DNA of 64,000 nucleotides. Origin: an uncultured beta proteobacterium (GTDB lineage Bacteria > Pseudomonadota > Gammaproteobacteria > Burkholderiales > Burkholderiaceae_C). The notes under the pieces are model-generated. The model made no database searches, was not told where the DNA came from, and saw only the letters and a program-made list of their open reading frames with translations. The position numbers and the translations under genes were made by a program. The stretch is taken from assembly GCA_903830985.1 (NCBI GenBank), contig CAIKVZ010000167.1, positions 1 to 64,000 of the forward strand. The letters run 5' to 3'. Below are positions 1-64,000 of this stretch, one piece after another. Within the stretch, counting starts at the first letter, position 1. The number at the start of each line of letters is the position of its first letter.

Positions 1-1454
1 AGTCCGACATCGGCGCCATCGCCGACAGCGTGAAGGACTGCCTGCGCTGCGGCAAGTGCAAACCGGTGTGCGCCACCCATGTGCCGCGCGCCAACCTGCT
101 GTACAGCCCGCGCAACAAAATCCTCGCCACCTCGCTGCTGATCGAGGCCTTCCTGTACGAAGAGCAGACGCGCCGCGGCATTTCGCTCAAGCATTGGGAA
201 GAGTTCGAGGACGTGGCCGACCACTGCACGGTGTGCCACAAATGTTTGAAGCCGTGTCCGGTGGACATTGACTTTGGCGACGTGTCCATGAACATGCGCA
301 ACCTGCTGCGCAAGATGGGCAAGAAGAGCTTCCGTCCGGCCGGCGCCGCGGCGATGTTCCTGCTCAACGCGACGAATCCGCAGACCATCAAGCTGGCGCG
401 CTCCGTCATGGTGAACGTCGGCATGCGCGCGCAACGCTTTGGCAACGACCTGATGAAGCTGCTGGCGCGCAAGCAGACCGCAGCACCCCCGGCCACGGTG
501 GGCACCGCGCCGATGAAGGAGCAGGTGATCCACTTCATCAACAAGAAGCTGCCCGGCGGTCTGCCAAAGAAGACGGCGCGCGCCCTGCTCGACATCGAGG
601 ACCGCAATTACGTCCCGATCATCCGCGACCCGAAAGGCACGAATGCCGAGACCGAAGCCGTGTTCTATTTCCCCGGTTGCGGCTCCGAGCGCCTGTTCTC
701 GCAGGTGGGTCTGGCGACGCAGGCCATGCTCTGGCACGCCGGCGTGCAGACCGTGCTGCCGCCGGGCTACCTGTGCTGCGGTTATCCGCAGCGCGGCGCC
801 GGTCAGTTCGACAAGGCAGAGAAGATCATCACCGACAACCGTGTGCTGTTCCATCGCGTGGCCAACACCCTGAACTACCTGGACATCAAGACCGTGGTGG
901 TGAGTTGCGGCACCTGCTACGACCAGCTCGCCGGCTACGAGTTCGACAAGATTTTCCCGGGCAGCCGCATCATCGACATCCACGAATACCTGCTGGAAAA
1001 GGGCATCACGCTGGACAACAAGGACGGCGGCTACCTTTACCACGACCCCTGCCACAGCCCGATGAAGCTGCAGGACCCGATGAAGACCGTCAAGGCGCTG
1101 CTCGGCGACGGCGTCGTCCAGTCGGACCGCTGCTGCGGCGAATCCGGCACCCTGTCGCTGAACCGCCCCGACATCTCGACCCAGGTGCGCTTTCGCAAGG
1201 AAGAGGAAGTGCTCAAGGGCGAGGCCGAACTGCGCGATCGCGGCCTGGTGGGTCCCAAGGAAAACATCAAGATGCTGACCTCGTGCCCGGCCTGTCTGCA
1301 GGGTCTGAGCCGCTTTGGCGAAGACCTGAACAACGGCCTGCTGGAAGCCGATTACATCGTGGTGGAGATGGCCCGTCAGATCCTGGGCGAAAACTGGATG
1401 CCGCAGTACGTGGCGGCGGCCAACAGCGGCGGCATCGAGCGCGTGCTGGTGTGA
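1..1454 (+). CDS. (Fe-S)-binding oxidoreductase, C-terminal part (CCG-domain / DUF3683-type FAD-linked oxidase); 5' truncated by window edge
   Basis: Frame is open to the window start (S D I G A I A D S V K D C...). Ferredoxin-type motifs CLRCGKCKPVC and CTVCHKCLKPCP, plus CCG-type cysteine motifs (PGCGSERLF, CCGYPQ, CCGESG). Confidence 0.75.
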   Translation, partial: SDIGAIADSVKDCLRCGKCKPVCATHVPRANLLYSPRNKILATSLLIEAFLYEEQTRRGISLKHWEEFEDVADHCTVCHKCLKPCPVDIDFGDVSMNMRNLLRKMGKKSFRPAGAAAMFLLNATNPQTIKLARSVMVNVGMRAQRFGNDLMKLLARKQTAAPPATVGTAPMKEQVIHFINKKLPGGLPKKTARALLDIEDRNYVPIIRDPKGTNAETEAVFYFPGCGSERLFSQVGLATQAMLWHAGVQTVLPPGYLCCGYPQRGAGQFDKAEKIITDNRVLFHRVANTLNYLDIKTVVVSCGTCYDQLAGYEFDKIFPGSRIIDIHEYLLEKGITLDNKDGGYLYHDPCHSPMKLQDPMKTVKALLGDGVVQSDRCCGESGTLSLNRPDISTQVRFRKEEEVLKGEAELRDRGLVGPKENIKMLTSCPACLQGLSRFGEDLNNGLLEADYIVVEMARQILGENWMPQYVAAANSGGIERVLV

Positions 1455-1462
1455 CCTTGCCC

Positions 1463-1894
1463 ATGAACCTTCCTGCTTGTCCGCTGTGCACCACGAAGGG
1501 CGAGGCCCTGGTGTTTCAGGCGGAGACGTTTCGCGTGATTCGGGCCGAAGAGGCGGGTTTTCCGGCCTTTTATCGTCTGGTCTGGAGTCGGCATGTGGCC
1601 GAGTTTTCCGACCTGTCGAGCGACGAGCAAGGGCTGTGCATGCAGGCCGTTGCCATCGTGGAAAAAACGCTGCGCGAGCTTCTGCAACCCACCAAGATCA
1701 ACCTCGCGGCCCTGGGCAATATGGTGCCGCACCTGCACTGGCACATCATTGCCCGCTTCGACTGGGACAGCCACTTTCCGGCGCCGGTCTGGGCGCAGGC
1801 GCAGCGGGCCACGGATGCGCAAAAGGTGGCGAGTGTGGAAGATGAGCGTCGCCGGCTGGAGCAATTCATGGTGCAGCGACTGGCTGCGCTCTGA
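1463..1894 (+). CDS. HIT family protein
   Basis: MNLPACPLCTTKGEALVF... with histidine triad MVPHLHWHIIARF; internal ATG inside the longer ORF 677..1894. Confidence 0.85.
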   Translation: MNLPACPLCTTKGEALVFQAETFRVIRAEEAGFPAFYRLVWSRHVAEFSDLSSDEQGLCMQAVAIVEKTLRELLQPTKINLAALGNMVPHLHWHIIARFDWDSHFPAPVWAQAQRATDAQKVASVEDERRRLEQFMVQRLAAL

Positions 1895-1920
1895 ACAACA
1901 ATTAATCAGGAGAACACAAG

Positions 1921-2334
1921 ATGGCAGGTTTGCAAGCAGGGTCACCGACCCCCCAGGCGTTGACGGTGCACAACCAGTCGCGCGTGCTGGAGATTGTTTT
2001 TTCGGATGGGGCTGCGTTTCGCCTGCCGTTCGAGTTGCTGCGCATCTACTCGCCTTCGGCCGAAGTTCAGGGCCATGGGCCCGGCCAGGAAGTGCTGCAG
2101 ACCGGCAAGCGCAACGTGGACCTGCTGGCACTCGAGCCGGTAGGCAACTACGCTGTGCAGCCGGGCTTTTCCGACGGGCACGACACCGGCATCTATTCCT
2201 GGGACTACCTCTACTTTCTCGGCTCGCAGCAGGATGAGTTGTGGGCCGAGTACGAAAAGCGCCTGCTGGCGGCCGGCGCGGACCGCGACACGCCCATGCC
2301 GGGTAAGGGCCCGGCCTCCTGCGGCAGCCACTGA
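1921..2334 (+). CDS. DUF971 domain-containing protein (gamma-butyrobetaine hydroxylase-like N-terminal domain)
   Basis: Typical pattern LEIVFSDGAAFRLPFELLRIYSPSAEVQGH...GIYSWDYLY; RBS-like aggaga upstream. Confidence 0.8.
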   Translation: MAGLQAGSPTPQALTVHNQSRVLEIVFSDGAAFRLPFELLRIYSPSAEVQGHGPGQEVLQTGKRNVDLLALEPVGNYAVQPGFSDGHDTGIYSWDYLYFLGSQQDELWAEYEKRLLAAGADRDTPMPGKGPASCGSH

Positions 2335-2341
2335 GGTCGTA

Positions 2342-3172
2342 TCACTGCCCGGGCTTTTGCGCCTGCGGGCAAGTGACCTGAATCAGGTGGCCCTGCCGAC
2401 CCGCCTCAAGCTGCACGGCGCTCAAGCAACCGCCCCAGACGCAACCGGTGTCCAGGGCCAGCAGTTTGTCACGCTGCAACAGGCCCAGTGTCGACCAGTG
2501 ACCAAAGGCCACCAGCGTTTGTGCAGTGCGCCTTGAGGGGACATCAAACCAGGGCATGAAGCCCGCCGGGGCCACTGCCTTGCCCTCCTTGGCGCCGAAC
2601 TCCATGACGCCATCCGTACTGCAAAAGCGCATGCGCGTCAGGGCGTTCACGATGACGCGTGTGCGGTCGGCACCCGTCAAGTCGTCATTCCATTGCGCCG
2701 GCTTGCTTCCGTACATGTGGTGCAAAAAGTCGGCAAAGGTCGGCCCGCGCAGGGTGTCCTGCACTTCGCCTGCCAGGTCCAGGGTTTGCTGCGTGCTCCA
2801 GGACGGCAGCACGCCGGCGTGCACCATCAGGCAGTTGTGCTCAAACAGTGCCAGCGGCTGCTGGCGCAGCCAGTGCAGCAGCCGCTCGCGGTCGGGCGCT
2901 GCCAGCACTTCGTACAGCGTGTCGTCGGCGCGCGCCGGGCGCACGCCTTGCGCCACGGCCAGCAGGTGCAGGTCGTGGTTGCCCAGCAGGCAGCGCGCCG
3001 CGGCGTCCAGCTTCATCAGTCGGCGTAGCACGGCGGCCGATTCCGGCCCCCGGTTCACCAGGTCGCCCAGCAGGTAAGCGGTGTCGCGGCTGGGGCTGAA
3101 ATCCAGTTTTTCCAGCAGTCGGCCCAGCGCCGCATCGCAGCCCTGGACATCGCCAATCAAGTAATTTGCCAT
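2342..3172 (-). CDS. apaH: Symmetrical bis(5'-nucleosyl)-tetraphosphatase
   Basis: MANYLIGDVQGCDAALGRLLEKLDFSPSRDTAYLLGDLVNRGPESAAVLR...LLGNHDLHLLAVAQG metallophosphatase motifs characteristic of ApaH. Confidence 0.93.
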   Translation of the reverse strand: MANYLIGDVQGCDAALGRLLEKLDFSPSRDTAYLLGDLVNRGPESAAVLRRLMKLDAAARCLLGNHDLHLLAVAQGVRPARADDTLYEVLAAPDRERLLHWLRQQPLALFEHNCLMVHAGVLPSWSTQQTLDLAGEVQDTLRGPTFADFLHHMYGSKPAQWNDDLTGADRTRVIVNALTRMRFCSTDGVMEFGAKEGKAVAPAGFMPWFDVPSRRTAQTLVAFGHWSTLGLLQRDKLLALDTGCVWGGCLSAVQLEAGRQGHLIQVTCPQAQKPGQ

Positions 3173-3175
3173 GGT

Positions 3176-3979
3176 TTGATTCTGTCAGGTACTGACGTCG
3201 CCCTTTGCTGCCACAATTTGACCTTTGAAGCCAGCATCTTGCATCCAACAACACTACGCATTGCCACCTGGAACATTCACAAGGGCGTGAGTGGCATGGG
3301 CCCGACGCGGCGCCTGCAGATCCACGACATCGGTCACGCCGTGGAACAATTTGACGCCGATGTGGTCTGCCTGCAGGAGGTGCGCAGCATGCACCGGCGC
3401 GAGCAGCGGCATTTCGCGCGCTGGCCGGCGCAGCCGCAGGCAGATTTCCTGGCACCCGAAGGCTACGAAGTGGCCTATCGCAGCAACGCGGTGACGCACT
3501 ACGGCGAGCACGGCAACGCCGTCCTGTCGCGCTGGCCCCTGCTGCAAACGGCGCATCGGGACGTGTCGGACCATCGCTTCGAACAGCGTGGCCTGCTGCA
3601 CACACAGGTTCAGGTCGGCAACCTTGTCGTGCATGTCGTGGTGGTGCATCTGGGCTTGATGCACGCCGGACGGGTGCGTCAGATTGCCAGCATCGGGCGC
3701 TACCTGCAGCACGAAATCCCGGCACACGACGCCTTGGTGGTGGCCGGGGATTTCAATGACTGGGGCGAACGCCTGCACCTGCCCATGGCCGACCTGGGCT
3801 TGAAAACTTTCGACTCTGTGCGCTTGCCGACCTTCCCGTCGCGTCTGCCGCTGCTGCACCTGGACCGCATCTACGTGCGTGGTCTGATGCCGCTGTCCGC
3901 GCAAGTGCCGCACGGACGGGCTTGGTGGCGCATGTCGGATCATTTGCCGCTGATTGCCGAGTTCGGTTTGCCGAGCTGA
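3176..3979 (+). CDS. Endonuclease/exonuclease/phosphatase family protein (YbhP-like)
   Basis: LRIATWNIHKGVSGMG...DADVVCLQEV...VVAGDFNDW...HLDRIYVRG...SDHLPLIAEF; next to clsB as in the ybhP-clsB gene pair. Exact start uncertain. Confidence 0.85.
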   Translation: MILSGTDVALCCHNLTFEASILHPTTLRIATWNIHKGVSGMGPTRRLQIHDIGHAVEQFDADVVCLQEVRSMHRREQRHFARWPAQPQADFLAPEGYEVAYRSNAVTHYGEHGNAVLSRWPLLQTAHRDVSDHRFEQRGLLHTQVQVGNLVVHVVVVHLGLMHAGRVRQIASIGRYLQHEIPAHDALVVAGDFNDWGERLHLPMADLGLKTFDSVRLPTFPSRLPLLHLDRIYVRGLMPLSAQVPHGRAWWRMSDHLPLIAEFGLPS

Positions 3980-3986
3980 GCCGCCC

Positions 3987-5216
3987 ATGGCCATGCCAGC
4001 GCTGTTGCCGGGGCATCACCTCCAGCTGCTGCAAGGTGGCGTCGAGTTGTTCGGCGCCATGATCGAGTCCATCGCCAGTGCCAAGCACGAGGTCCTGCTG
4101 GAAACCTACATCTTCGACTTTTTTGGCACCGGGTCGCAGGTCGCTGCGGCGCTGGAGCAGGCCGCAAGGCGCGGTGTCACGGTGCGCCTCATGGTGGATG
4201 GTGTCGGTACGCCCCAATTCCCGCTGGAATGGCGCCAGCGCTTTGACGGCGCGGGCGTGCAGTGGCATCTGTTTGCGCCGCTGGGGCGCTTCGGGCTGCT
4301 GCTGCCCAGCCGCTGGCGGCGCCTGCACCGCAAGCTGTGCGTGGTCGACGGGCGCACGGCTTTTTGCGGCGGTATCAACGTGCTCGACGATTTCCACGAT
4401 CCGCAGTACGGCGCGCTGGAGGCGCCGCGATTTGACTTCGCCGTGCGTGTGCACGGCCCCCTGGTGCGTGCTGCGCACGACGTGATCAGCCAGTTGTGGT
4501 GGCGCACCCAGGCCCTGCGCAAGATGCGCGACCGCGAGTTGGCTGCGGCCTGGGAGTCGGCGCGTCGCGTCGGCAAGCTGCACTTTCCGGACGTCGATCC
4601 AGACTCGGGTTTGACTGCCAACAAGGGTTTGGCCCGGGCCGCTCTGGTGTTGCGCGACAACATACAGCACCGCCGCACCATCGAGCGCTCCTACCTCAAG
4701 GCCATTGGCGCGGCGCACCATGACATCGTCATTGCCAACGCCTATTTTTTGCCCGGCGGCAAGTTGCGCCGGGCCCTGATTCACGCGGCGCGGCGCGGCG
4801 TGCAGGTGCGCGTGCTGCTGCAGGGGCGTTACGAGTACTTCATGGCCTACCATGCGGCGCGCCCGGTGTACGGTTCGCTGCTGGCTGCCGGCATCGAGCT
4901 GCACGAATACGCGCCAAGCTTCCTGCACGCCAAGGTGGCGGTGATCGACGCCGACAGCCGCCAGGCCTGGGCCACGGTGGGTTCTTCCAACCTCGATCCC
5001 CTGAGTCTGCTGCTGGCGCGCGAGGCCAACGTGATGGCGGTGGATGCAGAGTTTGCGCGGAACCTCAAGGCGCGACTGGAATCTGCCATGCGCACCCAGG
5101 GCCGACGCCTGGACCCGACCCTGTACGCGCAGCGCCGCTGGAGTTCTCGCGCCCTGGACTGGCTGGCCTATGGTCTGATGCGATTTGCGCTGGCGCTCAC
5201 GGGCAAACGCTACTGA
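3987..5216 (+). CDS. clsB: Cardiolipin synthase ClsB (phospholipase D family)
   Basis: Two HKD motifs: HRKLCVVDGRTAFCGGIN and HAKVAVIDADSRQAWATVGSSNLD. Start taken at MAMPALLPGHHLQLL. Confidence 0.88.
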   Translation: MAMPALLPGHHLQLLQGGVELFGAMIESIASAKHEVLLETYIFDFFGTGSQVAAALEQAARRGVTVRLMVDGVGTPQFPLEWRQRFDGAGVQWHLFAPLGRFGLLLPSRWRRLHRKLCVVDGRTAFCGGINVLDDFHDPQYGALEAPRFDFAVRVHGPLVRAAHDVISQLWWRTQALRKMRDRELAAAWESARRVGKLHFPDVDPDSGLTANKGLARAALVLRDNIQHRRTIERSYLKAIGAAHHDIVIANAYFLPGGKLRRALIHAARRGVQVRVLLQGRYEYFMAYHAARPVYGSLLAAGIELHEYAPSFLHAKVAVIDADSRQAWATVGSSNLDPLSLLLAREANVMAVDAEFARNLKARLESAMRTQGRRLDPTLYAQRRWSSRALDWLAYGLMRFALALTGKRY

Positions 5217-5286
5217 TGACCGATGTGCCGATCGGCTGGCGAAGGCGCGCAAAACCATGAACGCAAAACGCTGCTAGGATCGTCCG

Positions 5287-6024
5287 ATGTTCAAGAATTT
5301 GCAAAATCTTTCCCTGGCGCGCGATGCGGCGCAGGACAGCGCGGAGGGCGTACCTGTTTCCGTGCGGATCCGTGAGCGCGTCAAGGCCGCGGGCCAACGT
5401 TTCAACGCCAACGACAACATTGCGGCCTTTATCGAACCCGGCGAATTGGAGAAACTGCTCGACGAGGTGGAAACCAAGATGGCGGGCGTGTTGGGCAGCA
5501 TGGTGATCGACACGGAGAACGACCACAACACGAGCTCGACCGCGAGGCGCGTCGCCAAGATGTACCTGCAAGAGGTGTTCAAGGGGCGCTATGTGCATCC
5601 ACCGGAGATCACCGAGTTTCCCAACGCCGAACGTCTGAACGAACTCATGATCGTGGGTCCGATCACGGTGCGCAGCGCCTGCTCGCACCACCTGTGCCCG
5701 GTCATCGGCAAGATCTGGATTGGCGTACTGCCCAACGAGCACACCAACGTCATCGGCCTGTCCAAGTACGCGCGGCTCGCTGAATGGGTCATGGGCAGGC
5801 CCCAGATTCAGGAGGAAGCGGTGGTGCAACTGGCCGACCTGATTCAGGAAAAAACCCAACCCGACGGATTGGCCATCGTCATGGAAGCCAGCCACTTCTG
5901 CATGGGCTGGCGCGGCGTCAAAGACCTGGACAGCAAGATGATCAATTCGGTGATGCGTGGCAGCTTTCTGAAAGACGGCAACCTGCGGCGCGAGTTTCTG
6001 GCGCTGCTCCCGGGCAAACACTGA
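5287..6024 (+). CDS. folE: GTP cyclohydrolase I
   Basis: RSACSHHLCPVIGKIWIGVLPNEHTNVIGLSKYARL and the downstream SHFCMGWRGVKD region. Confidence 0.92.
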   Translation: MFKNLQNLSLARDAAQDSAEGVPVSVRIRERVKAAGQRFNANDNIAAFIEPGELEKLLDEVETKMAGVLGSMVIDTENDHNTSSTARRVAKMYLQEVFKGRYVHPPEITEFPNAERLNELMIVGPITVRSACSHHLCPVIGKIWIGVLPNEHTNVIGLSKYARLAEWVMGRPQIQEEAVVQLADLIQEKTQPDGLAIVMEASHFCMGWRGVKDLDSKMINSVMRGSFLKDGNLRREFLALLPGKH

Positions 6025-6082
6025 GCGCCCAGCCGGGGTGGATGCGCCAAGCTGCAAATTTTTTTCCAGCGGAGACCGAACC

Positions 6083-6910
6083 ATGCAACTTGATGCCCTG
6101 TTCCAGCAAGCTCAGGCGTTGCCGACCATCCCCAAGGTCGCACAGGAACTGATACAGAGTTTCAACGACGAGGACGTGGCGGTGGGCGACATCATCCGCA
6201 CCATTTCCACCGACCAAGTCTTGAGCGCGCGCCTGCTGCGTCTGGCGAATTCGGCCTACTATCATGTGTCGCGCACCGTGGCCAGTGTGGAGGATGCTGT
6301 GACCATGCTGGGCTTCGTCAACGTACGCACCCTGGTCATCAGCACCGGGCTCACAGGCGGTTTCAAGTCCATACCCGGCATGGACCTGAAGCGCTTCTGG
6401 CGCCACAGCCTGCATACCTCGGTGGCGGCGCGTCATCTGGCCAAGCAGATCGATCTGAATTCCGATCTGGCCTTCACCGTGGGCCTGATGCACGCCATCG
6501 GGCAACTCGTGATGCACGTGGCCATGCCCGAGGTGATGCTGCAAATGGACAAGACGCTCAACGCCCTGGACCCGAGGCGCGTCGCCCTGGAACAACAGTC
6601 CTTTGGCTACAGCTACTTCGATGTGGGCGCCGAGTTGGCGCGCCGCTGGAAGTTTCCCGAGGAGTTTGCGAACGCGATTGCTGCCAGCGGGCAGCCCTTT
6701 GACGCAGGCCTTTTCGATCCCGTAGGTGCGCTCGTGCACATCGCGGCCTGGCGTTCAAGGGCGGAAGAAAATCTCCTCAATGCGGAAGAAATTGAAGCCG
6801 GCTGGCCAGCCGATGTCGGCGCCAGAATCGGTTTGCCGCTGGGCGCCTTGTTGGCTGACCTGCCCCCTTGGGCCGAGCTCAGCGCGGGGATGGAAGAATT
6901 GATATCCTGA
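6083..6910 (+). CDS. HDOD domain-containing protein
   Basis: LPTIPKVAQELIQSFNDEDVAVGDIIRTISTDQVLSARLLRLANSAYY...VGLMHAIGQLVM typical HDOD pattern. Confidence 0.85.
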   Translation: MQLDALFQQAQALPTIPKVAQELIQSFNDEDVAVGDIIRTISTDQVLSARLLRLANSAYYHVSRTVASVEDAVTMLGFVNVRTLVISTGLTGGFKSIPGMDLKRFWRHSLHTSVAARHLAKQIDLNSDLAFTVGLMHAIGQLVMHVAMPEVMLQMDKTLNALDPRRVALEQQSFGYSYFDVGAELARRWKFPEEFANAIAASGQPFDAGLFDPVGALVHIAAWRSRAEENLLNAEEIEAGWPADVGARIGLPLGALLADLPPWAELSAGMEELIS

Positions 6911-7036
6911 AATATTGCGGGACAGACCAAAGCTACGCGCAGCGAGCGTGCTCTCAAGAAACACACCCTAAGTGATTGATTTTTCGGGGGCTTTTTTTGG
7001 ATTTCGGTGCAGGCTGGGTCTCGCCCCGGCAGGCGA

Positions 7037-7070
7037 GGTACCTTTCTTTGCTTGCCCAAAGCAAGGTACC
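7037..7070. repeat. Near-perfect inverted repeat (ggtacctttctttg / caaagcaaggtacc), possible dispersed or terminator-like element
   Basis: 14-nt arms with one mismatch around cttgcc; non-coding region downstream of the HDOD gene. Confidence 0.7.
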
Positions 7071-7227
7071 CGAAAGAAAAGGCAGCCGAAGTCAGAGCCG
7101 CTGCGCGGTCCCTTGCGCTGCGCTCATCGGTCGGGGTCGGGCTAAACTCGCCCTGCGGGCTCAAACAGACGCCCGCCCTGATCCGACCGCTGCTGCGCTG
7201 CTCAGCTCTGCCACACGGCATCCAAGT

Positions 7228-7256
7228 CCGAACAGCCGAACAGCCGAACAGCCGAA
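7228..7256. repeat. Short tandem repeat, unit 'aacagccg' (about 3.5 copies)
   Basis: Direct reading: ccgaacagccgaacagccgaacagccgaa. Confidence 0.75.
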
Positions 7257-7373
7257 TTACCGGAATCCGCATCGAAGCCACAACATGTTTCTTCGGCGCG
7301 ATTTTCGGCAGCCCGCCGATTGCTACGCTCTGTTCTCAACTGTATACGCTTGGGGGACAGGCCGCAGCCATTT

Positions 7374-7637
7374 TCGTCACTGCGAGCCCGCATAGCGTGG
7401 CAGTACATTTGCCGCGTCGGTAAGCCTCCTTTCCATGAACACTCAAGGAAACGTGCGCATAAGTCGTCACTTCAAGCGGTTGGGGTGCGGCGGGCGGCCG
7501 ATTTGTGCGCGTTTGGCACCATGAGGACGCACGCCGTACGCCGGGCGCGCAGCCACGAACTTCCAAAGACATGGATTGCCACGTCCCGCCACGGCCCAAG
7601 GGCCTCGCGGCTGAAGGCACGCGGCTCGCAATGACGA
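7374..7637. repeat. Repeat-bearing non-coding segment bounded by 14-nt inverted ends (tcgtcactgcgagc / gctcgcaatgacga)
   Basis: Arms 7374-7387 and 7624-7637 match 13/14 as reverse complements; the right arm recurs exactly at 53896-53909. Confidence 0.6.
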
Positions 7638-7703
7638 TGGTTGTTCAAGGTCCGTGTCCGGTTCCGCGCCGGAACTGGAGACACGCAATGACAAAAAAGG
7701 CGC

Positions 7704-8531
7704 TTATTTCAGCAGGATTTCGTCCAGCTTGGCGGCCAGCAGGTTTACCGCCACGGCAGCGGGACAGCCTGCTGCCGTGAGCAGCAGCAACTGACGCCGC
7801 ATCACCGCTTCGCGCACCGAGGCGTCGATGGGAATGTCGCCCAGATGCAGCAATCGCACCCGTTTGTCGGCGCCGGTCCCGACGAAGCGGTCCAGCACCT
7901 GTTGCAACTGCGCCGTGATGGCGCGCCCGTCGCCGCTGCGCGCCGTCTGGTTCACCACCAGATGCACGTGGTCGCGGTTTTGCTGCACCGCCAGCACCTT
8001 GATGGTGGCGTAGGCGTCGGTCAGCGAAGTGGGCTCGGGCGTCGCCACCACCAGCACCTCGGACGCCAGGGAAATGGCAAACAGCACCACGTCGGAAATG
8101 CCGGCACCGGTATCGAGCAGCATCACGTCGTACTTGGGGATCAGGCTTTGCACGACTTCCAGAAACTCATTGCGCACCTGCGGGGTCAGGCGCGAATACT
8201 CGACCATGCCGGAGCCCGCCAGCAGCACGGAAAAACCGCCCGGCGCCTTGTGAATGGCGTTTTCCAACTTGGCCTTGCCGGTGAATACGTCGTGCAACGT
8301 GGTCTTGGGGTAGAGGTTCAGCACCACGTCCAGATTGGCCAGACCCAGATCCGCATCCAGCACCAGCACGCGGTAGCCGCGTTTGGTCAGCGCCGCGGCC
8401 AGATTCGCCGAGACAAATGTTTTTCCGACGCCGCCCTTGCCGCTGGTCACTGCCAGTACCTTGGCGCCCGCGCCTGGGGCGCGCACGTCGTGCACGGAGG
8501 GGCCGGAGCCGGCCTTGGGGATATCGCTCAT
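7704..8531 (-). CDS. MinD/ParA-family P-loop ATPase (FlhG-like)
   Basis: VLAVTSGKGGVGKTFVSANLAAALTKRGYRVLVLDADLGLANLDVVLN; deviant Walker A and MinD/FlhG pattern. Confidence 0.85.
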   Translation of the reverse strand: MSDIPKAGSGPSVHDVRAPGAGAKVLAVTSGKGGVGKTFVSANLAAALTKRGYRVLVLDADLGLANLDVVLNLYPKTTLHDVFTGKAKLENAIHKAPGGFSVLLAGSGMVEYSRLTPQVRNEFLEVVQSLIPKYDVMLLDTGAGISDVVLFAISLASEVLVVATPEPTSLTDAYATIKVLAVQQNRDHVHLVVNQTARSGDGRAITAQLQQVLDRFVGTGADKRVRLLHLGDIPIDASVREAVMRRQLLLLTAAGCPAAVAVNLLAAKLDEILLK

Positions 8532-9382
8532 GGATTGACCTTGGGATCCGGTGAGGCTGGCACGCGGCGTTTGCGGCGGAGCCCCCGGATGGTGGTTGGA
8601 TCAACGGCAATTTCTGTCGCGTTGCTGGTAGCCTCGCTCGAGGGAAGCTGAATCCAGGCCGGGTCACTCACCGACAGGTGTCCAAACAACAAATTCTTTT
8701 CCTCCGCCGTGACGATGCTGTCGGGCTGTGTGGCCATGCAGACACGGTTTCTGCCCTGCGTCTTGGCGTCGTAGAGTTGCTGGTCGGCGCGTTCGGTCCA
8801 GATGGCCGTGGTCGAGCGCACCCACTGCGGCGCATAGGCGCCACCAATGCTGACGGTGACGGAAACGCCCACCGCCGGTGCGACCTGGGTCACCGTGGCC
8901 GCTACCGATTCACGAATGCGCTCGGACACGACCAGACCAAAGGCGTTGTGGCAGTTCGGCAAGATGATGACGAACTCTTCTCCGCCAAAGCGCGCCACAG
9001 TGTCCATGGGGCGCACGCATTCCAGCAGGCAATCCGCCACGCTCTTCAGGATCTGGTCACCTGCCGGGTGCCCGTAGGTGTCGTTCACCTTCTTGAAGTG
9101 GTCTATGTCCAGAATCAACAGCAGCGCCTGCTCGCCGGAACGCGCCACGCGGTCGATTTCGCGCTCCAGGGCGTTGAGGAAATGGCGTCGATTGCCCAGC
9201 CCCGTGAGCGGGTCCTTGAGCGACAGTTCACACAAGCCGTTGATCAGGCTTTGCAGGTAGTTGGTGGGGGATTCCGACACCGAGGGCAGGGCCCGGGTCC
9301 CGGCCTGCTGCAGCAAGGCCAGTGCGTTGTCGGTGCGCAAGTCACGCAAATCAACGAGGGAGGGGGGCAGGGGGGCGGACAC
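8528..9382 (-). CDS. GGDEF-domain diguanylate cyclase
   Basis: DPLTGLGNRRHFLNALEREIDR...DIDHFKKVNDTYGHPAGDQIL...RPMDTVARFGGEEFVIILPN: intact GGEEF with an RxxD I-site five residues upstream; ATGA overlap with the MinD-like gene. Confidence 0.92.
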   Translation of the reverse strand: MSAPLPPSLVDLRDLRTDNALALLQQAGTRALPSVSESPTNYLQSLINGLCELSLKDPLTGLGNRRHFLNALEREIDRVARSGEQALLLILDIDHFKKVNDTYGHPAGDQILKSVADCLLECVRPMDTVARFGGEEFVIILPNCHNAFGLVVSERIRESVAATVTQVAPAVGVSVTVSIGGAYAPQWVRSTTAIWTERADQQLYDAKTQGRNRVCMATQPDSIVTAEEKNLLFGHLSVSDPAWIQLPSSEATSNATEIAVDPTTIRGLRRKRRVPASPDPKVNP

Positions 9383-9519
9383 GGCAGGTGGGTCGGTAAG
9401 TGCAACGAGTCTAACAGCGAAAATGCGCGAAAAATCGGGCGCCGTGTCGCGTTAGGCGCCAGCCAACGCCCGTCCTTACACCGCAAAAAAGCGGCTGGTG
9501 CAGCGGCCGGGACTGGCCA

Positions 9520-10272
9520 TCAGTGGCGCTGGCCGCACACGGTGCACGCCGCGTTGCGCGGAATGGTCATCGTGTGGCATTCCATGCTTCGGCCGTCGAG
9601 CATGAGCAGTTTTCCGGTCAGGCAGCGCCCGGCGCCACTGAGCCACTTGAGCGCTTCGCCGGCCTGCATGGCGCCAACGATGCCGACCAGTGGGGCGAAC
9701 ACGCCCATGGTGGCGCAGCGCGTTTCTTCCATGTCCGCATCCGGCGGGAACAGGCATGCATAGCAGGGCGACAGCGCATCGCGGCTGTCATATACCGTGA
9801 TCTGGCCGTCAAAGCGGATGGCCGCACCCGACACCAAAGGAACAAGGTGGCGCACGCAGGCAGCGTTGATGGCGTGGCGGGTGCTGAAATTGTCGCAGCA
9901 GTCCAGCACGAGATCGACCTGCGGCAGCCACAAGTCCAGCAGTGCGGCGTCGGCACGGGCCTGCAGCGCGTGCACACGAACTTCCGGATTGATGTCGGCA
10001 ATGGCCTGGCGCGCCGACTCGACCTTAGGCTGGCCGACGCGCGCGACCGTGTGGGCGATCTGGCGTTGCAGGTTGGTCAGATCAACCACGTCGTGGTCCA
10101 CGAGCGTGATCTGTCCGACGCCGGCGCTGCCAAGGTACAGGGCGGCGGCCGATCCGAGCCCGCCTGCGCCGATGATCAGCACGTGGGCGGCTAGCAGCCG
10201 TTCCTGCCCCTCGACCCCGAGCTCGTTGAGCAGGATGTGGCGCGAGTAGCGCAGCAACTGCTCGTCGGTCAT
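9520..10272 (-). CDS. HesA/MoeB/ThiF family adenylyltransferase
   Basis: YSRHILLNELGVEGQERLLAAHVLIIGAGGLGSAAALYLGSAGVGQITLVDHDVVDLTNLQRQI E1-like fold, plus CxxC zinc motifs (CYAC, CTVC). Confidence 0.92.
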   Translation of the reverse strand: MTDEQLLRYSRHILLNELGVEGQERLLAAHVLIIGAGGLGSAAALYLGSAGVGQITLVDHDVVDLTNLQRQIAHTVARVGQPKVESARQAIADINPEVRVHALQARADAALLDLWLPQVDLVLDCCDNFSTRHAINAACVRHLVPLVSGAAIRFDGQITVYDSRDALSPCYACLFPPDADMEETRCATMGVFAPLVGIVGAMQAGEALKWLSGAGRCLTGKLLMLDGRSMECHTMTIPRNAACTVCGQRH

Positions 10273-11705
10273 TCTTCCTTCTTTTCTTCCTTGCGCTCGG
10301 TCAGCGTCTTGCTTACCAGCACCGGTTGGCCCTTGAGCTGGTTCAGCGCCTGCATCAACTGGAAGTCCTTGTCGGTGCCGAATTCCGGCAGGCGGCGCTC
10401 CGCGAGGGGCTTCTTGGATTCTTCCTCCAGCTTCTTCATTGCCTCGTCGCGCGCCTTTTCGCGGGCTTCATCCTTCTTCTCCGCGCCCTGGCCGCTGGCC
10501 AAGTGCTTTTCCAGGTCTGCCTCTCGCATGCGCAGCGCGGCGAAGACATTGCCTTCTGCCGTCTCGTCGAGCATCACGTCGGGCACGATGCCCTTGGCCT
10601 GGATCGACTTGCCGCTGGGCGTGTAATAGCGCGCCGTGGTGAGCTTGAGGCCGGTGTCCGGACCCAGTGGGCGCACGGTTTGCACCGAGCCCTTGCCGAA
10701 GGTCTGGTTGCCCATGATGGTGGCACGCTTATGGTCTTGCAGCGCGCCGGCGACGATCTCGCTGGCCGAAGCAGAGCCCTCGTTCACCAGCACCACCAGC
10801 GGGACGGACTTGAGCGCAGCCGGCAGTTTCTTCAGCGGGTCGGCGCCGCTGCGACGCAGATAACCCTCGGGCGCGGCTTTGAAAGTCTGCTTGCTGTCGG
10901 CAATCTGGCCATTGGTCGTCACCACCGTCACGTTCTCTGGCAGAAAGGCCGCCGACACTGCGACCGAGGCTTCCAGCAGGCCGCCCGGGTCGTTGCGCAG
11001 GTCCAGCACCAGGCCCTTCAGATGCGGCTCCTGCTTGTAGATTTCTTCGAGCTTTTTCGCGAAGTCTTCCACCGTGCGTTCCTGGAACTGGCTCAGGCGA
11101 ATCCAGGCGTAGCCAGGTTCGATCACCTTAGCGCGCACGGTCTGGGTCTTGATTTCCTCGCGCGTGATGATCACCGGAAAGCTGCGATTTTCGTCCTTGC
11201 GGAAGATCATCAGGTTGACCTTGGTGTTGGGCTCGCCACGCATGCGTTTCACCGCTTCGTTCAGCGTCAGACCCTTGACCGCCGTGTCGTCGATCTTGGT
11301 GATCAGGTCGTTGGTTTTCAGGCCGGCGCGAAACGCGGGAGACCCCTCGATCGGCGTCACCACCTTGACCAAGCCATCTTCCTGGGTGATTTCGATGCCG
11401 ACGCCGACGAACTTGCCGGTCGTGCCTTCACGAAATTCCTTGAAGCTTTTCTTGTCGAAATACTGCGAGTGCGGATCCAGGCTTGACACCATGCCGGAGA
11501 TGGCATCGGTGATGAGTTTTTTCTCGTCCACGGCTTCCACGTAGTCGCTCTTGACCATGCCGAAGACCGCGGCGAACTGCTGCAATTCTTCCAGCGGCAG
11601 CGGCGCCAAGGCCCCGCGCGCCACGGTTTGCAGCGAGACGGTCGCCAGCACGCCGGCGAGTGCGCCGGCTGAAACCCAACCCGCGATTTTCAATTTTTGG
11701 CCCAT
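10269..11705 (-). CDS. ctpA: S41 family carboxyl-terminal processing peptidase
   Basis: PDZ region, GLVLDLRNDPGGLLEASVAVSAAF, VNEGSASASEIVAGALQDHKRA and GNQTFGKGSVQT. Confidence 0.92.
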   Translation of the reverse strand: MGQKLKIAGWVSAGALAGVLATVSLQTVARGALAPLPLEELQQFAAVFGMVKSDYVEAVDEKKLITDAISGMVSSLDPHSQYFDKKSFKEFREGTTGKFVGVGIEITQEDGLVKVVTPIEGSPAFRAGLKTNDLITKIDDTAVKGLTLNEAVKRMRGEPNTKVNLMIFRKDENRSFPVIITREEIKTQTVRAKVIEPGYAWIRLSQFQERTVEDFAKKLEEIYKQEPHLKGLVLDLRNDPGGLLEASVAVSAAFLPENVTVVTTNGQIADSKQTFKAAPEGYLRRSGADPLKKLPAALKSVPLVVLVNEGSASASEIVAGALQDHKRATIMGNQTFGKGSVQTVRPLGPDTGLKLTTARYYTPSGKSIQAKGIVPDVMLDETAEGNVFAALRMREADLEKHLASGQGAEKKDEAREKARDEAMKKLEEESKKPLAERRLPEFGTDKDFQLMQALNQLKGQPVLVSKTLTERKEEKKEE

Positions 11706-11781
11706 AGTGGCACTTGCTCCCTGAAGAATTCCCTGTTGGATGGGCTGATAGCGTAACGGTTCCCGGGAAAGACCGAATATT

Positions 11782-12525
11782 TCAGGCCTTGCCCTGACTG
11801 GCCACTGCGGCTGCGGCCTTGGCGGCGGCTTGCGCGTCGCCCAGGTAGTAGTGGCGGATCGGTTTGAGCTCGTCGTCCAGTTCGTACACCAGCGGGATGC
11901 CGTTGGGAATGTTCAGGCCCACGATGTCGGCGTCCGAGACCCCGTCCAAATACTTCACCAGGGCGCGAATCGAGTTGCCGTGCGCGGCCACCAGCACCTT
12001 CTTGCCGGATTGGATGGCCGGTGCCAGGGATTCGGTCCACAGCGGCATGACGCGCGCCACAGTGTCTTTCAGGCATTCGGTCAGCGGCACCTGTGCCGGG
12101 TCGAGCTTGGCGTAGCGCAGGTCACCGCGCTCGCAGCGCGGGTCGGTTGCTTCCAGCGCCGGCGGCGGTGTGTCGTAGCTGCGCCGCCAGGCCAGCACCT
12201 GGGCGTCGCCATATTGCTTGGCCATGTCGGCCTTGTTCAGCCCCTGCAAGGCGCCGTAATGGCGCTCGTTCAGGCGCCAGCTGTGCACCACGGGCAACCA
12301 GGTACGGTCCATCTCGTCCAGGCAGTGCCACAGCGTGCGCGTGGCGCGCTTGAGCACGCTGGTGTAGGTGACGTCGAACTCATAGCCCTCTGCCTTGAGC
12401 AGGCATCCGGCGTTCTTCGCCTGCTCCACGCCGGTGTCGGTCAGGTCTACGTCGGTCCAGCCGGTGAAACGATTTTCCAGATTCCAGGTGGATTCGCCGT
12501 GGCGGATCAGAACCAGTTTGTGCAT
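11782..12525 (-). CDS. gpmA: 2,3-bisphosphoglycerate-dependent phosphoglycerate mutase
   Basis: [36 protein letters not shown]...[18 protein letters not shown]; start at the internal Met of ORF 11782..12597. Confidence 0.94.
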
Positions 12526-12654
12526 GCTGTCCTTTGATGAAAAGTCTGAGGAAAGGGGGGGTGAAAAGGGGCGCTGAACCCGCAGCCCAGCCCGCATTCT
12601 AGAATCCCGGGCTTAAGACACGCTTTGGCGGCACATTTTGAAACAAGGATTTTT

Positions 12655-13062
12655 GTGAAATTTTTACTCGATAACTGGATGTTGATCACCGTGGCCTTGG
12701 GCTCGGGCGGGCTTTTGATGTGGCCTGTGCTGCAAAACGCATCGGGCGGCGGGCTCGCACCGGCCGCCGCGGTGCAGTTGATGAACCGGGAAAAGGCCGT
12801 AGTGGTCGACGTCTGTGAGCCCGACGAATTTGCCCGAGGCCACTTGAGTGGCGCGAAAAACCTGCCGCTGAGCCAACTGGAAGCGAAGTTGCCGGCGCTG
12901 GTGAAGAACAAGGCCTTGCCGGTGATACTGGTGTGCCAAAGCGGTGCCCGCTCCGGGCGCGCATTGGCGATTGCCAAGAAACTTGGCTATGAACAGGCGC
13001 AGTCGCTGGGCGGTGGTCTGGCGGCCTGGAAAGCAGCCAATTTGCCGCTGGACAAGGCCTGA
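12655..13062 (+). CDS. Rhodanese-like domain-containing protein (GTG start proposed)
   Basis: VKFLLDNWMLITVALGSGG...VVVDVCEPDEFARGHLSGAKNLPLSQLE...VCQSGARSG rhodanese active-site loop. Confidence 0.85.
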   Translation: MKFLLDNWMLITVALGSGGLLMWPVLQNASGGGLAPAAAVQLMNREKAVVVDVCEPDEFARGHLSGAKNLPLSQLEAKLPALVKNKALPVILVCQSGARSGRALAIAKKLGYEQAQSLGGGLAAWKAANLPLDKA

Positions 13063-13085
13063 GCGGCGTAACCGGGAAACTTGCC

Positions 13086-13346
13086 ATGCAAACCGTCACC
13101 ATGTACACCACGGCCGTGTGCCCTTATTGCACGCGCGCCAAACAGCTGCTCAGCGCCCGCGGCGTCGCGGCCATAGAGGAGATTCGTGTCGATACCGACA
13201 ACGCGGCGCGCGCCACCATGATGCAGCGCAGCGGTCGGCGCACCGTGCCGCAGATCTTCATCGGACAGACCCACGTTGGGGGCTGCGATGACTTGGTGGC
13301 GCTTGATGCCCAGGGGGGCTTGCGTCCTTTGTTGGACGCAGCCTGA
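13086..13346 (+). CDS. grxC: Glutaredoxin 3
   Basis: MQTVTMYTTAVCPYCTRAKQLL (CPYC), RTVPQIFIGQTHVGGCDDL. Confidence 0.93.
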   Translation: MQTVTMYTTAVCPYCTRAKQLLSARGVAAIEEIRVDTDNAARATMMQRSGRRTVPQIFIGQTHVGGCDDLVALDAQGGLRPLLDAA

Positions 13347-13402
13347 ACCTGAGTCAAATCTGCACTGCGCGCACCTGAGATAATCCCGGCTCCCGCCTTC
13401 GG

Positions 13403-13434
13403 CCCGCAACGTTTGTTCGTGCGGGTTTTGTTTT
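13403..13434 (+). terminator. Putative rho-independent terminator downstream of grxC
   Basis: Stem cccgca / tgcggg followed by ttttgtttt. Confidence 0.55.
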
Positions 13435-13450
13435 ACCCAAGAGAGTACAC

Positions 13451-13921
13451 ATGGCTGATACACAAGATCCCGTTTTCCAAATCCAGCGCATTTACCTGAA
13501 GGAATCTTCACTGGAACAACCCAATTCGCCCGCCATCCTGCTGGAACAGGAACAACCGACGGTTGACATCCAGTTGGGCATCAATGCCGGCCCGGTGGCC
13601 GATGGCATCTTTGAAGTCACTGTGACCGCCACCGTGCAGACCAAGATCAAGGACAAGACCGTGTTCCTGGTCGAGGCCAAGCAAGCCGGCATCTTTGAAA
13701 TCCGCAACCTGTCAGACGAGCAGATGGGCCCCATCATGGGCATCGCCTGCCCGCAAATCGTTTATCCCTATCTGCGTGGCAACGTGGCTGACCTGATCCA
13801 GCGCGGCGGCTTTCCGCCCGTGCATCTGGCGGAAATAAATTTCCAGGCGATGTACGAGCAGCAGCAAGCGCAGCAGGCCGTGGTCGCCCCGGGCGACACC
13901 CAGCCCGCAGCGCTGAACTGA
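13451..13921 (+). CDS. secB: Protein-export chaperone SecB
   Basis: [34 protein letters not shown]...[32 protein letters not shown]. Confidence 0.95.
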
Positions 13922-13968
13922 GTTCCATCCGGACCGAGCGGCTCGCAGCACAGCCTGGACGACGCGCC

Positions 13969-14982
13969 ATGAAAATCGCTGTCGTCGGAGCGGGTGCCTG
14001 GGGTACGGCGCTGGCCATCAGTGCCAGCCGCGCGCTTGCCTGCGGCCATGAGGTCAGCCTGTGGGTGCGCGACGCGCAGCAGGCCGATGCCATGCGCGCG
14101 CAGCATGTCAACGCACGCTATCTGCCCGACGTGGGCTTGCCTCAGACGCTGCGGATTCGGCATGCCGCGCCGACGGATCTGAGCGCGGCCCTGGCGGACC
14201 AGCAACTGGTCATCGTCGCCACGCCCATGGCCGGGCTGCGTGGCGTGCTGCAGCAGCTTCATGCCCTGTCCCAACCCGTGGCCTGGCTGTGCAAGGGTTT
14301 CGAGGCGCCCGTAGGTTCTGCCCCCGGATTGCTGGGGCACGAAGTGGCGGCGCTGGTCGCGCCCGGCCTCCTTTCGGGGGTGTTGAGCGGGCCGAGTTTT
14401 GCCCTGGAAGTGGCGCGGGGTCAACCCACCGCGCTGGTCGCAGCGAGCCTGCATGGCGTCGTGCGCGACACCCTGGTCGAGGCCTTTCATTGCGCCAGCT
14501 TGCGCGTCTACGCCAGCGATGACGTGGTCGGCGTCGAAGTCGGCGGTGCGGTGAAGAATGTGCTGGCCATTGCCACGGGCTTGTGCGATGGCATGCAACT
14601 CGGCCTGAATGCGCGCGCCGCATTGATCACCCGAGGACTGGCCGAAATCACGCGTCTGGGCTGTGCCCTGGGCGCACGCACCGAGACCTTCATGGGATTG
14701 TCGGGTTTGGGTGATCTGGTGCTGACCGCGACCGGTGACCTGAGCCGCAACCGCAGGGTCGGCCTGCTGCTGGCCCAGGGGCAGTCGCTGAGCCAGGCCG
14801 TGGCGTCTCTGGGTCATGTGGCCGAGGGCGTGTACTGCGCTCGCGCCGTGTTGCAGCGCGCCAAAGACCTGGGTGTGGACATGCCGATTGCGCAGGGCGT
14901 GGTGGCCTTGCTCGACGGGCAGATCCGACCCGAGCAGGCGGTGTCGCTGCTGATGCAGCGCGACGCCCGCGCCGAGTCCTGA
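13969..14982 (+). CDS. gpsA: NAD(P)H-dependent glycerol-3-phosphate dehydrogenase
   Basis: [21 protein letters not shown]...[20 protein letters not shown]...[37 protein letters not shown]. Confidence 0.95.
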
Positions 14983-14990
14983 GCGGATCC

Positions 14991-17348
14991 TCAGTATTTT
15001 TCCAGCAGCGCGCGCAGCGCCTGCGCGCTGATGGGTTTGGACAAATGCTCGTCCATGCCGGCCTGCAGGCAGAGTTCGCGTTCCGCCGCCATGGCGTTGG
15101 CCGTGACGGCGATGATGGGCGTGTGCTGGCCCGGCGCTTCACTGGCCCGGATGAGTTTCGTGGCCTCGATACCGCCCATGACCGGCATCTGCATGTCCAT
15201 CAGCACCACGTCCCAGCGTTCTGTGGGAAACAACGCCGCCGCTTCTTGCCCGTTCTGTGCCAGCGTCACCCGGTGCCCCCATTTTTTCAGCAGAGTGGTG
15301 GCCAGCAACTGGTTCACCTTGTTGTCCTCCACCAGCAGCACCGACAGGATGCGCGCGGCGCCAGATGCACTGGCCGCTGCGCCCGGATCGCTGAGCGTGG
15401 CCGGCGCAGCATGGCGCGCGGTGCGCACGGTGAAGTGAAACGTGCTGCCCTGGCCGGGCACGCTTTGCACCCAGATGCGTCCGCCCATGAGTTCCACCAG
15501 ACGCGCGCTGATGGTCAGGCCCAGACCGGTGCCGCCGAACTGCCGGGTGGTCGAACTGTCGGCCTGGGCAAAGGCGGAAAAAATAAGTTTCTGTTTGTCC
15601 TGCGCGATGCCGGTGCCGCTGTCTTGCACCGAGATCTGCAGTTCGTAGTCCTGGTCGCCCAGATCACGCCCGGTGACGCGCACATCGATGCGGCCTTGGG
15701 CGGTGAATTTGATGGCGTTATCGCACAGGTTGGTGAGCACCTGCCGGATGCGTCCAGGGTCACCCAGGACAAACTCCGGCAGGTCCGGAGCGATCTCGCA
15801 ACTCAGTTTCAGGCCCTTTTGCAGGACGCGTGCCTGCACCGGTTGCAGGGCCTCGGTGATGGTTTGACGGGGGCTGTAGACGATGGTTTCGATTTGCAGT
15901 TTGCCGGCCTCGATCTTGGAGAAGTCCAGGATGTCGTTCAGGATCACCAGCAGCGACTGGGCCGAGCTTTGCACCACGTTCAGGTAGCTGCGTTGGGTCT
16001 CGTTCAGTGGCGTTTCCAGCGCCAGTTCGGTCATGCCGATGACGCCATTCATGGGGGTGCGGATCTCGTGGCTCATGTTCGCCAGGAACTCGCTCTTGGC
16101 CCGGTTCGCCGACTCGGCCACCTTTCTGGCCTCCTGCAGCGATTCCTGCAGCGCCTTGGCTGCCGTGATGTCGGTGCGTATGCCGATGTACTGCATGGGC
16201 AGGCCCTGTGCGTCAAGCATGGGCACGATGCTGGAATCGACCCAGTAAAAACTGCCGTCCTTGGCACGGTTGCAGATCTCGCCTTGCCAGACCTGGCCGG
16301 CGCCAATGCATTGCCACAGGTTGGCATAGAACTCGTCAGGATGAAAACCGGATTTGACGATGCGGTGATTCGCGCCGATCAGCTCCGCATGGCTGAAGCC
16401 GCTGATGCTGCAAAACCTGTCGTTGGCGTAGGTGATCGAGCCCTGCAGGTCGGTGACGCTCACGATGGTGTGCTGATCCAGCGCAAACCTTTCGTTGTTC
16501 AAGGCCTGGTTCTGCTCGAACAGGCGCGTTGAAACGCTGTTCAGCGCGTAGCCCAGGTCCTGCATTTCAGCGGCAGCGTGCGACACCACCAGCTGCTTGC
16601 CCAGGGTCTGGTCCAGTTCTGCGGCAAAGCGCGTGGCTTGGCGAAGCACCTGCATGGGCCGGCGCAGCAACACGGCCAGCAGGCCCAAGGCCGAGGCAAT
16701 GGCGAAGGCTATGACCAGCAGCGCCTGGGTCCAGATATCGCGGGCCACCCGGTCGAAGCTGTCCAGCCGGTAACTCACCCTGACCCAGCCCAGCGGCGCC
16801 GCCGCCGCTACCGGATGCCAAGCCGACATCACGCCCGCATGTCCGGCCAGAAAATCGCGGGCAAATTCCCTGGCGCCGGGCGCGTCCAGCTCGACCAAGG
16901 GCTGGAAGCTGCCCGGTATGCGCACCGCTTGTGTGCTGTAGCGCGGCGACCAGCGGCCCTGTTGGTTCACCACTTCGACCAGGGGCTTGCCCCGGATATC
17001 CGTCACCAGAACCGAAAAAATGCCCGGCACCGTGGCCGTTTGCCGGGCGATTTCCTCGATGGTGCTGAAGTCCTCGGAGACCAGAAAGAAGGCGTTCACG
17101 GTGGCCAGGTTCTGCGCCAGGGCCGTCATTTGCGCGGTGATGGTGGCTCTGGCCTGATCAGTCTGTCCCTTGGCGGTGTAGGCGCCATAGCCCAGGATGG
17201 AAATCAGCAGGCTGGCGGCGACCAGCAGCATCAGCTGCGTCTCCAGCTTGTGCGGCAGCCATGGCCAGCGGCGCCTAGGGCGCTTTGCAGCGTTCATGCT
17301 GGTGTTCGATGCAGGCGCTGCAGACATGGAGCTCGGCGGCTGCGTCAA
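14991..17348 (-). CDS. Hybrid sensor histidine kinase (sensor region, PAS, HisKA/HATPase, receiver)
   Basis: [43 protein letters not shown]; receiver [12 protein letters not shown]...[13 protein letters not shown]. Confidence 0.92.
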
Positions 17349-18247
17349 TTCGGGGAATAGGCCAGGCGCACGTAGATCGGCGCGAAGGCCTCGGCCTGGG
17401 TGATTTCGATGAGCGTTTCCTTGGCGAGTTCGAGCAGTGCGATGAAGGTCACGACCAGCACCGGCACACCGCGCGCCGGATCGAACAGCTTTTCGAACTC
17501 GATGAACTTGCGTCCCTGCAGATGGCGCAGCACGATGCTCATGTGCTCGCGCACCGAGAGCTCCTCGCGGCTGATCTTGTGGTGTTGCACCAGCTTGGCG
17601 CGCTTCATGATGTCGCGCCAGGCTTCCTGCAGGTCGAGCACGTTCACGTCCGGAAAGCGCGGCTGCAAGGACTGCTCCACCAGCACCTGGGCCTTGAGGA
17701 AGTCGCGCCCGAACTGGGGCAGCCTGTTGATGCCTGCCGCGGCCAGTTTCATCTGCTCGTATTCCAGCAGGCGACGGGCCAACTCGGCGCGCGGGTCTTC
17801 CGGCTCCTGCCCCTCGGCCACGCGCTTGGGTGGCAGCAGCATGCGCGACTTGATCTCGATCAGCATGGCAGCCATCAACAGGTATTCCGCCGCCAGTTCC
17901 AGATTGCGCGCGCGGATTTCTTCCACATACACCAGGTATTGGCGCGTTACGCCCGCCATGGGGATGTCCAGGATGTTGAAGTTCTGCTTGCGTATCAGGT
18001 AGAGCAACAGGTCCAACGGGCCCTCGAAGGCCTCCAGGAAAACCTCGAGCGCGTCCGGCGGGATGTACAGATCCTGCGGCATGGCGAAGAGCGGCTCGCC
18101 ATACAGCCGCGCCACGGCGATGTGGTCCACCACCTCGGGCATGGCGGACAGGATGGCGTCGCTGCGCGGGCCGGGCGTACCGATTTCGCCAGAAGGGTTC
18201 ATGGGGGAAGCAATGAAGACTGACCAGGCGTGCGCGTCAGACGGCAC
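17345..18247 (-). CDS. scpA: Segregation and condensation protein A
   Basis: VFLEAFEGPLDLLLYLIRKQNFNILDIPMAGVTRQYLVYVEE...LAAEYLLMAAMLIEIKSRMLLP. Confidence 0.93.
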   Translation of the reverse strand: MPSDAHAWSVFIASPMNPSGEIGTPGPRSDAILSAMPEVVDHIAVARLYGEPLFAMPQDLYIPPDALEVFLEAFEGPLDLLLYLIRKQNFNILDIPMAGVTRQYLVYVEEIRARNLELAAEYLLMAAMLIEIKSRMLLPPKRVAEGQEPEDPRAELARRLLEYEQMKLAAAGINRLPQFGRDFLKAQVLVEQSLQPRFPDVNVLDLQEAWRDIMKRAKLVQHHKISREELSVREHMSIVLRHLQGRKFIEFEKLFDPARGVPVLVVTFIALLELAKETLIEITQAEAFAPIYVRLAYSPN

Positions 18248-18265
18248 GCCGAGAGAACGCGCCGA

Positions 18266-18472
18266 CTACTTGTCGTGATTCTGGTAGACGTAGGGCTGTT
18301 GCGCCACTTCGCCGGCGCGAAATTCGTCCCAGGCCTCGCGGTCCACCTGTTTGTCCCACAGCAGATTGCGGCCTTCCTCCTGTTGTTGCGCCAGCTCAGG
18401 GCGTGCGGCCTTGAGTTTGTTCAAAAACAGCGTGATATCGGAGTGGTATGCGGGGCGTTGGAAGAGGTTCAT
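18266..18472 (-). CDS. DUF3460 family protein
   Basis: MNLFQRPAYHSDITLFLNKLKAARPELAQQQEEGRNLLWDKQVDREAWDEFRAGEVAQQPYVYQ; start at the internal Met. Confidence 0.8.
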   Translation of the reverse strand: MNLFQRPAYHSDITLFLNKLKAARPELAQQQEEGRNLLWDKQVDREAWDEFRAGEVAQQPYVYQNHDK

Positions 18473-18654
18473 ATGCGTGGCCTTTGCCTCGATTCTAACG
18501 GGCGCCTTCCGCGCCGCGCAATGCCGGTGCTGCAAGCGACGGGGAAAGGCACCTAGAATGACTCCATTGCGCTCGCTGATGGCAGCGAGATGCCCGACCC
18601 TCCCGCCGCGCAACCGGGTCTTTGTCGCCGGGATCATGAACGAAAGGACCTTCC

Positions 18655-19188
18655 ATGCACTTGAAGTTTTTCGCCCCCTTGTTCATCGCAGCCACGCTGG
18701 TCGCCTGCAGTTCCACCCCGCTGGACGCGCCGGTCAGCGTTGTCGCGCTGGCACCCGTGACGCCTCAAGTGCAGGCCGCAGAGCCGCCGCCCGCCGCCCA
18801 GTCGACCGTCAAGAGTGTGGTACTCCATCCCCTGGACGATCCGAAATCGGCGCTGGCCGGGCGCAGCATCTACTTTGATTACGACAGCTATGAAATCGCT
18901 CCGGGCGGGCGCACGCTGGTCGAGAGCCACAGCGCCTACCTGCGCAGCCACGCCAGCGCCTCCGTGCGGCTGGAAGGGCACGCCGACGAGCGTGGCGGAC
19001 GCGAATACAACCTGGCGCTGGGACAAAAGCGCGCCGATGCGGCACGCCGCGCTCTTGGCTTGCTGGGTGTGACCGAAAAGCAGATGGAATCCGTCAGCTT
19101 CGGCAAGGAAAAACCGGCCGACCCGGGCCACGACGAAGCCGCTTGGGCGAAGAACCGCAAGGCCGACGTCGCCTATCTGGCACGCTGA
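18655..19188 (+). CDS. OmpA-family (Pal-like) lipoprotein
   Basis: Lipobox-like LVAC|SS; IYFDYDSYEI...VRLEGHADERGGREYNLALGQKRADAARRAL OmpA C-terminal peptidoglycan-binding pattern. Confidence 0.87.
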   Translation: MHLKFFAPLFIAATLVACSSTPLDAPVSVVALAPVTPQVQAAEPPPAAQSTVKSVVLHPLDDPKSALAGRSIYFDYDSYEIAPGGRTLVESHSAYLRSHASASVRLEGHADERGGREYNLALGQKRADAARRALGLLGVTEKQMESVSFGKEKPADPGHDEAAWAKNRKADVAYLAR

Positions 19189-19200
19189 TCTGCTGACACC

Positions 19201-21219
19201 ATGCCCCATCCGACCGCTTGGTTGCTTTTGGATTGGGTGCTGGCAGTGGTGTCGGCGTGGTTGTTGATCGGTGTTGCCGGCGTGCTGGCGCTGCGCCGTT
19301 TCAGGTTTGTCGCCATCGTGCTGTTCCCCCTGGGCGGACTGGCCTCGCTGGCGCTGCTGGGCCTGGGTCTGAGCGCCGCTTTTGGCACACCGGAAGTTGC
19401 GGTCCTGCCCCTGGGCTTGCCGCAGCTGCCGTTCCACCTGCGACTGGACAGCCTGTCGGCCTTCTTTCTGATCGTCATTGGCGGCGTGGGCGCCGGGGTC
19501 TCGGCCTTTGCCGCGGGTTATTTCCGCCAGGGGGAGGGCACGCCGCCCGGTCTCATCTGCCTCGAATACCACGTCTTTCTGGCCAGCATCGTGATGGTGG
19601 TGCTGGCCGACGATGCCTACGCCTTCATGGTGGTCTGGGAGACCATGGCCTTGTCCTCGTTCTTTCTGGTCATGGCGAATCACCGCATCCCGGAAATCCG
19701 CTTTGCCGGTTACCTCTACATGCTGGTGGCGCACATCGGTGCCTTAGGGCTGCTGCTGTGCTTTGGCGTGCTGCAGGCCAATACCGGCGACTACACCTTC
19801 GCCAACATGCGGGCCCAGCACCTGTCACCGTTCTGGTCCTCGGTGGCTTTCTGTCTGGCGGTCTTCGGCTTTGGCGCCAAGGCCGGCATCCTGCCACTGC
19901 ACGCCTGGTTGCCCGAAGCACACCCGGCAGCGCCGTCGCCGTTTTCCGCGCTGATGAGCGGCGTGATGCTGAAGATCGCGCTCTACGGCATCTTGCGGGT
20001 CTCGTTTGACCTGCTGCAAACACGCATCTGGTGGTGGGGCGTGCTGCTCATGGCCGTGGGTCTGGCCAGCGCGCTGTTCGGCGTGGTGTTCTCCACCGTG
20101 CAGGTGGAAATGAAGCGCCTGCTGGCCTATTCCTCGATCGAAAATGTCGGGCTGATGTGCGCCGGCTTCGGCCTGTCGCTGCTGTTCTCGGCCTACGGCA
20201 TGAAGACGCTCTCGGCGCTGGCGCTGACCGCCGCGCTGTACCACCTGCTGAGCCACGCCTTCTTCAAGAGCCTGCTGTTTTGCAGCACCGGCGCCGTGCT
20301 GCACGCCACCGGCGAACGCAGCCTGGGCAAGCTGGGCGGCCTGGTCCGCACCATGCCCTGGGTGGCCTGGCCCACCTTGATCGGCGTGTTGGCCTGCGCC
20401 GGCCTGCCACCGCTGGGCGGCTTTGTGGCCGAGTGGCTGTTGCTGCAGAGCTTTTTGTTCACCACCGGTTTGCCCAGTTCCTTTTTGAACATGCTGGTGC
20501 CGGTGCTGGCAGCACTGATCGCGTTGATTGCGGCGCTCTCTGGTTACACCATGGTGAAGTATTTCGGCGTGGTCTTTCTGGGCCAGCCCAGGGAAGAAAA
20601 ACTGGCGCACGCGCACGATGCCGGGCCCTGGGAACGTGCCGGAATGTTGTGGTTGGCGGCGGGTTGCGTGGTGCTGGGCCTGCTGCCGAACCAGGTGATA
20701 GCCGTCATCGACCCGGTGACGCGGCTGCTGGTGGCGGACGGCCTGGCGCAGTCGCTGGCGGCCAATGGCTGGTTGCTGGTGCCGGTGAGTGTGGAGCGCG
20801 CCAGCTACGCGCCTGCCGTCTTTTTGCTCGGTGTGCTGGCCAGTTTTGGCCTGGCCTATCTGCTGGTGCGTCGCCTCTACCATGGTCGCACGCGCCGCGC
20901 TGCGCCCTGGGACTGCGGCTACCCCTGGCAGACGGCGCGCATGCAGGACACGGCCGAGGGCTTTGGCCAGCCGATACGCCAGATCTTCGAGCCCATGTTT
21001 CGCATGACGCGCGAACTGCCCACGCCGTTTAACGAACACCCGAAATACCGCGTGACGGTTCAGGACCCACTGTGGCACTGGCTGTACCTGCCGGTGGCGG
21101 CGGCGGTGGAACGTATATCCCGACTCATCGCCCTGCTGCAGCAGGGCCGCATCGCCGTCTACCTGATGTACAGCTTCGTCACGCTGATCGTGGTGCTGCT
21201 CTTTGTGAAGCAATCATGA
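19201..21219 (+). CDS. hyfB: Complex 1: hydrogenase-4 subunit B-like / NuoL-family proton-conducting membrane subunit
   Basis: Multi-TM antiporter-like protein: VVWETMALSSFFLVMANH, FGAKAGILPLHAWLPEAHPAAPSPFSALMSGVMLKIALYG. Confidence 0.87.
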   Translation: MPHPTAWLLLDWVLAVVSAWLLIGVAGVLALRRFRFVAIVLFPLGGLASLALLGLGLSAAFGTPEVAVLPLGLPQLPFHLRLDSLSAFFLIVIGGVGAGVSAFAAGYFRQGEGTPPGLICLEYHVFLASIVMVVLADDAYAFMVVWETMALSSFFLVMANHRIPEIRFAGYLYMLVAHIGALGLLLCFGVLQANTGDYTFANMRAQHLSPFWSSVAFCLAVFGFGAKAGILPLHAWLPEAHPAAPSPFSALMSGVMLKIALYGILRVSFDLLQTRIWWWGVLLMAVGLASALFGVVFSTVQVEMKRLLAYSSIENVGLMCAGFGLSLLFSAYGMKTLSALALTAALYHLLSHAFFKSLLFCSTGAVLHATGERSLGKLGGLVRTMPWVAWPTLIGVLACAGLPPLGGFVAEWLLLQSFLFTTGLPSSFLNMLVPVLAALIALIAALSGYTMVKYFGVVFLGQPREEKLAHAHDAGPWERAGMLWLAAGCVVLGLLPNQVIAVIDPVTRLLVADGLAQSLAANGWLLVPVSVERASYAPAVFLLGVLASFGLAYLLVRRLYHGRTRRAAPWDCGYPWQTARMQDTAEGFGQPIRQIFEPMFRMTRELPTPFNEHPKYRVTVQDPLWHWLYLPVAAAVERISRLIALLQQGRIAVYLMYSFVTLIVVLLFVKQS

Positions 21220-22166
21220 GTATTCTCGGCGTCATCTCCCAACTCATGGCCATCGCCGTGGCGCTGCTGTTGGCGCCGCTGATGACGGGCTGGGTGGCGC
21301 AGTGGCGCGCACGCCTGCAAAACAAATCGGCGCCGCCGCTGCTGCAGCCCTACCGCGTGCTGCACAAACTGTTCAACAAGGAATCGGTGCTGGCCGAACA
21401 CGCCTCGTCGCTGTTTCGCATGGCGCCGTATCTGATCTTTGGCTGCATGCTGCTGGCCTGCGCCATCATTCCCACGCTGTCCACGGACCTGCCGCTGTCG
21501 CCTGCGGCCGACGCGATCGCCCTGGTGGGGCTGTTCGCGCTGGCGCGGGTCTTCATCTCGTTGGCGGCGATGGACGTGGGAACGGCCTTCGGCACGCTGG
21601 GCGCGCGCCGCGAAATGCTGGTGGGCTTTCTGGCCGAACCGGCGCTGCTCATGGTGCTGTTTTGCGCCTCCATGATTTCGCGCTCGACCTCGCTCACCAC
21701 CATCGTGGAAACCCTGGCGCACCGCGAGTTGGCGATCTACCCGAGCCTGCTGGTGGCCGGCGTGGCTTTCGTCATGGTTTCGCTGGCGGAGAATGCGCGC
21801 GTGCCGGTGGACAACCCGGAGACACATCTGGAACTGACCATGATCCACGAGGCGCTGATCCTGGAGTATTCGGGCCGCCATCTGGCACTGCTGGAATGGG
21901 CTGCGAGCCTGAAGCTGTTCGCCTATTCCTGCATCGGGCTGGCGCTGTTCTTCCCCTGGGGCGTGGCGCAGGCCGACGCACCGCTGGCGCTGCTGCTGGC
22001 CCTGCCGGCACTGGTCGCCAAACTGGCCGTGGGCGGCGTGCTGCTGGCGGCGATCGAGACCGTCAGCGCCAAGATGCGCATCTTTCGCGTGCCTGAGTTT
22101 CTGGCCACGGCCTTTTTGCTGGCGGTGATCGGCCTGCTGGTGAACATCCTGCTGGGGACCACATGA
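21216..22166 (+). CDS. Complex 1: NuoH/HyfC-like membrane subunit (respiratory chain complex I subunit 1 family)
   Basis: ENARVPVDNPETHLELTMIHEALILEYSGRHLALLEWA; ATGA overlap with the upstream gene. Confidence 0.87.
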   Translation: MSILGVISQLMAIAVALLLAPLMTGWVAQWRARLQNKSAPPLLQPYRVLHKLFNKESVLAEHASSLFRMAPYLIFGCMLLACAIIPTLSTDLPLSPAADAIALVGLFALARVFISLAAMDVGTAFGTLGARREMLVGFLAEPALLMVLFCASMISRSTSLTTIVETLAHRELAIYPSLLVAGVAFVMVSLAENARVPVDNPETHLELTMIHEALILEYSGRHLALLEWAASLKLFAYSCIGLALFFPWGVAQADAPLALLLALPALVAKLAVGGVLLAAIETVSAKMRIFRVPEFLATAFLLAVIGLLVNILLGTT

Positions 22167-22822
22167 TCAAGCACCTGCCGCAGTTGATTAACCTGTTCGC
22201 CACGCTGATCCTGATGCTGTCTTTTGCCATGATCTCGCAGCGGCGCATCACCTCGCTCATCAACCTGTTCATGCTGCAGGGTGCTGCGCTGGTGGCGGCC
22301 TCGGTGCTGCTGGCCTATGTCACGGATCAACCGGACCTGTACGTTTCGGCGGGACTCACCCTGGCGCTCAAGGTGGTGCTCATTCCCTGGATGCTGCACC
22401 GCGTGATCCGCCGCCTCAACGTGCGCTGGGACGTGGAGACGCTGTTCAACATTCCCACCACCATGCTGGTGGGCATAGGCCTGGTGATCTTCTCCTTCAG
22501 CCTGGCCCAGCCGATTTCGCGCCTGTCGTCCTCCATGGCCGGCGGCTCGCTGGGCATTGCCCTGGCCTGCGTGCTGCTGTCCTTCATGATGATGATCACG
22601 CGCTCCAAGGCCGTGCCGCAGGTGATCGGCTTCCTGTCCATGGAAAACGGTCTGATCTTTGCCGCCACCACCGTCACCAACGGCATGCCGATGATCGTGG
22701 AATTTGGCATTGCCCTGGACGTGCTGGTGGGGGTGCTGATCCTGGGCGTGTTCATGTTCCAGATCCGGGAAAAGTTTGACAGCCTGGACATTCACAACCT
22801 CGAAGCGCTGAAGGAAGACTGA
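22163..22822 (+). CDS. Complex 1: HyfE-like (NuoK-related) membrane subunit
   Basis: Multi-TM; ITSLINLFMLQGAALVAASVLLAY...FLSMENGLIFAATTVTNGMPMIVEFGIALDVLVGVLILGVF; ATGA overlap. Confidence 0.83.
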   Translation: MIKHLPQLINLFATLILMLSFAMISQRRITSLINLFMLQGAALVAASVLLAYVTDQPDLYVSAGLTLALKVVLIPWMLHRVIRRLNVRWDVETLFNIPTTMLVGIGLVIFSFSLAQPISRLSSSMAGGSLGIALACVLLSFMMMITRSKAVPQVIGFLSMENGLIFAATTVTNGMPMIVEFGIALDVLVGVLILGVFMFQIREKFDSLDIHNLEALKED

Positions 22823-22824
22823 TC

Positions 22825-24285
22825 TTGTCGGCACTTTTTTTGCTCCTGGGAATTCCGCTGTTGGGTGCTGCCGCGCTGGCCGCGATCGGGCACTGGGCGG
22901 TGGCGCGCAACGTCAACGTGGCGTTCAGCCTGGGCACGTTTCTCGCCGCCTGCGTGCTGACAGCGCAGATCATTTCGGAGGGCCCGCAACTGCTCTGGGA
23001 GAAACAGTTCTTCATCGACCCGTTGAATGTTTTTCTGGTGACCCTCACCGCCTTTGTGGGACTCACCACGGCGATTTTTTCGCGCCCCTACATGCGCGTC
23101 GAGCAGGACCACGGCAAGATGACGCCGCGGCGCATGCGCCTGTACCACGGCATGTACCAGTTGTTCAGCTTCACCATGCTGCTGGCGCTGACCACGAACA
23201 ACCTCGGAATTTTGTGGGTGGCGATGGAGGCAGCCACGCTCACCACCGTGCTGCTGGTCAGCGTGTACCGCACGGCGGCGAGTCTGGAGGCAGCGTGGAA
23301 ATATTTCATCCTGTGCGGCGTCGGCATTGCGCAGGCCTTGTTCGGCACGGTGCTGCTCTACATGGCGGCCGAGAAGGTGCTGGGTACTCACGGAGCGACG
23401 CTGCTGTGGACCAGCCTGGACGCGGTCAAGGGCCAGCTTGATCCTGCCATCATCACCCTGGCCTTCGCCTTTTTGTTCATCGGCTATGGCACCAAGGTCG
23501 GCATGGTGCCGCTGCACAGTTGGCTGCCGGACGCCCACGCCGAAGGCCCGACGCCGGTCTCGGCCGTGCTCTCAGGTCTGCTGCTGAATGTGGCGATGTA
23601 CGCCGTGTTGCGCTGCAAGGTGCTCACCGATGGCGCCCTGCACACGGCCCTGGCCGGGCAGCTGATGATGGGCTTTGGCCTGCTTTCGGTGGTTGTGGCC
23701 TCGTTCTTCCTATCGCGGCAAAAAGACGTGAAGCGCATGTTCTCCTACTCGTCGATCGAGCACATGGGACTCATCACCTTTGCCTTCGGCATGGGTGGTC
23801 CGGTGGCCAACTTCGCCGGACTGCTGCACATGACGGCGCATTCGCTGGTCAAATCGGCCGTGTTCTTCACCGTGGGGCACGCCACGCAAAAGGCCGGCAC
23901 CCAGCTCATGAGCGAGATCCGCGGACTCATCAAGGTGAACCCGACCGTGGGCTGGGGCATGATGCTGGGCGTGATGGCGATCCTGGGCATGCCGCCCTTT
24001 GGCGTGTTTGCCAGTGAATTCCTGATCCTCACCACCGCCATGCGCGAACAGCCGTGGGCCACTCCGTTTCTGTTCCTGGCGCTGGGCGTGGCCTTTGCCT
24101 CCATGCTGATCCGCGTCCTGCCCATGGTGTTCGGCGAGACCACGCTCAAACCCCTGACCCATCCGCCCGCGCTGTTGCCGGTGTTTCTTCATCTGGCCCT
24201 GGCGCTGCTGCTGGGCCTGTACATCCCGCCCTATCTGAACGCCTGGTACGTGCAGGCCGCCAGTATGCTGGGAGGCGCACCATGA
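22825..24285 (+). CDS. Complex 1: HyfF-like proton-conducting transporter subunit (TTG start)
   Basis: MEAATLTTVLLVSVYRTAASLEAAWKYFILCGVGIAQALFGTVLL...GYGTKVGMVPLHSWLPDAHAEGPTPVSAVLSGLLLNVAMYAVLR. Confidence 0.87.
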   Translation: MSALFLLLGIPLLGAAALAAIGHWAVARNVNVAFSLGTFLAACVLTAQIISEGPQLLWEKQFFIDPLNVFLVTLTAFVGLTTAIFSRPYMRVEQDHGKMTPRRMRLYHGMYQLFSFTMLLALTTNNLGILWVAMEAATLTTVLLVSVYRTAASLEAAWKYFILCGVGIAQALFGTVLLYMAAEKVLGTHGATLLWTSLDAVKGQLDPAIITLAFAFLFIGYGTKVGMVPLHSWLPDAHAEGPTPVSAVLSGLLLNVAMYAVLRCKVLTDGALHTALAGQLMMGFGLLSVVVASFFLSRQKDVKRMFSYSSIEHMGLITFAFGMGGPVANFAGLLHMTAHSLVKSAVFFTVGHATQKAGTQLMSEIRGLIKVNPTVGWGMMLGVMAILGMPPFGVFASEFLILTTAMREQPWATPFLFLALGVAFASMLIRVLPMVFGETTLKPLTHPPALLPVFLHLALALLLGLYIPPYLNAWYVQAASMLGGAP

Positions 24286-25826
24286 AGATCCCCGGGCTGG
24301 AACTCGAACTGCAGCGCCTGGCGGCACCCGTGCCGATGTGGCATGGTCAGTTCGGTGCGGGCGAGTGGCGTGCCGTGGCCGCCAGCGTGCGCGAATCCGG
24401 TGGCCGTTTGCTGGCGCTGTGGGCGGGGCCGGGGGCGTGCAGCATCTGCGCTGCCTATGTCACACTGGACGGTCTGGTGTGGCTGGAATTGCCGCTGGCA
24501 GCGGGCCAGTCCGAGTACCCCGATCTGGCGGCCTTCTTCCCGGCGGCAGCGCGGATGCAGCGCGCTGCGGGTGACCTGTCGGGCGTGTTCGCGCAGGGCT
24601 CGTCGAATCAGTTGCCCTGGCTCAATCACGGCGCCTGGCCGGCCGAACATTTCCCGCTGGGCGCGGGTGCGGATGTCAGTCAACGCTTCCCGGAGTCAAG
24701 CCTGTCGGACTACCCCTTTGTGCGGGTGCAGGGCGATGGCGTGCACGAAATCGCCGTCGGCCCGGTGCACGCCGGAGTCATCGAGCCCGGTCACTTCCGC
24801 TTTTCCGTGGTCGGTGAAAAAGTGCTGCGCCTTGAGCAGCGCCTGGGCTACACGCACAAGGGCATCGAGCAGCGCTTCACGCAACTGCCGCCCTTGCAGG
24901 CGCACCGCCTGGCCGGACGCATTTCGGGCGATTCGACTGTGGCCTTCGCCTGGGCCTACTGCATGGCGCTGGAGAGCGCTGCGAACTGCGAGATCACGCC
25001 GCGCGCCGCCCACCTGCGCGCCCTGCTGCTGGAGCGCGAGCGCGTCGCCAACCACCTGGGCGACCTGGGTGCCCTGGGCAACGACGCGGCCTTTGCCTTC
25101 GGCCTGGCGCAGTTCTCGCGGTTGCGCGAAGACTGGTTGCGCCTGTCGCGGGAGCTGTTCGGCCACCGGCTGATGATGGACTGCGTGCTGCCCGGTGGCG
25201 TCAGCGTGGACCTGGATCGGCCCCAGGCCGAGCGCCTGCGCGCGCAATGCGACGCGGTCGAGCGCGAAGTGCGCACCCTGCAGCACATCTACGACGAACA
25301 CGCCGGTCTGCAGGACCGCTTCATGACCACGGGGCGCGTGCTGCCCGAACTGGCCGCGCGACTCGGCCTCACGGGGCTGGCCGGGCGCGCCAGCGGCCAG
25401 GCCTGCGACCTGCGCTGTGATCACGCCTTTGTGCCCTACGACGCGCTGCAGGTGAAGATGGCGACGCACCGCAACGGCGACGTGGCGGCGCGCGTGAGCT
25501 TGCGCTTTGAGGAAGTGCTGGAATCGCTGCGCCTGCTGCGTGCGCTGGTGGCCGATCTGCCGCAGGGCGTGGTGCAGGTTGAGGTGCCATTGCCGCAGCT
25601 GGCCAGCCGGGGTGCGGGTTGGGTTGAGGGCTGGCGCGGTGAAGTCTTTGTCGCGCTGGAGCTGGCCGGCGCCGCACAGGGGAACGCCATCCTGCGCTGC
25701 CATTGCCACGACCCGTCCTGGCAGAACTGGCCGGTGCTCGAGCACGCCATCATGGGCAATATCGTTCCGGACTTCCCGCTCATCAACAAGTCCTTCAACC
25801 TCAGCTATTCAGGGAGTGATCTCTGA
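24282..25826 (+). CDS. Complex 1: HyfG/NuoCD-like large subunit lacking NiFe ligands
   Basis: NuoC-like N-terminus then VHEIAVGPVHAGVIEPGHFRFSVVGEKVLRLEQRLGYTHKGIE. Canonical CxxC sites are replaced by RISGDSTVAFAWAYC and C-terminal NKSFNLSYSGSDL. Confidence 0.85.
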   Translation: MKIPGLELELQRLAAPVPMWHGQFGAGEWRAVAASVRESGGRLLALWAGPGACSICAAYVTLDGLVWLELPLAAGQSEYPDLAAFFPAAARMQRAAGDLSGVFAQGSSNQLPWLNHGAWPAEHFPLGAGADVSQRFPESSLSDYPFVRVQGDGVHEIAVGPVHAGVIEPGHFRFSVVGEKVLRLEQRLGYTHKGIEQRFTQLPPLQAHRLAGRISGDSTVAFAWAYCMALESAANCEITPRAAHLRALLLERERVANHLGDLGALGNDAAFAFGLAQFSRLREDWLRLSRELFGHRLMMDCVLPGGVSVDLDRPQAERLRAQCDAVEREVRTLQHIYDEHAGLQDRFMTTGRVLPELAARLGLTGLAGRASGQACDLRCDHAFVPYDALQVKMATHRNGDVAARVSLRFEEVLESLRLLRALVADLPQGVVQVEVPLPQLASRGAGWVEGWRGEVFVALELAGAAQGNAILRCHCHDPSWQNWPVLEHAIMGNIVPDFPLINKSFNLSYSGSDL

Positions 25827-26341
25827 TGTGGAACATCATTCGCCAGATCGCGCGCCACGGCATACGCAGTGAAGCGCCGCCGCTGGACCCGGACCTGGTG
25901 GGCGCCGAAACCGACCGGCTGCAGCGCGAATTGCTGGCGATTCTGGGCCGGGCTCTGGCGATCCGCCAGGTGGATGCGGGCTCGTGCAACGGCTGCGAAC
26001 TCGAGATCAACGCCCTGGGCAACCCCTACTACAACATCGAGGGTCTGGGCATCAAGTTTGTCGCCAGTCCGCGCCACGCCGACCTGCTGCTGGTCACCGG
26101 CCCGGTGTCGCGCAATATGGCGCAAGCCCTGCAGCGTACCTATGACGCCACACCCGACCCCAAGCTGGTCGTGGCCGTGGGCGACTGCGGCGCCGATGGC
26201 GGCATCTTTGGTGAGAGCTATGCCAGCTGCGGGCGCGTGGCCAACGTGATCCCGGTGGACTTTGTGGTGACGGGCTGCCCGCCAGCGCCGCTGGAGATCC
26301 TGCGCGGCATACTGCGCGCCGTGCAGCGCGGCAAAGCCTGA
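25826..26341 (+). CDS. Complex 1: NuoB/HyfI-like 4Fe-4S subunit
   Basis: QVDAGSCNGCELEINALGNPYYNIEGLGIKFVASPRHADLLLVTGPVSRNM...VGDCGADGG...TGCPPAPLEIL. Confidence 0.9.
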   Translation: MWNIIRQIARHGIRSEAPPLDPDLVGAETDRLQRELLAILGRALAIRQVDAGSCNGCELEINALGNPYYNIEGLGIKFVASPRHADLLLVTGPVSRNMAQALQRTYDATPDPKLVVAVGDCGADGGIFGESYASCGRVANVIPVDFVVTGCPPAPLEILRGILRAVQRGKA

Positions 26342-26345
26342 AGGT

Positions 26346-27050
26346 TCAGTGGTAAAACCGGCAGCGCATGCGCTCGCAGTAGGCCTGCAATTGCGGGTAT
26401 TTCTGGGCGTGCAGTTTCAGCTCTGACTCCAGCGGCACCCAGATCAGATTCGCCAGGAAAGCGTAGGCGCAGGCGTCCAGTGAGCAGGGCCTGGCGTCGA
26501 TGAAGAAGGGCTTGTCCGCCAGAAAATCTGCCAGCGCCGTGATGTCGCGCCGGCCAATGGCCAGGATCTCCTCCCGGCTGTGTCGCCCCATGCCGTGACC
26601 GTGCAGTTCCTTGATCAAGCCGCGCCGCGCCAGCGGCGGCACGATCCATTTGAGCGGCGCCGGCAGCTTGCCGAAGAAGGCTTCCCGCGTCAGTTTCCAG
26701 CCCTCGGGTTCAACCCAGCGTGTATAGACCACGGCCCAATACAGGTTCTCTTCCAGCAGGCGCTGAAACGCCAGCGCCGTGGCGCGCTCGGTCGGATTCA
26801 TCCACGCGTCCAGCGTGTCGCCGTAGCGCAACTTCAGGTCGTCGATGATGAAACTCGAGTCCGTCAGCAGGCGGCCCTGGTCCTCGATGTAGGGCATCTT
26901 GCCCAGCGGTGCGCGGCGCAGATGAGCCAGGGTGGCGGTGGGGATCTCGAACGGCAGCCCGGCCATGCGCAGATAGGTTTCCAGCTTCATGCAGAACGGG
27001 CTGGCGTTGGGCAGACCGAAGGCCGGTTCAAATTGAAAGAGCTTGATCAT
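26346..27050 (-). CDS. Glutathione S-transferase family protein
   Basis: MIKLFQFEPAFGLPNASPFCMKLETYLRMAGLPFE...GKMPYIEDQGRLLTDSSFIIDDL. Confidence 0.85.
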   Translation of the reverse strand: MIKLFQFEPAFGLPNASPFCMKLETYLRMAGLPFEIPTATLAHLRRAPLGKMPYIEDQGRLLTDSSFIIDDLKLRYGDTLDAWMNPTERATALAFQRLLEENLYWAVVYTRWVEPEGWKLTREAFFGKLPAPLKWIVPPLARRGLIKELHGHGMGRHSREEILAIGRRDITALADFLADKPFFIDARPCSLDACAYAFLANLIWVPLESELKLHAQKYPQLQAYCERMRCRFYH

Positions 27051-27096
27051 GCTGAGTGCCTCCTGCAGTGGGTCAAATCATGACTGTAGCAAGACC

Positions 27097-27894
27097 TCAG
27101 TCAAAGGCCCAGGCTGAAATTCGGGTGTCGCCCGCAGCGCCCTGCCAGATCTTGCGTGCCGGCGTGTCGCTGCCCGAACCGCTGACGACCATCAACGGCA
27201 AAAGATGTTCCTCGCGCGGGTGCGCGGCGCGGGCAGAGGGTGCGTCGGCCCAGCGTGCCAGTTGCGCACTGCGGTGTGCGGCGTCACCGTTCAGGGTGCT
27301 GTCGAGCCAGCCGTCAAATTCCAGCGCCGCCGGCCCACCGTTGCCGAAACTTCGCAGGTTGTGGTAACTCATGCCGCTGCCCACGATCAGCACGCCTTGC
27401 TGGCGCAGCGCGCGCAGCGCTTCACCCATGGCCACATGGACTGCAGGATCGAGCCCCGCCTTGAGCGACATGGCGACGACCGGGATGTCGGCCTGCGGGA
27501 ACATCACCTTGAGCGGAATGAACACGCCGTGGTCCCAGCCGTGATCCGGGCTCACCAGCGCCTCCATGCCGGCCTGGCGCAACAGCGCTGCCGCCTCCTG
27601 TGCCAGTGCCGGCGCGGCCGGCGCCGGGTAGGCGAGGGCATAGGTCTCTTGCGGAAAGCCGTAGTAGTCGTAGATCAACTCGGGTCTGGCAGCGCCGGAG
27701 AACGTGGCCTGGTCGGCTTCCCAATGCGCCGTCACCACCAGAATCGCCGTCGGCTTGGCGGGCAGGTTCGCGTGCACACCGGCGAGAAATTTTTCCATCG
27801 GGACGAACATGTCGTGCATGGGTCCGGACATGAAGAAGGCCGGACCGCCGCCGTGCGGCAGGAACAAGGCGGGCATGGAGGTTGGGGTGGACAT
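27097..27894 (-). CDS. Class III extradiol ring-cleavage (DODA-type) dioxygenase family protein
   Basis: MPALFLPHGGGPAFF...ILVVTAHWEADQATFSG...LVSPDHGWDHGVFIPLKVMFPQADIPVVAMSLK...LIVGSGMSYHNLRSF. Confidence 0.9.
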   Translation of the reverse strand: MSTPTSMPALFLPHGGGPAFFMSGPMHDMFVPMEKFLAGVHANLPAKPTAILVVTAHWEADQATFSGAARPELIYDYYGFPQETYALAYPAPAAPALAQEAAALLRQAGMEALVSPDHGWDHGVFIPLKVMFPQADIPVVAMSLKAGLDPAVHVAMGEALRALRQQGVLIVGSGMSYHNLRSFGNGGPAALEFDGWLDSTLNGDAAHRSAQLARWADAPSARAAHPREEHLLPLMVVSGSGSDTPARKIWQGAAGDTRISAWAFD

Positions 27895-27923
27895 GGTGTT
27901 CTTTCAGGGGAAATTGTGACGCA

Positions 27924-28829
27924 TCAGGCCAGGCGACCGGCGCGGAAATCGTCCATGGCCTGGTGGAGTTCCTGCTGTGTGTTCATGACGAAGGGGCCGT
28001 ACTGGGCGATGGCCTCGTTCAGCGGTTGGCCCGCGATCAGCAGGGCGCGGGTATCCCCTTTGGCTTGCAGCACCACACCATCGGCCTGCGCGTCGTTGGC
28101 GAGAATGGCCATGCGCTGCACGGGCACTGGCGTGGTGCCGACCTGCAGTTCACCCCGGTAGACGTACAGAAAAGCGTTGTGCTGCGCCGGCAGCGGCTGG
28201 TTGAAGCTGGCGCCGTCGGGCAGGTGCAGGTCCAGGTACAGGGGGGCAGTAGCCTCGCGCGTCACGGCACCAGTCACGCCGTGGCTGACGCCTGCGATCA
28301 CCGTCACGACCACGCCGGCATCGGTGACAAAGCCTGGAAGCTCGGCTGCCTTGAAGTCGCGGTACCAGGGCTGCGACATCTTGTCGCGCCCGGGCAGGTT
28401 CAGCCAGAGCTGGAAGCCCTCCATCACGCCTTCTTGCTGCTGCGGGATTTCGGAGTGGATCACGCCGCGCCCGGCCGTCATCCACTGCACGCCGCCGTTC
28501 TCCAGCAGGCCCTCGTGGCCAGCGCTGTCGCGGTGCTGCATGCGCCCGGCGATCATGTAGGTGACGGTCTCGAAGCCGCGGTGCGGGTGGTCGGGAAAGC
28601 CCGCGATGTAGTCGTCGGGATGGTCGCTGCCAAAGGCGTCCAGCATCAGGAACGGGTCCAGGCGGCGCTGCAGGTTTTGCGTCAGCACACGGGTCAATTT
28701 CACGCCGGCACCGTCAGAAGTGGCCTGGCCTGTGATGAGTTGTTCAACCTGACGCGGCTGGAGCACGGTGGCAGTGGGAAGGGTGGTTGGTGTCATGGGG
28801 TGCAAGGAAAGTCTCTGAATCGGGTTCAT
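27924..28829 (-). CDS. Pirin family protein
   Basis: LDPFLMLDAFGSDHPDDYIAGFPDHPHRGFETVTYMIAGRMQHRDSAGHEGLLENGGVQWMTAGRGVIHSE; starts 28829 or 28796. Confidence 0.92.
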   Translation of the reverse strand: MNPIQRLSLHPMTPTTLPTATVLQPRQVEQLITGQATSDGAGVKLTRVLTQNLQRRLDPFLMLDAFGSDHPDDYIAGFPDHPHRGFETVTYMIAGRMQHRDSAGHEGLLENGGVQWMTAGRGVIHSEIPQQQEGVMEGFQLWLNLPGRDKMSQPWYRDFKAAELPGFVTDAGVVVTVIAGVSHGVTGAVTREATAPLYLDLHLPDGASFNQPLPAQHNAFLYVYRGELQVGTTPVPVQRMAILANDAQADGVVLQAKGDTRALLIAGQPLNEAIAQYGPFVMNTQQELHQAMDDFRAGRLA

Positions 28830-28896
28830 TGGAAGGTAGGGACGTTTGGCCCCGTTGAAAGGGTCGCCCTGCGTACAGGTTCTCGCTGCGGGCGCT

Positions 28897-31800
28897 TCAG
28901 CACTTTGGCATGCTGGCGTTTGCAGCGTCGAACGCGGCACAAACTTCAGACACCAGTGCCTGGCAAGCGCGCGTATCTGCTGTTCTTGCCGCGGTTTCCA
29001 GCGCCTGGCACAACTCGCCCAGGGCCATAGCGCCGACACTGCGCGCGGCCGATTTGAGCGGGTGCGCCACGGCAGCCAGGGTGGCCAGGTCCAGCGCCGC
29101 AGCGGCGTGCACCAGGGCTTCCAGCTGCGCCGGCACACCGAGTCGGAACTTCTCCAGCAGTCGAGTTTGCAGTGCCGGGTTATCGCCCACCAACGCTTGC
29201 AGGGCGCCCGCGTCCCAAACGGTCAAGCCTGGCGCGGCCGTGGCCGTGGCCACGGCCTCTGTGGGCTGGTGCTGTGCCTGCGGCAGAGGCAGCCATTTGC
29301 CCAACGTGGACTGGAGTTCCTTCAGTCGCAGCGGCTTGGCCAGGTAGTCGTCCATGCCCTGTTCCCGGCAGCGCTGGGCCTCGCCCTGCATGGCATTGGC
29401 GGTGATGGCCACGATGGGCAAATGCGTGCCTCTGGCTTCGCTCTGACGAATGGACTGCGTCAACTCGAAACCGTCCATTTGTGGCATATGGCAGTCGGTG
29501 AGCAGCAAGGCGTAGCGTTTTTGCCCTCCGCTGCGCCACAGGTTCAGCGCGTGCGCGCCATTGTGGGCGACTTCCGCCGCGTAGCCCAGCAGACGCAGCT
29601 GTTCCAGGATCACTTCGCGGTTGGTTTCGTTGTCTTCGGCCAGCAGGATCAGTTGGCCACGGGCCGCGGCTTGCGCCACGCTCGGCGCCGGCGCGCGCAC
29701 AGCGCTGGCGCGACGTTCCACCGTTCCTTGCGGCGTGCTTCCAAGGCCTGCGGCCTGCGCCAGGCTCTGCAACAACTCCTGGTACAGCATGGGGCGCACC
29801 GCCAGGCTGATTTCAACACTGGGCGCCGCGCCGCCGCGCCGCAGGGTCCGTACCACGCCCACGTTCGCCGGCAGACCGAGGTCGACGATTGACGGCGGCA
29901 CATCCAGGCCGAGCAGCACGACGGTCGGGACGTTGTTGGCGGGGTCCTGCAGGAAGCGTCGTGCAGCGGACCAGTCTTCCTGCACCACGAATTCGGCGCC
30001 GGCGGATCGGCAATAGGCGCCTACGTCGCGTGCCGAGTCCGGTGCGCTGATCACGCCCAGCACGCGCAGGCCAGCCAGACTGGGCGCGGACTCAAGCGCG
30101 CGTCCTGCAGCGGCTTCGTGCAGCGGCAATTCGACCGTGAACTCCGAACCTTCGCCCGCCTTGCTGCTCGCCTGGATGTTTCCGCCCATCAGTTCAACGA
30201 GTCGCTTGCTGATGCTCAGGCCCAGACCGGTGCCGCCAAATCTTCGGGCTGAACTCTCGTCGGCCTGCGTGAAGGGCTGGAACAATATCTTCACCAGGGC
30301 GTCGCTCATGCCCACGCCATTGTCAATGACGCGAAGCTTCAGGCCCGGGCCGCCACCCTTTCGCTCGCAAGGCTCCAGGCGCAACTGCACACGCGCCGCA
30401 CGGCCGGGACGGCCCATGCTGAATTTCACCGCATTGCCCAACAGGTTGAGCAGCACCTGACGCAACCGCGTCGGGTCGCACAGCGTCCAGGCGGGAAGCT
30501 GTGGCTCCACATAGACCGACAGGTCAATCCCCTGGGTGCCCGCGGTTGCGAGCATGAGCAGTGCTGCGCCCTCGGCCAACTCGCGCAGGTGCACGGCAAC
30601 GTTTTCCACCGCCAGTTTGCCGGCTTCGATCTTGGAAAAATCCAGGATGTCGTTCAGGATCTGCAGCAATGACAGGGATGAGTGGTGCACCGTGTTCAGC
30701 ATGCGGCGTTGCTCGGGCAGCAGTTCGGTCTCCTGCAGGATGTCGATCATGCCCACGACGCCGTTCATCGGTGTGCGTATTTCGTGGCTCATGTTGGCCA
30801 GAAACTCCGACTTGGCGCGGTTCGCGGCGTGCGCTGCGTCCTCTGCCAGGCGCCTCTCGGTGACGTCCAGGTTGAAGCCTTGAAAATACTGGAATATGCC
30901 CTGGGCGTCCGTGATCGGCACCGCGTGGCAGAAGAAGTCCCGGTACAGGCCATCAAACCTGCGCAACCTGAAGTGGTTGTCGTGCTCGGTCTTTGCGGCC
31001 CAGTGCTGCGCCCAGATCTCCCCGGCAGCGGCCAAGTCGTCAGGGTGCATCACCGAAGTCCAGGTCTGAGCTGTCAGGGGCTCATTCGGGTCCTGGCCGG
31101 TGAAGTCGAACCACTGCTGGTTGATGTAGGTATAGCGTTCGCCATCAAAAGCCCAGAGGTGAATGTGGATGCTGTTGAAGATGGTTGTCAGGCGGCTCTC
31201 GCTCGCCGCCAGCGCCTCCTTCTGGCGCTCGAGTTCGCTCACAGCGAAACGGTTGTTGGTCAGGCTTTGCTGCAAATTCACGGTCTGATAGTGCACCAGC
31301 TCTTCGAGGTGTTCGCGGTGCTCCTGCAGTTCGCGGTCCATGGCCTTGCGCTCGGTGATGTCGGAAACGATCCCGACCAGATGGGGTCGGCCGGCGATCC
31401 ACACCGTTCGGCTGCTCACATGGGTGTCGAGCAGGCTGCCATTCTTGTGCCGGTGCTGCGTGTCAAAGCTCGACTGATCGGCCTGAACCATGGCTCTCAC
31501 GCCGTCAATCACGGCAGCGCTGTCCATGGCGCCCTGGATGTCGAGCAAGTCGAGTTGGGCGTATTCCTCGCGGGTATAGCCCAGGTTGTTGCAGGCCGCG
31601 TCGTTGAATTCGACGTATTTCAGGGTTTGCGCATCGATGAGCACGATGCCCTCGGTGGCCTGGGTCACGATGCTGCGATAGATCTCCTCGCGCTCGGCGA
31701 GTTTCAACTCGATCAGTTTGCGTTGGGCCATGTCGGCCTGCATGGAAGTCTCCCGTTGCGCCAGCTTTTGCAGCAATCGGTTGAAGCTGCTGAACAGTGC

Positions 31801-32844
31801 GCCCACCTCGTCGTCGCGCGCGATAGTCAGTGCGTGCGGGGGGTTGTCGTTCTCGGAGTCGGCGGAGAGCGCGCGCGCTGCATTCAGCATGGGCGCCAAC
31901 TGGCGTCGGAGCATCCAGCCCATCACCAGGGTGGCGAGCATGGACAGTGCCAGCGCCGCAACCAGCATGCGCTGCTGCATATCCTGGATCGGCGCAAAGG
32001 CCTCGGCCGTGGGCAGTTGGACGGCAACGTACCAGCCCGCTGCGGTTACGCCTTTGCCCGAGACCAGAACTTCCACGCCCACAGGGTTGACGCCCACCGC
32101 GGATCCCGCATAACCCGCCACGTAACGGTCGACCAGCGGGTTCACTCCGGCCTTGGGCAGTGACTCCATGATGCGGCTCTTGTCACTGCTCGTGACGATC
32201 AGCCGGTACTGCGGCGCGTTCAGCAAAATGCTCCCGGTCTTGCCGTAAGTGCTCCGGGAAATGGTGTCCAGAAAATTTTCCAGGCCCAGGTTGGTCACCC
32301 CCACCAGCACGCCGATGGGCTGGCCCTGGGCGTTGCGAATCGGCGCAGCCATGGAAAAAACCGGCAACTGCAAGCTCTTGCCGATGACCGGACGACCGAT
32401 GGACGACTTGCCCTCGCGCAATGCCTTGATGACGTAGTCGCGCTCCATGACGTTGAGGCCCAGCCGATGGGCAGAGACCGGCACGTCGGCGATTGGTATG
32501 CCATCCAAGCGGGTCACGAAGACACCCGCATTGAACAGGCTCTGGAGCACGGGCCGCTCATCGAGGAGGGTCTGCATGGCCGTGGTGTTGCCCAGCACTT
32601 GCGGCGAAACCGTCCCCGCAACCCGCTCCAGCGCCTGCAGGCGCTGGGTCAGTTGCAGATTCACTTCGTCAGCCAGAATGGAAGCAATCGAATACTGCTG
32701 TTCTCCCAGCAAGGTTTGCAGGTTTTCGCGCAGCATGCGGCTCGCAAAGTAGACCAGGGACCAGATGCTGACCAGAAATATGACCAGCGTGAGCAGCGTG
32801 ACACGGGTTTGCAGCGAGCGCCAGTGAAAGTCGTTCAATCGCAT
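28897..32844 (-). CDS. Large hybrid sensor histidine kinase (periplasmic Cache-like sensor, HAMP, PAS, HisKA/HATPase, degenerate receiver, receiver, HPt)
   Basis: [43 protein letters not shown]; receiver LILLAEDNETNREV...LLLTDCHMPQMDGF; HPt-like VAHPLKSAARSVGA. Confidence 0.9.
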   Translation of the reverse strand: MRLNDFHWRSLQTRVTLLTLVIFLVSIWSLVYFASRMLRENLQTLLGEQQYSIASILADEVNLQLTQRLQALERVAGTVSPQVLGNTTAMQTLLDERPVLQSLFNAGVFVTRLDGIPIADVPVSAHRLGLNVMERDYVIKALREGKSSIGRPVIGKSLQLPVFSMAAPIRNAQGQPIGVLVGVTNLGLENFLDTISRSTYGKTGSILLNAPQYRLIVTSSDKSRIMESLPKAGVNPLVDRYVAGYAGSAVGVNPVGVEVLVSGKGVTAAGWYVAVQLPTAEAFAPIQDMQQRMLVAALALSMLATLVMGWMLRRQLAPMLNAARALSADSENDNPPHALTIARDDEVGALFSSFNRLLQKLAQRETSMQADMAQRKLIELKLAEREEIYRSIVTQATEGIVLIDAQTLKYVEFNDAACNNLGYTREEYAQLDLLDIQGAMDSAAVIDGVRAMVQADQSSFDTQHRHKNGSLLDTHVSSRTVWIAGRPHLVGIVSDITERKAMDRELQEHREHLEELVHYQTVNLQQSLTNNRFAVSELERQKEALAASESRLTTIFNSIHIHLWAFDGERYTYINQQWFDFTGQDPNEPLTAQTWTSVMHPDDLAAAGEIWAQHWAAKTEHDNHFRLRRFDGLYRDFFCHAVPITDAQGIFQYFQGFNLDVTERRLAEDAAHAANRAKSEFLANMSHEIRTPMNGVVGMIDILQETELLPEQRRMLNTVHHSSLSLLQILNDILDFSKIEAGKLAVENVAVHLRELAEGAALLMLATAGTQGIDLSVYVEPQLPAWTLCDPTRLRQVLLNLLGNAVKFSMGRPGRAARVQLRLEPCERKGGGPGLKLRVIDNGVGMSDALVKILFQPFTQADESSARRFGGTGLGLSISKRLVELMGGNIQASSKAGEGSEFTVELPLHEAAAGRALESAPSLAGLRVLGVISAPDSARDVGAYCRSAGAEFVVQEDWSAARRFLQDPANNVPTVVLLGLDVPPSIVDLGLPANVGVVRTLRRGGAAPSVEISLAVRPMLYQELLQSLAQAAGLGSTPQGTVERRASAVRAPAPSVAQAAARGQLILLAEDNETNREVILEQLRLLGYAAEVAHNGAHALNLWRSGGQKRYALLLTDCHMPQMDGFELTQSIRQSEARGTHLPIVAITANAMQGEAQRCREQGMDDYLAKPLRLKELQSTLGKWLPLPQAQHQPTEAVATATAAPGLTVWDAGALQALVGDNPALQTRLLEKFRLGVPAQLEALVHAAAALDLATLAAVAHPLKSAARSVGAMALGELCQALETAARTADTRACQALVSEVCAAFDAANASMPKC

Positions 32845-33039
32845 GGGCTGGCCCGGCGGGTGCGTGCGCGAGTCGACCGGCGAAGTCGGTATGGGCTGAA
32901 AAACATGGCGTGTGGATGACGCGAGCGTGGTCCTTGGGCGAAACTGCACTCTGATGTTACCTGACCGACCCGATGGCTCGTGAATGTGCGGTGTCGAACA
33001 CATTCGTCGGTATCGCAGCCGGCATTTAAACTGGCTGCC

Positions 33040-33222
33040 ATGCTACTCACCGATACGGTCACCCTGCGCGAAGTCGGCTTGCGCGACGGCCTGCAAAGCA
33101 TCTCCAAGACCTTGTGTACAGCCCACAAGATCGACTGGCTGCGCGCCGCCCACGCTGCCGGACTGCGCGAAATCGAGGTCGGCTCCTTTGTGCCGGCGCG
33201 CCTGCTGCCGCAACTGGCTCAC
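33040..33222 (+). pseudogene. 5' remnant of hydroxymethylglutaryl-CoA lyase-like gene
   Basis: MLLTDTVTLREVGLRDGLQSISKTLCTAHKIDWLRAAHAAGLREIEVGSFVPARLLPQLAHS, then similarity stops abruptly. Confidence 0.75.
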
Positions 33223-33515
33223 AGCGTGTGGCCGCCGCGCCCGAGATCCCGACCTTTGTCGAGCAGGGCCTGTCCAACTATCTGGTCGAGGCCTGGTTCG
33301 CCGTGATTGGCCCCAAGGCCCTGCCGGCTGCCGAGGTGCACCGCGTGCACGCCGCCGTGGTCGCGGCCTTCGCCGACCCGACAGTCATGGACATCATGGC
33401 CAAGCAGGGCAATGTGATCAACGTGGGGCACGTCGACCGGGCCATGCCGTTCTTTCGCAGTGAACTGGCCAAGTACGCCGCGCTGGTGAAACAGGCCGGC
33501 GTCGAGATCCAGTAG
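33223..33515 (+). pseudogene. 3' remnant of Bug/TctC-family tripartite tricarboxylate transporter substrate-binding protein gene
   Basis: RVAAAPEIPTFVEQGLSNYLVEAWFAVIGPKALPAAEVHRVHAAVVAAFADPTVMDIMAKQGNVI...LAKYAALVKQAGVEIQ in a different frame from the upstream remnant; no signal peptide or N-terminal domain. Confidence 0.75.
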
Positions 33516-33597
33516 CCGTGGCCGGGGCGATGCACAGCATGGATCGGGTTGGCGGCTCGTTCGCCTACCATCGGTCGTTCACTCCGCAACTTGCCCC

Positions 33598-34290
33598 ATG
33601 ACGCCTCCACTGATCAACGAAGAAATCGACTTTCTGCAATCCCTGGTCGATCTGGCGCAGCAACGAGACGTTATCGAACTCGGTTGCGGTGCTGCCGAAC
33701 TGTCGCGTCAGTTGCTGGCGCGCTGGCCGCAATGCTCTGTCACGGCGCTGGAGGTGGACCAGCTGCAACACGCTAAAAATTTGCTCAAGCCCATGGCGCG
33801 TCTGCAGTTCCTGCAGGCCGGGGCCCAGGCAGTTCCATGCGCAGCCGCCACCTTTGATCTGGCGCTGATGCTCAAATCGCTGCACCATGTGCCGATGGAG
33901 CAGATGGCCCAGGCCCTGGCCGAAGTGCAGCGCGTGCTGCGCCCGCAGGGCCTGCTGTATGTGTCGGAGCCGGTGTTTGCAGGAGCATTGAACGATGTCA
34001 TGCGCCTGTTCCATGACGAGGAGCAGGTGCGCGCCGCGGCCCTGCAGGCGGTTCGGGGCGCGGCGGATTCCTTTGCCTGGGAACCCCTGGGTGAGCAGTT
34101 TTTTGACCTGCCGGTGCACTTTCGTGACTTTGCCGATTTCGAGCGTCGCCTGGTCGCCGTGACCTATGCGAATCACCGTCTGGACGCAGCCACCCTGCAG
34201 GCGGTGCGTGAGCGTTTTGAGCCGCACATGAGCGCCGACGGCGCGCATTTTCAGCGGCCCATGCGGGTGAATCTGCTGCGCAAGCGCTGA
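33598..34290 (+). CDS. Class I SAM-dependent methyltransferase
   Basis: VIELGCGAAELSRQLLARWPQCSVTALEVD motif I; ALAEVQRVLRPQGLLYVSEPVF. Confidence 0.87.
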   Translation: MTPPLINEEIDFLQSLVDLAQQRDVIELGCGAAELSRQLLARWPQCSVTALEVDQLQHAKNLLKPMARLQFLQAGAQAVPCAAATFDLALMLKSLHHVPMEQMAQALAEVQRVLRPQGLLYVSEPVFAGALNDVMRLFHDEEQVRAAALQAVRGAADSFAWEPLGEQFFDLPVHFRDFADFERRLVAVTYANHRLDAATLQAVRERFEPHMSADGAHFQRPMRVNLLRKR

Positions 34291-34338
34291 GCTTGTTCAA
34301 AGCACCCGCGCGGCCATCACTCCCACCCGAGGCAGACC

Positions 34339-35289
34339 ATGGAATTGAGACAACTGCGTTATTTCGTCCGTGTCGTCGAGCTTGGCAGCATGGGGCAGGC
34401 TGCGGCCGACCTGGGTGTCGTGACCTCCACGCTGAGCCAGCAGATCAGCCGGCTTGAAGGCGAGCTCTGCGCCAGGCTCTTGCAACGCAGCACCACGGGC
34501 GTCGTGCCCACCGATGCGGGCCTGGCCTTCTGGCGCCAGGCGCAACTCGCGCTGCGCCATGTGGACGAGGCCGCACGCGCCGCGCAGCACGCGCGCCTGT
34601 CGGGCCAGGTCAGCATTGGCCTGGCGCCATCGACCGCGTCGGTGCTGGCCTTGCCCCTGCTGCAGGCCATGCGTGAGCGCTACCCCGAGATCCGTCTGCA
34701 CCTGGTCGAAGGCCTGTCGGGTCACCTGGGCGCGATGCTGAACGCGCGCCAGCTCGATCTGGCCGTGCTGTTCGAGACCGAGGTGCCCAAGCGCTTCGGC
34801 GTCACGCCGCTGCTGGACGAAAAGCTGTACCTGATCGGCGCCGCGAGGCTGGCCGCCATGCCCCGGGGCAAGCAGGTCAGGATCAGGGACATCGCTGCGC
34901 TGCCACTGGTCATGCCCAGCGGCAGCCACGGGTTGCGTGCCATCGTCATGACCGCCTTCGCCCGTGCCAAGTGCCAGGCCAACATCGTCGCCGACGTCGA
35001 TGGCCTGGCCATCCTCATGGACGTGGTGCAGGCCGGGCTGGCCGCGACGATACAGCCCGGTGCCGCGATCTCACGCTTGCCGGCCGACGCCTTGCGACTG
35101 GTGCCGCTGGCCGACGCGGGCCTGCGCCGGCGCAATCTGCTGGCCAGCCTGGCAGATGACGAACTGTCTCCGGCCGCGCTGGCGGCCCGGGTGGTGCTCA
35201 AGGACGTGGTGCAGGAACTGGTGACCAGCCAGCAATGGCTGGGCGCAAGCGCGCCGACGCACAGGAGCGCGGGTCTTCACGAAACCTGA
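34339..35289 (+). CDS. LysR family transcriptional regulator (TcuR-like by context)
   Basis: MELRQLRYFVRVVELGSMGQAAADLGVVTSTLSQQISRLEGELCARLLQRSTTGVVPTDAG LysR HTH; adjacent to tcuAB. Confidence 0.92.
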   Translation: MELRQLRYFVRVVELGSMGQAAADLGVVTSTLSQQISRLEGELCARLLQRSTTGVVPTDAGLAFWRQAQLALRHVDEAARAAQHARLSGQVSIGLAPSTASVLALPLLQAMRERYPEIRLHLVEGLSGHLGAMLNARQLDLAVLFETEVPKRFGVTPLLDEKLYLIGAARLAAMPRGKQVRIRDIAALPLVMPSGSHGLRAIVMTAFARAKCQANIVADVDGLAILMDVVQAGLAATIQPGAAISRLPADALRLVPLADAGLRRRNLLASLADDELSPAALAARVVLKDVVQELVTSQQWLGASAPTHRSAGLHET

Positions 35290-35364
35290 AGAGGGCTTGC
35301 CGCTGCGGCCACTACCGCCAGTGCCGCCGTCCGCCTAGACTTGTTCCCAAAGGGAGAAGAGAAA

Positions 35365-36768
35365 ATGGTGGATGTACTGGTCATCGGTGGCGGCAATGCG
35401 GCCCTGTGCGCGGCGCTGATGGCGCGCGAGGCGGGGGCTTCGGTGCTGCTGCTCGAAGCCGCGCCGCGCGCCTGGCGCGGCGGCAATTCCCAGCACACGC
35501 GCAACCTGCGCTGCATGCACGATGCGCCGCAGGACGTGCTGATCGAGGCCTACCCGGAAGAAGAATACTGGCAGGACTTGCTCAAGGTTACGGGCGGCCT
35601 CACCGACGAGGCTTTGGCACGCCTCGTGATCCGCGCCTCTTCCACCTGCCGCGACTGGATGCGCAGCCATGGCGTGCACTTTCAGCCGCCGCTGTCGGGC
35701 GCGCTGCATGTGGCGCGCACCAATGCCTTCTTCATGGGCGGCGGCAAGGCCCTGGTCAACGCCTATTTCCGCAGCGCCGAGAAGCTCGGCGTGCAGGTGC
35801 GCTACGAAACGCCGGTGCTGTCGGTGGAGATGGACGGCGACCGCTTCGTGGCCGTGCATACCGCAGGGGGCGAGCGCATCGCCGCGAACAGCTGCGTGCT
35901 GGCTGCCGGCGGCTTCGAATCCAACCGCGAATGGTTGCGCGAGGCCTGGGGGCAGAACGCACGCGGCGAATGGCCTTCGGACAATTTCCTGATCCGCGGC
36001 ACGCGCTTCAACCGGGGCGTGCTGCTCAAGAACCTGATGGACCAGGGCGCAGACACCATTGGAGACGCGACGCAGGCCCACATGGTGGCGATCGATGCGC
36101 GCGCGCCGCTGTATGACGGCGGCATCTGCACGCGCATCGACTGCGTCTCGCTGGGCGTGGTGGTGAACCGCGAGGGTGAGCGCTTCTACGACGAGGGCGA
36201 GGACTTCTGGCCCAAGCGCTATGCCATCTGGGGGCGCCTGGTGGCGCAGCAGCCGGGTCAGGTCGGCTATTCCATCATCGACAGCCAGGCCATAGGCCGC
36301 TTCATGCCGCCGGTGTTCCCCGGCACCACGGCCACCACGTTGGCTGAACTGGCGCGCAAGCTGGGCCTGCCCGAGCAGGCCTTCGTGCAGACCGTGGAGA
36401 ACTACAACGCCGCCTGCCAGCCGGGCCACTTCGACCATACGGCGCTGGACGACTGCCGCACCGAGGGCGTGGCACCCGCCAAGACCCACTGGGCCCGTCC
36501 CCTGTTCAGGCCACCGTTCTACGGCTACGCGCTCAAGCCCGGCGTCACCTTCACCTACCTGGGACTCAAGGTGAACGACCAGGCCGCCGTGCACTTTGGC
36601 GGGTGCCCCAGCCCGAATCTGTTTGTCGCGGGCGAGATGATGGCCGGCAATGTGCTCGGCAAGGGCTACACCGCCGGCGTCGGCATGTCCATCGGCACGG
36701 CCTTCGGGCGCATCGCAGGTACACAGGCGGCGCTGGCTGCAAGGAAGGTCGACCATGCAGCAGCTTGA
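35365..36768 (+). CDS. tcuA: FAD-dependent tricarballylate dehydrogenase TcuA
   Basis: [52 protein letters not shown]...; immediately followed by tcuB. Confidence 0.88.
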
Positions 36769-37945
36769 AGCACTGACACGCCAGGCCCGCGCCCTGGCCA
36801 ATGGCGAGCCCGTGAGCTTGAGCGCCGACGAGACCGAGGTCGCGCGCCAGTTGCAGATCTGCAATGCCTGCCGCTACTGCGAAGGCTTTTGTGCCGTGTT
36901 CCCGGCGATGACGCGAAGGCTCGAGTTCGGCCAGGCCGACATCCACTACCTGGCCAACCTGTGCCACAACTGCGGCGCCTGCCTGCACGCCTGCCAATAC
37001 GCGCCACCGCACGAGTTTGCCGTGAACGTGCCGCAGTCCATGGCCAAAGTGCGCGTCGCCACCTACGCCGAGTTCGCCTGGCCGCGCGCCTTCGGGTCGC
37101 TGTACCAGCGCAACGGCCTCACTGTGGCGCTGGCCACGGCCTTCGGGCTGGCGCTGTTCCTGCTGCTCACCTTGGCGGCACGGGGCACACTGTTCCCGGG
37201 GCCGCTGCAGGGCAATTTCTACGCCGTGTTCGGGCACAACCAGCTGGCCCTGCTGTTCGGCGGCGCCTTCGGTTTTGCCGTGCTGGCGTTGGCGCTGGGG
37301 GTGGCGCGCTTTTGGCGCGAGGTCGCGCCGCCGGCCTTTGCCGCGGGTGCGCAGCAGGGGCAGCTGCAGCGCGCCGCCGCGGCCGAGGCGGCGCGCGATG
37401 CGCTGACGCTGAAGTACCTGGGCGGCGGCCATGGCGAGGGCTGCAACAACGCCGACGACGCCTTCACGCTGTGGCGCAAGTACTTTCACCACGCCACCTT
37501 CTACGGCTTCATGCTGTGCTTTGCCGCCACCAGCGTTGCCACGCTGTACCACTTTCTGCTCGGCCTGCACGCGCCGTTTGCCCTGGGCAGCCTGCCGGTG
37601 CTGCTGGGCACGGCCGGCGGCGCGGGACTGCTGATCGGCCCGGCAGGACTGCTCTGGCTCAATCTGACCAGCGACCCGGCGCACGGCGATGTGGCCCAGC
37701 GCCCCATGGACCGCGGCTTCATCGCCTTGCTGCTGTTAGTCAGCGCCAGCGGGCTGGCCCTGCTGGCCTGGCGCGACAGCGCCGCCATGACGCTGCTGCT
37801 GGCCGTGCACCTGGGTGTGGTGCTGGCGCTGTTCCTCACGCTGCCCTACGGCAAGTTCGCCCACGGCATTTTCCGCAGCGCGGCTCTTTGGAAGAACGCC
37901 ATCGAGAAGCGGCAGCCGAATCCGCTGCAACTGGGGGCCGACTGA
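36755..37945 (+). CDS. tcuB: Tricarballylate utilization 4Fe-4S protein TcuB
   Basis: [19 protein letters not shown]...[26 protein letters not shown] followed by multi-TM region. Confidence 0.9.
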
Positions 37946-38002
37946 TGCGTCCTCATCGCTCGCAGAATTCGGGTTTGCATCTTTCTAACCTTTGGAGACA
38001 AC

Positions 38003-38980
38003 ATGAAAAACCACTCGCGCCGCGCCCTTATCTGCAGCCTTTTCGGAACTGCCTTGCTGACCACAGGGGCGTTTGCGGCCGACGCCTGGCCGAGCAAACC
38101 CGTGACCCTGGTTGTGCCCTTCGCCGCTGGCGGAACGACCGACATCCTGGCTCGAGCTGTCGGACACAAACTCGGTGAAGCCCTGCATCAGATCGTCATC
38201 ATCGACAACCGGCCAGGCGCTGGCGGCAACCTGGGTGCCGCCGTCGTGGCCCGGGCGGCGCCCGATGGCTACACCTTTTTCATGTCGACCGTGGCTCACG
38301 CCATGGCGCCGGGGATCTACAAATCGCTGTCGTACGACTTCATCAAGGATTTCGACGCCATCGGCATGGTGGCATCCACACCCAATGTGCTGCTCGTGAA
38401 TCCGGCGATCCCGGCGAAAACGGTGCCGGAGCTGATTGCCTACATCAAGGCCCATCCTGGCAGGGTCAATTACGGCTCGGCCGGCATTGGCAGCACCGAA
38501 CACCTTTCCGGCGAAATGTTCCGTTCCATGAGCGGCATCGACATCACGCATATTCCGTACAAGGGCGGCGCGCCCATGATGACGGACTTGGTGGGGGGGC
38601 AAATCCAGATGGCGATTGAAACCAGCCCCTCGGCTTCGCCGCATGTTCGCAGCGGCACCGTCAGGGCGCTGGCTGTCACCACAGCCAGACGCTCCGCTGC
38701 CTACCCCGGCGTCCCAACGATGGCGGAGTCCGGTCTCAAAGGTTACGAGGTGACGACTTGGTTTGCCATCATGGCGCCCAAAGGCACACCCAACGCGATC
38801 GAGAAAAGGCTGCATGCCGAGTTGGCGAAGGCCGTCAAGTTGCCCGAGATTCAGAAGCGTTTTGACGAGCAGGGAGTCACCTCTGGTGACATGTCAGCGG
38901 AGCAGCTCACGGCTTTCATCCGTGCGGAGACCACCAAGTGGCTCAAGATCGCCAAGGATTCTGGCGCCAGCGCCGAGTAG
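38003..38980 (+). CDS. Bug-family tripartite tricarboxylate transporter substrate-binding protein
   Basis: Signal peptide; WPSKPVTLVVPFAAGGTTDILARAVGHKLGEAL...VIIDNRPGAGGNLGAAVVARAAPDGYTF...VNYGSAGIGSTEHLSGEMF. Confidence 0.93.
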   Translation: MKNHSRRALICSLFGTALLTTGAFAADAWPSKPVTLVVPFAAGGTTDILARAVGHKLGEALHQIVIIDNRPGAGGNLGAAVVARAAPDGYTFFMSTVAHAMAPGIYKSLSYDFIKDFDAIGMVASTPNVLLVNPAIPAKTVPELIAYIKAHPGRVNYGSAGIGSTEHLSGEMFRSMSGIDITHIPYKGGAPMMTDLVGGQIQMAIETSPSASPHVRSGTVRALAVTTARRSAAYPGVPTMAESGLKGYEVTTWFAIMAPKGTPNAIEKRLHAELAKAVKLPEIQKRFDEQGVTSGDMSAEQLTAFIRAETTKWLKIAKDSGASAE

Positions 38981-39112
38981 TCCTGCTTCATGTCCAACGA
39001 GCACTGCTGAATAAACAGTGGCCCGCATGCTGGTCCGCACCGGTATTTTTCACTCGACATCCTAGGGTTAACCCTTGGCTCGAATATGATGGCGGATTAG
39101 CGGAGTTCCCCC

Positions 39113-41164
39113 ATGCGCACCTATTTCCTGACGGCGACACAGCCGAACGTTGGCCTGACCTCGGTTTCCCTCGGCCTGTTGCGCGCCCTGCAAAGGCGCG
39201 GCCAGAAGGTGGCCTTTGTCAAACCCATCACCAAAGGCCTGTCGCATACCGAGCCCTCGGTCCTGTTCGCACGGCGCATCTGCAACGCGCAGAACACCCC
39301 CGATTCCCTGCCCATGAGCCTGGCGACGCAGCGCGTCACCAGTGGCAAAACTGATGAATTGCTGGAGGACATCGTCAGTCTGGCCATGTCCTGTACCCAG
39401 GGTGCGGATGTGCTGGTGGTCGAAGGCATCCATGCCGACCCGAGTCGGGCTTTCATCCCTCGTCTGTCGGCCGATATCGCACGCAGCCTGCAGGCCGACG
39501 TGGTGCTGGTGGCCAGTGCGGCCGATGAGGAGGGCATTGCCGAGACCCACTACATGATCGCCCAGGTGCGCAATGCCGGGCGCAACGTGGCGGGGGTGAT
39601 CTTCAACCGCGCGGCAACGGGCTTCGACGAGCAGGCCGTCGCGCGCCAACTGGACGGTGTGCCGATCTGGGGCGTGATCCGGGATAACCCGGCGCTGTCG
39701 GCACCGCGCACACTGAACGTGGCGCGCCATCTGGGCGCCGAAGTAATGAACGAGGGCGAAATCGCCACCCGGCGCGTGCTGGAGACGGTGCTGGCCGCGC
39801 GCTCCGTGTCCGAAGTCATACTGCGACTCAAACCGGGTGCCCTGGTGGTGAGCGCCGGCGACCGGGATGACATCATCCTGGCCACGGCGCTGGCCGAGCG
39901 CAACGGGATCGAACTCGCAGGTCTGGTGCTGACGCATGGCAGTTTCATCAGCCCGCGCATCGAGCGCTTTGGCGCACGCGCCTTCAGCAGCGGCTTGCCG
40001 GTGTTGCGCACCGATGGCGACAGCTACGGCACGGCGGCCAGCATCAGCCGATTGCCCCTGGCCGTGCCCGAGGACGACCTGAGCCGCATGGACCAGGTGA
40101 TCGACAGCGTGGCCGAGCAGATCGATGGCAACGCGATCTGTTCCGGACTGGAGTTGGCGCCTTCAGCCCGCATGTCGCCGCCGGCCTTTCGCTACCAGTT
40201 GATCCAGAAAGCCCGTGCCGCCAACAAGCGCATCGTCCTGCCGGAAGGGGACGAGCCGCGCACCATTCGCGCCGCCGTCATCTGCACCGAGAAGGGCATC
40301 GCGCGCTGTGTGCTGCTGGGCAAGCGCAAGACGATTCAGTCGGTGGCCGACGCCTTGGGGATCGAACTGCCTGCGGGGCTGGAGATCCTGGAGCCGGAGC
40401 AGATCGCCGAGCACTACGTCGCCCCGATGGTGGAACTGCGCAAGAGCAAGGGCTTGACGCCGGGGCAGGCGCTGGTGGCACTGGAAGACAGCGTCGTGCT
40501 GGGCACCATGATGTTGGCGACCGACGAGGTCGATGGCCTGGTCAGCGGCGCGGTGCACACCACGGCCAGCACGGTGCGCCCGGCCCTGCAGTTGATCCGC
40601 ACGGCGCCGGGCTCGTCCATCGTGTCCTCATGCTTCTTCATGCTCATGCCGGAACAGGTGCTGGTGTATGCCGACTGTGCCATCAACCCCTCGCCCACGG
40701 CGTCAGAGTTGGCCGAAATCGCCAAGCAGACCGCCGACAGCGCAAGGGCCTTCGGCATCGACCCCAAGATCGCCATGATCAGTTACAGCACCGGCGAATC
40801 CGGCACCGGCGACGATGTCGAGAAGGTGCGCGCCGCCACCGAACTGGCACACGCCCGCTGGCCGGAGCTGTTGCTCGACGGTCCCATGCAGTACGACGCG
40901 GCCACCGTGCAGGATGTGGCTGCGCAAAAGGCGCCGGGCAGCGCCGTGGCCGGGCAGGCCACGGTCTTCGTGTTCCCCGACCTGAACACCGGCAACACCA
41001 CCTACAAGGCGGTACAGCGCTCGGCCAATGTGGTGTCGGTGGGCCCCATGCTGCAGGGCCTGCGCAAGCCGGTGAACGATTTGTCGCGCGGCGCGCTGGT
41101 CGACGACATCGTTTTCACGATCGCCTTGACCGCCATCCAGGCCGAGGCGATGGCGCGAAAATGA
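39113..41164 (+). CDS. pta: Phosphate acetyltransferase (BioD-like/DRTGG N-terminus plus PTA_PTB domain)
   Basis: MRTYFLTATQPNVGLTSVSLGLLRALQRRGQKVAFVKPI...RIVLPEGDEPRTIRAAVICTEKGIARCVLLG...GPMQYDAATVQDVAAQKAPGSAVAGQATVFVFPDLNTGNTTYKAVQRSA. Confidence 0.94.
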   Translation: MRTYFLTATQPNVGLTSVSLGLLRALQRRGQKVAFVKPITKGLSHTEPSVLFARRICNAQNTPDSLPMSLATQRVTSGKTDELLEDIVSLAMSCTQGADVLVVEGIHADPSRAFIPRLSADIARSLQADVVLVASAADEEGIAETHYMIAQVRNAGRNVAGVIFNRAATGFDEQAVARQLDGVPIWGVIRDNPALSAPRTLNVARHLGAEVMNEGEIATRRVLETVLAARSVSEVILRLKPGALVVSAGDRDDIILATALAERNGIELAGLVLTHGSFISPRIERFGARAFSSGLPVLRTDGDSYGTAASISRLPLAVPEDDLSRMDQVIDSVAEQIDGNAICSGLELAPSARMSPPAFRYQLIQKARAANKRIVLPEGDEPRTIRAAVICTEKGIARCVLLGKRKTIQSVADALGIELPAGLEILEPEQIAEHYVAPMVELRKSKGLTPGQALVALEDSVVLGTMMLATDEVDGLVSGAVHTTASTVRPALQLIRTAPGSSIVSSCFFMLMPEQVLVYADCAINPSPTASELAEIAKQTADSARAFGIDPKIAMISYSTGESGTGDDVEKVRAATELAHARWPELLLDGPMQYDAATVQDVAAQKAPGSAVAGQATVFVFPDLNTGNTTYKAVQRSANVVSVGPMLQGLRKPVNDLSRGALVDDIVFTIALTAIQAEAMARK

Positions 41165-41192
41165 GGCTTTCGCAATCACTGCAGGACAGACC

Positions 41193-41618
41193 ATGTACCC
41201 ACAGCCCAGCCACAGACTGACAAGGGGTGATCGCGCGCCCAACGCTGGCGAAGCCGCCGTGCTGCAGGCCATGGAGGCGCTCAGCCTGGCCTGCCTGAGC
41301 GCGAGTCGCACCGATCTGGCAGCACTCACCGCCGCCGATTTGACGTACAGCCACTCCGACGGCCACATCCAGACACAGGAAGAGTTCATCGCCTCACTGG
41401 AAAGCGGACGTTCGGGCTTTCGCGGCATCAAACTTCGCGAGGTTTGCGTGCAACTGGCCGGCCAGATCGCACTCGTGCAGCAGCACGCCCTGTACGCCAC
41501 CTGGAATGGCGGCGAACCCGGCAGCGCCGACCTGCAGGTCAGCCAGGTCTGGCAGCAGGACGGCGGCGTCTGGCGTTTGCTGCTGCGCCTGGCGCACCGG
41601 ACCCAGCCGTTGGATTGA
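41193..41618 (+). CDS. NTF2-like / DUF4440 family protein
   Basis: AVLQAMEALSLACLSASRTDLAALTAADLTYSHSDGHIQTQEEFIASLESG...VWRLLLRLAHRTQ SnoaL-like pattern. Confidence 0.75.
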   Translation: MYPQPSHRLTRGDRAPNAGEAAVLQAMEALSLACLSASRTDLAALTAADLTYSHSDGHIQTQEEFIASLESGRSGFRGIKLREVCVQLAGQIALVQQHALYATWNGGEPGSADLQVSQVWQQDGGVWRLLLRLAHRTQPLD

Positions 41619-41633
41619 GTTGGAGGTTGAATC

Positions 41634-41658
41634 TCAGGGCTTGAACATCAAGCCCTGA
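41634..41658. terminator. Perfect 10-bp hairpin between convergent genes (weak or no U-tract)
   Basis: tcagggcttg-aacat-caagccctga, in the gap between the NTF2-like gene and icd. Confidence 0.5.
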
Positions 41659-41684
41659 AGTTTCAGTCCGGGTTATCGCTACGC

Positions 41685-43922
41685 TCAGCCCTGCGCAGCG
41701 GCCAGGACCGCGTTGAAGGTCGCGCTGGGGCGCATGACGGCATTCATCTTCTTCAGGTCGGGCAAGTAGTAGCCACCGATGTCCGCAGGCTTGCCTTGCA
41801 CGGCCTTGAACTCTGCCGTGATCTTGGCCTCGTTCTCCTCCAGTGATTTCGCCAGGGGCGCGAAATGCGCTGCCAGTTCCTTGTCCTGCGTCTGCGCGGC
41901 CAGTTCCTGAGCCCAGTACATGGCCAGATAAAACTGGCTGCCGCGGTTGTCCAGCTGGCCGGTCTTGGGCGACGGGCCCTTGCTGTTGTCCAGCAACTTG
42001 CCCGTCGCCGAGTCCAGCGTCTTGGCCAGGATCGTCGCCTTGGTGTTGCCGGTCTTCAGGCCCAGGTCTTCCAGGCTGACGGCCAGCGCCAGGAACTCAC
42101 CCAGCGAATCCCAGCGCAGGTGGTTTTCTTCCACCAGTTGCTGCACGTGCTTGGGCGCAGAACCGCCGGCACCGGTCTCGTACATGCCGCCGCCGGCCAT
42201 CAGGGGCACGATGGACAGCATCTTGGCGCTGGTGCCCAGTTCCATGATGGGGAACAGGTCGGTCAGGTAGTCGCGCAGGATGTTGCCGGTGACCGAGATC
42301 GTGTCCAGGCCGCGGATCGCACGCTCCATGGTGTAACGGATGGCGCGCACCTGCGACATGATCTGGATGTCCAGGCCCGTGGTGTCGTGGTCCTTGAGGT
42401 AGGTGTGGACCTTCTTGATCAGCTCGTTTTCGTGCGGGCGATACGGGTCCAGCCAGAACACGGCCGGCATGCCGGAGTTGCGCGCGCGCGTCACGGCCAG
42501 CTTGACCCAGTCGCGGATGGCCGCGTCTTTGGCCTGGCACATGCGCCAGATGTCGCCCTGTTCCACGTTCTGTGTCAACAGCACTTCACCCGTTGCGATG
42601 TCGGTGATGTTGGCCACGCCGTCTTCAGGCATCTCGAAGGTCTTGTCGTGCGAGCCATACTCTTCGGCCTGCTGTGCCATCAGTCCCACGTTGGGCACGG
42701 TGCCCATGGTGCGCGGATCAAAGTTGCCGTTCCATTTGCAGAAGTTGATCATCTCCTGGTAGATGCGGGCGAAGGTGCTCTCCGGCATCACCGCCTTGAC
42801 GTCCTTCAAGCGGCCGTCCGCGCCCCACATCTTGCCGCCGTTGCGGATCATGGCCGGCATGGACGCGTCGACGATGATGTCGTTGGGCGAGTGGAAATTG
42901 GTGATGCCCTTGGCCGAGTCCACCATCGCCAGTTCGGGGCGGTGCTCGTGGCAGGCGTGCAGGTCCGCGATGATCTCCTCGCGCTGCGACTGCGGCAGGG
43001 TGGCAATCTTGTCGTACAGGTTGATCATGCCGTTGTTCACGTTCACGCCCAACTGGTCGAACAGCTTGGCGTGTTTCTCGAACGCGTCCTTGTAGAAGAT
43101 GCGCACGCAGTGACCGAAGACGATGGGGTGCGAGACCTTCATCATCGTGGCCTTGACGTGCAGCGAGAACATCACGCCGGTCTTGTGCGCGTCTTCGATC
43201 TCTTTCTCATAGAACTCCAGCAGCGCCTTCTTGCTCATGAACATGCTGTCGATGATCTCGCCGGCGAGCAGTTTGGTCAGGGGCTTGAACACGATGGTCT
43301 TGCCGCCTTTGGTGATCAACTCCATCTTCACGTCGCGCGCCTTGTCCAGCGTCAGGGACTTCTCACCGTGGTAGAAGTCGCCATGGTGCATGTGCGAGAC
43401 GTGGCTGCGCGATGCCTGGCTCCAGTCGGCCATGGAGTGCGGGTGCTTGCGGGCATAGTTCTTCACGGCCAGGGGGGCACGGCGGTCCGAGTTGCCCTCG
43501 CGCAGCACGGGGTTCACCGCGCTGCCGATGCAGCGGGCGTAGCGGGCGCGGATGGCCTTGTCGGCGTCGGTCTTGGGATCTTCCGGATAGTCGGGAACGG
43601 CATAGCCCTTGGACTGCAGTTCCTTGATGCAGGCGATGAGCTGGCCCACGGAAGCGCTGATGTTGGGCAGCTTGATGATGTTGGTGTCTGGCAGGTGCGT
43701 CAGTCGGCCCAGTTCGGCCAGGTTGTCGGGCACCTTTTGGGCGTCGGTCAGGTATTCGGGGAAATCGGCCAGCACCCGGGATGCGACCGAGATGTCGCAC
43801 TCGGCCACGTCAACGCCAGCGGGCGCGGCAAAGGTTCGAATCACCGGCAGAAACGCCGAGGTCGCCAGCAGCGGCGCTTCGTCTGTCAAGGTGTAGATGA
43901 TTTTTGCAGTTTCAGCAGTCAT
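41685..43922 (-). CDS. icd: NADP-dependent isocitrate dehydrogenase, monomeric type
   Basis: [51 protein letters not shown]...[32 protein letters not shown]; about 745 aa. Confidence 0.95.
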
Positions 43923-44105
43923 GGTGTCCTTCGTCTCTTGGGTGGTTGTGGTGGCGAAATGATTCGTGGGCGATGTTAAACCGTTCACTCAGGCCGGCCT
44001 GCATGTTATAGGCTTCGTACCTGTTGTTTTTGACGCAGGTCATGGTTGCGTTCCGGCAAGCTGCCCGGTGGTGTTGAATTCAGGGCCTGCATCGGGCGCC
44101 AGGGT

Positions 44106-44861
44106 TCAACGGTCACTGGCGATGCCCAGCAGGTCCAGTATCCCGCAAACGAAGCTCAGCGGATGCGCCGGGCAGCCCGGGACGTAAAGCGTGGGAACCA
44201 CGCGGTCCAAAAAGCTGCGGTCCAGCGCCGGCGAGCCGGCAAAGGCTCCACCGGAGATGGCGCAGGCGCCCACCGCGATCAGGAAGCGGGGTTCGGGCAT
44301 GGCGTCCCAGCACTGCTGCAGCGCGTCCTGCATGTGGCGTGTGATGGGGCCCGACAGCACCAGTGCGTCGGCGTGGCGCGGCGAGGCCACGATGTCGATG
44401 CCGTAGCGCCCCAGGTCGAAATTCACGTTCGACAGCGCGTTGATCTCCAGTTCACAGCCGTTGCAGCCACCGGCCGACACCGAGCGCAGCTTCAGCGAAC
44501 GGCCAAAGCGTAGTCGCAGCGCGGCCGAGACCTGGATCGGGTCCGGTGCCAGGCGCTGCGCGCTCACCACCAGCGCCGCACGGTCAGTGCCGGCGATGCG
44601 GTAGTTGGCGTTGAAGCTGATTTTTTGGCTCGGGCACACTGGCGCGCAGTCGCCGCACAGCACGCAGCGCCCCAGATCAATGCGCAGGGGCGTCAAGGCA
44701 ATCGCGTCGGTCGGGCAGACCGCAAGACAGGCGCTGCAGCCGACACCGCAATCCACCGCGGAAATCAGCGGCGCGCCACGCAGGCCAGTGGGTTGCGCTT
44801 GGCGCGGATCGGGGATGTACTGTTTCCCCTGGGAAATTCTGACGGCAATGGCGTTAAACAT
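44106..44861 (-). CDS. Complex 2: fused 2x[4Fe-4S] ferredoxin (HyfH-like) + NuoB/HyfI-like subunit
   Basis: CGVGCSACLAVCPTDAIAL and CVLCGDCAPVCPSQ followed by SVSAGGCNGCELEINALSNVNFDLGRYGIDIVASPRHADALVLSGPITRHM...VGACAISGGAF...PGCPAHPLSFV. Confidence 0.9.
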   Translation of the reverse strand: MFNAIAVRISQGKQYIPDPRQAQPTGLRGAPLISAVDCGVGCSACLAVCPTDAIALTPLRIDLGRCVLCGDCAPVCPSQKISFNANYRIAGTDRAALVVSAQRLAPDPIQVSAALRLRFGRSLKLRSVSAGGCNGCELEINALSNVNFDLGRYGIDIVASPRHADALVLSGPITRHMQDALQQCWDAMPEPRFLIAVGACAISGGAFAGSPALDRSFLDRVVPTLYVPGCPAHPLSFVCGILDLLGIASDR

Positions 44862-44938
44862 CAGTGCTCATTTTACGTTTGGGTCACGGCGCTACCATCG
44901 GTGCTTGCAAGCCTTTGCCAACCCTTAAGCACAACACC

Positions 44939-45250
44939 ATGGCCACCCCAAGAACAACGATGAAGGGCTTTCACTGCTGGGACGGTGACACCCTGGTGCT
45001 GAACATCCTGGGCACGCCCTCGGCCTCCCGGGACGCCATCGGCAAGGTCAAGGGCCAGCAACTCAAGGTCAGTGTCACCGAAGCGCCCAAGGCCGGACGC
45101 GCCACGGACCACATGGTGAAGTTTCTGGCCGGCGAATTCGAGGTGGCGCGCTCCGACATCGAGGTCGTTTTCGGCCGAATGAACATCAACAAGCAGCTTC
45201 GCATCAAGGCGCCCAAACGGCTGCCGGACTGCATTGAACCCAAGCCTTAG
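44939..45250 (+). CDS. DUF167 (YggU-like) family protein
   Basis: MATPRTTMKGFHCWDGDTLVLNILGTPSASRDAIGKVKGQQLKVSVTEAPKAGRATDHMVKFLAGEFEVARSDIEVVFGRMNINKQLRI. Confidence 0.83.
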   Translation: MATPRTTMKGFHCWDGDTLVLNILGTPSASRDAIGKVKGQQLKVSVTEAPKAGRATDHMVKFLAGEFEVARSDIEVVFGRMNINKQLRIKAPKRLPDCIEPKP

Positions 45251-45266
45251 TGCCAGCGGGGCTTTA

Positions 45267-46745
45267 CTAGAGGTCATTGCCGCAATAGGAGAGATCGAAA
45301 CTCTTGTTGCAGATCGGGAAATCCGAGATCGCGTTGTTTCGCATGCACAGGGCCAGGCCAAACCAGTTCTTCAGCGACGGGTCCTGCAGCTTGCAGTGAG
45401 CCAGGCGCCCGGCAGCGTCGGTTTCCAGCACCTGCACGACTTCGCCGCGAAAGCCCTCGGTCAGTGAAATGCACAGCGCTTCGGGCTGCAGGGGGGTGTT
45501 GGCCGCCAGCAGTTCTGTCGCGCGCAGGTCCAGATCGGGTTCTTTCAGGACCTGGTTCAGCCAGACCACCGAGGCGTCGATTTCCCGCATGCGCAGTTCG
45601 GTGCGTGACCAGCAGTCGCCGTCCAACCCGGTCAGCAACGGGATCGGTCGGGCCTGAAAAAGGCGACCGGGCAGTTCGGTACGCGTGTCGATGGCGACGC
45701 CGCTGGCGCGTGCCACCAGCCCCACCAAGCCCAGGCCCAGGGCGTCGGCCTGGCTGATGACACCCACGCCCTGAAAGCGCGCCCGCACGCTGCGGGATTC
45801 GTGCATCAGCCGGTTCACCTGCGCCAGGTCCGTGGCAAAGGCGCTCAGGGTGACGAGCAGGTCCTGGCGCAATTCATCGTCAATGCCAATACGCACGCCG
45901 CCGGGACGCAGCCAGCCGCGGCCAAAGCGGCTGCCGCAGGCGCGCATGGAAGCGTTGATGATGGCGGTGCGCAGGCGCCCGTAGCTGGCGCCACCCTGCA
46001 GGAAAGCAATGTCCGTGGCCAGGCCGCCGAGCGATGCCAGGTGCATGGCCACGCGCTCCAACTCCAGCGCCACGCCGCGAACCCGTTCCACTGCCGGGTC
46101 GACAGCATGGCCGGCGAGGGCTTCGATGGCCGCGCAATGGCCCCAGGCGTAGGCGACGCTGGAGTCGCCCACCACGGTCTCGATGGTCGAAGTCTGGGAC
46201 AGGGGCGCACGCTGCAGCAGCAGCGCCTCCACGCCCCTGTGCTGGTAGCCGAGCTGGATTTCCAGGTGCTGCACTTCTTCGCCCAGGCACTGGAAGCGGA
46301 AATGACCAGGCTCGATCACGCTGGCGTGGATCGGGCCCACGCCCACCTCGTGCAGTTCCTGGCCGCGCATGTGGAAGAACGGGTAGTCGGCCATGGCCTG
46401 CTGGCGCACGCCCGCAAAGCGCACGGGTTTGAGCCAGGGGTGACCGGTGGGCGTGAGCCCGGTCTGCTCCCACAATTCGCGCTCCAGCATCTGCACGGCG
46501 GGAAAAAGCGCGGTGAGCGACGGGTAGGAGTTGCCGACCGGGCCACAGCCGCGCAGCACGCTCAAGGCGCCGTTTGGCCCCAGCAGCACGGCCGTGGTGA
46601 TGACCTCGGTGTGCGCCGGGCGGCCATACAGCGTCAGCATGCGCTCGCCCGCGCTCAGGCGTTGCGCGCAGGCATCGGCCCAGGCCGCCAGAGGCTCGGG
46701 CCGGAGGTCAGCAGTTGGCAGCAGCAAGACCGGTTCACCCATCAT
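45267..46745 (-). CDS. Complex 2: HyfG/NuoCD-like large subunit lacking NiFe ligands
   Basis: LHEVGVGPIHASVIEPGHFRFQCLGEEVQHLEIQLGYQHRGVE; canonical sites replaced by ETVVGDSSVAYAWGHC and C-terminal NKSFDLSYCGNDL. Confidence 0.85.
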   Translation of the reverse strand: MMGEPVLLLPTADLRPEPLAAWADACAQRLSAGERMLTLYGRPAHTEVITTAVLLGPNGALSVLRGCGPVGNSYPSLTALFPAVQMLERELWEQTGLTPTGHPWLKPVRFAGVRQQAMADYPFFHMRGQELHEVGVGPIHASVIEPGHFRFQCLGEEVQHLEIQLGYQHRGVEALLLQRAPLSQTSTIETVVGDSSVAYAWGHCAAIEALAGHAVDPAVERVRGVALELERVAMHLASLGGLATDIAFLQGGASYGRLRTAIINASMRACGSRFGRGWLRPGGVRIGIDDELRQDLLVTLSAFATDLAQVNRLMHESRSVRARFQGVGVISQADALGLGLVGLVARASGVAIDTRTELPGRLFQARPIPLLTGLDGDCWSRTELRMREIDASVVWLNQVLKEPDLDLRATELLAANTPLQPEALCISLTEGFRGEVVQVLETDAAGRLAHCKLQDPSLKNWFGLALCMRNNAISDFPICNKSFDLSYCGNDL

Positions 46746-48169
46746 TGGCCTCCAATCGACTGCGCCACCTGCACCAGCAGGCGGCTGATGGGGTCGGGCG
46801 TGTACACGCCCAGCAGCACCAGCACCAGCACGAAGCCCAGTTTGGGCAGGGTCGTGACCCAGGACTCGTGGACCTGCCCACCGCTGCGGTTCGACGCGCC
46901 CCACAGCATGGGGAAGATGGAGCGTCCGGTGGCGACGAAGATGATGGTCAGCATGGTGCACATCAGGCTGAAGGCCATCATGTTGCCGGCCTGCACGATG
47001 CCCGACAGGATCAGCATCTCGGCCAGAAAACTGCCAAAGGGCGGGAAACCGAGCAGGGCAAAAACGCCCACCGCGAACATCAGCCCGGAGAAGGGCAGGA
47101 CGCGAATCACGCCGCTCAGCGCCCGGATTTCGTTCGTGCCGTAAACCGCGCGCAGCCGTCCCGCCGTGAGGAACAGCAGGGCCTTGACGAAGGCGTTGCT
47201 CACGATGTAGAGCAGCACGCCGTAGGCTGCGGCCTTGCCCACCGACAGGCCGATGGCGATCACGCCGGATGAGCTGACGCAGGCGTAGGCCACAAGCCGC
47301 TTGTAGCTGCGCGCCGCCATCACCTGCACGGCGGCCACGACCAGCGACAAACAACCCATGAGCAGCAGCTCGTGCGACACGAAGCCCGGATCCTGGCCGC
47401 GAAAGATGTGCAGGATGCGAAACACCGCCACCACACTGATGTTGAACTGGATGGCGGCGAGCAGGGCGCTGGTGCTGGTGGGCGCTGCCTCGTAGGTGGC
47501 GGGCATCCAGTTGTACAGGGGCGCCAGGCCCAGCTTGGACCCGAGGCCAAACAGCATCAGCGCCAAGCCCAGGCGCTGCCAACTGTCGCCCACCACAGGC
47601 AGGCCGCGCGCCATCAGGTCCAGCGCGAAATTCATTTCCAGCCCATGCAGGTGGGCGGAGCGCGTCAGGCACATGATGCCCAGAAAGGTCAGCGCCAGCG
47701 AGATGCTGGAGTACAGCAGGTAGCTCCAGGCGACGCGCCGCGGAGCGATGGCGTCACCCTGCGCCACCAGCGGCGCGGCACACAGCGTGGTGAGCTCGAT
47801 GAATGCCCACAGCAGCAGCAGGTTGTTTGCCATCACGCCCAGGTTCATGGCCAGCATGAAGGCCAGCGTGAGACCGGTGCGGCTCGCCATGTGGCTGGCC
47901 AATGTTTGTGAGGTGTTGACGCGAGAGGCCATGTACACGCTGATCCCTAAGAACACGCTGTTGATCACCAGCAGGAACAGCATGGAGGTGGCGTCAAGCA
48001 CGAAGTAGCGCCTGCCAAAGTACAGCGGCATGTCGCTCAGGGGCGTCTGCACGAAGACGCCGATCCAGCACAGCAGATTCACCAGCGCGATGGCCACCAG
48101 CGTCGGCCCAACCCAGCGGTGGTGCAGTTCGCTGTGCAGCGGCGCGTCCATGACTTCGGTCGAACTCAT
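46742..48169 (-). CDS. Complex 2: HyfF-like proton-conducting transporter subunit
   Basis: LLLLWAFIELTTLCAAPLVAQGDAIAPRRVAWSYLLYSS...FGLGSKLGLAPLYNWMPATYEAAPTSTSALLAAIQFNISVVAVFRI; start at MSSTEVMDAPLHSELHH. Confidence 0.85.
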   Translation of the reverse strand: MSSTEVMDAPLHSELHHRWVGPTLVAIALVNLLCWIGVFVQTPLSDMPLYFGRRYFVLDATSMLFLLVINSVFLGISVYMASRVNTSQTLASHMASRTGLTLAFMLAMNLGVMANNLLLLWAFIELTTLCAAPLVAQGDAIAPRRVAWSYLLYSSISLALTFLGIMCLTRSAHLHGLEMNFALDLMARGLPVVGDSWQRLGLALMLFGLGSKLGLAPLYNWMPATYEAAPTSTSALLAAIQFNISVVAVFRILHIFRGQDPGFVSHELLLMGCLSLVVAAVQVMAARSYKRLVAYACVSSSGVIAIGLSVGKAAAYGVLLYIVSNAFVKALLFLTAGRLRAVYGTNEIRALSGVIRVLPFSGLMFAVGVFALLGFPPFGSFLAEMLILSGIVQAGNMMAFSLMCTMLTIIFVATGRSIFPMLWGASNRSGGQVHESWVTTLPKLGFVLVLVLLGVYTPDPISRLLVQVAQSIGGQ

Positions 48170-48747
48170 TGGGTCTCCTCGCGCGCGGCGATCAGCCACC
48201 CACCCACGCCCACGGTCAGCAGGTAGATGCCGCTCAGGGCGGCGTGCACCGGCAGCGGCCAGGGTTCGGGCAGCAGGGACTCGAACAGTGCCAGCGCGTT
48301 CTCCAGAAACAGCAGGGCCACGAGCTGCGCCGGCGGTGCGCTGTTGGTGGACAGCAGCAGCAAGGCCACGGCCACGGTCGCGCCGATGACGCCCAGGGTC
48401 AGTGCCTGCGCGTCGCTCATGCTGGGCGCGCCGAACTGGAAGGCCAGCACCAGCAACGCACTGGCCACGACCCAAGTGAAGAGGTTGGACGGCATCAGGT
48501 CGAGGTTGGGCTCAGCGCGCAGCCGGATGGCGCGGCGCAGCAGCCAGGGCGCCAGCAGCGTGCGCAGCACCAGCACTTCGGCCAGCGCGCCCAGGGTGTG
48601 GGCCGACAGTTCGCTGCTGCGCATCCAGCCGTTCCAGGCCAGGGCCAGTGCCTGCACGGCCAGCCACACGGGCGCGGCGCGCAGCTTGCTGAAGAACACC
48701 GGCAGCACCACGGCGACGAGGAACAAGACCAGGGGCAGCGACGCCAT
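48166..48747 (-). CDS. Complex 2: HyfE-like membrane subunit
   Basis: Multi-TM MASLPLVLFLVAVVLPVFF...LVALLFLENALALFESLLPEPWPLPVHAALSGIYLLTVGVGGWLI; position and coupling match the HyfE slot. Confidence 0.72.
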   Translation of the reverse strand: MASLPLVLFLVAVVLPVFFSKLRAAPVWLAVQALALAWNGWMRSSELSAHTLGALAEVLVLRTLLAPWLLRRAIRLRAEPNLDLMPSNLFTWVVASALLVLAFQFGAPSMSDAQALTLGVIGATVAVALLLLSTNSAPPAQLVALLFLENALALFESLLPEPWPLPVHAALSGIYLLTVGVGGWLIAAREETQ

Positions 48748-49664
48748 CAGGACCTCACCGTCCAGCCTGCTGCCAGCAGGCACAGCGCCGCCAGCAGCGA
48801 GGCCAGCATCAGGTAACGCGGCACCTGGCGCATCGGCAGGCGCGCCACCAGCGATTCGATGCATCCCAAGGTCACGGCCACCGTGGCCATGATGAGCAAT
48901 GCGGCCAGCAGGCTGAACGCCGGCGCAACAGTTGCGTCCACGGGATTGAGCAGCGCCGCGATGAGTCCCGCGTAGACCGTCATCTTCAGTGCGGCGGCGT
49001 ACTGCATGGCGGCGAGCTCCGGGCCGCTGTGGTCCAACACCATGACCTCGTGCACCATGGTCAGCTCCAGATGGGTCAGCGGGTCATCCACCGGAACTCT
49101 CGATGCTTCAGCCTGCAGCAGGATGAACAGCACCATGACGGCGGGCCAGGCCAGCCCGAAGAAGGCCGGGCTGTCCTGCAACTGCACCAGAAGCGCGGCG
49201 AAGCTGGTCTGGTGCGTGGCCACGGCGGCCGCACCCAGCAGCAGAAAAAGCGCCGGCTCGACGAACGCGGTGAAGGAGGCCTCGCGCGCGCTGCCCATGC
49301 CCTCGAAGGAACTGCCCACGTCCATGGCCGAGAGCATCAGGAAGATGCGCGCCAGGCCCAGCGTGTAGGCGAACAGGATGAAGTCGAAATCGAATTGCAG
49401 CGGCGCGAACTGCCCGACGATGGGGGCGATCAGTGCCGCCAGCAGCGAGGCCACGAGCACCACCCAGGCGCCGGCGCGAAACAGCGGCGTGCTCGCCGCG
49501 CTGAACACCGGGCGTTTGTGCAGCAGGCGCAGCAGGTCCCACAGCGACTGCCACAGGCCCGGACCTTTGCGACCGGCCCACAGCGACTTGGTGCGATTCA
49601 CCAGGCCCACCAGCAAAAAGGGCATGAGCAGCACGATGGCCACATGGGCGACAGTCAACATCAT
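48747..49664 (-). CDS. Complex 2: NuoH/HyfC-like membrane subunit
   Basis: EASRVPVDDPLTHLELTMVHEVMVLDHSGPELAAMQYAAALKM; internal ATG within ORF 48747..51062. Confidence 0.87.
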   Translation of the reverse strand: MMLTVAHVAIVLLMPFLLVGLVNRTKSLWAGRKGPGLWQSLWDLLRLLHKRPVFSAASTPLFRAGAWVVLVASLLAALIAPIVGQFAPLQFDFDFILFAYTLGLARIFLMLSAMDVGSSFEGMGSAREASFTAFVEPALFLLLGAAAVATHQTSFAALLVQLQDSPAFFGLAWPAVMVLFILLQAEASRVPVDDPLTHLELTMVHEVMVLDHSGPELAAMQYAAALKMTVYAGLIAALLNPVDATVAPAFSLLAALLIMATVAVTLGCIESLVARLPMRQVPRYLMLASLLAALCLLAAGWTVRS

Positions 49665-51655
49665 GGCAGCGGCCCCGCTGTCAGCACCACCAGACCGCCG
49701 AGCAGCACGATGAACAGCAGCGTCGCGCCAAAGGCGATGCGCGGATCGTCCTCGTGCAGGCGCTGCGAGAGCTCGTTGGCCGAGGCGTCGCCGTGCGCCA
49801 CGACCGAAAACAGCCGGCGTTCCACCGCGTCCACGCAGTCGGTGATGACGTAGCCGTCGGTCGGGAAATAGCCGGTTGGCGCTTTTTGGCGGCGCAGCAT
49901 CACCAGCACGCCGCGAAAGCGCGCGCTGAAGTCCCAGGAAAAACTGGCAGCCGTGTACTGCATGCGTGCGCTGGGCAGGGCGTAGCCGCAACCCCAGGTG
50001 GGCTGGGTCGGCGCCGGTGTGGCGCGCGAGCGCAGCCACAGGATCAGTCCCACGAGCATTGCCAATGACCCTGAAATCAGGCCGATGCGTGTCAGGCTGT
50101 CGCTGATCGGCTGCAGCATGTCGGGGCGGCCTGGCGGCAGCAGGGCCAGGGCAATTTCCGCCGAACCTCGCACCAGCATGAAACCCAGCACCGGCAGTAC
50201 GCCGAGCAGCATCACCCCGGCCGAATGCACTCCCATGGGCAGCAGCATCCAGCGGCTCACCTCCGATGGTGGATGCACGGTGGGGTCGCGCGGGCTGCCC
50301 AGAAAGATCACGCCAAAGGCGCGCGTGATGCTCAAAGCCGAGACCGCGCCGACAAAGGCCAGTACGGCAGCGACCGCGCACAGTGCCACCTGCGCGCCGG
50401 TGCTGGTGGCGCCGCGGAACAGGCCGGAGTAGATGACGAATTCGCTGGTGAAGCCGTTCAGCGGCGGCAGCGCCGAGATTGCCACGCCGCCGAGCAGAAA
50501 GCTCGCCGCGGTCCAGGGCATGAGGCGCGCCAGGCCGCCCAGCCGCTCCAGGTCCACCGTGTGCGTGGCCTGGTACACGGCGCCGGCGGCATAGAACAAC
50601 TGGCATTTGAAGAAGGCGTGGTTCAGCAGGTGCAGCAGCCCGCCGGCAAAACCCAGCGCCACCAGGGCCGGCTGGTCCCAGGACAGGCCCAGACAGCCCA
50701 CGCCAAAACCGATGCCGGCGATGCCGACGTTTTCTGTGGAGGAGTAGCCGAGCAGGCGCTTCAGGTCGCGCTGGCTCACGGTGTAGAGCGCACCCACCAG
50801 GGCCGACAGGGCACAAAAGCCGATCAGGAACCAGCCCATCCAGGCGTCGGGTTTGCCGATCAAAAAGATGAAGCGCAGCAGGGCGTACAGCCCGGCCTTG
50901 TGGATCACGCCCGACATCAGCGCCGAGACATGGGCAGGGGCTGCGGCGTGGGCACGCGGCAGCCAGGAGTGGAAGGGGAAGAACGCCGACTTCAGGCCGA
51001 AGCTGGCCACCAGCAGCAGGAACACCAGGTTGCGTTCGGAGCCGCCATGGCTGCGCAGCCACAGGCCGAAGCTGGCCAGTTCCCAGGAGGCGGAATGCGC
51101 GTACATGGTCATGAAGGCCGCGACCAGAAAGATCAGCCCGATGTGCGTGGACACCAGGTAGTTGAAGCCGGCAAAGCGCACCTTCTGGTTGGTGTAGTCC
51201 CAGATCACCAGCAGCCAGGCGGCCAGCGCGGCGATCTCCCAGCCCAGCAGGAACACCAGCGCGTGCTCTGCGGTGTAGACCAGGATGAAGGACAGCGAGG
51301 TCAGGTTCAGCAGTGCGTAATGCACGCCCAGATGGCGCGTGCTGTCAAAGTGTTTGCGCATGTAGCCCACCGCGTACACGCTGCCCAGCAGCGTCATGGG
51401 CAGGGACCAGGCCAGGAAGAAGGCGCCCAGCGCATCCAGGCGCACGCGCAAGGTGCCCACCGGATAGGCCCAGGCGAGTTCGCCCGTGAGCACGCTGCCA
51501 TGGAACAGCACCGGTGCCAATGTGCTCCAGACCAGGGCCGTGGCCAGCGCTTGCGACAGCACGCCGATGGACGCGCGTGTGGCATTGCGCAGCGGCAGCA
51601 AACAGGCTCCCGCGCCCAGCAGCAGTACAAGGACGGCGCTGAGCAGGGCGTTCAA
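49661..51655 (-). CDS. Complex 2: HyfB/NuoL-like proton-conducting membrane subunit
   Basis: FLLGWEIAALAAWLLVIWDYTNQKVRFAGFNYLVSTHIG...FGLKSAFFPFHSWLPRAHAAAPAHVSALMSGVIHKAGLYALLRF. Confidence 0.88.
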   Translation of the reverse strand: MNALLSAVLVLLLGAGACLLPLRNATRASIGVLSQALATALVWSTLAPVLFHGSVLTGELAWAYPVGTLRVRLDALGAFFLAWSLPMTLLGSVYAVGYMRKHFDSTRHLGVHYALLNLTSLSFILVYTAEHALVFLLGWEIAALAAWLLVIWDYTNQKVRFAGFNYLVSTHIGLIFLVAAFMTMYAHSASWELASFGLWLRSHGGSERNLVFLLLVASFGLKSAFFPFHSWLPRAHAAAPAHVSALMSGVIHKAGLYALLRFIFLIGKPDAWMGWFLIGFCALSALVGALYTVSQRDLKRLLGYSSTENVGIAGIGFGVGCLGLSWDQPALVALGFAGGLLHLLNHAFFKCQLFYAAGAVYQATHTVDLERLGGLARLMPWTAASFLLGGVAISALPPLNGFTSEFVIYSGLFRGATSTGAQVALCAVAAVLAFVGAVSALSITRAFGVIFLGSPRDPTVHPPSEVSRWMLLPMGVHSAGVMLLGVLPVLGFMLVRGSAEIALALLPPGRPDMLQPISDSLTRIGLISGSLAMLVGLILWLRSRATPAPTQPTWGCGYALPSARMQYTAASFSWDFSARFRGVLVMLRRQKAPTGYFPTDGYVITDCVDAVERRLFSVVAHGDASANELSQRLHEDDPRIAFGATLLFIVLLGGLVVLTAGPLP

Positions 51656-51674
51656 GGCAGCCGGTTCAGTTCAT

Positions 51675-53822
51675 TCAGCGAACGCGCATGCCGGGTTGGG
51701 CGCCAGGTCCCGGGTTCAGGATGTAGATGCCGGGTTGGGCTTTTTCATTCGCTGCGCTGGCCGCCAGCACCATGCCCTGGCTGATGCCAAACTTCATCTT
51801 GCGCGGCGCCAGATTCGCCACCAGCACGGTCAACTGACCGATCAGCTGTTCCGGCTGGTAGCTGGAGGCTATGCCGCTGAACACGTTGCGCGTGATGGCG
51901 ATGCCCTGATCATCAACGCCTTCGCCCACGTCCAGCGTCAACTGCAGCAGCTTGGTCGAGCCCTCCACCTTTGCGCATTGCACGATCTTCGCGATGCGCA
52001 GGTCGATCTTGGCGAAGTCGTCGATCGAGATGGTGGGCGCGAAGGCTTCGCCGCCGGGCAGCTTGGGCCCGACTTGTTCATGCTCGGTGGCCACGCCGCT
52101 GTGCGTTGCTTGGGGCAGTGAGGACGCGCCAGCGCCGACCGTGGGGGCAGCACTTTGCGCAGGTGCCTCAAACAAAGCTTCGAGCTGCTTGATGTCGACG
52201 CGCTGCATCAGGTGCTGGTAGTCGCCGATGGCGTGGCCCAGGCCCAGGGGTTGCGCCGCTGCGGACCAGTCCATTGCGGGGATGTTCAGGAAGGCCTCCA
52301 CCTGCGCCGCCAGTGTTGGCAGCACGGGCTTGAGGTAGAGCGCGAGCAGACGGAAGGATTCGATGCAGACGCTGCAGACGTCGTGCAGGCGCGCCTCCAT
52401 GCCTTCCTTTTTTGCCAGCTCCCAGGGCTTGTTCTGGTCCACGTATTCGTTCACGCGGTCCGCCAGCAGCATGATTTCGCGCAGCGCGCGGCCGTATTCG
52501 CGGGTTTCGTAGCACTGCTGCAGCTCTTCGTTCTTGGCGCGCACGATGTCCAGCAGGCCCGCGCCGTCGGGCGAGATCGCGCCGAGTTGGCCGCCGAAGC
52601 GCTTGCTCAGGAATCCTGCGGCACGGCTGGCGATGTTGATGAACTTGCCCACCAGGTCGGAGTTCACGCGCTGCATGAAGTCTTCCGGGTTGAAGTCGAT
52701 GTCTTCATTGCGCGCGTTGAGCTTGGCGGCGATGTAGTAACGCAGCCACTCGGGGTTCATGCCCAGTTCCAGGTACTTCAGCGGGTTCAGCCCGGTGCCG
52801 CGGCTCTTGCTCATCTTCTCGGCGTTCACCGTGAGGAAGCCGTGCACGAAAATGGCGTTGGGCGTCTTGCGCCCGCTGAAATGCAGCATCGCCGGCCAGA
52901 ACAGGGTGTGAAAAGTGATGATGTCCTTGCCAATGAAATGGTACTGCTCGGTTGCGGGGTCGGCCATGAAGGCGTCGTAGTCCACGCCTATTTTCCCCAA
53001 GTAGTTCTTCAGCGAGGCCAGGTAGCCTATGGGCGCGTCCAGCCAGACGTAGAAGTACTTTCCCGGCGCGTCCGGAATCTCGATGCCGAAGTAGGGCGCG
53101 TCGCGGCTGATGTCCCAGTCGCCCAGGTCCCGAACCCCGTCCTCGTTCGGTGTGAGCCACTCCTTGATCTTGTTGTAGACCTCGGTTTGCAGATGGCCTT
53201 CTTCCTGGGTCCATTGCTCCAGAAAAGCCAGGCAGCGCGGGTCCGACAACTGGAAGAAGTAATGCTCTGAATTGCGCAACACGGGCGTGACGCCGCTGAG
53301 CGCCGAGTACGGGTCCTTCAGGTCGGTGGGGGCATAAACCGCACCGCAGACTTCGCAGTTGTCGCCGTACTGCTCCTTGGCAGCACATTTGGGGCACTCG
53401 CCCTTGATGAAGCGGTCGGGCAGGAACATCTGCTTTTGCGGATCGAAGAACTGCTCGATGGTCTTGGTTTTGATCAGTCCCGCGCTGCGCAGGTCGCGGT
53501 AGATGGCCTGCGCCAACTCGTGGTTTTCCACGCCGTCGGTGGAATGCCAGTTGTCAAAACCGATGTGAAAACCGTCCAGGTACTGCTTGCGGCCGGCGGC
53601 GATGTCGGCGACGAACTGCTGCGGCGTTTTTTCGGCCTTTTCCGCCGCGATCATGATCGGCGCGCCATGCGCGTCGTCGGCGCAGACGAAATGCACCACG
53701 TTGCCCGCCATGCGTTGGTGCCGCACCCAGATGTCGGCCTGGATGTACTCCATCATGTGGCCGATGTGGAAGCCAGCGTTGGCGTAGGGCAGGGCGGTGG
53801 TGACGAAGAGTTGGCGTGGCAT
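51675..53822 (-). CDS. metG: Methionine--tRNA ligase
   Basis: [57 protein letters not shown]...[10 protein letters not shown] and a C-terminal tRNA-binding domain. Confidence 0.96.
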
Positions 53823-53865
53823 GCGGGGGCGGCTTTCAGAAACGGACTTTGATTTTAGTCCCCGT

Positions 53866-53895
53866 GGGTTCTTGGCGTCTGACCCCCAAGAACCC
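53866..53895. repeat. Hairpin gggttcttgg / ccaagaaccc, followed by dispersed 14-mer gctcgcaatgacga (53896-53909)
   Basis: Perfect 10-bp stem; the adjacent 14-mer is identical to 7624-7637. Confidence 0.65.
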
Positions 53896-53911
53896 GCTCG
53901 CAATGACGAGA

Positions 53912-55138
53912 TCAGGCCTCCCTGGCGAACTTCACCGGCTCCTCGTACCAGCCAAAGAAATTGCGCACCTCCTCGCTTTGCGCCAGCGCGTCGGCGTAGC
54001 CCAGGGCCATGAGCTCCCGGGTGTAGCCCGATTCGAACAACAGGTAGCTGGCCAGGGCCGCGCCCTTCACGTCCGAAGCCTTGGAGGACACGCCCAAAGC
54101 ACCCAGCATGGTGCGCACCGCGACCGGCAGCGAGTCAATGTGCCGCGCGGCGACTTCGTCCAGGCGTTGCGAGGGCGCAATCACCAGCAGTTCGATGGGG
54201 CGCAAGGGGCTGGCGTGCTGCGCCTCGAGCGGGATCAGCGTCAGCGTGCGGTTGATGCGCCGCATGCGCTCCACGTCCACCGCCAGGGCATCCAGAAAGA
54301 TGTTCGACAAGGTGTGGCCGGCAATCTGCGCCAGCGACGGGTAGTGGTTCGCCACTTGTTCGGCGCCCGGCAGTTTGGGTTCGTGCATGCGACCTGCACC
54401 CACCACCAGCACGCGCCGCGCGCCCAGGTGAATGGCGCCGGCGATCGGCGCGGACTGGCGCATGGAGCCGTCGCCGAAATACTCGGTGTGCCCGTTCAAG
54501 GGCAAGGGCATGGCCGGGAAGACAAAGGGAATCGCCGAGGACGCCAGCAGGTGCTCCTGCGTGATCTGCTCGCGCACGCCAAAGCGCTGCGAGCGCACCC
54601 AGGGTTTGAGGTGCGAGGCGCCCTGAAAAAAGGTCACGTGTTCGCCCGAGCTGTAGCTCGACGCGGTGATCGCCAGCGCCTGGATATGACCATCCTGAAT
54701 CAATTGCGGCAGTCGTTCCAGCGGCACCATGTTTGCCAGCAGCTCGTGCAGGGGCGTGTTGTCCAGCAGCGAGCGCGGGCGCACGCGACGCCACTTGGCC
54801 ACGATCCAGCCTATGGACAACAGGGTCAGCCAGCGCGCCCCGCTGCGCATCACGCTGAACGAGTCGGAGCGGTACACCTGGGCGGCGCTGAAGTTCTTCC
54901 ACACCTTGACGATGCGTCGCACCGACAGGTCGAAATCGTCCGAACCGCAGGCCAGCGCCGCGGCGTTGAGGGCACCGGCCGAAGTTCCGGTAATGATCGG
55001 AAAGGGGTTGCCCGTGTGCTGTGCGCCGCAGGCACGACGCAGGTCGGCAATGGCTTCGAGCACACCCACCTGGTAGGCCGCGCGGGCGCCACCGCCTGTG
55101 AGCAGCAACCCGGCGCGTTCGGTTTCGATGGCAGGCAA
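53912..55138 (-). CDS. Patatin-like phospholipase family protein
   Basis: [27 protein letters not shown]...[15 protein letters not shown] (GxSxG); [15 protein letters not shown] dyad. Confidence 0.92.
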
Positions 55139-55312
55139 GTTGTGGGCTCCGTGGGACTGGGTGGAACAGCTTGGCAGATTAGACCCGTAAAACAGGCCAG
55201 AAACACTGCTTCAGACGGGGTCATGGGTAAACCCTGATTTGCTGCCCCACGGTAAGGTCAAAGCCGGGTTGGCTAAACTCGACCGTACTACTCAACCGAC
55301 TCAGGGATCCCC

Positions 55313-56404
55313 ATGACAGTGACAGCACAAGACATCAGCGCCGCGCTCAAGAGCGTCATCGACCCCAATACCGGCGATGACTTTGTATCCAGCAAGGCGC
55401 TCAGAAACCTCAGCTTGACCGACGGTGACGTGGCCTTTGATGTGGAGCTGGGTTATCCCGCGAAGAGCCAGATCCCCGAATTCCGCAAGGCGCTGATCGC
55501 CGCTGCCAAGACGGTGGCGGGCGTGAAGAACGTCTCAGTCAACGTCACCAGCAAGATCACGGCGCACGCCGTGCAGCGCGGCGTGGCCCTGTTGCCGCGG
55601 GTGAAGAACATCGTGGCTGTGGCCTCCGGCAAGGGCGGGGTGGGCAAGAGCACCACCGCCGTGAACCTGGCGCTGGCGCTGGCCGCCGAGGGCGCGACCG
55701 TGGGCCTGCTCGACGCCGACATCTACGGACCCAGCCTGCCCATGATGATGGGCATTGAAGGGCGCCCGGAAAGCCTGGACGGCACCAACATGGAGCCGCT
55801 GGAGAACTACGGACTGCAGGTCATGTCCATCGGCTTTCTGGTGGCGCAGGACGAAGCCATGATCTGGCGCGGCCCGATGGCCACGCAGGCGCTGGAGCAA
55901 CTGCTGCGTCAGACCAACTGGAAAGACCTGGACTACCTGATCGTCGACATGCCACCCGGCACCGGCGACATCCAGCTGACGCTGTCGCAGCGTGTTCCCA
56001 TGACCGGCGCGGTGATCGTCACCACGCCGCAGGACATCGCCCTGCTGGACGCGAAGAAGGGCATCAAGATGTTCGAGAAGGTGGGCGTTCCCATCCTGGG
56101 CATCGTGGAAAACATGGCAGTGCACGTGTGCAGCAACTGCGGCCATGTGGAGCACATTTTCGGCTCCGACGGCGGCAAGAAAATGGCGGCGGAATACGGC
56201 ATGGACTACCTTGGCGCCCTGCCGCTGGACATGCAGATCCGGTTGCAGGCCGACAGCGGCAAGCCCACCGTGGTGGCCGATCCGGACGGCGAAGTCGCCG
56301 GCATCTACAAGGCCGTGGCGCGCCAGGTGGCGGTGTCCATCGCGGCCAAGAACAAGGATTTTTCGTCCAAGTTTCCGTCCATCAAGATTTCCAAGGAAAC
56401 CTGA
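55313..56404 (+). CDS. apbC: Iron-sulfur cluster carrier protein ApbC/Mrp (P-loop NTPase)
   Basis: NIVAVASGKGGVGKSTTAVNLALALAAEGATVGLLDADIYGPSLPMMMG...ENMAVHVCSNCGHVEHIFGSDGG CxxC motif. Confidence 0.94.
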   Translation: MTVTAQDISAALKSVIDPNTGDDFVSSKALRNLSLTDGDVAFDVELGYPAKSQIPEFRKALIAAAKTVAGVKNVSVNVTSKITAHAVQRGVALLPRVKNIVAVASGKGGVGKSTTAVNLALALAAEGATVGLLDADIYGPSLPMMMGIEGRPESLDGTNMEPLENYGLQVMSIGFLVAQDEAMIWRGPMATQALEQLLRQTNWKDLDYLIVDMPPGTGDIQLTLSQRVPMTGAVIVTTPQDIALLDAKKGIKMFEKVGVPILGIVENMAVHVCSNCGHVEHIFGSDGGKKMAAEYGMDYLGALPLDMQIRLQADSGKPTVVADPDGEVAGIYKAVARQVAVSIAAKNKDFSSKFPSIKISKET

Positions 56405-56463
56405 AAACCCGCGCGGTCTGATTCGGCCTCGAGATGGCCGCTGCCGGCACCTGGGAGGAGCCC

Positions 56464-57339
56464 ATGCTTTGGCGTTTGAAACTAGGCCTGGTCCTGTTGG
56501 CTTTTCTCAGCGGTGTTCAGGCCGGGACGATCGCAGCTGAAAAGCCGCAATCCATGGCACAGTTCCAGCTGCTGCGTGATCTGCCCTATGGTGCGGACGA
56601 ACACCAGCGCATGGACGTTTATCTGCCACCCCAACCCGTTGCAGCGCCAGTGATCTTCATGGTGCATGGCGGCGCCTGGAGCCTGGGCGACAAGGCGGCC
56701 AGGGGCGTGGTGGAGAACAAGATTTCACATTGGGTCGGGCGCGGCTTTGTTTTCATTTCGGTGGATTACCGGCGTGTGCCGCAAGTCACGCCACTGGAAC
56801 AGGCACAGGACATCGCGCAGGCACTGGCCGCGGCGCAGACCCGTGCTGCCGCATGGGGCGCGGACCCCCACAAATTCATTTTGATGGGACACTCTTCCGG
56901 CGCGCATCAGGTGGCACTTTTGTCTTCCGCACCTGCGCTCGCCCTGCAGCAGGGGGCCTCGCCATGGCTGGGCGCGGTAGCCCTGGACAGCGCCGCGCTG
57001 AACGTGGTGCAGATCATGACGGCTGCGCACCCGCGTATCTACGACCGCGTTTTTGGCCACGACCGGTCGCAGTGGAACGCGACTTCGCCGTATCAGCAGT
57101 TGTCTGCCAGTACCCTGCCGGTGCTCGTCGTGTGTTCCAGTCGCAGGGCCGAATCCTGCCCGCAGGCGCAGAATTTTGTGGCGCAGGCGCAAGTGCATCA
57201 GGTACGGGCCAGCCTGCTGGAGCAGGACCTGTCGCACAAGGACGTGAACCAACAATTGGGGCTGGCCGGCAGCTACACCGATGCCGTCGACGCTTTCATC
57301 ACGTCTTTGCTGCCTCCAGCGCCAGCCACTGGTCGATAA
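56464..57339 (+). CDS. Alpha/beta hydrolase (esterase/lipase-like), probably exported
   Basis: Signal-like N-terminus; VIFMVHGGAWSLGDKAA...ILMGHSSGAHQVALLSS. Confidence 0.88.
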   Translation: MLWRLKLGLVLLAFLSGVQAGTIAAEKPQSMAQFQLLRDLPYGADEHQRMDVYLPPQPVAAPVIFMVHGGAWSLGDKAARGVVENKISHWVGRGFVFISVDYRRVPQVTPLEQAQDIAQALAAAQTRAAAWGADPHKFILMGHSSGAHQVALLSSAPALALQQGASPWLGAVALDSAALNVVQIMTAAHPRIYDRVFGHDRSQWNATSPYQQLSASTLPVLVVCSSRRAESCPQAQNFVAQAQVHQVRASLLEQDLSHKDVNQQLGLAGSYTDAVDAFITSLLPPAPATGR

Positions 57340-58264
57340 GCGCGGGATCGTTGACAGTGCGCAGCGCCAGGTAGGCCCGTTCGGCCTGCGGGTAGCGGCG
57401 CCGCAAGAAATTCAGCCACTGCTTGAGTCGTCCGGCCTGTTGACGCCGCTCCAGGCGCGCGCGCACCAGATGCCAAAAATCCGCTATGAGCGGCAGCAAC
57501 GATTGCCACGTCACGCCGGGCACACCGTGCTGCACCCCGTTGGACTGGGCGCCACGGATGGCCAGCGCCAGCCCCGGGTCGGTGACCATGCCGCGACCCA
57601 GCATCAGCATCGAGCAGCCCGACACCTCGCGACAGCGCAAGGCATCCTGTACGTTCCAGATTTCGCCATTGGCCACGACCGGAATGTTCACAGCCGCACG
57701 GATGTCGGCAACGTGCTCCCAATAGGCCGGCGGGCGGTAGGCGTCGGCGCGGGTGCGCGCATGCACCACCAGTTCATCCGCTCCTGCCTCGGCAATGGCC
57801 AGCGCGCATTCCACGGCGCGCGTGGCATCGTGCACGCCCAGGCGCATCTTGGCGGAAACCGGCATGTGCGCCGGCACGGCGCGCCGTACGGCCGCCACGA
57901 TGGTCATGAGCAGTTCGGGTTCGTCCAGCAGCGCGGCACCACCGCCATGGCGGTTCACCACCTTGGCCGGACAACCGAAATTCAGGTCGATGCCGTGCGG
58001 CCCCAGCGCGGCCAGAGCTGCGGCATTCTCGGCCAGGCAGACCGGGTCAGAGCCCAGCAATTGGGCGCGTACCGGCACGCCGGCGAAAGTGAGCCCGCCG
58101 TGCAGCAACTCGGGCACGACGCGGATGAAGGCGCGGTCTGGCAGCAAACTGTTGGTGACGCGAATGAACTCCGACACGCAACGGTCCACGCCACCGACAC
58201 GGGTCAGGATGTCGCGCAGCACAAAATCGAGTAGGCCCTCCATGGGCGCCAGAAGAATGGTCAT
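57299..58264 (-). CDS. dusC: tRNA-dihydrouridine synthase (DusC-like)
   Basis: MTILLAPMEGLLDFVLRDILTRVGGVDRCVSEFIRVTNSLLPDRAFIRV...DLNFGCPAKVVNRHGGGAALL. Confidence 0.88.
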   Translation of the reverse strand: MTILLAPMEGLLDFVLRDILTRVGGVDRCVSEFIRVTNSLLPDRAFIRVVPELLHGGLTFAGVPVRAQLLGSDPVCLAENAAALAALGPHGIDLNFGCPAKVVNRHGGGAALLDEPELLMTIVAAVRRAVPAHMPVSAKMRLGVHDATRAVECALAIAEAGADELVVHARTRADAYRPPAYWEHVADIRAAVNIPVVANGEIWNVQDALRCREVSGCSMLMLGRGMVTDPGLALAIRGAQSNGVQHGVPGVTWQSLLPLIADFWHLVRARLERRQQAGRLKQWLNFLRRRYPQAERAYLALRTVNDPALIDQWLALEAAKT

Positions 58265-58373
58265 GACAAAGGATGCAGCACAGCGAGTTGGCGGGGTTCA
58301 GGCAATTTTGATTTTTCGCAACCGTGCTGGGGGTGGTGAACCTAGGCTGGGACGCTTCATTGGAGGGAGGAAG

Positions 58374-58484
58374 ATGCTGAATTTCAACTTGTTCATGGCG
58401 CCCAAGCACGAGGGTGCACTGATCGTGCTGATGGTAGCCGGTCGCGGTCGCGCCAATGATGGAGCCAAGTATGCCGTGGATTGA
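58374..58484 (+). CDS. Putative 36-aa leader/upstream ORF overlapping the LuxR-family regulator start
   Basis: Strong SD-like ggagggagg just before ATG; MLNFNLFMAPKHEGALIVLMVAGRGRANDGAKYAVD*; stop overlaps the downstream start region. Confidence 0.4.
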   Translation: MLNFNLFMAPKHEGALIVLMVAGRGRANDGAKYAVD

Positions 58485-59235
58485 CCCATCTGTTGGCGCG
58501 ATCGACGGTGTGGCCCTGATTGAAGCCCTGTCGTCGCTCGATCAGGTGTCCACCAAGGACGACTTTTTATGGTGGAGTCAGACCGACGTGCAGGGTTTTC
58601 TTCCGCATCGGGCCTTTCTGGCGGTGACTGGAAAAGTGTTCCACTCCGGCATCAAGCCGCAGTCGATGATCGCGGTGAATATCCCCGAAAGCTGGCTGGC
58701 GCAGACGCAAGCTGAGCGCGATCGATACCAGACATTCTGGATGCAGCGCTGGCTGCAGAGTGGAGAGCCGCAAATGTTTGATCTGGCACGCGATGGCACA
58801 GGATTCGGCGCCGGCAATCTGAAGGGCTTTCGGGACAGTGGTCTGCAAAACGTGGCCGCTCATGGCCTGTTCGACATCCACCGGGATCAATTGTCTTTTT
58901 TCAGTTTTCTTGGCATGCCGTCCGCGCCCGCAGCGACGCACACCAAGCTGCTCAAGCTGATGGTGCCGGGAATGCACGACGCCCTGCTGCGTTGCATGCG
59001 ACCGAGTGCAATTCCCAAGACCCTGTTTTCGCCGCCTGGGCAACTCCTGACCGAGCGCGAAAACGAAGTGCTGAGCTGGATATGTCAGGGCAAGACCAAC
59101 AGTGAAATAGCGTCGATTCTGCAGATATCGACCAACACCGTGAAGAACCAGGCGCAAACCATTTTGGTCAAGATGAAAGTCAACACGCGTGCCCAGGCCT
59201 CGGCGGAAGCGATGCGGCGGCATCTGGTTTTGTAG
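58471..59235 (+). CDS. LuxR-family (EpsA-like) transcriptional regulator
   Basis: C-terminal HTH LTERENEVLSWICQGKTNSEIASILQISTNTVKNQAQTILVKMKV; alternative in-frame start at 58456. Confidence 0.88.
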   Translation: MPWIDPSVGAIDGVALIEALSSLDQVSTKDDFLWWSQTDVQGFLPHRAFLAVTGKVFHSGIKPQSMIAVNIPESWLAQTQAERDRYQTFWMQRWLQSGEPQMFDLARDGTGFGAGNLKGFRDSGLQNVAAHGLFDIHRDQLSFFSFLGMPSAPAATHTKLLKLMVPGMHDALLRCMRPSAIPKTLFSPPGQLLTERENEVLSWICQGKTNSEIASILQISTNTVKNQAQTILVKMKVNTRAQASAEAMRRHLVL

Positions 59236-59282
59236 GCAAGGGATCGTCCTTCAGTCGTTGCCGGCAGTTATTGTTTCAACAA

Positions 59283-59325
59283 GTCCATAGGCCAAACGCA
59301 CTATGGCGGCGCAAGGCCTACGGAC
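59283..59325. promoter_or_regulatory. 11-bp inverted repeat (gtccataggcc / ggcctacggac) in the pilin 5' region
   Basis: 10/11 complementary arms, 21-nt spacer, upstream of the 59399 pilin-like gene. Confidence 0.45.
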
Positions 59326-59398
59326 GGAACATGAACGCAGTCGTTGCCTTTTCGTCGGTACGACACGAGTCTCCTCCCCTGAAAACCGGAGTTCCATC

Positions 59399-59665
59399 AT
59401 GCGTTCATTTCAGCTTCACATCCCCCAACGCGGTCAGGGCATGACCGAGTACATCATCATCGTCGCCATGGTCGCCATCGCCGCGATCGCCGTCTACCAG
59501 TATTTCGGGCAGACCGTGCGCAATCAAACGGCTTCCATGGCCGAGGAGTTGGCGGGTGCGACGAATACAGGGCAGGCGAAGGCCGCGAAGGCAGCTGAAA
59601 ATGCTGCGAAAAGTGCCGATACCAAAAACACTTTGGAAAGCTACACCAACCAAAAGGACAAGTAG
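59399..59665 (+). CDS. Small class IVb prepilin-like (Flp-type) protein
   Basis: RG|QGMTEYIIIVAMVAIAAIAVYQYFG matches the prepilin motif G/XXXXEY followed by a hydrophobic stretch. Confidence 0.75.
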   Translation: MRSFQLHIPQRGQGMTEYIIIVAMVAIAAIAVYQYFGQTVRNQTASMAEELAGATNTGQAKAAKAAENAAKSADTKNTLESYTNQKDK

Positions 59666-59717
59666 ACACGTCCTGAGCGCCACCTCAAGTTGAGGTAATC
59701 CGCAACATTCCGTCAGC

Positions 59718-61052
59718 ATGAAAGCCGCACGCAAATTCCACTCTGCGGGCCAGGCTTTGCCCTTGGCGCTGGTTCTGCTCGCAGCTGTCGCAGCAACGGT
59801 TTTTTTCATGTTCAACAGCGGCCAGTTGGTGCAGGAGAAGATCCGCCTCACCAACACGGCCGATGCGGTGGCCTACAGCGCTGGCGTATTTGAAGCGCGT
59901 GTATTGAACTACGACGCGTATACCAATCGCGCCATCATCGCCAACGAGATTGCCATCGGGCAGGCAGTGGGCCTTGCATCCTGGGCCAAATACGCCGGCA
60001 CTGCGGCGAGCAACATCTCTCCCTGGGTCAGCTTGATACCTTATGTGGGCGAAGCACTGTCAGCGGCCTTGGATGCGGTGGCGGAATTCATGGACCTCAT
60101 TACCTACGCCTTTGCCGGGGCTGTCACCTTGCACGATGGAACCATCAACGCCCTCAAGGTCTCCCAAAAGCTCATGGACACAACGGCTTTGATTGACCGC
60201 AACTGGCTCATGAACCAGGTCGCAAAAAAAAATGATCCGGATGCGGCTGTTGACTTTCTGCCGCTCAGCGATGATTTCAACGGCTTTACCCAACGCTACG
60301 AAAGCAAGGATGAGCGCAAGCGAATGGGTCAGTTGGTGAACGATGGACGTGACGCCTTCCTGCAGAGCCGAAGCTGGAACTTTGGGCTGGTTGCTCTGTG
60401 CGAGGGCGCTGAAATACGCAAACGTGGCAGTACCGAACTCGTCGATCTTGCCGATGGATGGAAGTCCATGGACACGGTGTCGGGGCACAAATACTGGCTG
60501 CATTTCGGCTTCTTTGGTATCAGCTGCAAGCACAGCGAGTTGCCAGTGGGATACGGATCCGCCTATTCGGTGGACGGCATGGACGATTCCAGCTACGACT
60601 ATGCCGGCTCCCGCAGTACCAACCCGATCGCCAGCATCTTGGCCTACTCTACCGTTGCCAGTGGCTTTTCACCCGTGAGTATCTCCGGTGGTGCGATTCC
60701 GCCTTTCTACGATCTGTCCACGACAGCCGTCAAGGACAACAATGAGGATCCACGCACGTCGATGGCCATCCGCGTCACCAAGTCCGGCGCCAATCAACGC
60801 TTTTCGGGTGGGAGTAGCGTCGTCAAACCCAGCGGACGTCTGGATCTCTACGCGGGCAACCAGGCGCGTTCTAAGAGCGCCGCAGTGGCGCGTGCGGAAG
60901 TCTATTTTGAACGACCGGACGGAAACAACAAGCTGTTTGGACGGGAAGAATACGGCAACCTGTTCAATCCCTACTGGCAGGCGAGGCTGGCACCCATCAC
61001 TGCTGCGCAGCGTGCCGCGGCACAGGCACTTCAAGGTCTGACACTGCCATGA
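59718..61052 (+). CDS. TadG-like pilus-assembly protein
   Basis: AGQALPLALVLLAAVAATVFFMFNSGQLVQEKIRLTNTADAVAYSAG, the N-terminal pattern of Tad-associated TadG-like proteins. Confidence 0.75.
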   Translation: MKAARKFHSAGQALPLALVLLAAVAATVFFMFNSGQLVQEKIRLTNTADAVAYSAGVFEARVLNYDAYTNRAIIANEIAIGQAVGLASWAKYAGTAASNISPWVSLIPYVGEALSAALDAVAEFMDLITYAFAGAVTLHDGTINALKVSQKLMDTTALIDRNWLMNQVAKKNDPDAAVDFLPLSDDFNGFTQRYESKDERKRMGQLVNDGRDAFLQSRSWNFGLVALCEGAEIRKRGSTELVDLADGWKSMDTVSGHKYWLHFGFFGISCKHSELPVGYGSAYSVDGMDDSSYDYAGSRSTNPIASILAYSTVASGFSPVSISGGAIPPFYDLSTTAVKDNNEDPRTSMAIRVTKSGANQRFSGGSSVVKPSGRLDLYAGNQARSKSAAVARAEVYFERPDGNNKLFGREEYGNLFNPYWQARLAPITAAQRAAAQALQGLTLP

Positions 61053-61972
61053 CTGCTGCCGCTCCAACGGTGACGATGAGCGTTCGCTTCTTCTGCAGAC
61101 GGAGCGCGCTTTGCATGGTGCTTATGCCTTGGTATTGCTCGGTGCAGGCCCAGGACGCCACCGAAGTGCCTGGCGGCATCCACGTGCGGCGGGTGGGCAA
61201 TACGGAAGTTGGCAAGGCGTTCGGAGAGAAGTATGTGACGGGTCGGAGAGAACAGTGTGAGGGGGCGGTGGCCCAGGCATCGGGAATGGCTCGATCGTTC
61301 AATTTTTCGGGAAATTTGAGCGACACGGGCCGAATTGAGACGGACGAATATTTCGCGCCGGCCCAGAAGATGCGCGCCAGGCAGGTCATCACTTATCCAT
61401 TGATTGAAACTTCCATTTGTCGGCTTGAGGTTGTAAAGACCACCACTTGGAACATTCGACATTTCACACACACGGGTTATACCGATTACCAACAGCTGGC
61501 TGATCGAAAAACCGGCGTCCACTGGCAACGTTCGGCGCATACCCTGCCCGTAGCCAAGCAGACGGCCGCTTTGTGGAATAGCGCTTTGTTCCCGGGCGCG
61601 ACGGTGTCGCCATTGATGGGTACGCGGACGATTGCCGGCCGCCGATGCGAAGTTAGAGAAGTCATCTTGGCGCAGGGCGCAAGCCATGCCCTGTGTCTGC
61701 TCAGAACTGAGGCCCCTGCCGGCGGCCAGATCACTCTCGCCCACAAATGGGTATCGGGTGGGATCCTCATGCTGGACGAACAGGCCACACTGGTGGACCT
61801 GCAGGCGGCGCTTCCCCTCGCCCTGTTTTACCCACCGGCCGGTGCCCGCATCGAGGATTTGTCTGGTGCGGCTGGTCGTCCCGAAGATTCCACGCAGAAA
61901 TGGTGTCGCGTACAGCAGGCGAAAACCGGCGTCAATCCTTGTGCGGCAGAGGCCCTGGCACATGAAAACTAG
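61049..61972 (+). CDS. Hypothetical secreted protein in Tad-like locus
   Basis: Signal-like N-terminus (ALCMVLMPWYCSVQAQ); ATGA overlap with upstream gene; no family recognised. Confidence 0.7.
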   Translation: MTAAAPTVTMSVRFFCRRSALCMVLMPWYCSVQAQDATEVPGGIHVRRVGNTEVGKAFGEKYVTGRREQCEGAVAQASGMARSFNFSGNLSDTGRIETDEYFAPAQKMRARQVITYPLIETSICRLEVVKTTTWNIRHFTHTGYTDYQQLADRKTGVHWQRSAHTLPVAKQTAALWNSALFPGATVSPLMGTRTIAGRRCEVREVILAQGASHALCLLRTEAPAGGQITLAHKWVSGGILMLDEQATLVDLQAALPLALFYPPAGARIEDLSGAAGRPEDSTQKWCRVQQAKTGVNPCAAEALAHEN

Positions 61973-62729
61973 GCAGTCCCCATCTTTACAACGTGGCCAA
62001 TCCACGCTTGAATTCGTGGTGCTGGCCCTGGTGCTGGTGCCCTTGCTGCTGATCGTGCCGCTGCTTGGCAAATACATGGATATTGCGCAAACCACTGCGC
62101 TTGCCAGTCGCTATGTGGCGTTTGAGGCGGTAGCACGCCATTCATCGAGCAGCGGCAACTGGAAGTCCGATGCCGAATTGGCCCTGGAGGTGCGGCGGCG
62201 CTTCTTCAGCAGCAGCGACGCGCCCGTGAAGACCGGCGACAAGGTGGGCGACTTCAACGCGCATCGCAACACGCTCTGGTTCGATCATCGTGGCAATCCC
62301 CTGATCGCCAAATTCGACGACAACGTGAGTGTGAGCACCAGCGTGGAAACCATGCTGCGGCCTAACGTTGTCAGCGCCATGTTCGCGGGCAAACTCGGCC
62401 TGTCGCACGACAACGTCTATGCGGGGCAGGTCAAGGTCGATATCGCTGACATTGCCGGTCTGAAGCCCTTTGACGCCATCGGACTTTCCATCGTCAGAAA
62501 GACCGTCTTGTTGGCGGACCCGTGGGAGGCCAGTGGTCCTGGCGCGGTGCGCGACGCCATCAAGAAGGACGGCAGTGATCTGTTGGGGCCGTTCCCATTC
62601 CAGCCACTGGCTGCGGCGGCGGTGCCCTTGGAGCAGCCCTTATTGCTCGGGCTGTGGGAACCCATCCCGGACATCGGCAAGGTCGAACCGGATCGGGTGC
62701 CAGAGGATCGCCTGAGGGCCCAGCCATGA
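61962..62729 (+). CDS. TadE-like pseudopilin/pilus-assembly protein
   Basis: RG|QSTLEFVVLALVLVPLLLIVPLLGKYMDIAQTTALASRYVAFEA: G/XXXXEF motif and TadE-like hydrophobic segment. Confidence 0.75.
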   Translation: MKTRQSPSLQRGQSTLEFVVLALVLVPLLLIVPLLGKYMDIAQTTALASRYVAFEAVARHSSSSGNWKSDAELALEVRRRFFSSSDAPVKTGDKVGDFNAHRNTLWFDHRGNPLIAKFDDNVSVSTSVETMLRPNVVSAMFAGKLGLSHDNVYAGQVKVDIADIAGLKPFDAIGLSIVRKTVLLADPWEASGPGAVRDAIKKDGSDLLGPFPFQPLAAAAVPLEQPLLLGLWEPIPDIGKVEPDRVPEDRLRAQP

Positions 62730-63394
62730 GGCGGTCCGATGTCCTGCTGAGTGCTTTGCTGCTCGCGGGTGCGGGCCGGTCCCTGGCCGCGTGGCCCGAG
62801 ATTGCCATGCCTGACGGCGCCCGTATCGAGTCCATCGGCGAACAGGTTCGCCTCAACGGCGTACCCATGCGCATGCACCGCGTCTTGTCCAGTCAAAGCC
62901 CGAAGGAACTGATTGGTTTTTACCGCGACGCGCTTGGCTCACGGCGTGCGGAGCAGCCACTGCCCGATGGCTTGGTCCTGGCGCAAGAGCGCGGCGACTA
63001 CTTCGTTACGGTGCGGATCAAAGCCCTGTCGTCGGGTTCGACAGAGGTGCTGGTGTCCGCCAGCGACATGGTGGAAGCGAAGCGCTCGGCAACACGACCT
63101 CCGGACATGAATTTTCCGGCGGATTCTCTGGTGCTGTCCGACATGGAGTCGGTGGATTCAGCCAAGCATTCCCGGCAACTGGTCGTGCGCAATGGCCATT
63201 CCGTAGCCGCCAATGTGCGGCATCTGTTGCAGTCATTGGAGGCCCGGGGGTATCACCCGGACGCAATCCCTGGCAAACACACGGGCACCGAGTATGTGCA
63301 GTTTTTCAAGGGTGAACAGCGGGAGGCACTGCTTACCCTGACGCGCAAAGACAGTCTTACACAGATCGTGCTGACCACCATCTTCAACCCATGA
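62726..63394 (+). CDS. Hypothetical secreted protein in Tad-like locus
   Basis: Signal peptide (VLLSALLLAGAGRSLAA); ATGA overlap; no family recognised. Confidence 0.7.
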   Translation: MRRSDVLLSALLLAGAGRSLAAWPEIAMPDGARIESIGEQVRLNGVPMRMHRVLSSQSPKELIGFYRDALGSRRAEQPLPDGLVLAQERGDYFVTVRIKALSSGSTEVLVSASDMVEAKRSATRPPDMNFPADSLVLSDMESVDSAKHSRQLVVRNGHSVAANVRHLLQSLEARGYHPDAIPGKHTGTEYVQFFKGEQREALLTLTRKDSLTQIVLTTIFNP

Positions 63395-63579
63395 AACACT
63401 GTCCCACTTCACGACGCGACGCGGGCCAGGCAATGACCGAATATCTGGTGGCCACGCTGGTTGTCATGATGATGATTGCCGTGAGCTTTTCCGGGGAGTC
63501 GTCCGTCATCGATCTGTTTCTTGAATCGGTAAAGACTGCGTTCAGCAAGCTGAGCAGTTTCCTTTCACTCCCGCTGTAG
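63391..63579 (+). CDS. Second small class IVb prepilin-like protein
   Basis: MKHCPTSRRDAG|QAMTEYLVATLVVMMMIAVSF: G/XXXXEY plus hydrophobic segment; ATGA overlap. Confidence 0.7.
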   Translation: MKHCPTSRRDAGQAMTEYLVATLVVMMMIAVSFSGESSVIDLFLESVKTAFSKLSSFLSLPL

Positions 63580-63591
63580 ATGGACACTGCC

Positions 63592-64000
63592 ATGGCATTC
63601 AAAGTCAACAAAAACTGGATTGTTCTGCTGGCAGCACTGGTGGTCGGCGCGCTCGCTGCCTACGGGGCAAGGAACTACCTCAGCGCCCAGTTGGCCGAAA
63701 TTGACGCGCGCGACAAGAACAAAGCCATGGTGCAGGTCGTTGTGGCGAAGAGTGATCTGAGCAAGGGCGCGCGACTTTCAACCGAGAACCTGGCGACGCG
63801 GGCTATACCCAAGGAGTGGGCGCATTCGGGCGCCGTCACACCTGATCAGTTTGACCGTGTCAGCGGTTCCGTGCTGGCCTATCCGGCCAGCGCTGGGGAA
63901 GCCTTGATCTGGGCCCAGCTTGAAGGGCAGCGTGCCCCCACCTTTTCCGCGCGGCTGAGCGCCGGACGCCGGGCCGTTACTGTTCCTGTGGATGAGATCA
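63592..64000 (+). CDS. cpaB: Flp pilus assembly protein CpaB, N-terminal part (runs off window; alternative start 63580)
   Basis: MAFKVNKNWIVLLAALVVGALAAYGARNYL...VVVAKSDLSKGARLSTENLATRAIPKEW...AGRRAVTVPVDEI typical CpaB/SAF; absent from the ORF track because no stop lies inside the window. Confidence 0.85.
   Translation, partial: MAFKVNKNWIVLLAALVVGALAAYGARNYLSAQLAEIDARDKNKAMVQVVVAKSDLSKGARLSTENLATRAIPKEWAHSGAVTPDQFDRVSGSVLAYPASAGEALIWAQLEGQRAPTFSARLSAGRRAVTVPVDEI

Follow-up and report, generated by a model that had tools for sequence, protein, structure and literature searches.

A ferredoxin-fused Ehr complex in a Burkholderiales genome: a candidate redox-driven ion pump with relatives in about 13 bacterial phyla

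Energy-converting hydrogenase-related (Ehr) complexes are known from Geobacter (GSU0739-0745), from Margulisbacteria and Melainabacteria, and from comammox Nitrospira; they combine a Hyf-like subunit set and antiporter-like subunits with a large subunit that lacks the NiFe cysteines (PMC6349859, PMC10284858, PMC7894505). The same description applies to a complex encoded in the window, i.e. the whole 64,000-nt stretch of Burkholderiales DNA analysed here. This complex, termed complex 2, comprises six genes in the order B-C-E-F-G-(H-I) on the minus strand (44106-51655), where the first-pass annotation had proposed a second full Hyf set, and all six genes are indeed found at the positions claimed. 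The features are:

49661..51655, minus strand: HyfB/EhrA-like antiporter-like subunit, TTG start, 664 aa (PF00361, E=1e-51; top PDB match HycC, 7z0s_C, E=4e-53)
48747..49664, minus strand: HyfC/EhrB-like, NuoH-like membrane subunit, 305 aa (PF00146, E=3e-27; HycD, 7z0s_D, E=2e-16)
48166..48747, minus strand: HyfE/EhrC-like small membrane subunit, 193 aa (relatives have a homologous ORF in this position)
46742..48169, minus strand: HyfF-like antiporter-like subunit, 475 aa (PF00361, E=6e-37; NuoN/MbhH-like PDB matches)
45267..46742, minus strand: HyfG/EhrL large subunit, 491 aa, ending in ...CNKSFDLSYCGNDL (PF00346, E=7e-33; HycE, 7z0s_E, E=4e-28)
44936..45250, plus strand: yggU/DUF167, outside the complex, between HyfG and the fusion gene (PF02594, E=5e-20)
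44106..44861, minus strand: HyfH-HyfI (ferredoxin-NuoB) fusion, EhrS-like, 251 aa (Pfam, NCBIfam and PDB matches)
19201..26341, plus strand: complex 1, a paralogous B-C-E-F-G-I set that has no ferredoxin subunit, for comparison (sister clade in the large-subunit tree)

Pfam and NCBIfam models assign B and F to Proton_antipo_M, C to NADHdh, G to Complex1_49kDa/30kDa, and the last gene to Oxidored_q6 with 4Fe-4S domains. The ORF at 48166..48747 has no Pfam match and is identified as HyfE-like by its position, its homology to ORFs of relatives and a conserved glutamate. The series is interrupted by the plus-strand yggU/DUF167 gene, which splits G from the fusion gene; same-genus relatives have no such gene at this site, and their G and fusion genes overlap. 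Operon order is kept across genera in the relatives' loci compared.

Both HyfG motifs named in the first-pass annotation, ETVVGDSSVAYAW and NKSFDLSYCGNDL, are present, and all four NiFe ligand positions are replaced (V191 and S194 in V191-G-D-S194, S485 and G488 in S485-Y-C-G488). The two NiFe-binding CxxC motifs of a [NiFe] group 4 hydrogenase (Hyf/Hyc/Mbh) are thus absent, and without nickel ligands NiFe chemistry is excluded. HyfG ends where mature HycE ends, which leaves no tail to process. The Hyp machinery, expected in every host of a [NiFe] group 4 hydrogenase, is not universal among carriers: the window's own genome has HypD, but 4 of 11 near-complete carrier genomes lack it, which implies that NiFe maturation is not required. 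Residues of the second shell, in contrast to the ligands, are retained. On an alignment of 82 relatives, E144 (equivalent to HycE Glu193), the canopy arginine R432, H234, E387 and R345 are 96-100% conserved; their counterparts carry protons in the E. coli FHL (PMC9474812).

The C-terminus of HyfG had been credited with a single cysteine but possesses two, C487 and the overlooked C478 directly before NKSF. Within the clade C152 is 100% conserved, C478 95% and C487 to a varying degree. A new conserved cysteine in the pocket region, together with the invariant C152, would suit chemistry of the Pyrococcus MBS/Mbx kind, in which the pocket reduces sulfane sulfur or polysulfide or hands electrons on to NAD(P); among known group 4 relatives, MBS too has a changed site. 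However, C478 is lost from a few relatives, and in the flanks of 80 loci genes for sulfur metabolism or for flavoproteins that bind NAD(P) were not seen to recur near the operon, so that we consider such chemistry very doubtful. Further differences set the Pyrococcus MBH, MBS and Mbx complexes (PDB 6cfw, 6u8y) apart: they share group 4 ancestry and antiporter-like subunits with complex 2, but have their own gene set and a separate ferredoxin subunit, and MBH falls outside the Ehr clades in the tree.

In the large-subunit tree the complex 2 sequences form one monophyletic clade, spanning about 13 bacterial phyla and separate from HycE, MbhL and NuoD, with the complex 1 clade as its sister (SH-aLRT 99). 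The clade carries the signature E(S/T)xxGD(S/T)...CNKSFDLSY, of which GD(S/T) and CNKSF..LSY are kept, and more than 40 large-subunit positions, clade-specific motifs among them, are at least 99% conserved across these phyla. Such constancy, like the kept operon order, is difficult to reconcile with a functionless, decaying hydrogenase relic, as one paper states for the Geobacter Ehr, which it calls already nonfunctional in strain KN400 (PMC13194489). Moreover, the Geobacter Ehr proteins are made, and their levels shift with the electron donor (PMC7894505); we regard a relic as barely credible.

Several features place complex 2 within the published Ehr class: a group 4-like large subunit without Ni/Fe-binding cysteines, antiporter-like B and F subunits (PF00361) within an operon that has the order B-C-E-F-G-I in relatives, and an overlap in taxa, since Melainabacteria, Lentisphaerae and Spirochaetes are common to published Ehr and to this clade. 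It differs from published Ehr in the ferredoxin fused to NuoB, in the signature given above and in the SulP and EIIA genes that accompany it in several phyla; the main text of PMC6349859 mentions neither the fusion nor SulP. The large subunit of complex 1 is of the Ehr type as well, with SGDS and NKSFNLSYSGSDL, and in other Burkholderiales complex 1 often adjoins complex 2, but it has no ferredoxin subunit and its HyfG is 36% identical to that of complex 2. The earlier view of complex 2 as a second, distinct NiFe-less Hyf-like complex with a NuoB-fused ferredoxin is upheld by these separate clades. Dependence of complex 2 on complex 1 was considered and rejected, because 4 of 11 carriers have no complex 1.

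The terminal subunit opens, as had been read from the sequence, with a two-cluster ferredoxin domain. An N-terminal helix (residues 2-11) is followed by two 4Fe-4S motifs (C38-C49 and C66-C76) of the form CX3CX2CX3CP ... CX2CX2CX3CP, in which none of the eight cysteines varies across an alignment of the nine closest sequences, and by the NuoB domain, whose cluster cysteines (C133, C136, C200, C230) are almost invariant among 54 sequences. AlphaFold2 predicts the fused fold with high confidence (pLDDT 94.8, pTM 0.90) from 54 diverse input sequences, compared with a pLDDT of 43 from nine close ones. Separate genes joined by an assembly error had been named as the observation that would overturn the proposal; the fusion is intact in 80 of the 80 best relatives (Burkholderiales, Myxococcota, Planctomycetota, Ignavibacteriota, Bacteroidota, Spirochaetota, Lentisphaerota, Melainabacteria and others), and an assembly artefact is rejected. 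An in-frame TGA in three relatives is merely the natural C-terminal stop codon. Three relatives (L132, L134, L138) have lost cysteines of the first cluster, which appears dispensable in some members. On this evidence the ferredoxin-fused complex is a real and ancient variant, and we found no described ferredoxin-NuoB fusion in the literature searched, of which coverage was incomplete.

The first-pass annotation took the fusion to suggest chemistry unlike that of complex 1, but the fusion need not have this meaning. In ordinary group 4 complexes the counterpart of the fused domain is a subunit of its own, HycF/HyfH (NF009053; PDB 7z0s_F, 6cfw_N), so the fusion may just make the usual subunit permanent; by gene content the odd one is complex 1, which lacks a ferredoxin subunit.

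The membrane subunits have retained their presumptive ion path. Over 71-78 relatives the antiporter glutamates and lysines and the glutamate network of HyfC are conserved: E140, K222, K253, K350 and E405 of HyfB (99-100%, 71 relatives), E121, E128, E136, E186, E200 and E206 of the HyfC E-channel (99-100%), E149 of HyfE (97%), and E125, K212, K329 and E384 of HyfF. For B, C, G and I the top or near-top structural matches come from hydrogenase-4 and formate hydrogenlyase (Hyf, Hyc; PDB 7z0s), which share the proton-path residues, whereas complex 2 lacks the nickel ligands, HycB, FdhF and the C-terminal processing tail, and unites HycF and HycG in one protein. Respiratory complex I (Nuo) is homologous in its NuoB, D, H and L/M/N core subunits and also has the E-channel; in contrast, complex 2 has no NADH dehydrogenase module (NuoE/F/G), neither in the operon nor recurring in its flanks.

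Conserved ion-channel and proton-path residues, together with the NuoB cluster cysteines, give complex 2 the look of a working ferredoxin-fed pump. MBH and Mbx have been described as fed by ferredoxin. We give an even chance to the reading that complex 2, a ferredoxin-fused Ehr, works in the membrane as a redox-driven ion pump of the complex I kind and has lost the handling of H2. Its composition, the loss of all nickel ligands, the retained clusters, proton path and channel residues and the deep conservation of the fusion are read from sequence; the electron donor, the direction and the coupling ion we infer. Electrons from reduced ferredoxin, or from another low-potential donor of this kind, would enter the fused two-cluster domain, move on through the NuoB-domain 4Fe-4S cluster and reach an acceptor in the HyfG pocket that once housed NiFe. 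The conserved glutamate path, together with HyfC, would link this redox step to movement of H+ or Na+ by B and F (with E). In reverse, an ion gradient might be spent to reduce ferredoxin. Of 11 carriers, 10 encode homologues of ferredoxin-type 2-oxoacid oxidoreductases (PF01855, E<1e-45); because this family also covers enzymes that perhaps do not use ferredoxin, they make ferredoxin a plausible donor at most. For the acceptor, a membrane quinone is a tentative first guess that we would sooner doubt than accept, and it draws no support from sequence, since the His and Tyr with which NuoD binds quinone (His38/Tyr87, T. thermophilus numbering) are replaced by I143 and G192.

Alternatively, a soluble formate dehydrogenase could feed the complex, which would then pump at the expense of formate with no H2 involved. 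Such a scheme has been proposed for Margulisbacteria and Geobacter (PMC6349859); in Geobacter sulfurreducens formate raises all Ehr subunits (PMC7894505). Yet the hallmarks of formate hydrogenlyase, a linked formate dehydrogenase and a HycB-like second ferredoxin subunit, are absent from the operon and its recurring flanks, and no oxidoreductase partner, formate dehydrogenase or NuoE/F was seen to recur in the flanks of the 80 loci or of the Burkholderiales carriers. A formate-fed complex is accordingly quite improbable here.

Two other kinds of gene do recur beside the operon. A SulP anion transporter gene adjoins 11 loci in Ignavibacteriota/Bacteroidota, Spirochaetota, Planctomycetota and Myxococcota; in L088 it begins 19 bp past the fusion gene, in L128 the two overlap, and in L090 it stops about 40 bp before B. 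A clustering artefact is rejected, as Pfam confirmed 6 of 6 members tested, L093 included. The nearest models are DauA, SulP and BicA, none exceeding its equivalog cut-off. A gene for a DNA-binding PTS-EIIA protein stands beside the operon in 19 loci; in 18 of 60 loci with visible upstream DNA, the gene immediately upstream of B encodes PTS_EIIA_2 with a helix-turn-helix at its N-terminus. The ferredoxin-fed pump might thus serve anion transport, its gradient or pH change energising a SulP protein that carries bicarbonate, C4-dicarboxylate or sulfate, with a PTS-EIIA-type regulator in control; the SulP genes so used would be unlinked ones in Burkholderiales. Against this, EIIA is upstream in none of 20 Pseudomonadota loci, SulP adjoins the operon in no Burkholderiales locus, the window included, and two carriers have no SulP gene anywhere in the genome; we therefore hold a service to anion transport to be unlikely. 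RuBisCO is missing or atypical in 4 of 11 carriers, which speaks against a CO2-concentrating role and led us to reject a link to CO2 fixation in Burkholderiales. A SulP-Ehr operon was not found described in the literature searched, which was covered incompletely.

Ehr has been noticed for years without a known reaction, and one sharply conserved ferredoxin-fused clade of about 13 phyla is now delimited within it. Its SulP and PTS-EIIA neighbours are a new lead and the first testable hint at Ehr function; these named genes make that function testable, as do carriers that are entered as strains and not as MAGs (Extensimonas perlucida, Piscinibacter caeni, Aquabacterium humicola, Stygiobacter electus). 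It is conceivable, if rather improbable, that the clade constitutes a separate multi-phylum respiratory complex in which ferredoxin oxidation is coupled to bicarbonate or dicarboxylate uptake via SulP, with a DNA-binding PTS-EIIA regulator in control. If true, ferredoxin-fused Ehr would parallel DAB and other NuoL-based inorganic-carbon pumps, with ferredoxin as the driver.

The six minus-strand ORFs of complex 2 encode HyfB, C, E, F and G and a ferredoxin-NuoB fusion, and are bounded by metG and icd, with a yggU/DUF167 gene separating hyfG from the fusion gene in this genome:

51675-53903, metG, flanking the complex 2 genes
44936-45250, plus strand, yggU/DUF167 gene, between hyfG and the fusion gene
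44106-44861, minus strand, ferredoxin-NuoB fusion gene
41685-43988, icd, flanking the complex 2 genes

Pfam, NCBIfam and PDB searches agreed in identifying B and F as antiporter-like, C as NuoH-like, G as NuoD/HycE-like and the last protein as a 4Fe-4S ferredoxin joined to NuoB, which bears out the first-pass annotation of a second, minus-strand Hyf-like set with such a fusion. Among solved structures, E. coli formate hydrogenlyase and Pyrococcus MBH come closest. Because G and the fusion gene overlap directly in same-genus relatives, which have no intervening yggU/DUF167, this gene looks like a local insertion, and the fusion gene may now be expressed by read-through or from its own promoter.

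The fusion is genuine rather than a sequencing or assembly artefact: it is encoded, at 244-319 aa, in all 80 of the best loci among the matches listed from a wider sample of one genome per species. Modelled by AlphaFold2 from 54 diverse homologues, the protein folds into two domains (pLDDT 94.8, pTM 0.90). Single PDB chains among the 50 best Foldseek matches cover the NuoB half only (top match 7z0s_G, 36% identity over 162 alignment columns), and the ferredoxin half is HycF/NuoI-like; the fusion therefore unites two subunits that formate hydrogenlyase keeps separate. The N-terminal helix of the ferredoxin half resembles that present in HycF (PMC9474812). In the nine closest sequences the first cluster motif has CX3C spacing. 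Three other fusion genes (L132, L134, L138) lack cysteines of the first ferredoxin cluster; their second ferredoxin cluster and their NuoB cluster are retained.

Compared with HycE, the first CxxC of HyfG is replaced by V191-G-D-S194, as had been noticed from the sequence alone, and the last by S485-Y-C-G488. Given these losses and the absence of HypD from 4 of the 11 carrier genomes, complex 2 is very probably not a hydrogenase. HyfG stops at the point where HycE ends once processed, and members of the clade share the signature E(S/T)xxGD(S/T) ... FPxCNKSF(D/N)LSYxGxDL, then stop. The proton-transfer residues of E. coli FHL, Glu193, the canopy Arg, His284, Glu437 and Arg395 (PMC9474812), align with conserved E144, R432, H234, E387 and R345. 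C152 is invariant within the clade and missing from complex 1, and both His and Tyr of the complex I quinone site are substituted. By sequence, the redox pocket, proton path, membrane channels and Fe-S wire are thus maintained.

Close homologues occur in 10 of 301 genomes and 6 of 141 genera of the window's own family, with one additional carrier from a different family. Hosts of the best 80 loci comprise Burkholderiales, Myxococcota, Planctomycetota (one MAG labelled Kuenenia), Fibrobacterota, Nitrospirota, Calditrichota, Ignavibacteriota, Bacteroidota, Spirochaetota, Lentisphaerota, Verrucomicrobiota, Cyanobacteriota/Melainabacteria and FCPU426. In a tree of large subunits, all of them fall into a single clade (SH-aLRT 99) with complex 1 as sister (SH-aLRT 96), and HycE, MbhL and NuoD fall outside both, the deep joins being uncertain because the search was quick and the outgroup branches are long. 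Two tandem EIIA-Ehr (energy-converting hydrogenase-related) operons of the clade lie on one contig of a Lentisphaeria MAG (L108, L121), and the HyfG gene of L103 seemingly lies in two frames, possibly a frameshift in that MAG.

A further Burkholderiales Ehr group with a ferredoxin-NuoB fusion has a different large subunit (genomes G045, G161, G190, G277 and probably G010). Hence either the fusion predates the split and was then lost in complex 1, or it had two origins. Loci L045, L046, L047 and L048, probably with L049, belong to a Burkholderiales Ehr family different from that of complex 2; it too has a ferredoxin-NuoB fusion, its gene order is C-E-F-G-(fusion)-B, and its large subunit ends in ...NEASFGL(S/T)xAGxDR.

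Complex 1 adjoins complex 2 in 10 Burkholderiales loci (L055, L056, L061, L067, L068, L070, L073, L074, L075, L078) from 9 distinct strains, L056 and L074 being one strain; in the window 18 kb separate them. The adjacency suggests joint function or joint transfer, and the link is not obligatory, since complex 1 is missing in 4 of 11 carriers. Both relative orientations occur among the adjoining pairs. Immediately 5' of complex 1 in the window lies an OmpA/Pal-like lipoprotein gene, identified by eye (18655-19188, plus strand). No other recurring partner gene was seen in the Burkholderiales operon flanks. In the flanks of the 80 loci and of the Burkholderiales carriers, clustered by sequence and with selected proteins Pfam-scanned, neither formate dehydrogenase nor NuoE/F was seen to recur as a neighbour.

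In other phyla, B is immediately preceded in 19 loci by a PTS_EIIA_2 gene whose product has a helix-turn-helix at its N-terminus; this holds for 18 of the 60 loci with visible upstream DNA. In these phyla, too, a SulP transporter gene adjoins the operon in 11 loci, and its position varies. It starts 19 bp past the fusion gene in the Kuenenia-labelled planctomycete MAG, overlaps that gene in a Kapaibacterium, ends about 40 bp short of B in another planctomycete, and precedes the EIIA gene in Ignavibacteriota/Bacteroidota. The six Ignavibacteriota/Bacteroidota loci are closely related and are treated as a single case. Chance is a very unlikely origin of such repeated adjacency across several lineages, because carrier genomes have just 0-5 SulP matches each.

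The Ehr class is already described (PMC6349859, PMC10284858, PMC7894505). No description of the sharply delimited fused clade or its SulP/EIIA neighbours was found in the literature searched, mostly the main text of open-access papers, which is weak evidence of novelty. Association with SulP transport is the chief new lead, and it is missing in the window's own lineage. On present sequence comparisons, the best-supported reading is that complex 2 would be a ferredoxin-fed, ion-translocating Ehr complex.
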